NCBI RefSeq assembly: GCF_031755915.1
Contig: NC_083381.1
Location: forward strand, 5,530,501-5,594,500
Length of the DNA: 64,000 nt
Reading direction: 5' to 3'
Origin: Ziziphus jujuba
Lineage: Eukaryota; Streptophyta; Magnoliopsida; Rosales; Rhamnaceae
Every line of letters starts with the position of its first letter. Within the stretch, counting starts at the first letter, position 1. The notes beneath the pieces are model-generated. The model had not been told where the DNA came from. It was given only the letters and a program-made list of their open reading frames with translations, and ran no database searches. Of the stretch, positions 1 through 64,000 are shown piece after piece. The translations under genes were made by a program, and so were the position numbers.

Positions 1-497
1 AAGCTTTAAGATTCAAAGAAACAATTAAGGCCTATTAAAGGTATTACTTTCTTACTCTTTGAATCTTTAGTTTATTTGATTTTTTGTCATCTCAAATTGT
101 CTTTTGCTATCTAAATCACTTATTATTTCTAGATTTGTTATTGTGGTCTATTTTTTTCAATTCTTTGGTCCATTTCTTTCATTGGTCGAAACTAGTTATT
201 CTAATATTTGTTTTTGCTTATTTCTTATTTTTCTAAGTTACTTAATTCCATTGATAAGTTTACAGGACCTAATTTTCATATTAGAATTGTTTGGGATTTA
301 GTTTGCAAAGAACCAATAGATTTAACTAAGAGAGGAAAAAGGCAAGAGAGTGTGAGCTCATTAGAGGGTAAAAGCCAAATTAGTGTACAAACACGAGTGT
401 TCAAACCTTAATTGGGTGAAACACTTGAGGGAGTAAAATTGTGAGGATCTTTTTATATTATTGTGCTTTTATTACTATTTGTTTTTATATAGAATAA
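1..497 (+). other. Untranslated leader of element C1
   Basis: No coding sequence. T-rich leader between the missing 5' LTR/PBS and gag. Near 405-435 it has the phrase AAACACTTGAGGGAGT, which recurs just upstream of gag in families B and D and so is a shared leader element. The window starts with AAGCTT. Confidence 0.6.
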
Positions 498-1487
498 ATG
501 GCACAAAATACAGATTTTGATCCAAGACTTTTACCAGCTTTAATTGATGACATGACAGAGAAGCTCAAGATGGAATTCAAGGCTAAATTGAAGGCAGAAG
601 TAAAAGAGCTTAGAGGACAAATTAATGAAGTCAAATCAAGGATGGATGCTTCCGTACAACAAATCACCCCACAAGTAGGAAGAAATAGGGGAAAATGTGT
701 GCAAAGAGATGAACATACTAGCATAACTGATGGAGATGGATCGAAAAATGAAGAGGTCGATTCAACTAGTATAAGAAGGAGGAACTATGGGGAAGACAGT
801 GGGGTTATCAAGCTTAAAATACTTTTATTCCATGGTAAGATGGATCCTAAAGCTTACCTTGAATGGAAGCAAAGAGTTGAAATAGTTTTTCACTGTCATG
901 ATTAGTCAGAATATAAGAAGGTCAAGTTAGCAAGTGTGGGGTTACTTAATTATGCTCTAAAGTGGTGGGATAAGGAATGCACTACTAGGAGGAGAGCTAG
1001 CCAAGCACCAGTTTCTTCATAGGGAGAGATGAAAACTTTAATGAGAAAGAGGTTTGTACCTAGCCATTTTTATCGCTGTATTTATCAAAAAGTTACAAAC
1101 TTGTTCTCAAGGTTCAAGAAGTGTAGAGGAGTACCATTAAGAGGTGGAGTCTCTAATACTTAGAGTTAATATGGGGGAGGATAAGGAATCTACAATGGCT
1201 CGTTTCCTGCAGGTTTGAACAAGAACATTGCTGACCAAGTGGATTTGCACCAATATATGGATCTTGAGGAGCTTTTGCGTATGGCAATCAAAATAGAGCA
1301 ACAACTCAAGAAGAGGGTACTACACGTGTATCTAGTGCACCAAACCCTTGGAAATCAACAACCAATCTGTGGAGCACCAACAAAGCCAAATAAGAGTTCA
1401 AAACAACTTCAAGGCCAAAAACAAAAACTAAGCTCGAAAGTCTTAAGCCACTCCAATCAAGTAGTCCGATCAAATCCCTTTTCGTAA
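498..1487 (+). pseudogene. gag of gypsy element C1 (broken)
   Basis: Starts at the ATG at 498 after the conserved leader phrase. The first 135 codons are open and hold a charged coiled-coil-like stretch (EKLKMEFKAKLKAEVKELR), then the start of the capsid-like retrotransposon gag domain (YLEWKQRVEIVF). A TAG follows at 903, another stop lies near 1020, and a frameshift falls near 1090-1140. The tail reappears at 1215-1487 (NKNIADQVDLHQYM, IEQQLKK). The usual CCHC zinc knuckle seen in families A and B is absent: the sequence near 1490-1515 keeps only part of the first half and then jumps to the acidic linker, so the RNA-binding knuckle was deleted. Nonfunctional. Confidence 0.85.
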
Positions 1488-1508
1488 TCGTGATATAATG
1501 TCTTTAAA

Positions 1509-2081
1509 GTGTCAATGATCATAAAAGAGAGTGGAAAAGTAAAGTCTGAGGAGGAGGATTCAAGCGACAATGAGACGCCACCTTTGGAAGATTACATTGA
1601 TTATGGAGATGAGGAAGAGCTACCATGTCATGAAGGATTGAATTTGGTGGCGAGACGAGCATTGGTATTGTACAAAGATGAGGAGGATATACAACTTGAG
1701 AACATCTTTCACACTAGATGCAAAATCCAAAACAAGGTATGCAGTATGATAATTAATGGTGGTAGTTGTACAAATGTTGTTAGTGCTTTGCTTGTTGAAA
1801 AACTAGGTTTACCTACATTTAAACATCCAAATCATTATAGGTTACAATGGTTTAATTATAGTGGTGATGTAAAGGTGATTAAACAAGTTAGGGTTACTTT
1901 TACTATCAAGAAATACATTGATGAAGTTTTATGTGATGTAATTCCTATGGAGGTTGGAAACTTGTTATTAGACCGTCCTTGGCAATATGACAATGTTGCT
2001 TTGCATCCCAGTCAAACTAACAAGTATGAGTTTAATTTTAAAGGTAAAAGAGTTGTACTTGCAACATTATCTTCTAAATAG
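1509..2081 (+). pseudogene. gag-pro linker and retropepsin of element C1 (active site lost)
   Basis: A 190-codon open stretch. Residues 1-60 are an acidic linker (EEEDSSDNE). The retropepsin-like domain follows, with the family's NIFHTRC entry and active-site region MIINGGSCTNV. In families A and B the same place reads MIIDGGSC or MIIDSGSC, so the catalytic Asp has become Asn here. The later LLLDRPWQYD corresponds to LLGRPWQFD of the relatives, with Gly replaced by Asp. Reading stops at 2079-2081. In an active element this aspartic protease would cut the Gag-Pol polyprotein in the cytoplasmic particle; this copy would be dead even without the other lesions. Confidence 0.85.
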
Positions 2082-2296
2082 GTATTGGAAGATCAAATAT
2101 CCATGCAAAAGTCAATGGAGGAGTAAAATACAAGAGATGCCGAGCTACATTCCAAGAAAGAGAATGATAAACCCATAGGACAAAGTGAGAGGAAAGAAAA
2201 AGAAAAACAAGAAAGAAAGAGGGGAAAGAAAATAAAGGCATTTTATGTAAAACAAAGTGAAATAAAAAAAGCTTTCTTGAGCAAGAGATTGAAATA

Positions 2297-5200
2297 ATGT
2301 ATAAAGAATGTTACTTAAATAATTTAGCTTACCCTGATGAACCTATTTTACCTAGTTCTATTATATCTCTATTGCAAGAATATGAAGATGTCTTTCCGGA
2401 GGAGATCGCTAAAGTATTACCTCAATTAAGAGCAATTAAACATCAAGTTGATTTTATTCCTGGAGCTTCAATTCCTAACAAGCATGCATACAGAACAATC
2501 CAGAGGAGACAAAGGAATTGCAATGTTAGATAAGTGAACTTCTTGATAAAGGCTATGTAAGAGAAAGTATGAGTTTAATAGTGCCCAAAAAAAAATGGAA
2601 CATGGAGAATGTGTGTTGATTGTAGGGCCATTAATAGCATAACCATTAAGTATAGACATCCAATACCTAGGCTAGATGATATACTTGATGAATTGCATGG
2701 TGCTTGTATTTTCTCTAAAATTGATCTTAAAAGTGGATATCATCAAATTCGCATAAAAGAGGGTGATGAATGAAAAACGGCTTTTAAAACTAAACATGGA
2801 CTATGTGAATGGTTAGTTATGTGATGTGTAAAATCAACTCGCAAGTGCATGAATCGTTTTCAAGTAATAAAGTGGAAAATTAGGGTTGTCGTACCCAAGG
2901 GATTAAGTATTAAGTACCAAAGATAATTAGGTTTTGATAATATTTGAACTAAAATTTAAGATGGCAATTGAAAACTAAATAAACTAAATTAAACAAAAGC
3001 AATCAATTAAAATTAGATCAATTTCAAGTAAGAGAGAGAATTGAATAATTATGAATACTAGGGCATTTGATTTTACCACTAACTATTCCAATTTAATTAC
3101 TTAAATATGTGAATTTAATTAACTAGTAATTTTGTTAACCACACTTAATCACAAAATTAATCAAAAGTAGTTTCCACTCACAATTGATAATATTCACATA
3201 ACCTAATTTATTTCTTCCGGCCTACAAATTAAATCATGCAAATTCATCAAGCATAGATTAAGCAAATAATATGGCATGAGACATAACTATTTTCCAATAA
3301 ATTATGCATTCATGTAAATCATTGGAGATCCATAATATTATCCTTTTCCAAGCTCAAATATTATTAAAATCATTCATTCCTTCTGGCCTATGAAAGCATT
3401 AAGTATACCAATGATTTATTAACAAAACATATTACTAATTAAATAAAACTCAACATATATTAAAATAATTAAACCTTCATAGTTAAGGCTACATCATAAG
3501 CCTAGCTATGAAAATTAGTTCATGGTAAAAATAATTTCAACATCCATAATTATTAAAAATAATAAGATTCACAATTAAAGAGAAAAGAAAAAAGAATAAA
3601 AACTATTGAAGAAATTCTCCTCCAAGAGCTCTCAAAGTCGTAGCCTTCTTCTCCAAGCAAGCCCACGTCTCTCTGCCTCCTCCAAGCAAGCCCACGTCTC
3701 TCTGCCTCCTCCAAGCTCTCCAATTGATTTTCTAAAACTCTAAAACTTTAAAACCCTATAACCCTTAAGACAATCTTAGAAACTCCCAAAATTTGGTTTG
3801 TTTCTATTTAAGGTTCCTAAAAGCTCTTAAATAACTCTCTAAACTTGTATATCTTCCTTCAATGTGGTGGGGGCAATATATATAGGACCTTGAGAATCTT
3901 TTTCTCTCTTTATTTTCAATGTGGGAGTCTTGGAAGATATCTTTTTTAGGCCATGAAAAGGGTTGGACGAATTTCATGTGTAAAAAGGAAACTGGATATT
4001 ACTTGCTCTACTACTTTCCTTTTATCTAATTCCTCCTAAAAAAATAGTTAATTAGTCTAATTTACCCTTAATGAAGCATGTGACATGACATATGCCTCAT
4101 TAATGATAAATTAACCAATTATTGCCACTTGTTTTTATCTTAGCCCTCAAATTGCCTTGATTCCCTCTTTTGATCAATGGTGGAGGTTTAATTAGAATAT
4201 TATTTTTTATAAATTCTAAACTTTAAATGATGATAACTCTTTTCTCGCACCTCGAAATCCAAAAATAATGAGACATTTGAAATCCTCAGATCGTGATGAT
4301 TCATATGACATCCACTTCCATCAAGAAATTCCTAATAGAATCTTTATGGAATCTTCAAGGTATCTTTTTGGAATCTTTTTAATGCTTAGTCTGTTCGAGC
4401 TCAAATCTTGCTTCCCACCATAATTCGACCCAAGGAATCCATTTTTATGGTTGTTTTCTTAAAATTCTTCCTCTTTTACCTAGATTAGGAAAAATACATG
4501 ATTAAGTATCTTTCCATAACAAATTAACACAAACTAACAAATATTAAACTATAAATATGGCATAAAATCATCAATATTTTAGACCTAACATTATGCCTTT
4601 TGGTTTAACTAATGCACCTAGTACATTTATGCATCTTATGAATCATGTTTTAAGAGCATATTTAGGAAAATTTGTTATTGTGTATTTTGAAGACATCTCT
4701 TCTTAATATATAGCCCAAATTCAGAGGAGCATGTTGAGCATCTTAGGGCTACTTGTGATGTTCCAAGAAAAGAAAAATTATATGCTAATCTTAAGAAGTG
4801 TACTTTTTGCACTAGGGAATTTGTATATTTAGGTTTTATTGTTAGTGCAGAAAGCATTACGGTTGATAATAAAAAGGTAAGAACAATTCAGGAATGGCCG
4901 ACCCTTACGTCTATAAGTAATGGTAGAAGTTTTCATGATCTTACTAGTTTTTATAGAAGGTTCGTGAAGGACTTGCAACACCACTTAAGAAGTGATTAAA
5001 AAAAGTGTAGGCTTTACATGAGGAAAGAAGCAAGAGAAATTTTTTAATTTGTTGAAAGATAAACTTACTAATGCACCTTTCTTCTTTTGCCTAACTTTTC
5101 TAAAACATTTGAAATTTAGTGTGATGCATCAGGTATTAGTATAGGAGCTGTTTTTGTGCAAGAAGGCAGATTCATTACTTACTTCATTGAGAAATTGAGT

Positions 5201-5470
5201 GGAGTTGCATTGAATTATCCAACATATGATAGGGAGCTCTATTCATTAGTTAGAGCATTGGAAACATGCAGCATTAACTTTGGGCAAAAGAATTTGTATT
5301 GCACACTGATCATGAGTCTTTAAAGCATTTGAAAGGTCAAAATAAACTCAATAGGCATCATGGAGGTTGGATGGAATTCATTGAGACCTTTTCATAGTGA
5401 TCAAGTACAAATCAGATAAAGATAATGTAGTGGCTGATGCATTTTCAAGAATACTTTACTTTTCGCTTTG
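2297..5470 (+). pseudogene. Reverse transcriptase and RNase H of element C1, split by a solo LTR
   Basis: RT begins with YEDVFPEEIAKVLPQLRAIK (about 2380), a standard gypsy RT entry. Motifs for the VDCRAINS and [13 protein letters not shown] regions follow at 2600-2750 across several frames. At 2821 the frame is cut by a 1.77-kb solo LTR with duplicated TTATG; after 4596 it resumes with [16 protein letters not shown]. The active-site region reads VYFED where relatives have VYFDD. RNase H is recognisable at about 5110-5440 ([33 protein letters not shown]) but frameshifted. Known role: copies genomic RNA to cDNA. Too many stops to be active. Confidence 0.85.
2822..4590 (-). mobile_element. Solo LTR of Athila-like family T inside element C1 RT
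   Basis: Reads in reverse from TGATGTGTAAAATC to GACCTAACA; the forward LTR therefore runs TGTTAGG...ACATCA. It is 1,769 bp with no internal region. TTATG at 2817-2821 is repeated at 4591-4595. Removing the insert and one TTATG restores the RT phrase EWLVMPFGLTN, which proves insertion into an existing gypsy element followed by LTR-LTR recombination. Confidence 0.95.
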
Positions 5471-5559
5471 CATACTAAATTGTTAGGATTTGAACATATT
5501 AAAAGTATTTATGCAAGTGATGATGAGTTTGCTGATATTTATTTACAATGTAATGTAAA

Positions 5560-6939
5560 AGGCATGTTGAAGGTAAGTTTTGTCTTTTTAAAGTTTTCAT
5601 GAATTACTGATTAGAGAATCTAATAGTGACGGTTTAATGGCACATTTGGTGTAGCTAAGACATTAGCTATATTTCATGAATATTATTATTGGCCGTGCAT
5701 GAGAAAAGATGTAGAGAAAATTTATGACAAGTGCATTAAGTGTAAACAAGCTAAATCAAAGTTGAACCTTCATGAATTATACACGCCATTACTAATTCCT
5801 AATCATCTTTATATTGATATCTCTATGTATGTTGTGTTAAGATTACCTAGAACAAAGAGTGGTAGGGATTCTATTTTTGTTGTGGTTGATAGGTTTTCTA
5901 AAATGGCATTCTTTATTGCTTGTCATAAAATAGATGATGCATCCTATATTGCTAATTTTTTTTACAAAGAAATTGTTAGATTGCATGGTATGTCGAAGAC
6001 AATAATTTCTAATAGAGATGCTAAATTCTTAAGTTTTTTTTTTTTTGGAAGACTTTATGGGCTAAACTTGGTACTAAGTTGTTGTTTTCTACTACTTTTC
6101 ATCCTCAAACTAATAGTCAAAGAGAAATAGTAAATAGGACTTTGTCTACCTTGTTAAAAGCTTTAATTAATAAAAATATTAAAACTTAGGAAGAGTATTT
6201 ACCACATGTAGAGTTTGCATACAATAGAACTATTCATTCAACTACTAACTTTTCACCTTTTGAACTTGTTTATGGTTTTAATCCTTTAACTCTATTGGAT
6301 TTATCACCATTACCGTTAAGTGAAAGAGCTAGTGTAGATGGGAAGAAGAAAGCCGAATTGGTCAAGCTTCTCCATGAAAAGGCACGTGTAAATATAGAGA
6401 GAAAAATAGAACAGTGTGTAAAACAAGCCAACAAAGGAAGAAAAAAGGCCTTTGAGCTTGGAGATTGGGTATGGTTGCACTTTAGAAATGAGAGATTTCC
6501 TAAGCAAAGTAAATGAAAACTTATACCAAAAGGAAATGGACCATTACAAATATTGTAGAAGATTGGAGACAATGCTTATAAGCTAGATCTTTGAGGTGAG
6601 TATAATGTTAGTACTACTTTCAATGTATCTGACATAACCCTTTTTGATTCAGGTGACGATTTGAGGACAAATCATCTTCAAGATGAGGGAAATGATGAGG
6701 ATCATCATGGGAGTACTCAAAGATGGAATCCTGAGCCATTGGAGTTGCCAATTGGACCAATTACTAGAGCTCGTGCAAAGAGGCTTAAAGTAGCATTGAA
6801 TGGTCTTATTCGGGGAGTGCTTATCAATCAGGAATACAAGAGTTTTGCTAAAGAAGAATCAAAATTAGCAACAATAAAAGAAAATAATGTTAAGGGCAAT
6901 TTGATAATTTTTCAAAAGCATGATGATGTGGCATTTTAA
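5560..6939 (+). pseudogene. Integrase and C-terminal tail of element C1
   Basis: The zinc-binding N-terminus is visible around 5610-5760 ([11 protein letters not shown] gives the two Cys). The family's RESH has become ESN, losing one His, and a one-base frameshift follows. The catalytic core spans 5699-6200: [18 protein letters not shown], then SNRDAKF where relatives have SDRDAKF, and QREIVNRTL holding the presumed catalytic Glu. The first core Asp (ISMDFV in family A) is replaced (ISMYVV). The C-terminal part has the [14 protein letters not shown] segment and ends in GPITRARAKRLK, already inside the 3' LTR. Stops near 6187, 6516 and 6557. Known role: inserts cDNA into the chromosome. Inactive here. 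Confidence 0.85.
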
Positions 6940-7555
6940 TGACATGGCATCTATGGACATGTGGCATCGAAGTGGCTATCCAACGTGGCTTGAAAAGAAA
7001 TAAATTATCTTGTTTCTTTTTAGGCCAATTATGTGTCTTACTTGATCACCAAGTTTTACAATTTTAATCTTATTTTGGTTTTAGGAAACTTCTAATTTTT
7101 ATTATGTTTTAATTATTTTTGGTTGGAAAATTAACTAGTTTCCTAATCTCTAGTTGTCATGTAATTAATCACTTTTCTAAACCAAAAAGGAGTTGACTAG
7201 TCAAATTTAAATAAGGAAATAAGTTAGAATTTAGGATTTTGAGTTTAGAAAGGTATTTTGGACGAATTTCTTATTATTTTTGCATGTATTTTGGCCTATA
7301 AAAAGGCTTTAATTTCATTAATACAATAGCTTTTGATCTTTAGAAAAATTTAATACTTGTGAGAGTTAAACCTTTGATTCTCTAAACTATCCTTTGAACT
7401 TTTCTAATTTAAGAAATAAAGTTCATTCCTTGACTTATCAATAGGGTAATTCTGCAATCCTTTTGTAGCATCATTCATTTCAAAAGAACCTGAATCAATT
7501 AGACGATCGAGTATTAGATTATCAAATTTAGGTTGGATTGCTTAGGTTCATATCA
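6693..7555 (+). repeat. 3' LTR of element C1
   Basis: Starts TGATGAGGATC straight after the purine tract AGATGAGGGAA and ends GGTTCATATCA; 863 bp. Its first 250 bases are coding-like (pol tail). A TATA-like CCTATAAAAAGG lies near 7289. The flank after 7555 is copia-derived. Confidence 0.75.
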
Positions 7556-7779
7556 GTTTGTCAGACTCCTTATTTGTTCCAGATTTCGAGAGAAATTTGA
7601 TTTCTATTAGTTGTTGATTAGAACATGGTTTAATAATATAGTTTTATTCGTTAGTTTCAATTAAGAGTAATGATACTTCTATTTCTTCTAAAGAATTGAT
7701 GAATGATCTTTATTTTTTTAATTCCTTTATCTTATAATATTAATGATATTGAAATTATAGATGATGAGCAGGTTTACTA

Positions 7780-8944
7780 ATCTAAGAAAAGGAAAATTTT
7801 GAATGAAACCTATATTTGGCACTTGTGATTAGGTCGTATTAATTCTAATGGGATTCCTGGTTTGGTTAAAAATAAAATTTTCAATTCCTTGATCTTTGAA
7901 ACTACATCGGTATGTGAATCTTATTTAGAAGGTAAGATGATAAAGAGGGCCTTTAAAGCCAAAGGTAATCGCACCACTTTATAGCTGGAATTGGTGCATA
8001 CTAATGTATGTGGATCAATGAATATTCAAGCTAGAGATGGGTATATTTATTTTATCAAATTTACTGATGACTACTCAAAATATGAATATATTTATCTAAC
8101 TACCGTAAGTTTGAAGCTTTTGATAAATTTTGAAAAGCAATTAGGTGTCTAGATTAAACAATTTCAATTTAACCAAGGTGATGAATACCTATCTAGTGAG
8201 TTCAAGTCTTTCTTGGTTCAAGAGATTATCATTTCTCATTTATTATCTCTTAGAATACCCCAGTGAAATGGAATTACCGTAAGAAGAAATATGACCATTT
8301 TGGATATGGTGAGGTCAATGCTTACCTATTCATGCTTACCCGATTAGTTTTGGAGATACACCTTAGACACAGTTGTATACCTATTGAACTTGATTCTATC
8401 TAAATTTATTCAAAGACACCCATAGAGTTATGGAAAATGCACAAACACAGTTTAAGCCATATTCAGATTTGGGGTGCTCCAGCACATGTGTTAGTACAAA
8501 AACCTCAAAAGTTAAAATCTTGTACAAAAACGTATATAAATATAGGCTAACTAAGGGAATGAGAGGTGAAATTTTTTATAATCCAAAGGAAAGAAAGTAA
8601 TTGTGAGTACTCACTCCACTTTTTTAAAAGATGATTGTAGGATGAATTTTAAACTTAAGAGTAAGGTAATTCTTGAAGAATATGACTCAGTTTGAGATCC
8701 ACCTTAAACTCCTAAGCTTCCACTCTTGTGCTTTATGCATGCTCAAAGAAGGAAAAATGTACTAGAAAGAAGGAAAAATGTACTAGAAGTACCTTGAAGG
8801 TTAATAAGTACAGGAACCAGTTCAGAATCAAACTCAAGAGGATAATGAAAAGATTGGTGATCCACCACAACCACTAAACTTAGATTGACCTTTACATGCA
8901 CAACAATCAGTGGAGCAAACTTGTAGTGGGAGAGTGATACATAA
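7780..8944 (+). pseudogene. Copia polyprotein: pre-integrase and integrase part
   Basis: Opens with NETYIWHL then LGRINSNGIP, the copia GAG-pre-integrase signature (normally NETYLWHLRLGHI). Next come CESYLEGKM (part of the HHCC finger), LVHTNVCGSMNIQARDG and FIKFTDDYSKY for the core. The segment at 8160-8400 has QFKSDRG/FKSFLVQE-like sequence, QWNGI, and NLILSK. Several stops (7828, 7981) and frameshifts rule out function. The reading runs up to the TRIM insertion and continues after it. Confidence 0.8.
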
Positions 8945-9351
8945 TGTAACAATCCAGCCCAGACTACCCGCATGCAGATATTGTCCTCTTTGGGCCTGGG
9001 GAATCCTCTTACAACCCATCCCTCAAGGGTTTAAAATGCGTCTGCAAGGGAAAGGTATCCACACGCTTATAAGCTATGCTTCGTTCCCCTTTTCAACCGA
9101 TGTGGGATCTCACAATCCTCCCCCATTGGGGCCCAGCATCCTCGTTGGCACACTGATCCAAAAACTGGCTCTGATACCATCTGTAACAGCCCAGCCCAGA
9201 CCTCCCGCATGCAGATATTGTCCTCTTTGGACCTGGGGAATCCTCTTACAACCCAGCCCTCAAGGGTTTTAAACGTGTCTACAAGGGAAAGGTATCAACA
9301 CGCTTATAAGCCATGCTTCGTTCCCCTTTCCAACCGATGTGGGATCTCACA
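8945..9351 (-). mobile_element. Complete TRIM retrotransposon with target duplication
   Basis: Two 170-bp direct repeats (8945-9114 and 9182-9351) flank a 67-bp internal part. On the minus strand the LTR starts TGTGAGATCCCACATCGG and ends TGTTACA. The internal part begins with TGGTATCAGAGCC, an initiator tRNA-Met PBS, and ends with the purine tract ATGGGGGAGGAT. CATAA at 8940-8944 is repeated at 9352-9356. No protein is encoded; ORFs across it are incidental. Terminal-repeat retrotransposons in miniature depend on enzymes from other elements. Confidence 0.92.
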
Positions 9352-9356
9352 CATAA

Positions 9357-10734
9357 ACCTGTAAGGTATGTCTTGTTAGGTAAAATATATTAGGTTGTTA
9401 TTATAATTTTGATGATGACTCTACCATTTATAAGGAAGTAAAGGAGGAATATGTGTATGAGTGAAAATGGCCATGGACTGTGAGATAGAATCTATGGATT
9501 TTAATTCAATCTAGTTTCTTGTAGAAGCACCTAAAGAGGTAAAAGCCATTGGGTGCAAGCAAATTTATAAGAGAAAGAGAGGATCAAATGGAAAGGTAGA
9601 GACCGTTAAAACTGAATTAGTGATAAAAGGTTATACCCAAAAAGAAAGTATTGTTTATGAAGAAAGCTTTTCACCAGTAGCTATGCTTAAATCTATTTGG
9701 ATTCTCTTAGTTAGATTAGCAGCTCTTGATTATAAGATTTGGTAAAGAGATGTTAAGAGAGCTTTTCTAAAGGTGAGCTGGAAAAGGACATCTACGTACA
9801 GCAACCAGACGGTTTATAGCAATAGGCTAAGAACACATGGTATGCAAGTTGTATCGGTCAATTTATGGACTTAAAAAAGCATCCGGGTTATGGAACATCA
9901 GGCTTGATTGGGCCATATAAATGTTAGGTTTTGAGAAAAGTCTTGATAAACCATATGTGTACAAAAAGATCTAACCAAAGTTCAGTAAAAGTTTTTTTAG
10001 TCATTTATGTAGATAATATCCTTCTAGTCGAAAACAAAGTGAAGGTGTTATAAGGTATAAATAGTTACTTGAAAGAACAATTTAATATGAAGGACTAGGG
10101 TTGCTAACTATATTCTAAGGATCAAACTTTTGTGAGATCAGAAGAATAAAAAGTTGGCTCTATCTCAGGCTTTCTACATTGATAAACTAGTTGTAGATTT
10201 GGCTTGAAGACTTTGAAAAAGGGATTTTTACCCTTCAGATATGGAAGTCATCTTTCTAAGTAGCAATCACAACAAACTTCTAAGGATAAAGAATTCATGA
10301 GTAAAAGACCTTATGCTTCGATAATTGATAGTGTCATGTATGCTATTTTATGCACTAGGCCATATATCTACTATGCAATGGGAGTAATGGTCGTTTCCAA
10401 TCAGATCCTGGAGTGGATCATTGGGTTGGAGTGAAGCATACACTCAAGTATCGAAGCAGAACAATGGATTATATGCTGGTATATTCTAGTAGGATCTAAA
10501 AATATTTAGTTTTACAAACTTAGATTTCCAAGGGATATTAACTCTAGTAAAGAAACATTAGAATATATGTTTACTATAAATGGAGAAGCCATTAGTTGGA
10601 AAAGCATCAAACAAACTTAAATTACTAACACCACTACTAAAGCTGAGTATGTGGCTGTATTTGAAGTTGTATAGGAAGCTATGTGGACTTAAAAATTCTT
10701 TATGGACCTTCAAGTGATACTTTATGCAGATAGG
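9357..10734 (+). pseudogene. Copia polyprotein: reverse transcriptase and start of RNase H
   Basis: Resumes right after the TRIM. Copia RT landmarks: EAPKEVKAIGCKQIYKRKRG, KTELVIKGYTQKE, EESFSPVAML (usually DETFSPVA), AALDYKIW, and FLVIYVDNILL, in which the second Asp of the YVDD active site is Asn. Downstream are SRSRTMDYML-like and NTTTKAEYVAV motifs of RNase H. Stops such as 9817 and frameshifts throughout. The TRIM array at 10735 cuts RNase H after LYAD. Confidence 0.75.
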
Positions 10735-13377
10735 TGTAACAGCTCCAGGCCGTAGCCCCCCTCACGGTTTTACTTTCGCAGCGGAAGCTGGAAACACGTC
10801 TTGAAGGGAGAGGTATCCACAGCCTTATAAAGACTACTTCGTGCCCCTCTCCAACCGATGTGGGATGTTACAATCCTCCCCCCTTGGGGCCCAGCGTCCT
10901 CGCTGGCACACCGATCCGGGTACTGGCTCTGATACCACTGTAACAGCCCAGACCACCCGCATCAGGATATTGTCCTCTTTGGCCCAGGGTTCACACCCTC
11001 TCTCCCCCCTGGCCTCAAGGTTTTGCTCACAAAACGCGTCCTAATGGTTAGGGGTCCCTCTCCCCTCTGGCCTCAAGGTTTTGCTCACAAAACGCGTCCT
11101 AATGGTTAGGGGTCCCACCCCTACACCTGCCAGTCCCACTAGCCCGGGCCTCCCAGGCTCAATCAAGATATTGTCCGCTTTGGGGTATTCCAGGCCGTAG
11201 CCCCCCTCACGGTTTTACTTTCGTAGCGGAAGCTGGAAACGCGTCTTGAAGGGAGAGTGTTAGGTCTAAAATATTGATGATTTTATGCCATATTTATAGC
11301 TTAATATTTGTTAGTTTGTGTTAATTTGTTATGGAAAGATACTTAATTATGTATTTTTCTTAATCTAGGTAAAAGAGGAAGAATTTTAAGAAAACTACCA
11401 TAAAAATGGATTCCTTGGGTCGAATTATGGTGGGAAGCAAGATTTGAGCTCGAACGGACTAAGCATTAAAAAGATTCCAAAAAGATACCTTGAAGATTCC
11501 ATAAAGATTCTATCGGGAATTTCATGATGGAAGTGGATGTCATATGAATCATCACGATCTGAGGATTTCAAATGTCTCATTATTTTTGGATTTCGAGGTG
11601 CGAGCAGAGAGTTATCATCATTTAAAGTTCGGAATTTATAAAAAGGAATATTCTAGTTAAATCTCCATCATTGATCAAAAGAGGGAATCAAGGCAATTTG
11701 AGGGCCAAGATAAAAACAAGTGGCAATAATTGGTTAATTTATCATTAATGAGGCACATGTCATGTCACATGCTTCATTAAGGGTAAATTAGACTAATTAA
11801 CTTAATTTTTTTTTAGGAGGAATTAGATAAAAGGAAAGTAGTAGAGAGCAAGTAATATACAGTTTCCTTTTTACACATGAAATTCGTCCAACCCTTTTCG
11901 TGGCCTAAAAAAGGTATCTTCCAAGACTCCCACATTGAAAATAAAGAGAGAAAAAGATTCCCAAGGCCCTATATATATAGCCCCCACCACATTGAAGGAA
12001 GATATACAAGTTTAGAGAGTTATTTAAGAGCTTTTAGGAGGCTTAAATAGAAACAAACCAAATTTTGGGAGTTTCTAAGATTCTCTTAAGGGTTCTAGGA
12101 TTTTAAAGTTTTAGAGTTTTAGAAGATCAATTGGAGAGCTTGGAGGAGGCAGAGAGACGTGGGCTTGCTTGGAGAAGAAGGCTACGACTTTGAGAGCTCT
12201 TGGAGGAGAATTTTTTCAATAGTTTTTATTCTCTTTTCCTTTCTCTTTAATTGTGAATCTTATTATTTTTAATAATTATGGATGTTGAAATTATTTTTAC
12301 CATGAACTAATTTTCATAGCTAGGGCTATGATGTAGCCCTAACTATGAAGGTTTAATTATTTTAATATATGTTAAGTTTTATTTAATTAGTAATATGTTT
12401 TGTTAATAAATAATTGGTATACTTAATGCTTTCATAGGCCGGAAGGAATGAATGATTTTAATAATATTTGAGCTTGGAAAAGGATAATATTATGGATCTC
12501 CAATGATTTACATGAATGCATAATTGATTGGAAAATAGTTATGTCTCATGCCATATTATTTGCTTAATCTATGCTTGATGAATTTGCATGATTTCATTTA
12601 TAGGCCGGAAGGAATAAATTAGGTTATGTGAATATTATCAATTGTGAGTGGAAACTACTTTTGATTAATTTTGTGATTAAGTATGGTTAACAAAATTACT
12701 AGTTAATTAAATTCACATATTTAAGTAATTAAATTGGAATAGTTAGTGGTGAAATCAAATGCCCTAGTATTCATAATTATTCAATTCTCTCTCTTACTTG
12801 AAATTGATCTAATTTTAATTGATTGCTCTTGTTTAATTTAGTTTATTTAGTTTTTAATTGTCATCTTAAATTTTAGTTCAAATATTGTCAAAACCTAATT
12901 ATCTTTGGTACTTAATACTTAATCCCTTGGGTACGACAACCCTATTTTTCCACTTTATTACTTGAAAACGATTCGTGCACTTGCGAGTTGATTTAACACA
13001 TCAGAGAGGTATCCACAGCCTTATAAAGACCGCTTCGTGCCCCTCTCCAACCGATGTGGGATGTTACAATCCTCCCCCCTTGGGGCCCAACGTCCTCGCT
13101 GGCACACTGATCCGGGTACTGGCTCTGATACCACTGTAACAGCCCAGACCACCCGCATCAGGATATTGTCCTCTTTGGCCCAGGGTTCACACCCTCTCTC
13201 CCACCTGGCCTCAAGGTTTTGCTCACAAAACGCGTCCTAATGGTTGATTCCAGGCTGTAGCCCCCCTCACGGTTTTACTTTCGCAGCGGAAGCTGGAAAC
13301 GCGTCTTGAAGGGAGAGGTATCCACAGCCTTATAAAGACTGCTTCGTGCCCCTCTCCAACCGATGTGGGATGTTACA
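10735..13377 (-). mobile_element. Tandem TRIM array: three LTRs, two internal parts
   Basis: LTRs lie at 10735-10872, 10939-13068 (interrupted by a solo LTR) and 13135-13377. Each of the two internal segments (10873-10938 and 13069-13134, 66 bp) has its own minus-strand PBS (TGGTATCAGAGCC) and PPT (AAGGGGGGAGGAT). LTRs start TGTAACATCCCACATCGG and end TGTTACA on the minus strand. TAGG at 10731-10734 is repeated after 13377. The middle LTR holds an extra direct duplication (about 10994-11118). The structure is what recombination between LTRs of two copies would give. Confidence 0.85.
11258..13003 (+). mobile_element. Solo LTR of Athila-like family T inside the TRIM array
   Basis: TGTTAGG to ACATCA, 1,746 bp, no internal region. 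GAGAG at 11253-11257 is repeated at 13004-13008. Removing it restores the TRIM phrase GAAGGGAGAGGTATCC. A promoter-like CCTATATATATAGCCCCC sits near 11970. It is the youngest layer here: copia, then TRIM array, then this LTR. Confidence 0.95.
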
Positions 13378-13600
13378 TAGGCCTATCATGTTTACTATGT
13401 CAACAATTAAACCGTAGCATAGTCCAAATAGCCTAGGTATCATAAGAGATAGAATACATAGGAACTAAGTATCAATTGATCCGTGATTTCATCCAGAGAT
13501 AAGACATAGTGGTATCTAAGATAGCTTTTGAGAAAAATTTAACTAACCTTTTTACGAAGACTCTATATTTAAGAAGCATGTAAATAGTATGGGTCTGAAA
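13378..13600 (+). pseudogene. Copia RNase H C-terminus
   Basis: After the TRIM array the copia frame resumes with degraded sequence matching the end of copia pol: GTKYQLIRDF, DIVVSKIAFEKN and NLFTKTLYLRSM (usually ...DPFTKTL). This is the usual copia polyprotein end. Frameshifted relative to the part before 10735. Confidence 0.7.
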
Positions 13601-14475
13601 AGAGTCACAAACTTAATTTAGAGTAAACGGGAGTTATTTACAGTTATTCTCTAGTAGCCAAATAAGTTGTAATTTCATTGTCTAATTTAATGATATGAAG
13701 TATTAATGCACATCATTTTTTTATGTATAAGGCTTGAATTAAGTATATAGTATATGATCATATGGATAAGTCCATAGAAACATAATCATAGGCTCTTATA
13801 ATTTATAAATTGTCTCGCAATTGTTAAGTAAAGTAGGACACTTTATGTAGACTACAATATTTTATAAAATAATCCATCTTAGTTATTATAAAATTTTAGA
13901 ACGAATTATGGTCATTCTGTGAGAATCAAAAGAGATTTAATGAAAACAAATTTTTGTGAAAAGGAATTAAATCTCAGGCGATATTTGATATGTTAATTTG
14001 TTTTTTGGTGAAAAAGAATTAAATTTCAAGCAATATTTGATATGTTATTTTTCTTAATATTAAGTATATGGTAAATAGGTGATTAAGTGATTAAAGTTTT
14101 TTTAAGTTATCAGTAAGTGAGAATTGTAATGAATGACTAATATCTTGATGACTTGGGAATTATGATTATTTGATTACGAAGTGTCTATGAAATATTTAAA
14201 CTACAATTTGTATGAAATATCCTCTTCATATAATTCAGTATTCAGATATTAAAAGTCACTGGCCGGTGTATTAAATCCATTTAAGAAAGTGATAAGTCAA
14301 AAGAATAAATAATTGATTGATTAACACATATTATCACCTTATACATTGATATTTTACAAAATAAAATTACATTGTAATAGAACATTATTAATTTTGGAGT
14401 TCAAATTGAGGCTTTTAGTGGAATAGAACTGGATAAGATTAAAGTCCCAAGCTTGCTCTGAGCAAGTGGGAGATT
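13601..14475 (+). other. Copia 3' noncoding region
   Basis: No open frame. AT-rich sequence between the end of pol and the polypurine tract CAAGTGGGAGATT at 14463-14475, a typical copia PPT. One internal near-repeat: the phrase around ATTAAATCTCAGGCGATATTTGATATG (13965-13992) recurs at 14019-14045. Confidence 0.55.
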
Positions 14476-14972
14476 ATTATATTTATACTCTTGAAGCAAG
14501 TTAATCCGTTTATCAAGATTCTCAATTAATAATGGGTCATAGGATTTCCAAACTAGCTCATTAAGTGACAGAATCTATTTAACCGGTTATTAAGATATAA
14601 GAAGAAATACATTAATTGAGTCTAGTTGTTATTAAAACCTAAGAGGTTATGGTTAACAGTCTATAAAACTATCTTTTAGCCTCCAATCATATAAGGTTTT
14701 AGTATTATTTTTTAAAGATTTAGAATTTCAGTAGGAAAATCAAAGAAAAAAACTATGAGGTTTCAATATCTTTTTCAAATTAACTTTTTTGTTTCGTTTA
14801 TAACTAGATGCGTCCACATGCAGATCTATTATGTAAGAATAGTTTAGAAGGTTATATGGATTCAAGAATATTTTTTTTACACTACTACAAGTTAGTAATG
14901 AATGATAAAGACACAACTATTATGTACTTTATTCAACAATGCAATCTTAGCTTTTCCTATATAATTCCTACA
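14476..14972 (+). repeat. Candidate copia 3' LTR
   Basis: Follows the PPT directly and ends in ...TTCCTACA at 14972, giving 497 bp. A TATA-like TCTATAAAACT lies near 14660. The expected TG start is mutated and no 5' partner is visible, so the right border is a guess. Confidence 0.4.
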
Positions 14973-15805
14973 ATTAACTAAGCGTAAGTTTCAACAACCC
15001 ATACCCTATTATTGGGTTATTTGTTGTGTGTTTCTTTTTTCTTTTTTCCTTTTTTTTTTTTTGTTGGTTTATGTTTGTAGAGTTGATAGAGTCATGGTTT
15101 TTTAAGGTTCATAATGATGGTGGAATGGTTGGTGGATTAGAAAAAAAAAAAAAAAAAAAAAAAAAAAAGAAGAAGAAGGGATTTGAGTAAGCTAGGAAGA
15201 TGAAGAAATTCGAGTAAGAATAGCAGGGTCAACATTGGAGGAGTTGAAGCAAAAGATTGTAATTTTCATTCATAGATGTGAAAATAAAATTGATAAAAAT
15301 AAATAAATTAATAAAAATAAATAAAATATAAAATTAAACTGTCTAACAACACTTTTAAAAATAAACAGTCTAGTTGATGGTCTCTATTTTTTATTTTTAC
15401 TTTTATTATCATATTAGCTAAAGAGAATTTTGCACAACATAGTTAGAAATGGTTTTTTAAAATTTTTTTTTTAAGTTTCCTTTTTATCTGCTATGCTAAA
15501 AGTTTTTATATGAGCAAAATCAGTACATATTTCCATTGAAAATGCTCTAGTCGATAACGTCTCTGTTTTTTTTTTTTTTTTTTTGGGTCAAATCAGGTAG
15601 ATTGAGTTTTGCAAACCAGTGTTGGTGATATTTTTCTAGAAAGTCTTTTTTCCTTTTTTTGTTTAATATGACAAGGTATTTTAAATGGACGAAACGAACT
15701 GAGACTTCAATTGCTGTTAAACCGATTATTAATGTTTCAATTTTATTTTATTTTTAGAATAAGAATATCCAACTTAATTTTTTTTTATAAATATCCAACT
15801 TTATC

Positions 15806-15836
<31 letters not shown>

Positions 15837-15876
15837 GACACTGGGTCAAGATTATTCGATCAATAACACAACCAAC
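14973..15876. other. Intergenic region upstream of SPT16
   Basis: No gene seen. Holds homopolymer runs (A at 15139-15168, T at 15050-15061 and 15567-15584) and generally AT-rich unique sequence. Two loosely similar stretches (around 15368 and 15546, CTAGTxGATxxxxTCTCT) may be an old duplication. Distal promoter elements could lie here but none can be named. Confidence 0.5.
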
Positions 15877-16019
15877 CATATAAAATAAAAAATAAAAAAA
15901 AATAAAAAAAAAGCCAAAACTGCATCCTCTCTCTCTCTCACGCACACACACACACGCACGCACGCACGCAATCAAGGGAAAATAATAATAATAACAACAA
16001 CAATAATAATAATAATAAA
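15806..16019. repeat. Microsatellite cluster in the SPT16 promoter and 5' UTR
   Basis: Three tracts: (ATT)n at 15806-15835, CT then CA then CGCA repeats at 15925-15970, and mixed AAT/AAC repeats at 15981-16018. The CT tract resembles pyrimidine-rich patches common near plant transcription starts. These tracts give rise to a spurious low-complexity minus-strand ORF. Confidence 0.85.
15877..15886 (+). promoter_or_regulatory. SPT16: Possible TATA box of SPT16
   Basis: CATATAAAAT lies about 40 bases before the CT-rich tract at 15925, a plausible start region. The area is so AT-rich that chance matches are common. Confidence 0.35.
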
Positions 16020-16096
16020 GATCGGAGTTACCGGATTCTGATAGACTGCCTTCTGATGATCCCGCTTTGATGTTCGGATTTTTATGCTTCCTATCG

Positions 16097-16579
16097 GTAT
16101 ACCTTCCGTTTTATTCTTCTCGTGCTGTGATACCATTTCTTTTTACTTGTAATTTTTTATTTTTCTTGTTTTTGTTGTTCTTGATCGCCTTTTTATTTTG
16201 GGTATTTGGATTCGCGTGCTTTGGTATATGTGTCTTAGTGCTCAGTTAGTTTCTTTTAGGTTGGGGTTGGGTAGAATTCATTTGGAGGTTTTTTCTTGTT
16301 TTTTGAGATTTTGTGGGTTGTATGGTCTAATTGTAGTTGGATCTCTGTATTACTTTCAGATGGTCAAAGATTTTTTTTTATTTCCTGTCTCTCCCGATAA
16401 GTGTGTGAGAATAAATTGTGGTTTTTCAACTGGATTTCTGTTCCGGGCGAAAAATGAGAAGTTAATACAGTAAAATTATATATAATATATATATTTAAAC
16501 AAATACATTATTTTTTATGAATATGGTGCTTTAGTTGGCGGATTTATGTTCATTTTTATATGATAAGTTATATTTGCAG
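16097..16579 (+). other. SPT16: Candidate 5' UTR intron of SPT16
   Basis: The T-rich stretch before the CDS looks intronic. A donor CG|GTATAC at 16097 and acceptor TATATTTGCAG at 16579 would define a 483-base intron. A second acceptor, GTTTCTCACAG at 16643, is equally good. Leader introns are common in plant housekeeping genes; the donor choice is tentative. Confidence 0.35.
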
Positions 16580-16598
16580 AATATAAACCTTTCATTAT

Positions 16599-16703
16599 AT
16601 GGCAGAAGGGAGCCAACTGATGATTATTTGTTGTTTCTCACAGTTTATGCCAATCATCATATTCAAGGGGCCAAAGTTTCAAGAGTTCAGGATCTTCATA
16701 TGA
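16599..16703 (+). other. Possible upstream ORF in the SPT16 leader
   Basis: ATG at 16599 opens a 34-codon frame ending in TGA at 16701-16703, ten bases before the SPT16 ATG. It would be in the mRNA only if the 16579 acceptor is used; the 16643 acceptor would remove its ATG. Could temper SPT16 translation. No conserved peptide recognised. Confidence 0.3.
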
Positions 16704-16713
16704 ACCATTGCCA

Positions 16714-19700
16714 ATGGCAGAGACTCGAAATGTTAATGTGAAATCTTCAAATGGAAAGGTGTCCGGGGCCAGAAATCCTTATGCCATCAATCTGGATAAT
16801 TTCAGTAGGCGGTTGAAGATTTTATATTCACATTGGAATGACTACAAACGTGAACTATGGGGTGCTTCGGACGCAATTACAATAGCAACTCCTCCGACCT
16901 CTGAAGATCTTCGCTACCTGAAATCGTCAGCTCTCAATATCTGGTTGGTTGGTTATGAGTTCCCTGAAACAATCATGGTTTTCATGAAGAAGCAGATCCA
17001 TGTTCTATGTAGCCAGAAGAAGGCCTCTCTGCTTGATGTTGTGAAAAAGTCAGCCAAAGATGCTGTGGGTGTTGACGTCGTGTTGCACGTAAAGCCCAAA
17101 AGTGATGATGGAACTGGACTTATGGATAGTATTTTCCGTGCTGTCAATGCTCAGGCCAAGTCCAATGGTCGTGATACTCCTGTTGTTGGACACATTGCGA
17201 GAGAGGCTCCTGAAGGGAAGCTTTTGGAGATGTGGGCTGAAAAATTGAAGAATTCAAATTTCGAGCTAACTGATGTAACTAATGGGTTCTCAGACTTGTT
17301 TGCTGTCAAAGACAATAATGAGCTTACCAATGTGAAAAGAGCTGCATTTTTAACTTCGTCGGTCTTGAGGAGCTTTGTGGTCCCTAAGCTTGAAAAGGTC
17401 ATTGATGAGGAAAAAAAGGTTTCCCATTCTTCATTGATGGATGACACAGAAAAAACCATACTAGAACCTGCAAAAATAAAGGTGAAGTTGAAGGCAGAGA
17501 ACGTTGATATTTGTTACCCTCCAATTTTCCAAAGTGGGGGAGATTTTGATCTGAAACCAAGTGCTTCAAGCAATGACGAGAACCTTTGCTATGACTCTAC
17601 TAGTGTGATTATATGTGCTGTTGGATCTCGGTACAACAGCTATTGCTCAAATGTCGCTCGAACCTTTCTAATTGATGCCAATGCTATACAGAGCAAGGCT
17701 TATGAGGTTCTCCTCAAAGCTCAAGAAGCAGCAATTAGTAAATTAAAATCTGGAAACAAGGTAAGTGTTGCGTACCAAGCAGCACTTTCAGTAGTTGAGA
17801 AGGATGCTCCTGAATTGGTTACGAACTTGACCAAAACTGCAGGAACTGGAATTGGGCTTGAGTTTCGTGAGTCTGGGCTTAACCTTAATGCCAAGAATGA
17901 TCGAACTTTGAAAACAGGCATGGTTTTCAATGTGTCTCTTGGCTTTCAGAATTTGCAGGCGGCCACCAAGAACCCAAAGACCCAAAAATTTTCACTTTTG
18001 CTAGCAGATACTGTTATTGTTCAGAAAGATGTCCCTGAAGTGTTGACACATTTGAGTTCTAAAGCTGTCAAGGATGTGGCATACTCCTTTAATGAGGATG
18101 ATGACGAGGAAGAAGAGAGACAAAAAGTAAAATCAGAGACTAAAGGTGTTGGGACTACCTTGTCCAAGGCAACACTTAGGTCTGACAACCAGGAGATGTC
18201 TAAGGAAGAGCTACGCAGGCAGCACCAGGCAGAACTTGCTCGTCAGAAGAATGAAGAAACTGCAAGGAGGCTTGCTGGTGGGGGTTCGGCTTCAGCGGAT
18301 AATCGTGGCAATGGGAAGACAATTGGTGACCTAATTGCGTATAAGAATGTCAATGATCTGCCTTCTCCAAAAGATTTGATGATTCAGATTGACCAAAAGA
18401 ATGAAGCCATCCTCTTTCCGATATATGGAACCATGGTTCCTTTTCATGTGGCCACGGTGAAGAGTGTGTCCAGCCAGCAGGACAGCAATCGAAACTGCTA
18501 CATCCGTATTATCTTCAATGTACCTGGCACACCATTTAATCCTCATGATGCAAACTCTCTCAAGTTTCAAGGGTCAATTTATTTGAAGGAAGTCTCATTT
18601 CGCTCTAAGGACTCCAGGCATATAAGTGAAGCTGTCCAGCTGATTAAAACCCTTCGCCGACAGGTTGCCTCTAGGGAGTCTGAAAGAGCTGAGAGAGCCA
18701 CTTTAGTTACTCAAGAGAAGCTTCAACTTGCAGGAGCAAAGTTTAAGCCAATACGTCTGTCTGATCTATGGATTCGCCCCCCCTTTGGTGGTCGTGGAAG
18801 AAAGCTTACTGGATCTATTGAAGCCCATGCAAATGGGTTTCGCTATTCTACTTCAAGGCCTGATGAACGTGTGGATGTTATGTTTTCCAATGTCAAGCAT
18901 GCCTTCTTCCAGCCAGCAGAAAAGGAAATGATCACTCTGCTGCACTTTCATTTGCACAATCACATTATGGTAGGAAACAAAAAGACCAAGGATGTGCAAT
19001 TTTATGTTGAGGTGATGGATGTCGTCCAGACACTAGGAGGTGGAAAGAGATCTGCCTATGATCCAGATGAGATTGAGGAAGAACAACGTGAACGGGACCG
19101 AAAGAACAAAATTAATATGGATTTCCAAAACTTTGTGAATCGAGTGAATGATTTATGGGGGCAACCTCAATTCAAAGTACTTGACCTTGAGTTTGATCAG
19201 CCTCTCAGAGAGCTTGGCTTCCATGGAGTACCCCACAAGGCTTCGGCTTTCATTGTGCCCACCTCAAGCTGCCTGGTTGAACTGATAGAGACACCGTTTG
19301 TGGTAATTACTCTAAGTGAGATTGAGATAGTCAACCTTGAGAGAGTTGGCCTTGGGCAGAAGAACTTTGATATGACTATAGTATTTAAGGACTTCAAGCG
19401 GGATGTATTTAGAATTGATTCCATCCCCTCAACATCCTTAGATGGAATCAAAGAGTGGCTAGACACAACTGACCTCAAGTATTATGAAAGCAGGTTGAAT
19501 CTGAATTGGCGGCCTATACTGAAGACTATTACCGATGATCCCGAGAAGTTCATAGAGGATGGTGGATGGGAATTTTTGAACATGGAGGTTAGTGATTCAG
19601 ATTCTGATAACTCAGAAGAGTCAGACAAAGGGTATGTGCCTTCAGATGTTCAGTCCGACTCAGGTTCAGATGACGAGGATGATGACAGCGAGTCATTAGT

Positions 19701-19935
19701 GGAATCTGAGGATGATGATGAAGAGGACTCTGAAGAAGACTCAGAGGAAGATGAAGGAAAGACATGGGAAGAGTTGGAGAGGGAAGCAAGCTATGCAGAT
19801 AGGGAAAAAGGGGCTGATTCTGATAGTGAAGAGGAAAGGGCAAGGAGGAAGATGAAGACTTATGGAAAGTCGCGAGCACCGGACAAGAGGAACCTTGGAG
19901 GCAGCCTTCCTAAGAGGCCCAAATTAAGGAGATAG
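16714..19935 (+). CDS. SPT16: FACT complex subunit SPT16
   Basis: Large subunit of FACT, the SPT16-SSRP1 histone chaperone that loosens and rebuilds H2A-H2B contacts during transcription, replication and repair in the nucleus. One uninterrupted frame of 1,073 codons from ATG at 16714 (context CCAATGGC); a frame extended to 16708 would start on TTG. Plant SPT16 proteins are about this length. Visible order: inactive aminopeptidase-like N-terminal domain (about 30-440; RYLKSSALNIWLVGYEFPE, GTGIGLEFRESGLNLNAKND); charged linker (EELRRQHQAELARQKNEETA, about 490-520); SPT16/dimerisation domain (550-660; NCYIRIIFNVPGTPFNPHD); middle Rtt106-like PH domains (676-900; FHLHNHIMVGNKKTKDVQFY); acidic tail from about 960 that binds H2A-H2B; basic end PKRPKLRR, a likely nuclear signal. 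Nothing is missing. It is the only intact host gene here; its 3' half is duplicated downstream as a pseudogene. Confidence 0.98.
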   Translation: MAETRNVNVKSSNGKVSGARNPYAINLDNFSRRLKILYSHWNDYKRELWGASDAITIATPPTSEDLRYLKSSALNIWLVGYEFPETIMVFMKKQIHVLCSQKKASLLDVVKKSAKDAVGVDVVLHVKPKSDDGTGLMDSIFRAVNAQAKSNGRDTPVVGHIAREAPEGKLLEMWAEKLKNSNFELTDVTNGFSDLFAVKDNNELTNVKRAAFLTSSVLRSFVVPKLEKVIDEEKKVSHSSLMDDTEKTILEPAKIKVKLKAENVDICYPPIFQSGGDFDLKPSASSNDENLCYDSTSVIICAVGSRYNSYCSNVARTFLIDANAIQSKAYEVLLKAQEAAISKLKSGNKVSVAYQAALSVVEKDAPELVTNLTKTAGTGIGLEFRESGLNLNAKNDRTLKTGMVFNVSLGFQNLQAATKNPKTQKFSLLLADTVIVQKDVPEVLTHLSSKAVKDVAYSFNEDDDEEEERQKVKSETKGVGTTLSKATLRSDNQEMSKEELRRQHQAELARQKNEETARRLAGGGSASADNRGNGKTIGDLIAYKNVNDLPSPKDLMIQIDQKNEAILFPIYGTMVPFHVATVKSVSSQQDSNRNCYIRIIFNVPGTPFNPHDANSLKFQGSIYLKEVSFRSKDSRHISEAVQLIKTLRRQVASRESERAERATLVTQEKLQLAGAKFKPIRLSDLWIRPPFGGRGRKLTGSIEAHANGFRYSTSRPDERVDVMFSNVKHAFFQPAEKEMITLLHFHLHNHIMVGNKKTKDVQFYVEVMDVVQTLGGGKRSAYDPDEIEEEQRERDRKNKINMDFQNFVNRVNDLWGQPQFKVLDLEFDQPLRELGFHGVPHKASAFIVPTSSCLVELIETPFVVITLSEIEIVNLERVGLGQKNFDMTIVFKDFKRDVFRIDSIPSTSLDGIKEWLDTTDLKYYESRLNLNWRPILKTITDDPEKFIEDGGWEFLNMEVSDSDSDNSEESDKGYVPSDVQSDSGSDDEDDDSESLVESEDDDEEDSEEDSEEDEGKTWEELEREASYADREKGADSDSEEERARRKMKTYGKSRAPDKRNLGGSLPKRPKLRR

Positions 19936-20238
19936 GTGTCTGCTTTTCTTGCTCTTACCGTTTGTTATACTTATGCAGTGGCTTCGGCATTATCTGTAGA
20001 TGTAACTTGTGTAACTTTCTTATTAGAGTTGTTCCATCTTCTAGATGTTAAGAAAGCGTTATGAAGTGCTCCACCACAAATAATATTTAAAAAAGAAGGA
20101 AAGAAAAAGGGATGCAATGAAGGGTGATAGTTGTACTTTCTTTTCACGTGTATCAAATGTTTTTTTTGAATTTATTAACTTTCTGCTTGTAATATAGTCG
20201 GGAGTAAAACTTATTGAGAAATTTTACATATAATCTAT
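19936..20238 (+). other. SPT16: SPT16 3' UTR region
   Basis: T-rich sequence after the TAG stop. It has a recognisable counterpart after the SPT16 pseudogene (near 22515-22590: TGCAG..., GATG/GGCxTGCAACT, TTAGAGTxGTTC), so the ancestral duplication included the 3' UTR. AATAAT near 20081 could act as a poly(A) signal; the cleavage site cannot be fixed. Confidence 0.5.
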
Positions 20239-21046
20239 GCTATTCTTGTTTGTGTTAGTTTTTTGCCTCTTGGTTGCTTTTTCGTTCCTTTTATAAGCTT
20301 GGCCTTTGATTATCTAATACCTATAATTGGAATGAGAGAGGTCAGGTTCCGATACCTTGGCTGCAGTAATTTGGGGTTTTTACTACTAGTCCAGATCCTT
20401 TGGAATGTACTGGTGTTGTCAATATTAGCTGGCTACTTTTATAAGTTTTAAACTCTAGTAGCTAATGTTTTACTGGGGAACTATTTCCTGATAACTGATA
20501 AAGAAAAGTTAACCTCACAGTCTTGAGAGCTTGGTGTTATCTCACAGTGTCTTTGTTCTGGTGAGTTATCTGATCTTGGTAGGAGATGAATCACCCGAAT
20601 GAATGAGAATTATCATGTTTTATCATCTGTCCAATAGGTTAAAACACTTGCTATTCTTGTTTGTTTTCGTTTTTTGCCTTTTGGTTGCTTTTGCCTTTCT
20701 TTTATAAGCTTGGCCTTTGATAATCTAATACCTATAATTGGAATGAGAAAGTGCAGGTTCAGATACCTTGGCTGCAGTATTTTGGGGTTTTTATTACTAG
20801 TCCAGATCCTTTGGAATGTACTGGTGTTGTTTATATTAGCTGGCTACATTTTATAATATTAGACTCTAGTAACTATTGTTTTACTGGGAAACTATTTCCA
20901 TATCACTGATAAAGAAAAGTTACCCTCACAGTTTGAGAGTTTGGTGTTATCCAGAGTGTCGCAAATTATCTCATCCTGGTAGGAGATGAATCACCATAAT
21001 GAATGAGAATTATCATTTTTTATAATCTGTCCAATAGGTTAAAGTA
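20239..21046 (+). repeat. Tandem duplication of about 400 bp downstream of SPT16
   Basis: Copy 1 is 20239-20649 and copy 2 is 20650-21046, both beginning GCTATTCTTGTTTG and ending near CCAATAGGTTAAA. They align over nearly the full length with scattered substitutions and small indels. Both carry AAGCTTGGCCTTTGAT and CTTTGGAATGTACTGG. Short ORFs at 20263 and 20674 are parallel accidents of the repeat, without recognisable domains. Confidence 0.9.
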
Positions 21047-21464
21047 CTCAATTAGTCATGAACCATTATAACTAGAACATGTAGAAAAAGAGCTTCCTGT
21101 TCTTAAATAGGAATTATGGGATACTCTTGAATGCTTTGGATGCAGGTTATGTGAAAGCCAGGGACAGCACACTTCTTCGTTCTGTACTGTGCTAATTTAG
21201 CAAAATGTTCAAAGGTAAACATGCTAGAATTAAGCAAAATTATAAATTTATATAGTTTCAACTTTCAATATACTGGAGAAATAACGATGTCAAATGAATT
21301 GAGATAAACTTTCTCAAATTTATTTGAAGTAGTCTCTATTTGTTTACCAATTATATGCTCCTTATATTTTTAAAAACTTTTTAATAATAGAAATATTTAT
21401 GCAATTTTTTAAATTATATAATTACAAGATTATACTTCACATTTCAGATGATTAAAATGCATTG
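21047..21464. other. Spacer between tandem repeat and SPT16 pseudogene
   Basis: No gene recognised. AT-rich. If the SPT16 copy was once whole, its 5' half should lie here, but no SPT16-like sequence can be seen before about 21465. Confidence 0.5.
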
Positions 21465-22428
21465 TCTGCAAGTTCTGAGCTTGCTGAGAGAGAAACCTTG
21501 GTTACTTTGCAGATACTTCAGCTGGTTGATGACAGATTTAAGCCAATCAAGCAAACCGACCTTTGATTCATCCTACTTTTTGTGGTTGTGGAAGAAAGAT
21601 ACTTGAAATGCTTCGAGCTCATGTGAACAGGTTTCAGTTTTCTACCACCAGGCAAGATGAGCATATGGAAATGATGTTTGGAACATCAAGCATGCATTTT
21701 GCCAGCCTGCCGAAAAGGAGATGATCATGCTTCTACATTTTTATCTTCATAACCACATAATGATGAGGAAAAAGAAAACCAAGGATGTGCAGTTTTATGT
21801 TGAGGTGATGGATGTAGTTCAAACCTTGGGAGGTGCAACGAGATTTGTATCCGGATGAGATTGAAGAAATGCAGCAGGCGCGGGACAGGAAAAATAAAAT
21901 CAACATGGAGTTTTGTAAATTGGGTGGATGATCTTTGGGGTTCAATGGACACTTTTTAGTTTGATTAGCGTCTCTGAGAACTTGGCTTCCGTGGGGTATC
22001 TGACAGATCTGCATTTATTGTCCCGATGTCTACTTGCTTAGTTGAACTGACAGAGACTCCTTTCCTGGTTCTCACTCTAGTCGAGATTGAGATAGCGAGT
22101 CTGGATACTGAAGACAATCTGATGATCTGTAGAGTTTCATTGATGATGGAGGTTGGGAATTTTTTAACTTGGAAGTATTCAGAACCAAAGCACTAGAAGG
22201 TCAGAAGAGGGTATGAGCCATCAATTATAGAGCCTGAATCCCATCAAAGTGCAGAGCCTGGATCAGATTAAGAAGATGATTATTCTGACAGTGAATCTGG
22301 TGGAGTCTGAGGAAGAGGAGGAGGAGGGAAAAGACATGAGAAGAGTGATGACTCATACATTGAGGAGGAGGACAGATTGAGAAGGAAGATGAAAGCTTTT
22401 GTGAAAGTCTTGTGCTGGTACCAGTAGT
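21465..22428 (+). pseudogene. SPT16 pseudogene, 3' half only
   Basis: Matches the intact gene from about residue 655 to the acidic tail. It opens with SSELAERETLVT against SERAERATLVT, then RFKPIKQTDL. A one-base loss turns the Trp codon after that motif into TGA. Further matches in shifting frames: EKEMIMLLHFYLHNHIMM, KKTKDVQFYVEVMDVVQTLG, PMSTCLVELTETPFLVLTL, EIEIASL, IDDGGWEFFNLEV, then an acidic run and RLRRKMKAF. A segment between EIEIASL and IDDGGW (about 65 residues in the parent) is deleted. Same strand as SPT16 and 1.5 kb downstream. No poly(A) track and a shared 3' UTR point to a DNA-level tandem duplication rather than retroposition; the parent CDS has no introns to settle this directly. 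Confidence 0.95.
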
Positions 22429-23539
22429 AGTGTCTCTACGCGGGCTAATTAAGATTGATGCAACTGGAGATTGATTTTCTTTGTTATGATGTTTTTTTTT
22501 TTTGTTGGTGTCATGCAGGAGCAGCTGCCAAATGTTGGCATGGCTTGCAACTCTTGTTTTGAATTAGAGTAGTTCTATTTTTTGACTAAATAGGTTACCT
22601 ATAAGTCATGATTTCTCAATTGGTGGCATCCATTTTTCACGAAACAAATTTTCTGGTTATCATTTATACGGTTGTCTTCTCCAGTTCTTTGGTTGTTGCC
22701 TTGTTTGGTAAGCGGGAGAATCTGATTTGAAGAGCATTCGCTGCTCAATTAGCAAGATCAATGGATTAAAATATGGTGCATATTGCTGTGTCATGAAGAG
22801 CTCGGAGCTTACTTTTGCCGATCTACAAGTCTATGTCACTTCCAATATGTGGTTCTCTTTTCATATGTTTTTAGTTGAGGTGATCATTTTGTTTAGTCTC
22901 CTAGTTTGTAGCTTCTTGATTATTTTGCTGAAAAAAATAAAAATGCTTCTTGATTCTTTTTTTTATTTTTTATTTTTATGACGTTGGACCATTTTAAGAA
23001 TTGACGTTTTAAGCTTCCAATACAATTGTTTCAGGTCTGGTTTATAATTTACTTATTTCATATATATAATATAAATGTGTTTTTTGCGATTAAATTTTTA
23101 TTAGTGTTATTTCAGCAAAAAAAATAAAATAAAATAAAATAATGTTAGTGGTAGATCTGTAAAATGCTGAGTCAAAGAAGTAGACACAACATAAGCATAG
23201 CACCTTAAATTTGCAGCAATCTAGAAGCTAATTGTAAAGTTCTGATAACATTTTTAATTTAAGCTGATATATATTTCAGCTGTGCCAATAAAATAGGAGC
23301 ATGACTCTCAACTAGATATTCAATTATTATTTATAATAAGTCATTTTAAAAATTAGGTTTCATATAAGGTATGGACAATTTTATTTTTTCCACATCAGAG
23401 AGCGGTTACAATTTTTTTTTTTTTTTCTTTTTTAAGGTGTTAGACTTCTATCACTTAAATAATGAGAGAATTGGTAATATAGGATTATGAATTTCTTTTT
23501 TTTTTAATGAAAATTTAAATACATTGAGAATAGAAAGTC
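22429..23539. other. Downstream of the SPT16 pseudogene: decayed 3' UTR, then AT-rich spacer
   Basis: The first 170 bases resemble the SPT16 3' UTR. The remainder has homopolymer runs (T at 22492-22503 and 23409-23426, AAAAT repeats near 23125-23142) and no recognisable gene. An 84-codon frame at 22727-22981 is T-rich and has no known domain. Confidence 0.5.
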
Positions 23540-24333
23540 TGATGAGGACGTAACTAAGGCTATCCAATGGAACAAAGATCAGTTAGAGGCTATTTAAGAA
23601 CCTATCATAAAATCCCGAGCCAAGAGGTTCAAATAGCTACAACGGGTTGGTACAATAATTGTTTTCAATGACAGGAAATCGTAACATTAATATTGAAAGT
23701 GGTTAAACCATGACCAACTTACCTCAAACTTGTGACACACATATGGGAGATACCATAGAGAGCACCGACATATGATGTTGTGATGACATAAGAGAGAGAA
23801 AGACACCTGTTATTTTGGTGAAAAAGTTGGTGGAATGTATTTAACGTTAAATAAGATTAGATTCATTGAAAAAAAAAATTATTTTGGTGGAATGTAATTA
23901 ACGTCAAATAGGACTAAATTCATTAAAAAAGTTGGTGGAATGTATTTAACATCAAATAGGATTCGATTTATTACTCTAGGTCAAATTTAGTCGTACATAG
24001 ATTTTTTTTTTTTTTTCCATTTTTATTGTTTCCTTATATTTTTCTAAGCCTATATATATGCTTTTATACATGAATAAGATTTGTATCTTAATTTTGAGAA
24101 ATATTGTTAGTATGAGACAATTATTCTCTTTATTTTTTATGAACTTTTGAGAACTTATCAAGCTTTGCTTATGTCGTTTTTAGACTTATCAATTAGTTTT
24201 CCATAACCAATTGTACCAAAGTTCCTATTTCTTTATAAATAGTGAGTTGAGGTTTTCCATCTATAATCCAATTTTTAGACTATTCGTGTCATTCTCTTAC
24301 ATATTTAATTCTTTTAGAGTTAAGTGTGTATCA
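23540..24333 (+). repeat. 5' LTR of the family D element
   Basis: TGATGAGGACG to GTGTGTATCA, 794 bp. Early bases still encode a pol-tail-like phrase (DQLEAI, KSRAKRFK), matching the GPITRARAKR motif of the relatives. TATA-like CCTATATATATGC near 24049 and CTTTATAAATAG near 24231. Confidence 0.6.
23827..23976 (+). repeat. Three tandem copies of a 50-bp unit in the family D U3
   Basis: Units begin TTGGTGGAATGTATTTAACG at about 23827, 23884 and 23932 and contain AAATAGGA-like and TTCATT phrases. They sit upstream of the predicted LTR promoter, the usual place for LTR enhancer repeats. Confidence 0.8.
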
Positions 24334-25194
24334 ATTTGGTACCGGAACTTATTCTAAAATCAGGTTGGTTATCTTTATTATTGTTTCTTTATTTTTCATT
24401 ACATCTAATCTCCTTATGTTTTTGTCTTTCTTTTGTTTTGTTTTCCTGGTTCTTATTATTGCTTTTTTTTTTCCTTTTTTTTTTTTTCATCTATCATTGA
24501 ATCTTTTTATGTCTCCTCACCTTACATAAAAAAATAAAAAAATAAAAAAAAAATCGTTCTTTCCTATGTGCGCTGTAAAAATCTAAAGTTTGGTTTCTCT
24601 TGTTTACTTTACCTTCCTGTTAGTGTTTTCTTCATTCTGATTGTCTTTATTTATTATCTCCACAATTTAGATTAAAAAAAAAAAAAACTAAAAACAAAAA
24701 ATTCAGTTTTTTTTTTTTTTAATGGTTTGATTTGATTTATTGTGGTTTCAATTTTTGGAAAGCAAAGATTTTGGGAGTTGATTAGTAGTACATGCAGAAT
24801 TCTTTATTATCAACTTCGAAAATTCTCAATATCATTTCTTATTATTCTTTCTTTATTCTCTTTGATTTGTTTCTTTATTTTCTTGCCTATCTTGTTGTGT
24901 AATATTTCTTTCTATTCTTGCCTACCTTGTTTTATATTTCTTTCTACTCTTGAATTAATTGTTAAGTTTTTGAATTGTTGCTGGCAAGTTTGGTTTGTTT
25001 GTAACTAGTTCAATAAGAACTTAGTGAATAAATTAGAGTGGAAAAAAGGTAAGATAGTTTATTATAGAAAAAGCCAAATAACTAAGTGTAACATGAGTGA
25101 TTTTAAATTCATTTTTTTTTTCTTGAGTAAAACATGTGAGGGAGTGAGTACGAATATTTCTTGTCATTAACCAAATTTTGCAGAAATATATCTC
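24334..25194 (+). other. Leader of the family D element
   Basis: Very T-rich, no credible gene; ORFs here are long hydrophobic runs from poly-T. Ends with GTAAAACATGTGAGGGAGTGAG (25126-25147), the leader phrase shared with families B and C just before gag. Confidence 0.6.
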
Positions 25195-25427
25195 AAGACC
25201 ATGGTAAAGAAACTAGTCAAGACAAAGCTACTTTTGATCCAAAATTCATGATGAGCCATGATGGGGGAGCTTAAGAAAATAATAAAGAATGAATTGGAGC
25301 CAATGCATGATAGCATGGATAGGATGAAGAATTCCTTTCAAAAGTTGCCCCAAAGAATGCCCAACCCAGGCCGTGGAAGAGGAGGTGGAAGGTGTACACA
25401 CCACAAAGGCCAACTTTTGAAACTTTT
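25195..25427 (+). pseudogene. gag remnant of the family D element
   Basis: Frame from about 25258 reads GELKKIIKNELEPMHDSMDR then a Gly/Arg-rich patch (NPGRGRGGGR), the layout of the gag N-terminus in families A and B (LxxMxxIHDRLDRME, then RG-rich). It ends at 25427, where the 3' LTR begins. The capsid and everything after it are deleted. Confidence 0.65.
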
Positions 25428-25733
25428 TGATGAGGATCATCATGGGAGTACTCAAAAATGTAGCCTTAAGCTATTAGAGTTGTTAATTGGACCAATTATA
25501 AGAGCTCATGCAAAGAGTTTAAAAAAGCATTGAATAGTCTTCTTAATTCGAGAGGTGCTAATCAATCAAGAGTGTAAGAGTTTTGCTAAGAAAGAATCAA
25601 AATTGGCAATAATATTGAGTATTGAAGGCTGCGGATATGAAGGCATGAAAGAGGCTAATGTTAGAGGCAATTTGGTCATTTCTCAAGAGCATGATGTTGT
25701 GGTACTTTGATGACATGGCATCTTGGACACGTG
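25428..25733 (+). repeat. Start of a gypsy 3' LTR (C-like), cut at 25734
   Basis: TGATGAGGATCATCATGGGA matches the family C LTR start at 6693. It encodes the decayed tail (GPIIRAHAKSLK; in C1 GPITRARAKRLK). It stops where the family T LTR begins; the expected continuation (ATGTGGCATCGAAG in C1) does not follow the inverted duplication. Confidence 0.75.
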
Positions 25734-27475
25734 TGTTAGGTCTAAAATATTGATGATTTTATGCCATATTTATAGATTAATATTTGTTAGTTTGTGTTAA
25801 TTTGTTATGGAAAGATACTTAATTATGTATTTTTCTTAATCTAGGTAAAAGAGGAAGAATTTTAAGAAAACAACCATAAAAATGGATTCCTTGGGTCGAA
25901 TTATGGTGGGAAGCAAGATTTGAGCTCGAGCGGACTAAGCATTAAAAAGATTCCAAAAAGATACCTTAAAGATTCTATAAAGATTCTATCAGGAATTTCA
26001 TGATGGAAGTGGATGTCATATGAATCATCACGATCTGAGGATTTCAAATATCTTGTTATTTTTGGATTTCGAGATGCGAGCAAAGAGTTATCATCATTTA
26101 AAGTTTAGAATTTATAAAAAATAATATTCTAGTTAAATCTCCACCATTGATCAAAAGAAGGAATCAAGGCAATTTGAGGGCCAAGATAAAAACAAGTGGC
26201 AATAATTAGTTAATTTATCATTAATGAGGCACATGTCATGTCACATGCTTTATTAAGGGTAAATTAGACTAATTAACTATTTTTTTAGGAGGAATTAAAT
26301 AAAAGGAAAGTAGTAGAGAGGAAGTAATATCCAGTTTCCTTTTTACACATGAAATTCGTCCAACCATTTTCATGGCCTAAAAAAGATATCTTCCAAGACT
26401 CCCACATTGAAAATAAAGAGAGAAAAAGATTCCCAAGGTCCTATATATATAGCCCCCACCACATTGAAGGAAGATATACAAGTTTAGAGAGTTATTTAAG
26501 AGCTTTTAGGAACCTTAAATAGAAACAAACCAAATTTTGGGAGTTTCTAAGATTCTTTTAAGGGTTCTAGGGTTTTAAAGTTTTAGAGTTTTAGAAAATC
26601 AATTGGAGAGCTTGGAGGAGGCAGAGAGACGTGGGCTTGCTTGGAGAAGAAGGCTACGACTTTGAGAGCTCTTGGAGGAGAATTTCTTCAATAGTTTTTA
26701 TTTTTTTTTCCTTTCTCTTTAATTGTGAATCTTATTATTTTTAATAATTATGGATGTTGAAATTATTTTTACCATGAACTAATTTTCATAGCTAGGGCTA
26801 TGATGTAGCCCTAACTATGAAGGTTTAATTATTTTAATATATGTTGAGTTTTATTTAATTAGTAATATGTTTTGTTAATAAATCATTGGTATACTTAATG
26901 CTTTCATAGACCGGAAGGAATGAATGATTTTAATAATATTTGAGCTTGGAAAAGGATAATATTATGGATCATCAATGATTTACATGAATGCATAATTGAT
27001 TGGAAAATAGTTATGTCTCATGCCATATTATTTGCTTAATCTATGCTTGATGAATTTGCATGATTTAATTTATAGGCCGGAAGGAATAAATTAGGTTATG
27101 TGAATATTATCAATTGTGAGTGGAAACTACTTTTGATTAATTTTGTGATTAAGTGTGGTTAACAAAATTACTAGTTAATTAAATTTACATATTTAAGTAA
27201 TTAAATTGGAATAGTTAGTGGTGAAATCAAATGCCCTAGTATTCATAATTATTCAATTCTCTCTCTTACTTGAAATTGATCTAATTTTAATTGATTGCTT
27301 TTGTTTAATTTAGTTTATTTAGTTTTCAATTGCCATCTTAAATTTTAATTCAAATATTATCAAAACCTAATTATCTTTGGTACTTAATACTTAATCCCTT
27401 GGGTACGACAACCCTAATTTTCCACTTTATTATTTGAAAACGATTCGTGCACTTGCGAGTTGATTTTGCACATCA
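25734..27475 (+). repeat. Family T LTR, left arm of the inverted duplication
   Basis: TGTTAGG to GCACATCA, 1,742 bp. TATA-like CTATATATATAGCCCCC near 26442. Followed after six bases by the PBS, so this is a true 5' LTR. Confidence 0.92.
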
Positions 27476-27481
27476 AGTTTT

Positions 27482-27499
27482 TGGCGCCGTTGCTGGGGA
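27482..27499 (+). promoter_or_regulatory. Primer binding site, tRNA-Asp type
   Basis: TGGCGCCGTTGCTGGGGA is complementary, with one mismatch, to the 3' end of plant tRNA-Asp (CCCCGGCAACGGCGCCA), the primer used by Athila-type elements. Confidence 0.88.
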
Positions 27500-28075
27500 T
27501 TAAGGCATTAATATTAATTCAGATTGGGTTTAGTAGTACTTTGATCATTGTTTTCTTATTTTAAATTTTTATATTTGTTTCTTAATTTTGGTTTTAGTGT
27601 TGCATGCTAGGGTTTCAATTCTTGTCTTGTTTGGCCAACTTGCTTTGAATTTTTAATACTTATTTTGTGGTACTTGAAACCAAAATTGTGTTTTTAATTT
27701 ATTGGTGCTTGGGTTACAAGTCTAGCATACTTAGGGATTTTATTATTATTTTTTATTTGTTTGGTTGAATAAGATTAGGTTTAGCTTACTTTTAGTTGAA
27801 ATTTTAGTTTGGCATAATTGTTTACTTTAAAAGCATACCTGCACAAAAGGGTTTAATTTTTTGCATTCTTTTCGTTTGGTTCATTATTTCCCAGAGTTAT
27901 TTTCATTTATCTTTTAGTTAAGTGTGTGTTTGTTTTTCTTTATTGCTATTTGATTTTAATTGTTAGATTAGTTAGCAACATTAGAATTCTAATAATTTTT
28001 TTTTTCTTGTTCAATTTTCTAATTTTCTTTCTAATTTATTTTCCTTGCTCTCTTTTTAGGAATTAGGTGTTGTGT
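27500..28075 (+). other. Leader of the family T left arm
   Basis: T-rich noncoding sequence between PBS and gag ATG. Its near-complete reverse complement lies at 28979-29552. Confidence 0.8.
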
Positions 28076-28489
28076 ATGAGTCATAGTGGTGATCAAGAGT
28101 TCAAGGAGGAAGTTGACTTAGAAAATAAACCAGCACCTAGAAAACAAGCCATAAAGGGGTACTTGGGTACGTATAGACCAAGGAACTTAAGAAGGTGCAA
28201 TGGCCAACCAAAGGGAAGATAATTTGCCCATATGCGAGTATGCTGCTCACAAGAAAGTTGGTGATTTGTCTTGCATAAGGAGACCACCCATTGAAGCAAA
28301 AAATTTTAAAATTGAAGCATCTACTACTTCTTTGCTTAATAATGTTCAATTTTGTGGTTTGCCTCATGAAGATCCAAACATGCATATTTATAGTTTTCTT
28401 CAATTGTGTGATATGTCTAAACAAAATGGTGTTTCTGATGATGCTTTTCGATTAAGACTTTTTCCTTGGTCTCTTAGAGACAAGGCAAA
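28076..28489 (+). pseudogene. gag N-terminus, left arm
   Basis: ATG at 28076 opens HSGDQEFKEEVDLENKPAPR. A frameshift near 28150 disrupts it, and the correct frame resumes at 28200 (MANQREDNLPICEYAAHKK, IRRPPIEAKNFKIEAST, FLQLCDMSKQNGVSDDAFRL, WSLRDKAK). This is the family seen upstream of the gag domain in Athila/Tat-type elements. The frame then runs into the reversed arm and has no downstream pol. Confidence 0.8.
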
Positions 28490-28978
28490 AAATTTGTCTA
28501 GGAATTTTGCCTCCATAGCATCCCATGTAGTGATAGTACCTGGGGGTAAAGAATTTAACCACACTTTTGCCTTGTCTCTAAGAGACCAAGGAAAAAGTCT
28601 TAATCGAAAAGCATAATCAGAAACACCAGTTTGTTTAGACATATCACACAATTGAAGAAAACTAGAAATATGCATGTTAGGATCTTCATGAGGCAAAGCA
28701 CAAAATTGAACATTTTTAAGCAAAGAAGTAGTAGATGCTTCAATTTTAAAATCCTTTCCTTCAATGGGTGGTCTCCTTATGCAAGACAAATCACCAACTT
28801 TCTTGTGAGCGGCATACTCGTATATGGGCAAATCATCTTCTCTTTGGTTGGCCATTGCACCTTCTTGAGTTCCTTGGGCTATACGTACCCAAGTACCCCT
28901 TATGGCTTGTTTTCTAGGTGTTGGTTTATTTTCCAAGTCAACTTCCTCCATGAACTCTTGATCACCACTATAACTCAT
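28490..28978 (-). pseudogene. gag N-terminus, right (reversed) arm
   Basis: ATG at 28978 reading leftward: SYSGDQEFMEEVDLENKPTP, MANQREDDLPIYEYAAHKK, then VWLNSLPPGTITTWDAMEAK and FLDKFF, a classic retrotransposon gag signature that the left arm lacks. The frame is open without frameshift to 28490, then crosses into antisense of the left arm and stops at 28400. Truncated at the inversion junction but better kept than the left copy. Confidence 0.85.
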
Positions 28979-29576
28979 ACACAACACCTAATTCCTAAAA
29001 AGAGAGCAAGGAAAATAAATTAGAAAGAAAATTAGAAAATTGAACAAGAAAAGAAAAATTGGAATTATAATGTTGCTAACTAATCTAACAATTAAAATCA
29101 ATTAGCAATAAAGAAAAACAAACTAACACTTAACTAAAAGATAAATGAAAATAACTCTGGGAAATAATGAACCAAACGAAAAGAATGCAAAAATTAAAGC
29201 CTTTTGTGTAGGCATGCTTTTAAAGTAAACAATTATGCCAAACTAAAATTTCAACTAAAAGTAAGCTAAACCTAATCTTATTCAACCAAACAAATAAAAA
29301 AAAATAACAATAAAATCCCTAAGTATGCTAAACTTGTAACCTAAACACCAATAAATTAAAAACACGATTTTGGTTTAAAGTACAACAAAATAAGTATTAA
29401 AATTCAAAGCAAGTTGGCCAAACAAGTAAAAAATTAAAACCCTAGCATGCAACACTATAACCAAAACTAAGAAATAAATATAAAAAATTAAAATAAGAAA
29501 ACAATGTTCAAAATACTACTAAACCCAATCCGAATTAATATTAATGCCTTAATCCCCGGTAATGACGCCAAAAACT
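28979..29576 (-). other. Leader and PBS of the family T right arm
   Basis: Reverse complement of 27476-28075 with scattered changes. The PBS at 29553-29570 reads TGGCGTCATTACCGGGGA on the minus strand; compared with the consensus it has changes at CG sites (C to T, G to A), the mark left by cytosine methylation. Confidence 0.8.
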
Positions 29577-30808
29577 TGATGTGTAAAATCAACTCGCAAG
29601 TGCACGAATCGTTTTCAAGTAATAATGTGGAAAAATAGGGTTGTCGTACCCAAGGGATTAAGAATTAAGCACCGAAGATAATTAGGTTTTGATAATATTT
29701 GAACTACCATTTAAGATAGCAATTGAAAATTAAATAAACTAAATTAAACAAAAACAAGAAAATAAAATTAGATCAATTTCAAGTAAAGAGAGTGAGTTTA
29801 ACAATTATGAATGCTAGGGCATTTGATTTCACCACTAACAATTCCAATTTAATTACTTAAATATATGAATTTAATTAACTAGTAATTTTGTTAATGTTAG
29901 GTCTAAAATATTGATGATTTTATGCCATATTTATAGCTTAATATTTGTTAGTTTTTGTTAATTTGTTATGGAAAGATACTTAATTATGTATTTTTCTTAA
30001 TCTAGGTAAAAGAGGAAGAATTTTAAGAAAACAACCATAAAAATGGATTCCTTGGGTCGAATTATGGTGGGAAGCAAGATTTGAGCTCGAACGGACTAAG
30101 TATTAAAAAGATTCCAAAAAGATACCTTGAAGATTTCCATAAAGATTCTATCGGGAATTTCATGATAGAAGTGGATGTCATATGAATCATCAAGATCTGA
30201 GGATTTCAAATGTCTCGTTATTTTTGGCTTTCGAGGTGCGAGCAAAGAGTTATCATCATTTAAAGTTTAGAATTTATAAAAAATAATATTCTAGTTAAAT
30301 CTCCACCATTGATCAAAAGAGGGAATCAAGGCAATTTGAGGGCCAAGATAAAAACAAGTGGCAATAATTGGTTAATTTATCATTAATGAGGCACATGTCA
30401 TGTCACATGCTTCATTAAGGGTAAATTAGACTAATTAACTATTTTTTTAGGAGGAATTAGATAAAAGGAAAGTAGTAGAGAGCAAGTAATATACAGTTTC
30501 CTTTTTACACATGAAATTCGTCCAACCCTTTTCATGGCCTAAAAAAGGTATCTTCCAAGACTCCCACATTGAAAATAAAGAGAGAAAAAGATTCCCAAGG
30601 CCCTATATATATAGCCCCCACCACATTGAAGGAAGATATACAGTTAACCACACTTAATCATAAAATTAATCAAAAGTAGTTTCTACTCACAATTGATAAT
30701 ATTCACATAACCTAATTTATTCCTTCCAACCTATAAATTAAATCATGCAAAATCATTAAGCATAGATTAAGCAAATAATATGGCATGAGACGTAACTATT
30801 TTCCAATC
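29577..30808 (-). repeat. Family T LTR, right arm, truncated and interrupted
   Basis: Reversed LTR from TGATGTGTAAAATC (29577) to 29894, interrupted by 29895-30642, resumed 30643-30808 and broken off at TTTTCCAATCAA, where a family B LTR piece begins. Only the 3' 480 bases or so of the LTR survive. Confidence 0.85.
29895..30642 (+). mobile_element. U3-only piece of the family T LTR with target duplication
   Basis: TGTTAGG to GATATACA, 748 bp, matching only the first 43 per cent of the LTR. It ends about 39 bases after the start of its TATATATA box, so it holds U3 and little more. GTTAA at 29890-29894 is repeated at 30643-30647, and removing the insert restores the host LTR. TG...CA ends and a 5-bp duplication look like integrase work, but a later 3' deletion of a normal solo LTR would look the same. 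Confidence 0.85.
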
Positions 30809-31179
30809 AATAAAAAAGTAATGGTAATTTCTTAAAACAAAAAGTATAATCAAATTAGGAAACTAAAGTACTAGCTTTTTGACTAAGTTGACTTTGACTA
30901 ATCTTTGACCAATTTGAGCTCCAAAACAGCTTCAATATGCTTTGTAGGATGCCAAATAAGCTTATTATGGAGTCCCATATGTTTCCCTTGCTTGGAAGAA
31001 AGAGAAAAACCCAACTCATCAAAATACAATAAAGCTAGCAGAAAATACTGCGATTTTCGGCCAAATTTTGAAGCTGTCCTTACAAGTTGGTTTTACTTCT
31101 GTCTTGACTTGTTTCCATGACCTCTTAGTGATATTTATTGAATCCATAAAGATTTAGAACCATTTCTTGCTGCCCGGAC
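30809..31179 (-). repeat. Reversed fragment of a family B LTR
   Basis: Reverse complement of a middle part of the family B LTR (compare 31435-31835), including CATTACTTTTTGG- and GCATCCTACAAAGCATATTG-like phrases. It directly precedes the forward family B LTR at 31180, forming an imperfect palindrome. Confidence 0.85.
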
Positions 31180-32308
31180 TGATACGAATCCTCCCGAACC
31201 CGCTCAACTTACAACCACTTAGGGTGCTGACCCGATACGGATGAAGACCAGGCCGATCACTAGTGCTCAAACTAAGAAGTTTAAGGGCAATCTTGCTGCC
31301 TTTATCCAGGGAGTAATTCATATTCAAAAGGGTTTGTCCATACTCGAAGATCCCAGACCTATATTGAGCATATAAGTGGTGGAAGCCTGTACGGACCCAG
31401 ATTGAGGTTTTGGTGCAATTATGGAAGCCGGGAAGCATGAAATGGTTCCAAGGTTTCATTGATTCAATAAATATGTCTAAGAGGACATGGAATCAAGTCA
31501 AATCAGCCTCAAAGTCATCAAAAAAGGAGTTGTACGGACAGTTAGTAAATTTGGCTTGTTTTCGCTGTATTTTGTGCTGGCTTTACTGTATTATGCTGAG
31601 TTGGCTTTTTCTCTTTGTTCCAAGCAAGGGCAACATGTGGGACTCCATGATTAGCTTATTTGGCATCCTACAAAGCATATTGAAGCTCATTTGGAGCTCA
31701 AATTGGTCAAAAAATGTCAAAGTCAACTTAGTCAAAAAGCTAGTATTTTAGTTTTCTAATTTGATTCTACTTTTTGTTTTAGGAAATTATCATTACTTTT
31801 TGGTTTTTATTTATATATTTGCTGGAAAAATAAGTTTACGAAAGTTATTGTTTTATTATTTTCATTGTAGATTAATTAATTCCTAATTCATAATAAAGGA
31901 ATTAATTAATCCAAATTAGATTAGGAAAGAAGTGAGAATTTTGGCTACCATAGGAAACCACTTTGTATGGCCGGTTTTCCCTTTGTTTTTAGGGTTTATT
32001 TCATGACTTTGTAGCCTATTTAAAAGCTTATTTTTCAATAAGAATTAAGCTTGAATTTTATACAGGAAATTATTTATGGGATTGAATTCTCTTTGTTCTT
32101 TTGAACACCTAAAACACCATTAGAGAGTGAGTGTTTTAGTTTAACTTATCAACAGGACTTCCATCACCTATTGTAGTGTCTTCCTTATATACCAAGGTTT
32201 CAAATCATAGGTTGGTTAGGGATTAAGGTGACCATTAGAGCTTGAACATAATTAAATCCGGGCTAATATAATACGGGTTTAGGAGCAGGTTGTCTTAGGT
32301 TCGTATCA
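31180..32308 (+). repeat. 5' LTR of the family B composite
   Basis: TGATACGAATCC to GGTTCGTATCA, 1,129 bp, followed by the PBS TGGTATCAGAGCC at 32311-32323 (initiator tRNA-Met type). The first 250 bases are the decayed pol tail. Confidence 0.85.
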
Positions 32309-33458
32309 TTTGGTATCAGAGCCGAATTTTGTTCAAGTTTGATCTATCTTTATTTGCTTTATTTATTTTGTGTGTTAATCTGCAATTTTAGCATTCGGTT
32401 AAGGTTGCTTCTATCATCATACATGTTCTGCATATTTAAATAATAAAAATAATTCATTCCTAGTTGAATTAGGATTTCCTTGCCTTACCGTATTTTTGTT
32501 TCCTAGTTTGTTGGTTGTCTTTTATCATTGTTCTTGTTAATTTGGTTTTTGTTGATTTTACTTTGCTGTTTTAGTCTTCAATATTTGCATTAATATTTTC
32601 AAAAAAAAAAAAAAAATCGAACAAATATTCAAAAAAAAAAAAAAAAACTGCGCTTTTGTTTTTGTTGGAGGCCACGGGTTTGGTGGATTTTTGGTGTGGA
32701 ATTGCAATTTTTTAGTGTTGATCTTTGCTACTACAATTGTTTTATGTTCTGTGAGTGAAAAAATAAAAAAAAAAAAAAGAAGAAGAAGAAAAGCCGAACA
32801 AAAAAAAAAAAAGAAAAGAAAACAAATTTTCGCTTTGTTGAATTTGATGTTTGCTGGAAATTTCTTTGAACTGCTGCATTGTTGGCTATTTGTTACATAT
32901 TTGGAGTTTCTAGAGAATTATTTTTGTTGCTGGATATTTGAATTTTGGGTGCTTAAATTATTTGGATTAAAATTAGTTAAAGGAATTGATACAAAACTTG
33001 AATTACAGGAACAACAACCAACACTATTCTTAATTTTTATTCGAATTGATTCTTATTCGTGTTTGAAATTCTATTTCCTAAATTTTATTCTTTAATCCTT
33101 AATCTCTTACGATCTGGTCCAGTTCTTAAAAATTCCAAAATTTTCTCATTGATTTGCTTTATTTTGCCTAGAAAAGCCGAAAACTAGGATTTGTTAATTC
33201 ATTCGGTATTGCTTACTTTTTGCTACTGTTTTGTTGATAAGTTTAATAAAAACATACTTGTGATCTAATTGCTGTTTAGTGGGTGTTTTAATTAGAACTT
33301 TGAGATAATTTATTAAGTGGAAAAAGGCAAGAGTGTGCGAGTTTAAAAGAGGGTAGAAGCCAAAACTAGTATGAAAACACAAGTGTCGAGACCTTGATAG
33401 AGCGAAACATGTGAGGGAGTGATATTTGGTGAGAATTTATTTTATTTTGCATACTAAC
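32309..33458 (+). other. Family B leader with PBS
   Basis: Noncoding, with poly-A runs at 32601, 32631 and 32768, and a GTGAGTGAAAA phrase shared by all family B leaders. Ends with the conserved ACATGTGAGGGAGTGA before the gag ATG. Confidence 0.75.
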
Positions 33459-33831
33459 ATGGCAGATTCAAGGGTGAGAAGAGGAGATCTACCTTTGAGA
33501 ATTAACGAAGAAGAGTCCGTAGGATTCCATGGGGTTTCCCGAGCTTCGGGGAGTGGTGAGCAAATGGACATGAGGCCTGTCTTGGAGCAACTACAACGGA
33601 TGAATACTCAATTTGACCATTTAAATCAAAGGATGGACAGGTGAGAAACATCCCAAGGAGTACCAAATATAAGGTTAGATGCTTATGGAGGTCGAGATCA
33701 AGGTCAAGGAGGCCGAAGGCGACCAAGAGAGGAATTTGGGGGAAGTAACTTTGGAGATGACTTGGATGAAGGGTTTGATGAAATTTTTGAACATCAAGAA
33801 AGGCCAATCTGCGGGACACAAGCAAGGAATG
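33459..33831 (+). pseudogene. Family B gag, copy 1 (truncated)
   Basis: ATG at 33459 after the leader phrase. It reads ADSRVRRGDLPLRINEEES, then QLQRMNTQFDHLNQRMDR, where a TGA interrupts, then a Gly/Arg-rich stretch and an acidic run (NFGDDLDEGFDE). Sequence switches to an LTR start at 33832, so the capsid domain is missing. The N-terminal helix with a paired coiled-coil look probably mediates Gag multimerisation (inferred from position). Confidence 0.8.
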
Positions 33832-34105
33832 TGATGTTATTCTGCCCAAGCCCACTCAACCGATAACCTGCTAGGGTGCTGACCCGACACAGATGAAGAC
33901 CAGGCCAATCACAATAGCTCAAATTAAGAGATTTAAGGACAACCTGGAAGCATTTATACAGGGGGTAATCAATTCTCAACATAGCTTGTCCATACTAGAA
34001 GATACAAAGCCTATTCTAGGCATCCAAGTGGTGGAAGCCGATATAGACCTGGGTAGCAATTTTGGTCCAAATATGGACACCGAGCAACATAAAATGGTTC
34101 CAACG
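33832..34105 (+). repeat. Family B LTR fragment between two gag copies
   Basis: Begins TGATGTTATTCTGCCC, as at other family B 3' LTR starts, runs through the pol-tail segment (TRPITIAQIKRF) and stops at ATGGTTCCAACG, where leader sequence (34106 on, TTTTTGGTGTGGAATTG) takes over. Confidence 0.85.
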
Positions 34106-34849
34106 TGGCCTTGGTCGTTTTTTGGTGTGGAATTGTAATTTTTAGTGTTGATCGTTGCTACTGCAGTTGTTTTATGATCTGTGAGTGAAAATAAAAAAAT
34201 TAAAAAAAAAAAGAAGAAGAACAAGCCAAATAAAATATATATATATATCGGTTTGTTGGAGTTTGATTTGTTTGTCGAAAATTTTTTGGAGCTGCTAGTT
34301 TGTTGATTATTTATTCAATATTTGAGTTGCTGGAGAATTATTTTTGCTTAAATTATTGGATTAAAATTAGACAAAGGAATTGATACAAAAGTAGAATTAC
34401 GAGAACAACAACCAACACTATTCTATATTTTTATTCGATTTGATTCTTGTTTGAGTTTGAAATTCTTTTTCCTAAATTTTATTCTTGAATTCTTAATCTC
34501 TTACCATCTGGTCCAGTTCTTAAAAATTCCAAAATTTTCTCATTGTTTTGCCTTATTTTGCCTAGAAAATCCGAAAACTAGGATTTGTTAATTCCTTCGG
34601 TATTGCTTTCTTTTTGCTACTGTTTTGTTGATAAGTTTAATTAAAACATACTTGTGATTTAATTGCTGTTTTAATTAGAATTTTGAGATAATTCAATGAG
34701 TGGAAAAAGGCAAGAGTGTGTGAGCTTAAAAGAGGGTAAAATGCCAAAACTAGTGCGAAAACATGAGTGTCGAGACTTTGATTGAGTGAAACACATGAGG
34801 GATTGAATTTGGTGAGATCCTATTTTATTTTTGTGATATTCATACTAAC
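34106..34849 (+). other. Second family B leader
   Basis: Copy of the leader at about 32690-33458 with indels, including a (TA)n run near 34229. No coding sequence. Ends with the ACACATGAGGGATTGA phrase. Confidence 0.75.
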
Positions 34850-35619
34850 ATAGCAAATTCAAGGGTGAGAAGCAGAGATCCACCTTTAAGAAATAATGAA
34901 GAGGAGTCCATAGGATTTAACAACGAATTCGAGCTACGAGGAGTGGTGAGCAAACGGACATGAGGGCTATAATAGAGCAACTGCAGCAGATGAATGCTCA
35001 ATTCAACCACATCAATCAAAGGATGGATAGAATAGAAACATCTCATGGAGGGACAAATTTGAGACAAGAATTCCATGGAGGTCGAGGAGGTTATGGGAGA
35101 CCAAGAAAGGAGTTAGAGGAGGAAAATTTTGGAGATGACTTTAAAGAAGGAATGGATGAAACACTTGTTGTCCAAGAGAGGCTAGGCCATGGGAGGCATA
35201 GGAGAGAGGATGTAGATGATAATCTTGGCAACATCAAGGTAAACATCCCACCATTCATCGGTAAAAGTGATCCGAAATCATATTTTGAATGGGAAGAGAG
35301 AATGGAGATGATTTTTGATTGTCATCATTATTCAGAGGCCAACAAGGTGGAGATGGCAGCAATGGAGTTTGGTCATTACCCACTGCAGTGGTGGACCAAT
35401 GAGCAAAACACCCGAAGGAGAGTTGGTGATGACTTGATTACTACATGGCAACAAATGAAAGGAGCCATGCGGAGGCGATTTGTACCATCACACTATCATA
35501 GGTTGCTGCATCAAAGACTTCAATCTTTATCTCAAGGACATGGATCCGTGGAGGATTATTACAAGGAGATGGAGATGCTTATGATGAGATCGAACTTGAA
35601 TGAAGATAGGGAAGCAACC
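34850..35619 (+). pseudogene. Family B gag, copy 2, N-terminal and capsid part
   Basis: The start codon is ATA at 34850 where relatives have ATG. After an early frameshift, 220 codons are open from 34960. Visible: QLQQMNAQFNHINQRMDRIE, RG-rich patch, acidic run, then the full retrotransposon gag (capsid-like) domain: FEWEERMEMIFDCHHY, QWWTNEQNTRRR, TTWQQMKGAMRRRFVPSHYH, QSLSQGHGSVEDYYKEMEML. The frame is cut at EDREAT by the A1 element and resumes with MARFLGGLN at 42266. Gag would form the particle that packages RNA; this is the best preserved family B capsid region. Confidence 0.88.
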
Positions 35620-36542
35620 TGATACGAACCTAGAGCGACCTGCCTCTAAACCTGTAACAAAGATTGAATTAGACCGTCTAATTACAAGTTATCAATGGAA
35701 AACCTCGACCCGTTACCTATATTTAAGTTAAGAACCGTGGTATGGTGAAGACGCCACAATAGGGTGCGGAATAACCTATTGATAAGTCAAATTTGAACTC
35801 CAGAAACAAAGCTTGAAAAAGTTCGATATAGTTCTTAGAGAACCAAGAGAATCACTCTCACTTTGAATCAAAATTGTAATCTCCCCTTTATTCATGACTT
35901 ATGTGCCTTTAAATAGGCAAAATAAATTACAAAGCTTTCCTAAATTTGCTAAAAGTAAAGGTGGAATAATAATGGACGAAAATTAGGTTTAGGAAACCTA
36001 ATTTTGATAGGTTTAGGAAACCTAATGTGATAAGGTTTAGGAAACCTAATTTGGTTAAGTTTAGGAAATCTAATTTAGCTCCTAGTTTCCTAATTTGAAT
36101 GGCCTTTAATTCTTTGACCAATTCAACTCTAATAAAATTAGGAAAGTAATTTAAAAACCTAATAAAAACTAAATTAGGAAAGTAAATAGGCAACATGCCA
36201 AAATCCAATCAAAACATAAATAAAAATTAATATTTTACTAATTATAGAATTTGGCCAAGCTTAGTTGGATGCCATGTCACACTATATGATGCCATATCAC
36301 CATGTTGTAGAAGTCCATGCGTTAAACTCTCTTTCACGTTGGCATCCAACATCCCAATCATATGGACCAATTTTAGCTCATCTTCACTAATGAACTTGCT
36401 TCCTTGGGTTGAAAACACCTATTAGATTAAACCATTTAGTGCCTCTTTCAATCTCTTTGCTTGTGCTCGGGTTATGGGTCTTGTAGACATTTGAAGTGGA
36501 TCTGGGCTCTATCTTGAAGGGCTCTTGGTCATGTCCTCATCA
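35620..36542 (-). repeat. 3' LTR of A1
   Basis: 923 bp; on the minus strand TGATGAGGACATGACC to GGTTCGTATCA. Preceded on the minus strand by the PPT AAGAGGAGGGGAA. Confidence 0.92.
35983..36076. repeat. Palindromic minisatellite in the A1 3' LTR (4 units)
   Basis: About 24-bp units of the form TTAGGTTTAGGAAACCTAAT. Each unit is nearly self-complementary (TTAGGTTT...AAACCTAA). Confidence 0.9.
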
Positions 36543-37676
36543 TTCCCCTCCTCTTGAAAAGGATTTGTCCTCAAATCGTCACCTGCACAAAAAGGAGATA
36601 AATCAGCGACATTAAAAGTAGCACTTACATTATACTCACCTGGAAGATCTGATTTGTAAGCATTGTCATTAAGTCTCTCCAATACTTGGAAGAGACCATC
36701 TCCACATGGCATGAGTTTAGACTTTTGTTGTGTCGAAAATCTTTCCTTTCTCAAATGCAACCAAACTCAATATCCAGGCTCAAAAACAACTTGTTGGCGC
36801 CCTTTGTTTGCTTGCTTCATGTATTGTTCTGTTCTCCTCTCAATGTTAGCTTTGGCCTTCTCATGTAGTTGCCTAACAAAATCAGTTTTCTTTTTCCCAT
36901 CTAAATTAGCATACTTACTCAAAGGTAAAGGTGTTAAATCCAATGGAGTTAAAGGATTAAAACCATATACAATTTCAAAAGGTGAAAATTTAGTGGCTGA
37001 ATATACAGATCTATTGTAAGCAAATTCAACATGAGGTAAACATTCTTCCCAAGTTTTGATATTCTTACTTATCAATGCATGCAACAAAGTAGACAAAGTT
37101 CTATTTACTACCTTTATTTGTTCATCAGTTTGTGTATGACAAGTAGTAGAAAACAACAATTTAATACCCAACTTAGCCCACAACGTTTTGCAAAAGTAAC
37201 TTAAGAATTTTGCATCTCTATCAGACACTAGTTTTAGGCATTCCATGCAATCTTACAATTTCTTTAAAGAACAAATCAGCAATATGAGATACATCATCGG
37301 TTTTATGACATGCAATAAAATGTGCCATTTTAGAAAACCTATCCATAACCACAAAAATCGAATCCCTACCTTTTCTTGTTCTAGGCAACCCTAAAACAAA
37401 GTCCATAGAAATATTTACCAAAGGGTGGTTAGGTATAGGAAGTGGCATGTACAACCCACGTCGTTGCAGCCGTGATTTAGATTGCTTACATTTAATACAT
37501 CTATCACAAATTCTTTCTACATCTCTTTTCATATGTGGCCAATAAAAATGCTCTTGTAGAACAGCTAAGGTTTTAGCTATTCCAAAGTGTCCCATTAATC
37601 CCCCAGCATGAGATTCTCTAATAAGTAAATCACGCAAAGAACAACTTGGCACACAATGTTTATTTTTCCTAAACAA
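36509..37676 (-). pseudogene. A1 integrase and C-terminal tail
   Basis: Starts at 37676 on the minus strand. The HHCC finger is intact ([13 protein letters not shown]... then CDRCIKCKQ). Core: [12 protein letters not shown] gives the first Asp and [11 protein letters not shown] the second. The third acidic residue should lie in the QTEVVNR-type motif, but here it reads [10 protein letters not shown], Lys for Glu, so the DDE triad is broken. A frameshift falls near 37225, a stop replaces a Trp codon in [13 protein letters not shown] (36765), and a stop follows SPSR at 36509. The tail carries [20 protein letters not shown] and [12 protein letters not shown] before entering the LTR. CRM-type C-terminus by inference. 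Confidence 0.9.
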
Positions 37677-37816
37677 GAATCCTTAAAATCTATAAAACTT
37701 TCCCTCAGTATGCCTTTCACAAAGCTTGTAAATTTCACGAAAGTCATGATTTAAAGCATATAATTCTTTAATTTGTTCAAAACCAAGTAATTTAGCATCC
37801 AAAGTAGAAAGTAATA

Positions 37817-39104
37817 TTACTTGCGAGATAATGCATCAGCTACAATATTTTCCTTACCTTGCTTGTAGCGAATAACATAGAGAAATGTTTCAATAAATTC
37901 CATCCACTTGCCATGGTGCCTACTAAGCTTTTCTTGTCCTTTTATGTGCTTCAACGACTCATGATCTGTGTGAATCACAAACTCTTTAGGCCATAAGTAG
38001 TGCTGCCATGTCTCCAATGCTCTAGCCAATGCATATAGCTCTTTATCATAAGTTGGGTAGTTTAAGGCGGTCGTACTTAGCTTTTCACTGAAATAAGCAA
38101 TTGGTTTTCCCTCCTGCATCAAAACCGCACCTATACCTATAGTACTAAAATCTTTAACAAACCTTCGATAGAAACTAGCCAAACCATGAAAGCTTCTAAC
38201 TTGGGTGATACTAGTTGGCGTGGGCCACTCTTGAATGGCTTTCACCTTCTCTTGATCAACTTTGATACCTGCAGCACTAATCACAACACCTAGAAACATA
38301 AGCCCAGAATTACAAAAGTCACACTTTTTAAGATTGGCATAAAGCCTTTCTTTTCTAAGAACATCTAAAACTAACCTAAGATGCCCTACATGCTCTTCTA
38401 AATTCCTACTATATATAAGGAGCATCAAAGTACACAACCACAAATTTTCCAATGTAAGCACGCAAAACATGATTCATAAGTCTCATAAAAGTACTAGGGT
38501 CATTAGTTAACCTAAATGGCATAACCAACCACTCATACAAACCATGCTTTGTTTTAAATGCTATTTTCCATTCATCACCTTCCTTCATACGAATTTGATG
38601 ATAACCACTCTTAAAGATCAATTTTTGAATACATGCACGCACCATACAATTCATCAAGCATATCATCTAACCTAGGAATAGGGTGACGATATTTAACAAT
38701 GATATTGTTAATAGCCCTACAATCTACACACATTCTCCATGTTCCATCTTTCTTAGTGACTAATAACATAGGTACAGCACATGGACTCATGCTCTATCTA
38801 ACATACCCTTTTTCAAACAATTCACTTACCTGCCTTTGAAGTTCCTTTGTCTCCTCTGGATTACTTCTATAAGCCGGTCTGTTTGGAATTGTTGATCCCG
38901 GAACAAAATCAATTTGATGTTTGATCCCTCGAATCGGTGGTAACCCACTTGGAATCTCCTCGGGAAAGACATAATCGACTGCTGCAAAAGAGAAACAATA
39001 GAACTAGGTAAAACAGATTCATCAGGGTTAGTTAAATGATTCATATATGCTTCTTTGTACATCATTACAATCATAGGCTTTCTACAACAAAAAAGCTTCT
39101 TCAT
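37817..39104 (-). pseudogene. A1 reverse transcriptase and RNase H
   Basis: Minus strand. RT from VFPRRF (frameshifted VFPEE) near 38970, then [47 protein letters not shown] and VVVYFDA. The YFDD active site is disrupted by a frameshift right after YFD at about 38410. The second frame (38470-37817) has [18 protein letters not shown], then [11 protein letters not shown] joined directly to [12 protein letters not shown]. This lacks the usual 70-80 residues between RT and RNase H, including the first RNase H Asp motif (ECDASG). Later RNase H motifs TDHESLKHI and [10 protein letters not shown] remain. Not active. Confidence 0.9.
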
Positions 39105-39180
39105 CTCAGTCTATTTTGCATAAAAACTCTCTTTTTTCTTTCCATTCTTTTTCTTTTCCTTTTCACTCACACTCTCATCC

Positions 39181-39663
39181 TCACCACTCTTTTTCTTCTC
39201 TTGGTGGTTGGATACAGTTTGATTGTTCAACTTCTCTCCGCCTTTGTAAAGCCAATTGATCATCAAAAACTTGTTTAGGAGTCATCGGCATAAGCACCAC
39301 TCGTTTACCCTTGAAATTGAAGACAACCTTATTAGTTTGATCATGATGATTAGTATCTCTATCAAATTGCCACGGACGTCCTAAAAGCAAGTGACCATCT
39401 TGCGTTGGTACCACATCACAAATAACCTCATCTTCATAATCACCAATAGAGAATGGAATCTTCATTTGCCTATTCACCTTCAACTCTCCACAATCATTAA
39501 GCCATTGTAGCTTATATGGTTCTGGATGCTTTATAGTGGGTAACCTTAGCTTTTCAACCATAGTAAGACTAGCAACATTAGTACAACTTCCTCCATCAAT
39601 AATCATACAACATACCTTATCCTTGACTTTGCACCTGGTATGAAAGATGTTCTCTCGTCGCAC
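39181..39663 (-). pseudogene. A1 retropepsin
   Basis: An open stretch of 160 codons on the minus strand with the retropepsin domain: NIFHTRCKVKDKVCCMIIDG, catalytic Asp in MIIDGGSCTNV (relatives DSG or DGG), QWLNDCGELKVNRQMKIPFS, VICDVVPTQDGHLLLGRPWQ. This domain looks structurally complete. It is cut from gag by a deletion: the zinc knuckle and acidic linker that precede it in family B are missing between 39664 and about 39720. It ends in a Lys/Glu-rich linker with stops before the RT. Confidence 0.88.
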
Positions 39664-39721
39664 TTTTAAAGATGTTGAGCAATACTAGGTCTTGTGGTAC
39701 CCCTCCTCTTGAGTTGTTGCT

Positions 39722-40501
39722 CTACTTTGATGGCCATGTGCAGCATCTCGACTCAATCTCCACATAATGTTGCACGTCCATTTGATTTGCTATTTTCCTA
39801 TTCAAACCAGCCAAGATTTCCATTTCCTTATAATAGTCCTCCACACTTCTATTTCCTTGAGACAAGCTTTGTAATTTCTGAAAAATGCTCCTATAGTAAT
39901 GACTAGGTACAAAACGCTTCCTCATCAAAGCCTTCATCTCCTCCCATGTATCTATAAGTCTTTGTCCTACTCACCTCCTAGAAATTGTCTCTTTGTCCCA
40001 CCATCCAATAGCATAGTCTGTGAATTCAACAGCTGCTAATTTCGCCTTTTTTGCCTTAGAGTAGTTCTGACAATCAAATACCATCTCAATCCTCTTCTCC
40101 CACTCGAGATATGCTTCTAGATCACTTTTACCTTGGAATGATGGTATTTTCATCTTAATTCCTCCATAGTCACTGCCTCTGTCAAACCTCTCTCTCCCAT
40201 GGAGTTGGTTGGTTCCCAAACCAATGTCTTCCTCTTCTTCCTCATAGTCATCTCCCACACATTCCCATTCTTCCCATCTTGGAGTCTTTCTTCCTCTACC
40301 ACATCCATGAACAAACCTTTGTGGAGGTTGTGGCTGCTGTGTTTGGATTGATGATTCCATCCTGTCCAACCTATCATGGATCTGCCCCATCTCCAACCAT
40401 AGTGGTCTTTGAAGTTCTTCCACCATGGCTTGAATGTATAACTTCGGATCAGCCACAGCTGGAGTTTCATCCATGCTTTCTTTGCTTTTGTCTTGTGACA
40501 T
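39722..40501 (-). pseudogene. A1 gag
   Basis: ATG at 40501 on the minus strand (SQDKSKESMDETP; a longer frame to 40543 lies in the leader). N-terminal helix QIHDRLDRMESSIQTQ, RG-rich patch, acidic run DDYEEEEEDIG, then the capsid domain (YLEWEKRIEMVFDCQNY, AIGWWDKET). A stop follows SRR at 39971. The rest continues in a new frame (MKALMRKRFVPSHYYRS, QGNRSVEDYYKEMEIL) and loses about 15 codons before AGLNRKIANQ. No CCHC knuckle remains. A2 at 59969-61027 holds a close relative that helps align it. Confidence 0.88.
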
Positions 40502-41320
40502 TATTTTTTTGCAAAATTTGTTAATAAAAAAGAAAGGCCTCACAACACTCCCTCACATGTCTCACTCAAATTCAAGGTCACTCGTGTTTGTACTCTAGTT
40601 ATAGTTCGGCTTTTACCCTCTATAATTCTCACCTCTCTTGCCTTTTACCACTCTAGTAATTCTATTTGGTTCTTTGTAAACTAATTTCAAACTAAAACAA
40701 GTAAAAATCCAAATGGACCTACCAAACAGTTATGAAAATAAGGCTACAAGACAAATAGAATGAAAAGTAGCAAGAAAAAGACAACGATGAAAGCTCAACA
40801 AGAAATTTAGCGAGAACAAAAGAAACTTGAATTGGAATGAGATTTGCAAAATGGAATTAGTGAATATTCAAGAAACCTTATCTTTGGTATTGATTTTGGC
40901 TTGTTTTTGGTGCTCCTCAAATCAGCTAAAAAAAAATTTTGCTACCTGGCTTCTCTTGAAATCTCAATAATTCAATGCCACAAACGACAAGAACAATATT
41001 TTTATTTATTTATTTTAATTATTTTATTTTATTTTTCACTCACACAACATAAAACAACTGTAGTAGCAAAGATCAACACCGAAAATCACAATTCCACACC
41101 AAAAATCCACCAAACAAGTGGACTCCAACAAAAACAAAAGTGTAGTTCTTTTTTTTTTTTTTTTTTTAAAGATGCAGAACGTGTATGATGATAGAAGCAA
41201 CCTCAACCTAATGCTAAGATTGCAGAATAAAAAAAAAAAAAAAAAACCAAGAAAACCATGAAACAAAAGAAAAGAAATAGATAGATCAAACCTATAATTA
41301 GAAACCAGTCTCTGATACCA
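40502..41320 (-). other. A1 leader with PBS
   Basis: Noncoding. On the minus strand the PBS TGGTATCAGAG (plus-strand 41307-41317) follows the LTR. Poly-purine and poly-pyrimidine runs (41150-41167, 41229-41246). Confidence 0.8.
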
Positions 41321-42260
41321 AATTATTGCGAACCTAGAGCGACCTGCCTCTAAATTCATAACAAAGATTTAATTAGACCGTCTAATTACAAGTTATCAAT
41401 GGAAGACCTCGAGCTGTTACCTATATTTACGGTAAGAAGGTATGGTGAAGACGCCACAATAAGGTGCGGAATAACATATTGATAAGTCAAATTTGAACTC
41501 CATAAACAAAGCTTGAAAAAGTTCGATATAGTTCTTAGAGAACCATGAGAATCACTCTCACTTTAAATCAAAATTGTAATCTCGCAATCATGACTTATGT
41601 GCCTTTAAATAGGCAAAATAAATTACAAAGCTTTCCTAAATTTGCTAAAAGTAAAGGTGGAATAATAATGGACGAAAATTAGGTTTAGGAAACCTAATGT
41701 GATTAGGTTTTGGAAACCTAATGTGGTTAGGTTTAGGAAACCTAATATGGTTAGGTTTAGGAAACCTAATATGGTTAGGTTTAGGAAACCTAATTTAGCT
41801 CCTAGTTTCCTAATTTGAATGGCCTTTCATTCTTTGACCAATTCAACTCTAATAAAATTAAGAAAGTAATTTAAAAACCTAATAAAAACTAAATTAGGAA
41901 AGTAAAAAGGCAACATGCCAAAATCCAATCAAAACATAAATAAAAATTAATATTTTCCTAATTATAGAATTTGGCCAAGCTTAGTTGGATGCCATGTCAC
42001 CATATGATGCCATATCACCATGTTGTAGAAGTCCATGCGTTAAACTCTCTTTCACGTTGGCATCCACCATCCCAATCATATGATCCAATTTTAGTTCATC
42101 TTCACTAATGAACTTACTTCCTTGGGTTGAAAACACCTCTTGGATTAAACTATTTAGTGCCTCTTTCAATCTCTTTGCTCGTGCTCGGGTTATGGGTCCT
42201 GTAGATATTTGAAGTGGATCTGGGCTCCATCTTGAAGGGCTCTTGGTCATGTCTTCATCA
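41321..42260 (-). repeat. 5' LTR of A1
   Basis: 940 bp; TGATGAAGACATGACC at the start on the minus strand. Its inner end is mutated (GTTCGCAATA against GTTCGTATCA). Longer than the 3' LTR mainly by one minisatellite unit. Confidence 0.9.
41678..41794. repeat. Palindromic minisatellite in the A1 5' LTR (5 units)
   Basis: Same TTAGGTTTAGGAAACCTAAT unit as at 35983, with five copies instead of four. Confidence 0.9.
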
Positions 42261-42265
42261 TAACC

Positions 42266-42790
42266 ATGGCAAGGTTTCTTGGTGGTTTGAATTGTGAAAT
42301 AGCCAATCAACTAGAATTGCAAATGTGGAATTGGAGGAGATGTTGCATGTGGCTATTAAATTCAAGCATCAATTTAAGAAGAGGGGTGTAAGCTCATGGT
42401 TTGGAGGTGTTTCCAACAACAGAAGGTCCAATTCAAGTGGTTGGAGGAACAATCCCATCTATGAAAGCAAGCCAAAGCCGAAAGTCTAAGAAGAAAGTTC
42501 AAACCGGCCAAGGAAAGAGACTAGAATCGCATCTATCCAAGCATCAAAGAATGAGTAGAATTAGATCCTAAACCTTCTAGAACTCATGATGTTGTGTGTT
42601 TTAAGTGCCAAGGACGAGGACGCATCGCTAGCCAATGCCCGAATAGAAGAATCATGGTGTTAAAGGGCAATGGCAAGCTATAATCGGAAAGTGAAGAAAG
42701 TGAGGATGAAGCCAAGCAAAAGGAGGACTTGGAGGATGACCCTGAAACCTTGCAAGCATCCAATGCTGAATTAAACTTGGTTTATAGGAG
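42266..42790 (+). pseudogene. Family B gag, copy 2, C-terminal part after A1
   Basis: Continues the gag cut at 35619: MARFLGGLNCEIANQLELQ, then a frameshifted IKFKHQFKKRGV segment. A CCHC knuckle at about 42597-42640 reads CFKCQGRGRIASQC, where the family's His is Arg (relatives CFKCQGQGHITSQC). An acidic run (ESEESEDEAKQKEDLEDD) follows a stop at about 42682. The zinc knuckle would bind genomic RNA; loss of the His should weaken it. Broken. Confidence 0.85.
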
Positions 42791-43968
42791 AGTACTTACT
42801 GCATAAAAAGATGAGGATGAAATTCAAAGAGAGAACATCTTCCACACCCGATGTGAAATTCAAGGTAAGATTTGTAGTATGATTATTGATAGTAGAAGTT
42901 GTACAAATGTAATTAGTAATCTTGTAGTTTATAAATTAGGCTTAACTACTATTAAACATCCAGAACCTTATAGATTACAATGGCTTAATGATAGTGGTGA
43001 AATAAAAGTGAATAAACAAACAAGCCAAGGTAGAATTTAACATAGATATATACGTGGATGTTGTTTTGTGTGATGTTGTGCCTATGCATGCCGGACATAT
43101 TCTATTAGGTAGACCATGGCAATTTGATAAAGATGCTACTCATTTTGGTCAAGAGAATTGTATTGTTTTTAGATCCAAAGGCAAGAAGGTCAAGCTGGAG
43201 CCATTAACTCCAAATGAAGTATATAGAGACCAATTACAAATCCAACAAAGGAGGGAGGCCAAAACACTCAAAGAGAAGGCTAGTATGGCACTAACGGCTT
43301 GTCCATCCATCCATGAAGCTAAGTCCAAGCTTGCTGCCCAAGGTAAGCATTTTAAAACACAAATTGAGTGGAAAAACCATGAGAAGGCTGAAAATGGGTT
43401 GAGAAGAATGGAGAAACCCGAGAGGGAGGAAAAATGTGTGGTGGCCGAGACAAAGAAAGGAAAAGAAAGGAAAGAAAGAAAAAGTAAAAACTTTTATTTA
43501 AGTTTTGGGAATGTTAATAAGGCTATCTTGGGTAAGAAACCATTGCTGGTTATGAATTATAAAGATGCTAATTTAAAAATGCTTTTATTGTATAGAACTT
43601 TATCTGCATTATTAAATGCTTTACTTAGTGGAAATTTGAGAATTTGGGAGATATTATTTGCTAATATTAAAAAGTGTGATAAATTTTTATTTCTAGTATT
43701 TGTTGTGATAGTGTTTGACCCAGGAGATTTGGCTGTTTTGCACTCAAGAAAGGAGAGGTTCCCCGAACCAAAAAAAAAAAGGTCCAAGCCTATGCCGCAT
43801 GTGGACGAATTTTTTCAAGTTTTTGGAGCCAAATAACAAGAATGCCTACAAGCTTGATTTACCGGGTGAGTATAACATGAGTACTGCATTTAATGTTGCT
43901 GATTTGTTCCCTTTTGCTGCAGGAGATGATCTAGATTTGAGAACAAATCCTTTTCAAGAGGAGGGGAA
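42791..43968 (+). pseudogene. Family B1 retropepsin fused to an integrase tail by internal deletion
   Basis: The protease region reads NIFHTRCEIQGKICSMIIDS, with SRSC where DSG or DGG is expected, then a frameshift near 43020. From 43054 a 260-codon frame runs VVLCDVVPMHAGHILLGRPW, a basic Lys/Glu linker, and NFYLSFGNVNKAILGKKPLL. It then crosses without a stop from YKDANLK directly to LLYRTLSALLNALL, which belongs to the late integrase core, and after another missing segment to FDPGDLAVLHSRKERFPE. RT, RNase H and the integrase Asp residues are gone. The same joins occur at about 46800 and 51790, so the deletion is ancestral to family B. A frameshift near 43835 precedes the tail LDLPGEYNMSTAFNVADLFP. 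Confidence 0.85.
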
Positions 43969-45078
43969 TGATGTGATTCCACTCGAACCCGTTCAACCGA
44001 TAACCCGCTAGGGTGCTAACCCGATACAGATGAAGACCAGGCCAATCACAAGAGCTCAAATTAAGAGATTTATGGACAACCTGGGAGCATTTATACAGGG
44101 AATAATCAATTTTCAACAGAGCTTGTCCATACCAGAAGATACAAAACCTATTCTAAGCATCCAAGTGGTTGAACCCGATACGGACCTAGGTAGCAATTTT
44201 GGTGCAAATGTGGACACTGAGCAGCATGAAATGGTTCCAAATCTTTATGGATTAAATACATATGTATAAGAGGATATGGAATCAAGTCAAGCCAACTTCA
44301 AAGGCATTCAAAAAGGGGTTGTACGAACAACTTCAAATATGGTTTGTTTTTACTGTATTTTGCTGAGTTGGCTCTTTCTCTTTCTTCCAAGCAAGGGCAA
44401 TGTGTGGGACTTCATGGTCAGCTTATTTGGCATCCTACAAAGCATATTGAAGTTGATTTGGAGCTCAAATTGGTTAAAAAAGGGTCAAAGTCAACTTAGT
44501 CAAAAAGCTAGTATTTTAGTTTTCTAATTTGATTCTATTTTTTGTTTTAGGAAATTACCATTACTTTTTGATTTTTATTTATTTATTTTCTGGAAAAATA
44601 AGTTTAGGAAAGTTCTTATTTTATTGTTTTCATTGTAAATTAATTATTTCCTAATCCAAGATAAAGGAATTAATTAATTAGAATTTAGATTTAGGAAGGT
44701 AGGAAATTCGGCCAATTTAGGAAAGGTTATTGTGTGGTCGGTTTTCCTTATGTCTTCTAGGGCTTATTGTGTGACTTTTTTAGCCTATTTAAAGACTTGT
44801 TTTATCAATATTAAACAGTACCTTATTCATACAAAAAATTATTTGTGAGATTAAATTCTCTTTGTTATTTTGAAGACCTAAAACACCATTAGTGAATGAG
44901 TGTTTTAGTTTTGACTTATCAATAGGACATCCATCACCTATTGTGGCGTCTTCATTATCTACGAAGATTTATAATCATAGGTTGGTTAGGGGTTAAGGTG
45001 ACCCTTAGAACTTAAACATAATTAGATCTGGGCTAATATAATACGGGTTTAGGAATAGGTTGTCCTAGGTTCATATCA
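43969..45078 (+). repeat. 3' LTR of the family B composite
   Basis: TGATGTGATTCC to GGTTCATATCA, 1,110 bp, right after the PPT AAGAGGAGGGGAA. Next comes mid-gag sequence of another family B copy, not unique DNA. Confidence 0.88.
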
Positions 45079-46925
45079 TAATAAAGTTGATGATATAGGA
45101 AATATCAAGGTAAAACATTCCACATTTCATGGGAAAAAGTGATTTGGAAGCATATTTGCAATGGAAGAAGAGAATGGAGATGATTTTTTACTCTCATAAT
45201 TATTTAGAGGCCAAAAAGGTGAAATTGGCAGCAATGGAGTTTGGTCATTATGCACTCTAATGGTGGACCATTGAGAAAAACACCTGAAGGAGAGTTGGTG
45301 ATGACTTGATCACTACATGGTGAAAAATGAAAGAAGCCATGAGAAAGCGGTTTGTACCATCACATTATCGTAGGGTGCTACATCAAAGGCTTCAATCCCG
45401 ATCTCAAGAAAATAGGTCCGTGGAGGATTATTACAAGGAAATGGATATGCTTATGATAAGGTTAAGCATGAATGAGGATAGAGAAGCAACCATGGCAAGA
45501 TTCCTTGGTGGTTTAAATCGTGAGATAGCCAATCAACTACAATTGCAACAATATGTGGAATTGGATGAGATATTGCATGTGGCTATTGAACTTGAGCATC
45601 AATTGAAGAGGAGGGGCACAAGCTCATGGTTTTGAGGTGTTTCCAACAGTGAAAGATCAAATCCATGTGGCTGGAGAAACAATCCTACCTTTGAAAATAG
45701 GAGAGAGACTAGAATTGAATCTATCCAAGCACACAAAAGTGAAGGTAAATCTTATCCTAAGACTTCTAAAACTCATGAAATTGTGTGTTTTAAGTGCCAA
45801 AGATGAGGACACATCGCTAGCCAATGCCCGAATAGGAGGATTATGGTGTTGAAAGGTAATGGCGAGCTAGAATCCAAAAGTAAAGAAAGTGATGCTGAAA
45901 CTGAAATTGAAGATGGAGAAGTCGGAGATGATGAGCATGAGGAACCCGAAACACTCTAACCTTCAAGGGTTAACTTGAGCTTAGTTGCAAGGAGGGTCCT
46001 TACTGTATACAAAGATGAGGATCAAATTCAAAGAGAAAACATCTTCTACACCCGATGTGAAATTCAAGGTAAGATTTGTAGCATGATTATTGATAGTGGA
46101 AGTTGTACTAATGTAATTAGTGACATTGTAGTTGATAAAATTAGGCTTAACAACTATTAAACATCCAAAACCATATAGATTACAATGGCTAAATGATAGT
46201 GGTGAGATGAAAGTAAAGAAACAAGCCAGATTAAATTTCAGCATTGATAAATATGCGGATGTTGTTTTGTGTAATGTTGTGCCAATGTATACAGGACATA
46301 TTTTAATAGGTAGGCCTTGGCAATTTGATAGAGATGCTATTCATTATGGTAGAGAGAATAGTATAGTTTTTAGATTTAAAGGTAAAAAGGTAAGGCTGGA
46401 GGCCTTAACTCTTAAAGAGGTGTACAAAGATCAAATTCAAATACAATAAAGGAGGATGGCCGAACAACTCAAGGAAAGGACTAGTATGGCCCCCATGGCA
46501 ACAACAACCATCCAAGGAGTCCAAGCCGTGCAAGACCAACCAGGTAAGTGTTCTAAAACCCAGCTTGAGTGGAAAAACCAAGAGAAGACTGAATTGGAGT
46601 GAAAAAAAAAAAAAAAAAGAAACCCAAGAGCTATAGCAAGAAACTCGTGAATGAGGAAGTGTCTTATGGCCGAGAGAGAGAGAAAGAGGGAAAGGGAAGA
46701 AAGAAAGAATAAAAATATTTATTTGAGTTTTGGAGATGTAAATAAAGCTATCTTGAGTAAGAAACCATTTCTGCTCATGAATTTTAAAGATACCTATTTA
46801 AAGATATTTTTGTTGTATAGAACTTTATATGCATTATTGAAAGCTTTACTTAGTGCAAATTTAAAAATTTGGGAAAGATTATTTACTAATATTAAAAAGT
46901 TTGATGAACTTGTATTTTTAGTATC
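45079..46925 (+). pseudogene. Family B2 gag-protease segment
   Basis: Begins mid-gag (DDIGNIKV-like), reads the capsid domain with stops (45260, 45323), and has an open part at 45327-45635 (MRKRFVPSHYRRVLHQRLQS, ARFLGGLNREIANQLQLQQY). The knuckle reads CFKCQR then a stop, then GHIASQCPNRR. The protease at 45975-46440 keeps MIIDSGSCTNVIS, the canonical DSG form, but is frameshifted at 46137. It then has the same PR-to-integrase join as B1 (MNFKDTYLK to IFLLYRTL, open frame 46651-46947). It ends where an inverted copy begins at 46926. Confidence 0.85.
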
Positions 46926-48409
46926 ATTAAGCCATTGTAACCTATAGGGTTTTGGATGTTTAATTGTTGTCAAGCCTAATTTATCTACCATAAGATTACT
47001 AATTACATTGGTACAACTTCCACAATCAATAATCTTACTGCAAATCTTACTTTGGATTTCACATCGGGTGTGGACGATGTTTTCTCTTTGAATTTCATCC
47101 TCATCTTTGTATGCAACCAGCACACTCCTAGAAACCAAGCTTAGTTCAGCATGGGAAGCATTCAAAGTGTCGGCCTCACCTTCAAGCTCTTCCTCCCCCT
47201 CTTGCTCTGTTTCATCACCACTTTCCTCACTTTCTGATGCTAGCTCACCATTACCCTTCAACACCATGATCTTTCTATTCAGGCATTGGCTAGTGAGATG
47301 TCCTTGTCCCTGACACTTAAAACAAATAATTTCTCTTGATCTTGAAGGTTTAGGATCAGATTTTACCTCATTTCTATGTGCTTGGACAGATTCGGCTTTA
47401 GGCTCCCTTTTTGGCCGATTGGGACTTTCTTCACCAACTGTCAGTTTTGGCTTATTCTCAAAGGTAGGATTGTTTCTCCAGCCACTTGGATTTAATCTTC
47501 CACTGTTGGAAACACCAAACCTCACCCTACACCCCTCCTCTTGAATTGATGCTCTAATTTAATAGCCACATGCAACATCTCCTCCAATTCCACATATTGT
47601 TGCAATCTAGTTGATTGGCTATCTCATGATTCAAACCACCAAGGAATCTTGCCATGGTTGCTTCTCTATCCTCATTCATGCTTAACCTCATAATAAGCAT
47701 CTCCATCTCCTTGTAATAATCCTCCATGGACTTACTTCCTTAAGATAAAGATTGAAGCCTTTGATGCAGCAACCTATGATAGTGTGATGGTACGAATCGC
47801 TTCCTCATGGCTCCTTTCATTTGTCGCATGTAGTCATCAAGTCATCACCAACTCTACTTCGGGTGTTGGAGTGCATAATGACCAAACTCCTTTGCTGCCA
47901 ACTTCACCTTCTTGGCCTCTAAATAATTATGACAATAAAAAATCATCTCCATTCTCTCCTCCCATTCCAAATATGCCTCCGGATCACTTTTTCCCATGAA
48001 AGGTGGAATGTTTACCTTGATATTCCCTAGATAATCATCTTCATCCCATGCTGGTCTCCCATGGATTGCCTAGATCATCATCTTCTTTCCTTGCTGGTCT
48101 CCCATGTATTGGCCTTTCTTGAGGTTCAAAAATTTCATCAAACCCCTCATCTAAGTCAACTCCAAAGTTACTTCCCCCGAATTCTTCTCTTGGTCACCCT
48201 CGGCCTCCTTGTGATGTTTCCATCCTATCCATCCTTTGATCTATGTTGCCAAATCGGGCATTCATCCACTGCAATTGCTCCAATACAGCCCTCATGTCCG
48301 CTTGCTCACCACTCCCCGTAGCTTGGGAACCACCATGGAATCCTATGGACTCTTCTTCATTAATTCTTAAAGGTAGATCTCCTATTCTCACCCTTAATCT
48401 GCCATGTTA
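46926..48409 (-). pseudogene. Family B3 gag-protease segment, minus strand
   Basis: ATG at 48409 on the minus strand after the leader phrase, soon hit by a stop. N-terminal helix frame 48391-48194 (RIGDLPLRINEEESIGFHGG, QLQWMNARFGNIDQRMDRME). The capsid domain is frameshifted. From 47525 there is a long open frame: EIICFKCQGQGHLTSQCLNR, a complete CCHC knuckle, then the acidic run ESEESGDETEQEGEEELEGE, then the protease to QWLND with MIIDC-type KIIDCGSCTNVIS (Cys in place of Ser or Gly after Asp). At 46926 it abuts B2 head to head; the last 40 codons of its frame are antisense of B2. Confidence 0.85.
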
Positions 48410-49501
48410 GTATGGATAATACAAAAATAAAAGAAGACCTCACCAATTCACTCCCTCACATGTTTCACTCAAACAAGAACTCGACACTTGTGTTTGCACA
48501 CTAATTTCGGCTTTTAACCCTCTGTTGAGCTCACACTCTCTTACCTTTTTCCTTTCAATGAATTATCTCAAAGTTCTAATTAAAACACCCACAAAACAGC
48601 AATTAGATGAAAAGTATATTTTAATTCAACAATACAATAGCAAAAAGCAAGTAATACCGATGAATTTAACAAATCCTAGTTTTCGGCTCTCTAGACAAAT
48701 CAAGCAAAATAATAAGGAAAATTTTGGAATTAGCAAAAACTAGACCAGATGGTAAGAGATTAAGGATTCAAGAATAAAATTTAGAAAAAAGAATTTCAAA
48801 CAGGAACAAGAATCAAATTGAACGAAATATAGAATAGTGTTGGTTGTTATTCTTGTAATTAAAATTTTTGTATCAAATCCTTTAACTAATTTCAATCCAA
48901 AAATTTAAACACCCAAAATTCAAATATCTAGCAACAAAAATAATTCTCCAGCAACTACAAATATTGAATAAATAATCAACAAAACAGCTGTTCCAATAAT
49001 TTCCAGCAAACAAATCAAACTCCAACAAATCGAATTTTTTTTTTATTCGGCTTTTCTTCTTCCTTTTTTTTTTTTCACTCATAGAACATAAAACAACTGC
49101 AGTAACAAGAATCAACACCAAAGTTTGCAATTCCAACAGTAAAAACTCACCAAACCCGTGGCCTCTAACAACATGAATAAAAATGTGCAGTTTTTTTTTT
49201 AATTTTTTTTTTAACATATGAATGCAAATATTTAAGACTAAAACAGTAAATAAAAATCAACAAAAACCAAAAAAACAAGAACAATGATAAAAGACAACCA
49301 ACAAGTTAGGAAGCAAAAATACGGTAAATAAAGGAAATCCTAATTCAATTAGGAATGATTTTTTTTTTTTTTAAAAGGTGTAGAATGTATATGATGATAT
49401 AAGCAACCCTAACCTAATGTTAAAATTGCAGGTTAACACAAAAACAAAGAAAGCAAATAAAGATCGATCAAACTTGAACAAAATTCGGCTCTGATACCAA
49501 A
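48410..49501 (-). other. Family B3 leader with PBS, minus strand
   Basis: Reverse complement of the family B leader. PBS TGGTATCAGAGCC on the minus strand at 49488-49500. T and A runs (49033-49074, 49190-49210, 49360-49372). No gene. Confidence 0.78.
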
Positions 49502-50160
49502 TGATACGAACCTAGGACGACTTGCTCCTAAATCCGTATTACATTAGCGCAGATCTAATTATGTTCAAGTTCTAATGGTCACATTGACCCCTAACCAACT
49601 TGTGATTAGAAACCTTGGTATATAAGGAAGATACCACAATAGGTGATAGAATTCCTATTGATAAGTCAAACTAAAACACTCACTCTCTAATGGTGTTTTG
49701 GGTGTTCAAAAGACCAAAGAGAATTCAATCTTACAAATAATTTTCTGTATAAAATTCAAGCTTAATTCTTATTGAAAAATAAGCCTTTAAAATAGTTTTT
49801 AAATGAACAAAATAAAATCCTAAAAGGATTAGGAAATTTCAACCAACATAGAATCCTATTAGGAAATTGCCTAATTTCAGAACCTTTCCTAATCTAATTT
49901 GGATTAGTTAATTCCTTTATTTTGAATTAGGAATTAATTAATTTAGAATGAAAATAATGAAATAATAACTTTCCTAAACTTATTTTTCCAGCAAATAAAA
50001 AAATAAAACCCAAAAAGTAATGGTAATTTCCTAAAACAAAAAGTAGAATCAAATTAGGAAACTAAAATAGTAGCTTTTTAACTAAGTTAATTTTTAACTA
50101 ACTTGAGCTCCAAATCAGCTTCACTATGCTTTTCAGGATGCCAAATAAGTTTATTACGGA
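49502..50160 (-). repeat. Family B3 5' LTR, truncated
   Basis: Minus strand; inner end GGTTCGTATCA at 49502, but only 659 of about 1,110 bp are kept. It breaks at TTATTACGGAGTT, where forward gag sequence of B4 starts. Confidence 0.85.
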
Positions 50161-52147
50161 GTTCCACCATTCATGGGTAAAAGTGTTCCGGAAGCTTATT
50201 TGGAATGGGAGGAACGATTGGAGATGATCTTTGATTGCCACAACTATTCGGAAGCCAAGAAGGTGAAATTAGCAGCAATGGAATTTGGTCATTATGCGCT
50301 CCAATGGTGGACTAATGAGCAAAACACCTGAAGAAGAGTTGGTGATGACTTGATCACTACATGGCTACAAATGAAAAGAGCCATGAGGAAGTGATTCGTA
50401 CCATCACACTATCATAGGTTGCTGCATTAAAGGCTTCAATCTTTATCTCAAGGAAGTAGGTCCATGGAGATTATTACATGGAGATGAAGATGCTTATGAT
50501 GAGGTTAAACTTGAATCAGGATAGAGAAGCAACCATGGCATGGTTTCTTGGTGGTTTAAATCCTGAAATAGCCAATCAACTGGAATTGCAACAATATGTG
50601 GAATTGGCTCACGGTTGGGAGGAGTTTCTAACAGCGGAAGATCAAATCCAAGTGCTTGGAGAAGTAATCCCATCTTTGAAGCAAGACAAAAACCGAAACT
50701 AGGTGAAGAAGAAAGCTCCATTCGGCCAAAAAGGGAGTCCAAAGTCGAATCTATCCAAGCACCTAAACATGAGGTAAAATTTGATCATAAACCTTCAAGA
50801 TCTAGAAAAATTATTTGTTTTAAGTGCCAGGGACAAGGACACATCACTAGCCAATGCCCGAATAGAAGGATCATGGTATTGAAAGGCAATGGTGAGCTAG
50901 AATCGAAAAGTGAGGAAAGTGAAGATGAAGTCGAGCAAGAGAAGGAGGACTTAGAGGATGAGGCCGAAACTTTGAATGCATCCAATGCTGAATTAAACTT
51001 GGTTTCTAGAAGAGTACTTGTTGTATACCAGGATGAGGACCATGTTCAAAGAGAAAACATCTTGCACACCCGATGTGAAATCCAAAGTAAAATTTGTAGT
51101 ATGATTATTGATGGTGGAAGTTGTATAAATATAATTAGTAACATTTGAGTTGATAAATTAGGTTTAACAACTATTAAACATCCAGAACCTCATAGATTAC
51201 AATGGCTTAATGATAGTGGTGAAATAAAAGTGAATAAACAAGCCAAGGTAAAATTTAGTATAGATAAATATGTGGATGTTGTATCGTGTGATGTTGTACC
51301 TATGCATGCTAGTCATATTTTATTAGGAAGGCCATGGGGATTTGATAAGAATGCCATACACTATGGGAGAGAGAATTCGATTATATTTAAATTTAATGGG
51401 AAGAAGGTCAAGCTAGAGCCATTAACTCCAAAGGAGGTATTTAGAGACCAACTTCAAACGCAACAAAGGAGGGAAGCCGAGAAGCACAAAGAGAAGGCTA
51501 GTACGGCACCAATGGTTACACCACTTACCCATATGGTCAAGACCGAACTTGCTATCCAAGGTAAGTATCCTAAACTCAATGGTGAGGGGAAAGACAAAGA
51601 CAAAATCAAAAGAGAGAAATTAAGAGAAAAAGTCTGAAGTGATGATAAAAAGAGTGTGTCCGAAAGAGAGAAAGGAAAAGAAAAAAAAGAAAGAAAAAGT
51701 AAATTTTTTTTTTTTGAGTTTTGGGGATGTTAATAAGGCTATCCTGGTTAAGAAACCATTGCTAGTTAGACGTTAATTTAAAAAAGCTTTTCTTGTATAG
51801 AACTTTATCTGCATTATTAAAAGCTTTACTTAGTGAATATTTGAAAATTTGGGAGATATTATTTGCTAATATTAAAGGGTGTGATGAACTTGTATTTCTA
51901 ATATTTGTTGTGATAGTGTTTGACCAAGGAGATTTGGTTCGGCTGCACTCAAGAAAGGAGAGGTTCCCCGAATAAAAAGTCAAAGCCTATGCCGCATGTG
52001 GACGGATCTTTTCATGTCTAAGAGCCTACAAGCTTGATTTACCGGATGAGTATAACATGAGTGTTGCATTTAATGTTACTGATTTAACTCCCTTTACTGC
52101 AGGTGATGATCTTGATTTGAGGACAAATCCTTGTCAAGAGGAGGGGA
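50161..52147 (+). pseudogene. Family B4 gag-protease segment
   Basis: Starts mid-gag (PPFMGKSVPEAYLEWEERLE). The capsid is broken by stops and frameshifts. The open frame 50615-51148 holds a basic linker, an intact CCHC knuckle (CFKCQGQGHITSQC), the acidic run ESEDEVEQEKEDLEDE and the protease start with MIIDGGSCINIIS, ended by a TGA at 51149. A second frame 51230-51637 continues the protease (HILLGRPWGFDKN) into a Lys/Glu-rich linker. The PR-to-integrase join of B1 recurs near 51785 (LFLYRTLSALLKALL, then FDQGDLVRLHSRKERFPE). Ends at the PPT GAGGAGGGGA. Confidence 0.85.
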
Positions 52148-53243
52148 TGATGTGATTCTGCCCGAGCCTGCTCAACTGATAACATGCTGGGTGCTGACCC
52201 AACACGGATGAAAGACCAGGCCAATCACAAGAGCTCAAATTAAGAGATTTATGGACAACCTGGAAGCATTTATACAGGGGGTAATCAATTCTCAACAGAG
52301 CTTGTCCATACTTGAAGATACGAAGCCTATTCTAAGCATCTAAGTGGTGGAAGCCGATACGGACCTGGGTAGCAGTTTTGGTGCAAATATGGACAACAGA
52401 CAGCATGAAATGGTTCCAACTCTTTATGGATTAAATACATATGTCTAGAGGATATTGAATCAAGTTAAGGCAGCTTCTAAGGCATTCAAAATGGGGTTGT
52501 ACGGACAGCTTCAAATTTGGCCTGTTTTTTTACTGTATTTTATGCTGGCTTTACTGTGTTTTGCTAAGTTGGCTTTTTCTTTTTCTTAAAAACAAGGGAA
52601 ACATGTGGGACTTCATATTCAGCTTATTTGGCATCCTAAAAAGCATATTAAAGTTGATTTGGAGCTCAAATTGGTCAAAATCAACTTAGTTAAAAAGCTA
52701 GTATTTAGTTTTTACTTTTTGTTTTTGGAAACTTCCATTACTTTTTAGTTTTTATTTATTTATTTGCTGCAAAAATAAGTTTAGGAGAGTTATTAATTTA
52801 TTATTTCCATTGTAAATTAATTAACTCCTAATTCAAAATAAAGAAATTAATTAATCAAATTTAGTTTAGGAAACTTAGTTTAGGAAGTATTAGAATTCGG
52901 CCAAGTTTCTTAATTCCTATAGGTGGCCGGTTTTGAATTTAGTTTTTTAGGGTTTTTTTCTTTGTAATATTAGCCTATTTAAGGGCTTATTTATTAATGA
53001 GAAGAAAGCTTGAATTTTATACAGAAAATTATTTGTGAGATTGAATTCTCTTTACTCTTTTGAACACCTAAAACACCAGTAGTAAATGAGTGTTTTAGTT
53101 TGACTTATCAATAGTCCTTCCAACACCTATTGTGGTGTCTTCATTATATACCAAGGTTTCTAATCATAGGTTGGTTAGTGGTTAAGGTGACCATTAGAAC
53201 TTGAACATAATTAGATCCGGGCTAATATAATACAACCATATCA
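52148..53243 (+). repeat. Family B LTR shared by B4 and B5
   Basis: TGATGTGATTCTG to ACCATATCA, 1,096 bp. It follows a PPT and is itself followed by a PBS (TTTGGTATCAGAGAC at 53244), so it acts as 3' LTR of B4 and 5' LTR of the next copy, as in tandem arrays made by LTR recombination. Confidence 0.85.
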
Positions 53244-54293
53244 TTTGGTATCAGAGACAAATTTTATTCAGGTTTGATCTATCTTTATTTGCTTTATTGT
53301 TTAAGGTTGCATCCATCCCATACACATTCTGCATCTTTAAAAAAAAAAAAAAAATCATTCCTAGTTGAATTAGGATTTCCTTGCTTTATCGTATTTTTGT
53401 TTCCTAATTTGTTGGTTTTCTTTCATCGTTGTTCTTGTTAATTTTGGTTTTTGTTGATTTTTCTTTGCTGTTTTAGTCTTAAATATTTGCATTCATATAT
53501 TCAAAAAAACAAAAATAAACATTTGAAGAGTGGGGTTTGTGGAATAAAAAAAAAAAAATCACACAATTTGAATTTTTGATTGGGAGGTCATGGGTTTGGT
53601 GTTTGTTTTGGAGTTGGAATTGCAATTTTGGTAATTGTTCTTGCTACTGTAGTTGTTTGATAATCAGTGAGTGAAAAAAGAAAAAAAAAAAAAAAGAAGA
53701 AGAAAGCAGAGTATAAAAAAAATATATATATATATACCAGTTTGTTGAAAATTGGTGTTGAAGTTTGTTGATGGAAATTTCTTGTAATTGCTGCTTTGTT
53801 GATTATGTATTCCATATTTTTAAGTTTCTGGAGAGTTATTTTTGCTGCTGGATATTTGAGTTTGACTGCTAAATTATTTAGATTAAAATTAGTTAAAGGA
53901 TTTGATACAAAAACTTGAATTATAAAGAACAACAACCAACAACTATTCTATATTTTTGTTCAATTTGATTCTTGTTCGTATCTGAATTTATTTTTCTAGA
54001 ATTTTATTCTTGAACTCATAATCTATTACCATCTAGTCCAGTTCTTCAAAATTCCAAAGTTTTCCGATTAATTTGCTTCATTTTGCCTAAAAAAGCCGAA
54101 AACTAGGTTTTGTTGAATTCTTTCAGTATTGCCTACTTTTTACTATTGTTTTCTTGATAGGTTTAATTAAAACATCCATGTGATCTAATTGTTGTTTTTT
54201 GGGTGTTTTAATTAGAACTTTGAGATAATTCATTGAAAGGAAAAAGACAAGAGAGTGGAGCACAAAAGAGGGTTAAAAGGCAAAATTCGTGTG
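53244..54293 (+). other. Family B5 leader, truncated before gag
   Basis: PBS, then family B leader with A runs (53338, 53546, 53680) and a (TA)n run. It stops just before the gag start region, at AAAATTCGTGT, where a family T LTR fragment begins. Confidence 0.78.
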
Positions 54294-55318
54294 CCCCCAC
54301 CACATTGAAGGGAGATATACAAGCTTAGAGAGTTATTTAAAAGCTTTTAGGAGGCTTAAATAGAAACAAACCAAATTTTGGGAGTTTCTAAGGTTCTCTT
54401 AAGGGTTCTAGGGTTTTAAAGTTTTAGAGTTTTAGAAGATCAATTGGAGAGTTTGGAGGGGGCATAGAGACGTGAGTGTGCTTGGAGAAGAAGGCTATGA
54501 CTTGGAGAGCTTTTGGAGGAGGATTTCTTCAATAGTTTTTATTCTGTTCTCTTTCTCTTTAATTATGAACATTATTGTTTTTTCTTTATAATTATGGATG
54601 TTGAAATTATTTTTGCCATGAACTAATTTCATAGCTAGGGTTATGATGTAGCCCTAACTATGAAGTTCTAATTATTTTAATATATGTTGAGTTTTATTTA
54701 ATTAGTAATATGTTTTGTTAATAAATCATTGGTATGCTTAATGCTTGCATAGGCCGGAAGGAATGAATGATTTTAATAATATTTGAGCTTGGAGAAGGAT
54801 AATATTATGGATCTCCAATGATTTACATGAATGCATAATTGATTGGAAAATAGTTATGTCTCATGCCATATTATTTGCTTAATCTATGCTTAATGAATTT
54901 GCATGATTTAATTTGTAGGCCGGAAGGAATAAATTAGGTTATGTGAATATTATCAATTGTGAGTGGAAACTACTTTTGATTAATTTTGTGATTAAGTGTG
55001 GTTAACAAAATTACTAGTTAATTAAATTCACATATTTAAGTAATTAACTTGAAATAGTTAGTGGTGAAATCAAATGCCCTAGTATTCATAATTATTCAAT
55101 TCTCTCTCTTACTTGAAGTTGATCTAATTTTAATTGATTGCTTTTGTTTAATTTAGTTTATTTAGTTTTCAATTGCCATCTTAATTGTTAGTTCAAATAT
55201 TACCAAAACCTAATTATCTTTGGTACTTAATTCCTAATCCCTTGGGTATGACAACCCTATTTTTCCACTTTATTACTTGAAAATGATTCGTGCACTTGCG
55301 AGTTGATTTTACACATCA
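54294..55318 (+). repeat. Family T LTR lacking U3
   Basis: Begins GCCCCCACCACATTGAAG, immediately after the place where other copies have their TATA box, and continues to ACACATCA. It holds R/U5-like sequence only, fused to the family B5 leader; its own promoter is gone. Confidence 0.88.
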
Positions 55319-55324
55319 AGTTTT

Positions 55325-55342
55325 TGGCACCGTTGCCGGGGA
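55325..55342 (+). promoter_or_regulatory. Primer binding site, tRNA-Asp type
   Basis: TGGCACCGTTGCCGGGGA matches the Athila-type PBS with one change (C to A) and lies six bases after the LTR, as at 27482. Confidence 0.88.
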
Positions 55343-55535
55343 TTAAGACATTAATATTAATTCGGATTAGGTTTAGTAGTACTTTGAACATTTTTTTTTT
55401 CTTATTTTCAACTTTTGTTTATCTTTATTATTTTCAATTTAGTTTGTATATTAGGGTTTAATTTTAATTGTTTGCTTAATAAAATTGCAATTAATTTGAA
55501 CACTTGTTTTGTTAGTGTTTCTTTTTAGGAAAATC

Positions 55536-55991
55536 ATGTAATATCAAGCTTGTGGTCATCAACCTTATTGGGATTATGGGATGCCAACTAATTCTCCAAG
55601 TGAAAGTTTTATCGAGTTACAAAAGAATCTTGCTATCATGTCTAAACTCATTGCAAATTTTAGAGTTCAAGCTATATCTTGTGAATGGTGTGGAGTAAAT
55701 CACTTAAGTGAAAATTGTCAAGTGGGGAATCCTTTTGCTCTAGAAGACTCAATTGAAGGCTTATCAAGACAATATAATCAAGTTGCAAATTTTGGGATTC
55801 CAGCTATAACATGTCAATGGTGTGGAGGCAATCATTTAAGTGAACATGGTCAAGTGAGAAATCCTTTTGCTCTAGAAGAGCCATTCGAAGAACAAAGCAT
55901 AATTTTTATTCCAACACATATAATTCTGGATGGAGTGATCGAGAAAGTTATTCAAGATATAACAATTCAGATCTTTCAAGTTATCAAGTGA
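55536..55991 (+). pseudogene. Small ORF with two zinc-knuckle-like repeats in the family T internal region
   Basis: The likely original start is ATG 55536, followed at once by TAA; the open frame is usable from 55581 (136 codons). It carries two copies of a roughly 50-residue unit: ISCEWCGVNHLSENCQVGNP and ITCQWCGGNHLSEHGQVRNP, each followed by FALEE or FALED. The first fits C-x2-C-x3-H-x4-C; in the second the last Cys is Gly. Such knuckles bind nucleic acid in plant retrotransposon Gag proteins. It differs from the gag in the 28-kb copies, so this is either another part of gag after a deletion or a different non-autonomous family with the same LTR. Function not known. Confidence 0.6.
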
Positions 55992-56116
55992 GCACATCTT
56001 TGATCGAGTGTATGGAAAGGCATAGGGAAACATTTTCTAAATGTTATGAAGCGATTAGCAAGTTGTAAAATCAGTATTCTTCAAGTACAAACTTTCAAGT
56101 TCAATTGGAGTAACCA

Positions 56117-56485
56117 ATGACAACTTTTTCACAAGAATCTCAAGAAGACTTGGAAAGTAACATGGAGATTACTTGTAATAAGCAAATTGATGAATTTGAA
56201 TCCTTTCAAGAGCCACATAATGATGACAAAGGATTTGAGGAGCATGAAGAGGTGTCTATAAGGAGTGAAATGCAACAAGAATCTTCAATTTTAGATAATT
56301 TTAATAAGGTACACACACACATGACCAAAATTGCCCACCAGAAGAAATTTCCCAATGCACTATCACTAGTTCATGGGAATTTTCTAATTTTCCTTCAAAT
56401 TCATTACAAAAAAGGCTTAAGGATCATGAACAGGATAAGTAAAGGAATCAATCAGGCAAAAATTTGGCCAAAAGGGTATGGCTAA
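56117..56485 (+). pseudogene. Unrecognised acidic ORF, family T internal region
   Basis: 122 codons, rich in Glu, Gln and Asn (SQESQEDLESNMEITCNKQI, EPHNDDKGFEEHEEVSIRSE) with no catalytic motif I can recognise. It lies 125 bases after the knuckle ORF on the same strand and could be a shifted continuation of it. The C-terminus turns basic. I would treat it as a remnant of an Athila-like internal region rather than a host gene. Confidence 0.45.
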
Positions 56486-57540
56486 AGAAAGAAAAGGATA
56501 CGATATAATAAATCAAAGAAAGAAAGCAAAAATTAAATATCAATGAATAAATTACTTGTAAAATTTTTTTCCTTCTTAGATTTTCTTTTCTTCTTTCCTT
56601 CTTTACTTCTTTTAACTTTCAATATAAACTTACAAATCTTCTATTTTTCCTTTTCATTGTATATATATTTTTTGTTCTTTTTAACATCATATATATTTTT
56701 TCAATTGTTTTGCTTTTCTTTTTCTTTTTCACTAAACCCCCTCATTGTTCTTCTTATTACACATTCAAACCTCCAACTTACATAAAAATACATACTAAAG
56801 CCAAATTCACCAAATACTTAACCTCCAAACTTTATTTTTTTCCTTTTTCTTCAACACTCCCACTAACTCATAAGCATATATTCATATCAATTCAATTAAA
56901 GCTCTCTTTATAGTATGCTCAAGGTAGACAAAAAAATTTAAGGCTCAAAAAGAGTAAGTAAATGTGCTTTTAATGAACAAAAGGCTCTAATACATCTTTA
57001 TGCATCCTAGAGGCTCAAATAAGGTACAAGCAGAAGATAATGTTTTAGGTAGGCTTAAAAGGCGCAAACTTAAACAAAGTGGCCTAAATCATGTTCTTAG
57101 TAATGCATTCACCTAGGATTTCGCCTCAAGCAATAATCAAGCAAGTTCTAGAGTTCAATTAATAATAAAGTACTCTAATTCACGCAAACATTCTTCAAAA
57201 CACAATCTAAATTATGCATTATTAATTATGTGCTCAAAATTTATTGAAAGTAACAATATGTGAATATAACTTCAAGTATTTAAGCATACACAAAAACAAA
57301 TCCACTATGTAAAAACCAATTTATTTTCAATCATTGTCTTATCATTGGCTCATTAAAGTACTTAAGAAAACGACACACAAAAAAAAAAATTCAATAATAA
57401 AAATCAACCAAATAAAACAAACACACACTAAAAGTAAATTTTTTTTTTTTAAAACTTTTATGAAGGAAAGTAATAACCAAAACTAACATGCGTAAAAACT
57501 AATAAAAACACTTAAAATGACAAGATTTAAAAGATACAAA
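56486..57540. other. AT-rich noncoding stretch
   Basis: No gene recognised; ORFs are pyrimidine-rich and hydrophobic. The phrase AGGATTTCGCCTCAAGCAATAATCAAGCAAG near 57115-57145 resembles, in reverse, noncoding 3' parts of Athila-type elements (weak). Homopolymers at 57380 and 57441. Confidence 0.45.
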
Positions 57541-58020
57541 GCATGCTTTTCACCCCCAAACTAAAAATGAACAATGTCCTCATTGTGAAAAACATAAAAT
57601 AAAGCAAAAGTAAACAAAAGGTAAAGAATACTCCCCTTTGAAGATATGGAATGTTCCTCGCAATGTGAAAACTTGGGAAAAACCTACATGTTGCATTTTC
57701 CCTACATACCATGCAGCCAAAAGGAAGGGCATGTATCCATGCAAGTTCATGTAATGCAATGCATATTCAAGGTAACCACACTCCATAAACTTAGCTTTAG
57801 ACTTGAAATTCTCAACATTCATCTTTTGCTCTTTTGCACATAAACATCTTAAAACCTTGCAAGAATTCAAATAAAACACATCAAAACATCCTAAAACAAG
57901 AAAGCAACTAAAAACAACTAAAATAAATAGATAAATATAAGGTAAAGAAAGAAACTTAGGTTGTCTCCCAAGAGCGCTTGTTTAAAGTCATTAGCTTGAC
58001 TCCATCCTTTTGATGTTCAA
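57541..58020 (-). other. 3' noncoding region of an Athila-type element, minus strand
   Basis: On the minus strand, AAACAAGCGCTCTTGGGAGA (near 57970) resembles the region following pol in Athila elements, and TTTAGTTTGGGGGTGAAA (near 57550-57567) resembles their PPT. Together they place a reversed remnant here, opposite in strand to 54294-56485. ORFs of 61 and 99 codons overlap it without recognisable domains. Confidence 0.5.
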
Positions 58021-58229
58021 CCTAGATTAAATATGTAAATGATGTCATCCTCATAATATTGTCCAAGCTTATGATATGGAAATTGTGCATGATGATAATC
58101 TTGTGGCCTTGGCAAACTTTTAACTTCTTGTACTATATAAGTCTCAATTTGAACTAAAAGCAGGAATTGAACTTTCTTTTTGGTAGATTGGATTCTTTTA
58201 GGTCCAAAAATGCTTTGTTTGTCTCAATT
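58021..58229. other. Short noncoding spacer
   Basis: No recognisable gene or repeat; lies between the Athila-type remnant and family B LTR sequence. Confidence 0.4.
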
Positions 58230-58453
58230 GAATTATTTGTGTTCTCTTTGAACACTTAAAACACCGTTAGAGAATGAGTGTTTTAGTTTTGACATATTAA
58301 TAAGGATAACCATCACCTATTGTGGCGTCTTCATTGTACCAAAGTTTCTAATCACAGGTTGCTTAGGGGTTAGTTTACATAAGAACTTGAACTTAATTGA
58401 GATTCGGGTTAATATAATACATGTTTAAGCGCCAGTCGACCTAAATCCTTGTC
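58230..58453 (+). repeat. 3' end of a family B-like LTR
   Basis: Matches the last 220 bases of the family B LTR (AACACTTAAAACACCGTTAG, CACCTATTGTGGCGTCTTCA) with more divergence than other copies. It jumps directly into protease sequence. Confidence 0.75.
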
Positions 58454-59516
58454 AGTACCAATTAAACGTCCCAATCTATATACATTAAATGGCTTAATAA
58501 TAATGGTGAATGAAAGTAAACAAACAAGCCAAAGTAAAATTTAGCATTGATAAATATGTGAATATTGTTTTGTGTGATATTGTGCCTATGTGTGCCGAAC
58601 ATATTTTATTAGGTAGACCATGGCAATTTGATAAAGATACTATACATTATGGTTGAGAGAATGCCGTTGCTTTTAGATTTAAAGGTGAAAAGGTCAAGCT
58701 AGAACCATTGACTGCAAAGGAGGTATTTCGAGATCAACTTCAAATACAACAAAAGAGGAAGGTTGAAAAGCTCAAAGAAAGAACTAGTGTGGTACCCACA
58801 GCTTCAACTCCTATCCAAAAGGGGCAAGACTGAACAAGACCAACCAGGTAAGTGTCATAAACTCAAACATGAGGAGAAAGAAAGAGAGAAAGCTGAAAGG
58901 GTGAAAAGGGATGAAAAAGCCAAGAGTGGAAAAAAATGCGACAAAGCCGAGAATGAGAGTAAAGGTGTGATGACCAAGAGAGAGAGAGAGAGAGAAAAAG
59001 TGAAGAAAGAGAAGAAAAATAAAAATTTCTATCTTAGTTTTAGGGATGTTAATCAAGCAATTTTGAAGAAGAAACCATTGCTGGTCATGGTTTAAAAGAT
59101 GAATATTTAAATGATCAAGCTAATCCCGAAGAACTTGAATTGCCAAGTTCTATCTCTTCTCTTTTATAGGATTTTGAAGATGTTTTTCCAGAGGAGATTC
59201 CTAATGGTTTACCACCTATTTGAGAGATTGAACATCAAATTGATTTTGTGCCGGGAGTTGTGATTCCTAATAGGCCTGCATATAGGAGTAATCCCAAGAA
59301 GACAAAAAAGCTACAAAGGCAGGTAAGTATGAGTCCATGTGTTGTTCCTATTTTATTAGTTCCTAAAAAAGATGGTTCATGGTGTATGTGTGTGGATTGT
59401 AGAGTTATAAATAATATTACGATTAAATATATACATCCAATTCGTAAATTAAATGATATACTTGACGAATTATATGGTGCATGCATGTTTTCTAAAATTG
59501 ATCATGCTGGACATCT
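58454..59516 (+). pseudogene. Family B6 protease to RT fragment
   Basis: Starts in the late protease (LNNNGE; VLCDIVPMCAEHILLGRPWQ), then a basic linker with an AGAG repeat (58979-58996), then NFYLSFRDVNQAILKKKPLL. Unlike B1, B2 and B4 it goes on into a real RT N-terminus: DFEDVFPEEIPNGLPPI, IEHQIDFVPGVVIPNRPAYR, SPCVVPILLVPKKDGSWCMC, VDCRVINNITIKYIHPIRKL, CMFSKID. At about 59504 it is cut and joined to the start of a 3' LTR after a few bases. It therefore lacks the RT active site, RNase H and integrase, through a deletion different from that in B1, B2 and B4. Stops at 59090, 59168 and 59221. Confidence 0.85.
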
Positions 59517-59968
59517 TGATGAGAATCTGCCCGAACCAGCATAACCGACAACCCGCTAGGGTGCTAATCCAATACGGATGAAGATTGGGCCAATCCTTAG
59601 TGGTTAAGCTAAGAGATTCAAGGACAACCTGGCTGCCTTTATATAGGGAGTAATCCATTCTCAAAAGGGCTTGTCAATACCCAAAGATACAAAATTCGTT
59701 TTAAGCATCCGGCTGTTGGAGGCCGATACAAATCCCGGTAGTTGTTTTCGTGCAAATATGGATACCGAGAACCAAGAAATGGTTCCACCTCTGCATGGAT
59801 TTAATGAATATCACTAAGAGGTCATGGAAACAAGCGAAGGCAAAATCAAAGGCAAACAGAATGGGCTTGTTGATACGAACCTAGAGCGACCTGCCTCTGA
59901 ACCCTTAACAAGGATTGAATTAGGACCGTCTAATTACAAGTTATTAATGGAAGACCTCGACCCGTTAC

Positions 59969-61027
59969 CTATAGTTGAGGTAAGAACCTTGGTATAGTGA
60001 AGACGCCACAATAGGGTGCGGAATAACTTACTTGCTTAGATGAGGATGGTTCGGCCTTAACTTCGAATTTAGGCCGTGTGGTGGCTTTATCTTCAAACTT
60101 GGGCTGATTTGGTTTCCATGTGGATGGGCTTGCTTTCCAAGTGTGTTGAGCAATACTAGGTCTTAGGGTACCCCTCCTCCTTTTAAGTTGTTGCTCTACT
60201 TTGATGGCCATGTGCATGATCTCCTCAATCTCCACATAATGGTGCAAGTCCACTTGACTTGCTATTTCCCTATTCAAACCAGCCCAGAAACATGCCATTG
60301 TAGCCTCCCTATCCTCCTCAACATTAGCCCTCCTCGTAAGGATCTCCATCTCCTTATAATAGTCCTCCACACTTCTATTTCCTTGAGACAAGCTTTGTAA
60401 TTTCTGAAAAATGCTCCTATAGTAATGGATAGGTACAAAATGCTTCCTCATCAAAGCCTTCATCTCCTCAAATGTATCTATAGGTCTTTGTCCTACTCGC
60501 CTCCTAGAAAGTGTCTCTTTGTTGCACCATCCAATGGCATAGTCTATGAATTCAACACCCGCTAATTTCACCTTTTTTGCCTCGAAGTAGTTCTGGCAAT
60601 CAAATACCATCTCAATCCTCTTCTCCCACTCGAGATATGCTTCTGGATCACTTTTACCTTGGAATGATAGTATTTTCATCTTAATTCCTCCATAGTCACT
60701 GCCTCGGTCTAACCTCTCTCTCCCACGGAGTTGGTTGGTTCCCAAACCAATGTCTTCCTCTTCTTCCTCATAGTCATCTCCCACACGTTCCCATTCTTCC
60801 CTTCTTGGAGTATTTCTTCCTTTACCACGTCCATGAACAAACCTTTGTGGAGGTTGTGGCTACGGTGTTTGGATTGATGATTCCATCCTATCCAACCTAT
60901 CATGGATCTGCTCCATCTCCAACCGTAGTGCTCTTTGAAGTTCTCCCACCATGGCTTGAATGTATAACTTCGGATCAGCCACACCTGGAGTTTCATCCAT
61001 GCTTTCTTTGCTTTTGTCTTGTGACAT
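59969..61027 (-). pseudogene. A2 gag
   Basis: ATG at 61027 on the minus strand (SQDKSKESMDETPGVADPKL). The frame is intact for about 350 codons apart from one TAG at 60860-60862 following SSIQTP. Domains: IHDRLDRMESS helix, RG-rich patch, acidic run, full capsid domain (AYLEWEKRIEMVFDCQNYFE, GWCNKETLSRRRVGQ, RKHFVPIHYYRSIFQKLQSL, GNRSVEDYYKEMEILTRR), then EEIMHMAIKVEQQLKRRRG and a basic Lys/Pro tail. After 60028 the frame runs into LTR sequence and ends at 59969. The knuckle and protease are lost. It is the best kept family A gag in the window. Confidence 0.9.
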
Positions 61028-61809
61028 GATTTTTCTACAAAATTTGTTAGTAAAAAGAAAGGCCTCACAACACTCCCTAACGTGTCTCACTCAAATTCAA
61101 GGTCACTCGTGTTTGTACTCTAGTTATAGTTCGGCTTTTACCCTCTATAATTCTCACCTCTCTTGCCTTTTACCACTCTAGTAATTCTATTTGGTTCTTT
61201 GTAAACTAAAACAAACTAGCAAGTAACAATCCAAATATACCTACCAAACAATTATGAAAATAAAGGTACAAGACAAATAGAATGAAAAGTAACAAGAAAA
61301 AGGGCAATGATGAAAGCTTAACAAGAAATTTAGCGAGAACAAAAGAAACTAGAATGTGAGGAACAAATTGGAATGAGATTTGCAAAATGGAATTAGTGAA
61401 TATTCAACAAACCTTATCTTCGGTATTAATTTTGGCTTGTTTTTGGTGCTCCTCAAATCAGCTAAAAAAAAAAAAATTTCACTACCTGGTTTCTCTTAAA
61501 ATCTCAATAATTCAATGTCACAAACCACAAGAACAATATTTTTTTTTTCACTCACACAACATAACACAACTGCAATAGCAAAGATCAACACCAAAAATCC
61601 ACCAAACAGGTGGCCTCCAACAAAAAAAAAAGTGCAGTTTTTTCTTTTTTTTTTTTTTTAAGATGCAGAATGTGTACGATGATAGAAAAAACCTCAACCT
61701 AATGCTAAGATTGCAAAATAAAAAAAAAAAAACCATGAAAAACAATGAAACAAAAGAAAAGAAATAGATAGATCAAACCTGTAATCAGAAACTAGCTCTG
61801 ATACCAAAT
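61028..61809 (-). other. A2 leader with PBS
   Basis: Noncoding, close to the A1 leader. PBS TGGTATCAGAG on the minus strand near 61795-61805. Poly-T at 61640-61659. Confidence 0.8.
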
Positions 61810-62757
61810 TGATACGAACCTAGAGCGACCTGCCTCTAAACCCATAACAAAGATTTAATTAGGACCGTCTAATTACAAGTTATTAATGGAAGACCTCGAC
61901 CTGTTACCTATATTTGAGGTAAGAACTTTGGTATCGTGAAGACACCACAGCGGAATAACCTATTGATAAGTCAAATTTGAACTCCACAAACAAAGCTTGA
62001 AAAAGTTCGATATAGTTCTTAGAGAACCATGAGAATCACTCTCACTTTGAATCAAAATTGTAATCTCCCCTTTATTCATGACTTATGTGCCTTTAAATAG
62101 GCAAAATAAATTACAAAACTTTCCTAAATTTGCTAAAAGTAAAGGTGGAATAATAATGGATGAAAATTCGGTTTAGGAAACCTAATTTTGATAGGTTTAG
62201 GAAACCTGATGTGGTTAGGTTTACAAAACCTTATATGGTTAGGTTTAGGAAACCTAATTTAGCTCCTAGTTTTCTAATTTGAATGGCCTTTAATTCTTTG
62301 ACCAATTCAACTCTAATAAAATTAGGAAAATAATTTAAAAACCTAATAAAAACTAAATTAGGAAAGTAAATAGGCAACATGCCAAAATCGAATCAAAACA
62401 TAAATAAAAATTAATATTTTCCTAATTATAAAATTTGGCCAATGCCATGTAGGCACATATCATCCTTCATGTGGCAGAAATGCCATGTCGCCATATGATG
62501 CCACGTCACCATCCATGTCATCAACTTGTGCCACAACACCATATTGTTGGATTCCATGCGTTAGGCTTTCTTTCATGTTGGCATCCTCCATTCCAATCAT
62601 ATGGACCAATTTTAGTTCATCTTCACTAATGAACTTGCTTCCTTAGGTTGTAAACACCTCCTGGATTAAACCATTTAGTGCCTTTTTCAATCTCTTTGCT
62701 CGTGCTTGGGTTATGGGTCCTGTAGACATTTGAAGTGGATTGGGCTCCATCTTGAAG
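61810..62757 (-). repeat. A2 5' LTR
   Basis: Minus strand, inner end GGTTCGTATCA. Same design as the A1 LTRs, with a four-unit palindromic minisatellite at 62167-62258 (one unit degenerate, TTTACAAAACCTTA). It has an extra CATGTCG/CACGTCACC-rich insert at 62440-62540 not present in A1. Confidence 0.88.
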
Positions 62758-63270
62758 GCTGTATTGTTTGCCGGCTTTGTTGTGTTTTACTGAGTTGATA
62801 TTTTCTCTTTGATAATCCTATTTGGCATCCTACAAGGCATATGGAAGCCGATTTGGAGCTTAAATTGGTCAAAGATTGGTCAAAAACTGTTTAGTTAGAA
62901 AGATAGTCAATTTGTTTCCTAATTTGATTTTGACTTTTTGTTTCAGGAAATTAGTCTTTTATTTAATTTCTATTTATTTATTTTCTGGACAAATCACCTT
63001 AGGAAAATTATTATTTTATTATTTTCATTGTAAATTAATTAATTCCTAATTCAAAATAAAGGAATTAATAATCAAAATTAGATTAGGAAAAGAGAGAGAA
63101 AATCTAGCCAAGCTTGGTTTCCTAATCCTTTTGGCTGGTTGTGTTCTAGGTTTTTAGGGTTTTATTGTTTTGTTACTCTAGCCTATTTAAGGGCTTATTT
63201 TTTAGGAAGAACACACCTTCAATAATATTCAGAAAAATTAATTTGTGAGATTGAATTTCTCTTTATTCTC

Positions 63271-64000
63271 TGATGTGTAAAATCAACTCGCAAGTGCACG
63301 AATCGTTTTCAAGTAATAAAGTGGAAAAATAGGGTTGTCGTACCCAAGGGATTAAGTATTAAGTACCAAAGATAATTAGGTTTTGATAATATTTGAACGA
63401 AAATTTAAAATGGCAATTGAAAACTAAATAAACTAAATTAAACAAAAGCAATCAATTAAAATTAGATCAATTTCAAGTAAGAGAGAGAATTGAATAATTA
63501 TGAATACTAGGGCATTTGATTTCACCACTAACTATTCCAATTTAATTACTTAAATATGTAAATTTAATTAACTAGTAATTTTGTTAACCACACTTAATCA
63601 CAAAATTAATCAAAAGTAGTTTCCACTCACAATTGATAATATTCACATAACCTAATTTATTCCTTCCGGCCTATAAATTAAATCATGCAAATTCATCAAG
63701 CATAGATTAAGCAAATAATATGGCATGAGACATAACTATTTTCCAATCAATTATGCATTCATGTAAATCATTGGAGATCCATAATATTATCCTTTTCTAA
63801 GCTCAAATATTATTAAAATCATTCATTCCTTCCGGCCTATGAAAGCATTAAGTATACCAATGATTTATTAACAAAACATATTACTAATTAAATAAAACTT
63901 AACATATATTAAAATAATTAAACCTTCATAGTTAGGGCTACATCATAGCCCTAGCTATGAAAATTAGTTCATGGTAAAAATAATTTCAACATCCATAATT
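63271..64000 (-). repeat. Family T LTR, minus strand, running off the window
   Basis: Begins TGATGTGTAAAATCAACTCG and matches the solo LTR at 2822 base for base over long runs. The U3 end and any second target-site copy lie beyond 64000, so solo or full-length cannot be decided. Confidence 0.92.

Follow-up and report, generated by a model that had tools for sequence, protein, structure and literature searches.

Layout of the Inverted Locus

When two stretches of the same LTR retrotransposon family face each other head-on, they may represent the halves of one duplicated copy, able to give a hairpin RNA that silences the family, or the remains of separate insertions. Which of the two applies was asked for a locus lying in a window of 64 kb (the whole stretch of DNA analysed here, from a 394-Mb genome in 14 contigs), which an initial annotation had described as a 1.5-kb inverted duplication of an Athila-like element. 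The inverted arrangement is present, with a left arm (element A, 25734-28490) followed by a right arm (element B, 28491-30811). The locus and its flanks comprise the following features:

25428..25733, plus strand: left flank, terminal part of another retrotransposon, into which A apparently inserted (73% to 6693-6963)
25734..27475, plus strand: left arm, element A, whole LTR of 1742 bp, TG...CATCA (BLAST versus two solo LTRs with target duplications)
27476..28072, plus strand: left arm, PBS (TGGCGCCGTTGCTGGGGA) and leader (93.5% to the right arm)
28073..28490, plus strand: left arm, 5' part of gag, stopping at the junction (95.2% to right-arm gag)
28487..28490, no strand: inversion junction, a 4-base match AAAA common to both sides (junction query matches)
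28491..28564, minus strand: 74-base "loop", right-arm gag beyond the break of the left arm (open frame and Retrotrans_gag)
28565..28981, minus strand: right arm, element B, gag (alignment to the left arm)
28982..29576, minus strand: right arm, leader and PBS, with three PBS changes with respect to most copies (alignment)
29577..29894, minus strand: right arm, 3' end of the LTR, LTR positions 1742 to 1426 (BLAST)
29890..29894, no strand: target duplication GTTAA, left copy (LTR positions 1426-1430, present on both sides of the insert)
29895..30642, plus strand: U3-only insertion of the family LTR, TG...ATACA, 748 bp (96.9% to 25734-26480; GTTAA on both sides)
30643..30647, no strand: target duplication GTTAA, right copy (as for the left copy)
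30643..30811, minus strand: right arm, LTR positions 1430 to 1262, where the LTR breaks off (95.9% to 26995-27163)
30813..31177, minus strand: right flank, piece of an LTR retrotransposon of a second family (84% to 31428-31801 in inverted orientation)

Alignment of 27159-29894 with its own reverse complement gave an identity of 92.6% for the inverted repeat 27159-28490/28565-29894, and the distal inverted piece 26995-27163/30643-30811 reaches 95.9% by BLAST. The arms sum to about 1.5 kb, and their similarity is far above chance. The alignment also confirmed the order originally proposed, i.e., LTR, PBS, leader, and gag followed by their reverse complement, with B (minus strand) carrying gag, leader, PBS, and an incomplete LTR, split by the forward U3-only piece. 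The LTR/PBS border of the left arm is identical in 20 out of 20 fetched copies of the family; the box scan retrieved a TATA box (TATATATA) at 26442 in the LTR of A, in agreement with the TATA-like box annotated there, and pol is absent from both A and B. The target duplication of A is not visible, because its 3' end was lost. A bacterial promoter scan of the LTR was given no weight, being unsuited to a plant.

As regards the center of the locus, a loop of about 67 bases had been reported; the spacer actually spans 74 bases (28491-28564), and a foreign loop was ruled out, since this region is right-arm gag continuing where the left gag ends. The open frame 28400-28987 on the minus strand, which includes ...WLNSLPPGTITTWDAMEAKFLDKF, matches Retrotrans_gag (PF03732, E 1.2e-06), and the alignment of most fetched copies to the right arm continues through 28491.

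Assignment of the Family

Two solo LTRs of the family were found in the window, as previously annotated, at 11258-13003 (with a GAGAG duplication) and, on the minus strand, at 2822-4590 (with a CATAA duplication); since both carry flanking target duplications, they fix the LTR ends of the family. The TG...CA ends and the short target duplications of these solo LTRs are traits of Ty3/gypsy elements, and the Ty3/gypsy order of the pol domains was retrieved in one copy elsewhere (L051), whose open frame contains a protease (167-257, weak, just under the cut-off), a reverse transcriptase (516-672), an RNase H (762-863), and an integrase zinc domain (970-1025), and whose best PDB match is Ty3. On the basis of the LTR length and the letters of the PBS, we take the family to be Athila-like.

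Elsewhere in the window, an open frame of 1103 codons (16624-19932) matches six Pfam families that together span SPT16 of the FACT complex. The retrotransposons present point to a plant.

Relationship between the Two Arms

The two arms were compared with other copies of the family; the gag query listed 39 other places, of which 20 were fetched, and 15 of these 20 span the region from U5 to gag. Since these copies represent the top of a single similarity ranking, older relatives of B may be missing from the set. The A-B distance is 0.056 (5.6%) over 1365 alignment columns, and the distances from the 15 other copies range from 0.023 to 0.037 for A and from 0.048 to 0.065 for B. With respect to the same 15 copies, 17 states are private to A and 48 to B, a single state is present in A and B alone, and no indel is confined to the two arms; under a stricter rule, the private changes are 18 for A versus 50 for B (p 1.3e-4). 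The tree is star-like, with branch lengths of 0.036 plus 0.013 for B (RIGHT) and 0.015 for A (LEFT), and it groups A with B at a support of 49/0, in 50% of 200 bootstrap trees.

In the label test, 19 out of 500 shuffles produced a grouping of two rows as good as that of A and B in the tree. This result may be read as a weak sign of a shared origin of the arms, and it could also arise if both simply branched from the base of a star-like tree; more weight was given to the missing branch support for A plus B. Arms born together would have approximately equal numbers of private changes, and the imbalance between the two therefore argues that they were not. These data suggest that A and B are probably two independent members of the family, of different age, rather than a duplication of one copy; with the 15 copies sampled, arms that duplicate one copy, as in Mu killer-like loci, were not found. 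Thus, of the inverted duplication initially described, the inverted arms of about 1.5 kb stand, whereas a single duplication event is disfavored by the one shared state against 17 and 48 private ones, the lack of a shared indel, the absent tree support, and the differing flanks. A duplication at the moment of insertion would likewise leave no shared changes; the only arguments against it are the imbalance in private counts and the outer ends.

Concerning the flanks, the LTR of B is cut at LTR position 1262 (30811 in the window) and directly fused to the piece of the other family at 30813-31177; by reading, both this fragment and the left-flank retrotransposon (25428-25733) appear to be gypsy. 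A larger inverted duplication taking in the flanks is unsupported, because the left and the right flank do not match at E 1e-3.

A further possibility is an origin in one step, in which a fold-back or template switch of reverse transcriptase would have yielded a palindromic cDNA that was inserted whole. The short central asymmetry of 74 bases, the junction match of 4 bases, and the label test would agree with it. However, arms formed in this way would begin identical and age equally, which does not correspond to the observed 18 versus 50 private changes, and the right side stops inside the LTR, at the point where it is fused to another element. Moreover, the LTR ends with a target duplication on both outer sides, the trait of a palindromic cDNA, were not found, even if a later deletion could have taken the right outer end. 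Overall, we consider a one-step origin very unlikely.

The Junction in gag

The halves of the junction query match 39 other places on opposite strands, at approximately query positions 3-191 and 188-401, with an overlap of about 4 bases. No further copy of the inversion junction was retrieved among 40 scored of 105 candidates, the joined halves occurring only in the window. The 4-base overlap, together with the separate halves elsewhere, fits illegitimate recombination, and the match itself would be compatible with end joining or slippage. Illegitimate recombination at micro-homology has been proposed to delete parts of LTR retrotransposons (PMC1940013). We infer that a deletion gave rise to the junction.

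In gag, the break points of the two arms are no more than about 75 bp apart. The chance of breaks this near is 1.4% for one pair and 12% for at least one of nine pairs, the nine being near inverted pairs picked by hand; more distant pairs, as well as the palindromes of L038 and L049 that overlap themselves, are not among them. The near-symmetric breaks possibly reflect a palindrome-specific mechanism, and the 74-base offset hints at a deletion at the center of a longer palindrome.

The uniqueness of the join among the candidates scored, its sharing of only 4 bases, and the repeats lying on both sides of it would also be in agreement with an assembly or library artefact, i.e., two family copies wrongly joined at 28487-28490. 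Fold-back artefacts, however, yield near-identical arms, and the arms of this locus differ by 5.6%; one of them has an extra insertion with its own target duplication, other inverted joins exist in the window, and the 64 kb contain no N. An artefact is, in our opinion, improbable.

The U3-Only Insertion and the Proposed Sequence of Events

The U3-only insertion (29895-30642), which is absent from the initial annotation, is the least ordinary part of the locus. It begins at the first base of the LTR and ends 38 bases past the start of its own TATA box (30604); over the 747 bases compared, it shows 4 private states versus 11 for the U3 of A. On the basis of the private-change counts, and assuming like rates, B would be the oldest, A younger, and the U3 insert the youngest.

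We consider it probable that one gypsy (Athila-like) family inserted here on three separate occasions, that deletions also took place, and that the hairpin of the locus is most likely inert debris. According to this scenario, B would have been inserted first, on the minus strand; later, A would have entered the end of another retrotransposon, in the plus orientation; the gag of A would have been joined head-on to that of B through a deletion, another break would have cut the LTR of B, and a U3-only copy of the LTR would have landed in B. The outcome would be a potential RNA hairpin of 1.3 kb, in a locus that we infer to be inert. The structure is real and its origin is ordinary.

Frequency of Inverted Pairs

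To find an inverted pair is not a rare event. With a minimum length of 150 bp (E 1e-20), 5 out of 20 random 10-kb stretches contained such pairs; the identity exceeded 80% in one of the 20 and was 66-79% in the four others. In the one above 80%, L049, the arms are 2.1 kb long, share 95.9% identity, and lie 1.55 kb apart, so that they are longer and more alike than A and B but more widely spaced. Of the six 10-kb tiles of this window, four contain pairs above the same minimum length, and further inverted pairs or inverted joins exist elsewhere in the 64 kb. An inverted transposon pair by itself represents weak evidence for a silencing locus.

In plants, LTR retrotransposons nest in 3'UTRs, and some families in their own kind, as described in PMC6911290. 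The locus resembles the autoinsertions reported in PMC6911290 and PMC1940013, namely gypsy elements inserted into retrotransposons, with a preference for the 3'UTR, mostly 5-bp duplications, and micro-homology deletions; the preference for autoinsertion is restricted there to some families and species. The A/B locus differs from them in its head-on orientation, which gives rise to a near-palindrome, and in its unusual U3-only insert.

Hairpin Potential

RNA folding of the sense strand (27164-29889) gave -1958 kcal/mol versus -665 kcal/mol for one normal copy of equal length, the sole control. In the predicted fold, 1268 out of 1327 left-arm bases are paired across, and 26 helix segments extend for 21 bp or more without interruption; the long near-identical inverted arms and the short spacer correspond to what a Mu killer-like locus would show. 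The fold being this extensive, RNA of such long paired arms, if made, would be a good substrate for Dicer. Moreover, since the fold is feasible and the left LTR keeps a TATA box, a read-through hairpin would be possible.

In principle, A and B might form a working hairpin-RNA locus, in which the LTR of A transcribes both arms, Dicer-like enzymes cut the product, and the resulting small RNAs bring about silencing of the family, in the manner of Mu killer and MuDR. The extensive predicted pairing, the TATA box at 26442, and the existence of many close family copies favor this explanation. On the other hand, the arms are 5.6% diverged, B is interrupted by an insert keeping its own TATA box, and dispersed copies of a family can supply silencing without the A/B locus. 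Any function of the locus as a hairpin source (transcription, small RNAs, and silencing) is putative, and we regard a working locus as highly improbable. It appears just as remote that a chance head-on pair has turned into a natural hairpin source whose U5, leader, and gag small RNAs help to silence the whole gypsy family. If small RNAs came from the locus, it would provide a natural test of hairpins as the trigger of LTR-retrotransposon silencing.

Mu killer, in maize, is a partial inverted duplication of MuDR that silences by genetic test (PMC3440606). As in that system, a partial inverted transposon arrangement could yield a long hairpin RNA by read-through. However, Mu killer derives from MuDR, a DNA transposon, a flanking gene is proposed to drive the transcription of its hairpin, and its silencing was proven genetically (PMC3440606). 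In the A/B locus, by contrast, the arms appear to be independent LTR retrotransposons, the promoter would be that of the LTR, and any activity is putative.

Hairpins from antisense-nested LTR retrotransposons have already been discussed in the literature. The nearest LTR case that we found is the antisense nested EVD insertion of an Arabidopsis rdr6-EVD line, for which an LTR hairpin or convergent transcription was proposed as a candidate source (PMC11624286). This insertion, with its hairpin potential, was reported in an individual with silenced EVD (PMC11624286), and the case speaks for a working hairpin at the A/B locus. In both cases, copies of an LTR retrotransposon lie in opposite orientation a few kb apart, and the role as hairpin source is putative; the EVD case, however, is presented there as a fresh insertion of the element into itself, while A and B are older, truncated, and joined in gag (PMC11624286). 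Under the preferred reading, i.e., separate insertions followed by deletions, the locus would represent a worked example of a hairpin-capable locus arising by chance from two insertions and not from a duplication.

A search for known RNA families in 25000-32000 did not retrieve any reaching the gathering score.

Private Changes at CG Sites

The changes at CG sites in the right-arm PBS had been interpreted as a sign of past methylation, an interpretation that fails on the counts. Considering only the sites at which at least 13 of the 15 copies agree, private C>T/G>A changes in the right arm affect 1 out of 28 CG cytosines versus 14 out of 364 others, and by reading only one of the three PBS changes is within a CG. 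The left arm is relatively richer in such changes, with 3 out of 28 CG cytosines versus 3 out of 364 others (p 0.006).

U3-only insertion within the right arm

The right arm of the inverted repeat (28491-30811, minus strand) is interrupted by an insert consisting of LTR sequence of the same gypsy (Athila-like) family, of which only U3 is present:

29890-29894, left copy of the target duplication GTTAA
29895-30642, U3-only insert
30643-30647, right copy of GTTAA

The 5-bp duplication is perfect, the first base of the insert corresponds to the first base of the LTR, and the insert terminates at CA, 38 bases past the TATA box and near the predicted transcription start. In the left arm (25734-28490, plus strand), the equivalent of this end point falls within a 7-base repeat, CAAGTTT (26479 and 27474), which is shared with the LTR/PBS border; therefore, either a jump during reverse transcription or a deletion that occurred afterwards could explain the origin of the U3-only insert. 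The authors of a 2007 rice study (PMC1940013) were aware of no described case in which a truncated copy had inserted.

Other U3-only ends were searched for with an exact 16-base pattern (end not followed by A), which copies with an altered 15-mer escape, and two matches were retrieved, i.e., the insert itself and C8:17951583. At the latter, the sequence runs on into an LTR of the ordinary kind, in which one substitution accounts for the match.

Other elements of the window

A second palindrome, belonging to another family, directly adjoins the first (30813-31801; arms of 365-374 bp, 84% identity, 250 bp between them) and looks older than it. From 30813 to 63270, retrotransposon fragments of both orientations form a mosaic, with break points used repeatedly at about 35620, 42262, 46922, and 50165. 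An LTR of the same family as the U3-only insert, starting just past the TATA box (54293-55512), is joined to sequence resembling that ending at 33373, and its leader is only 78% like the family leader.

The solo LTR at 11258-13003 is flanked on either side by repeats 98% alike (10744-13377):

10808-11049 and 13004-13245, first repeat pair
10744-10872 and 13249-13377, second repeat pair

A 1103-codon open frame lies at 16624-19932; its six matching Pfam families together span SPT16.

Arrangements elsewhere in the genome

Gag copies of the U3-only insert's family are spaced exactly 9165 bp, three times, at G000:C10:14059521-14087233 and exactly 9761 bp, twice, at C6:20920578-20940313, a spacing such as tandem arrays of whole LTR-internal units would give. 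L049, one of 20 random 10-kb control stretches, harbors an inverted pair (4238-10000; 2.1-kb arms, 95.9% identity, 1553 bp apart), which reaches the edge of the retrieved sequence and is truncated there.
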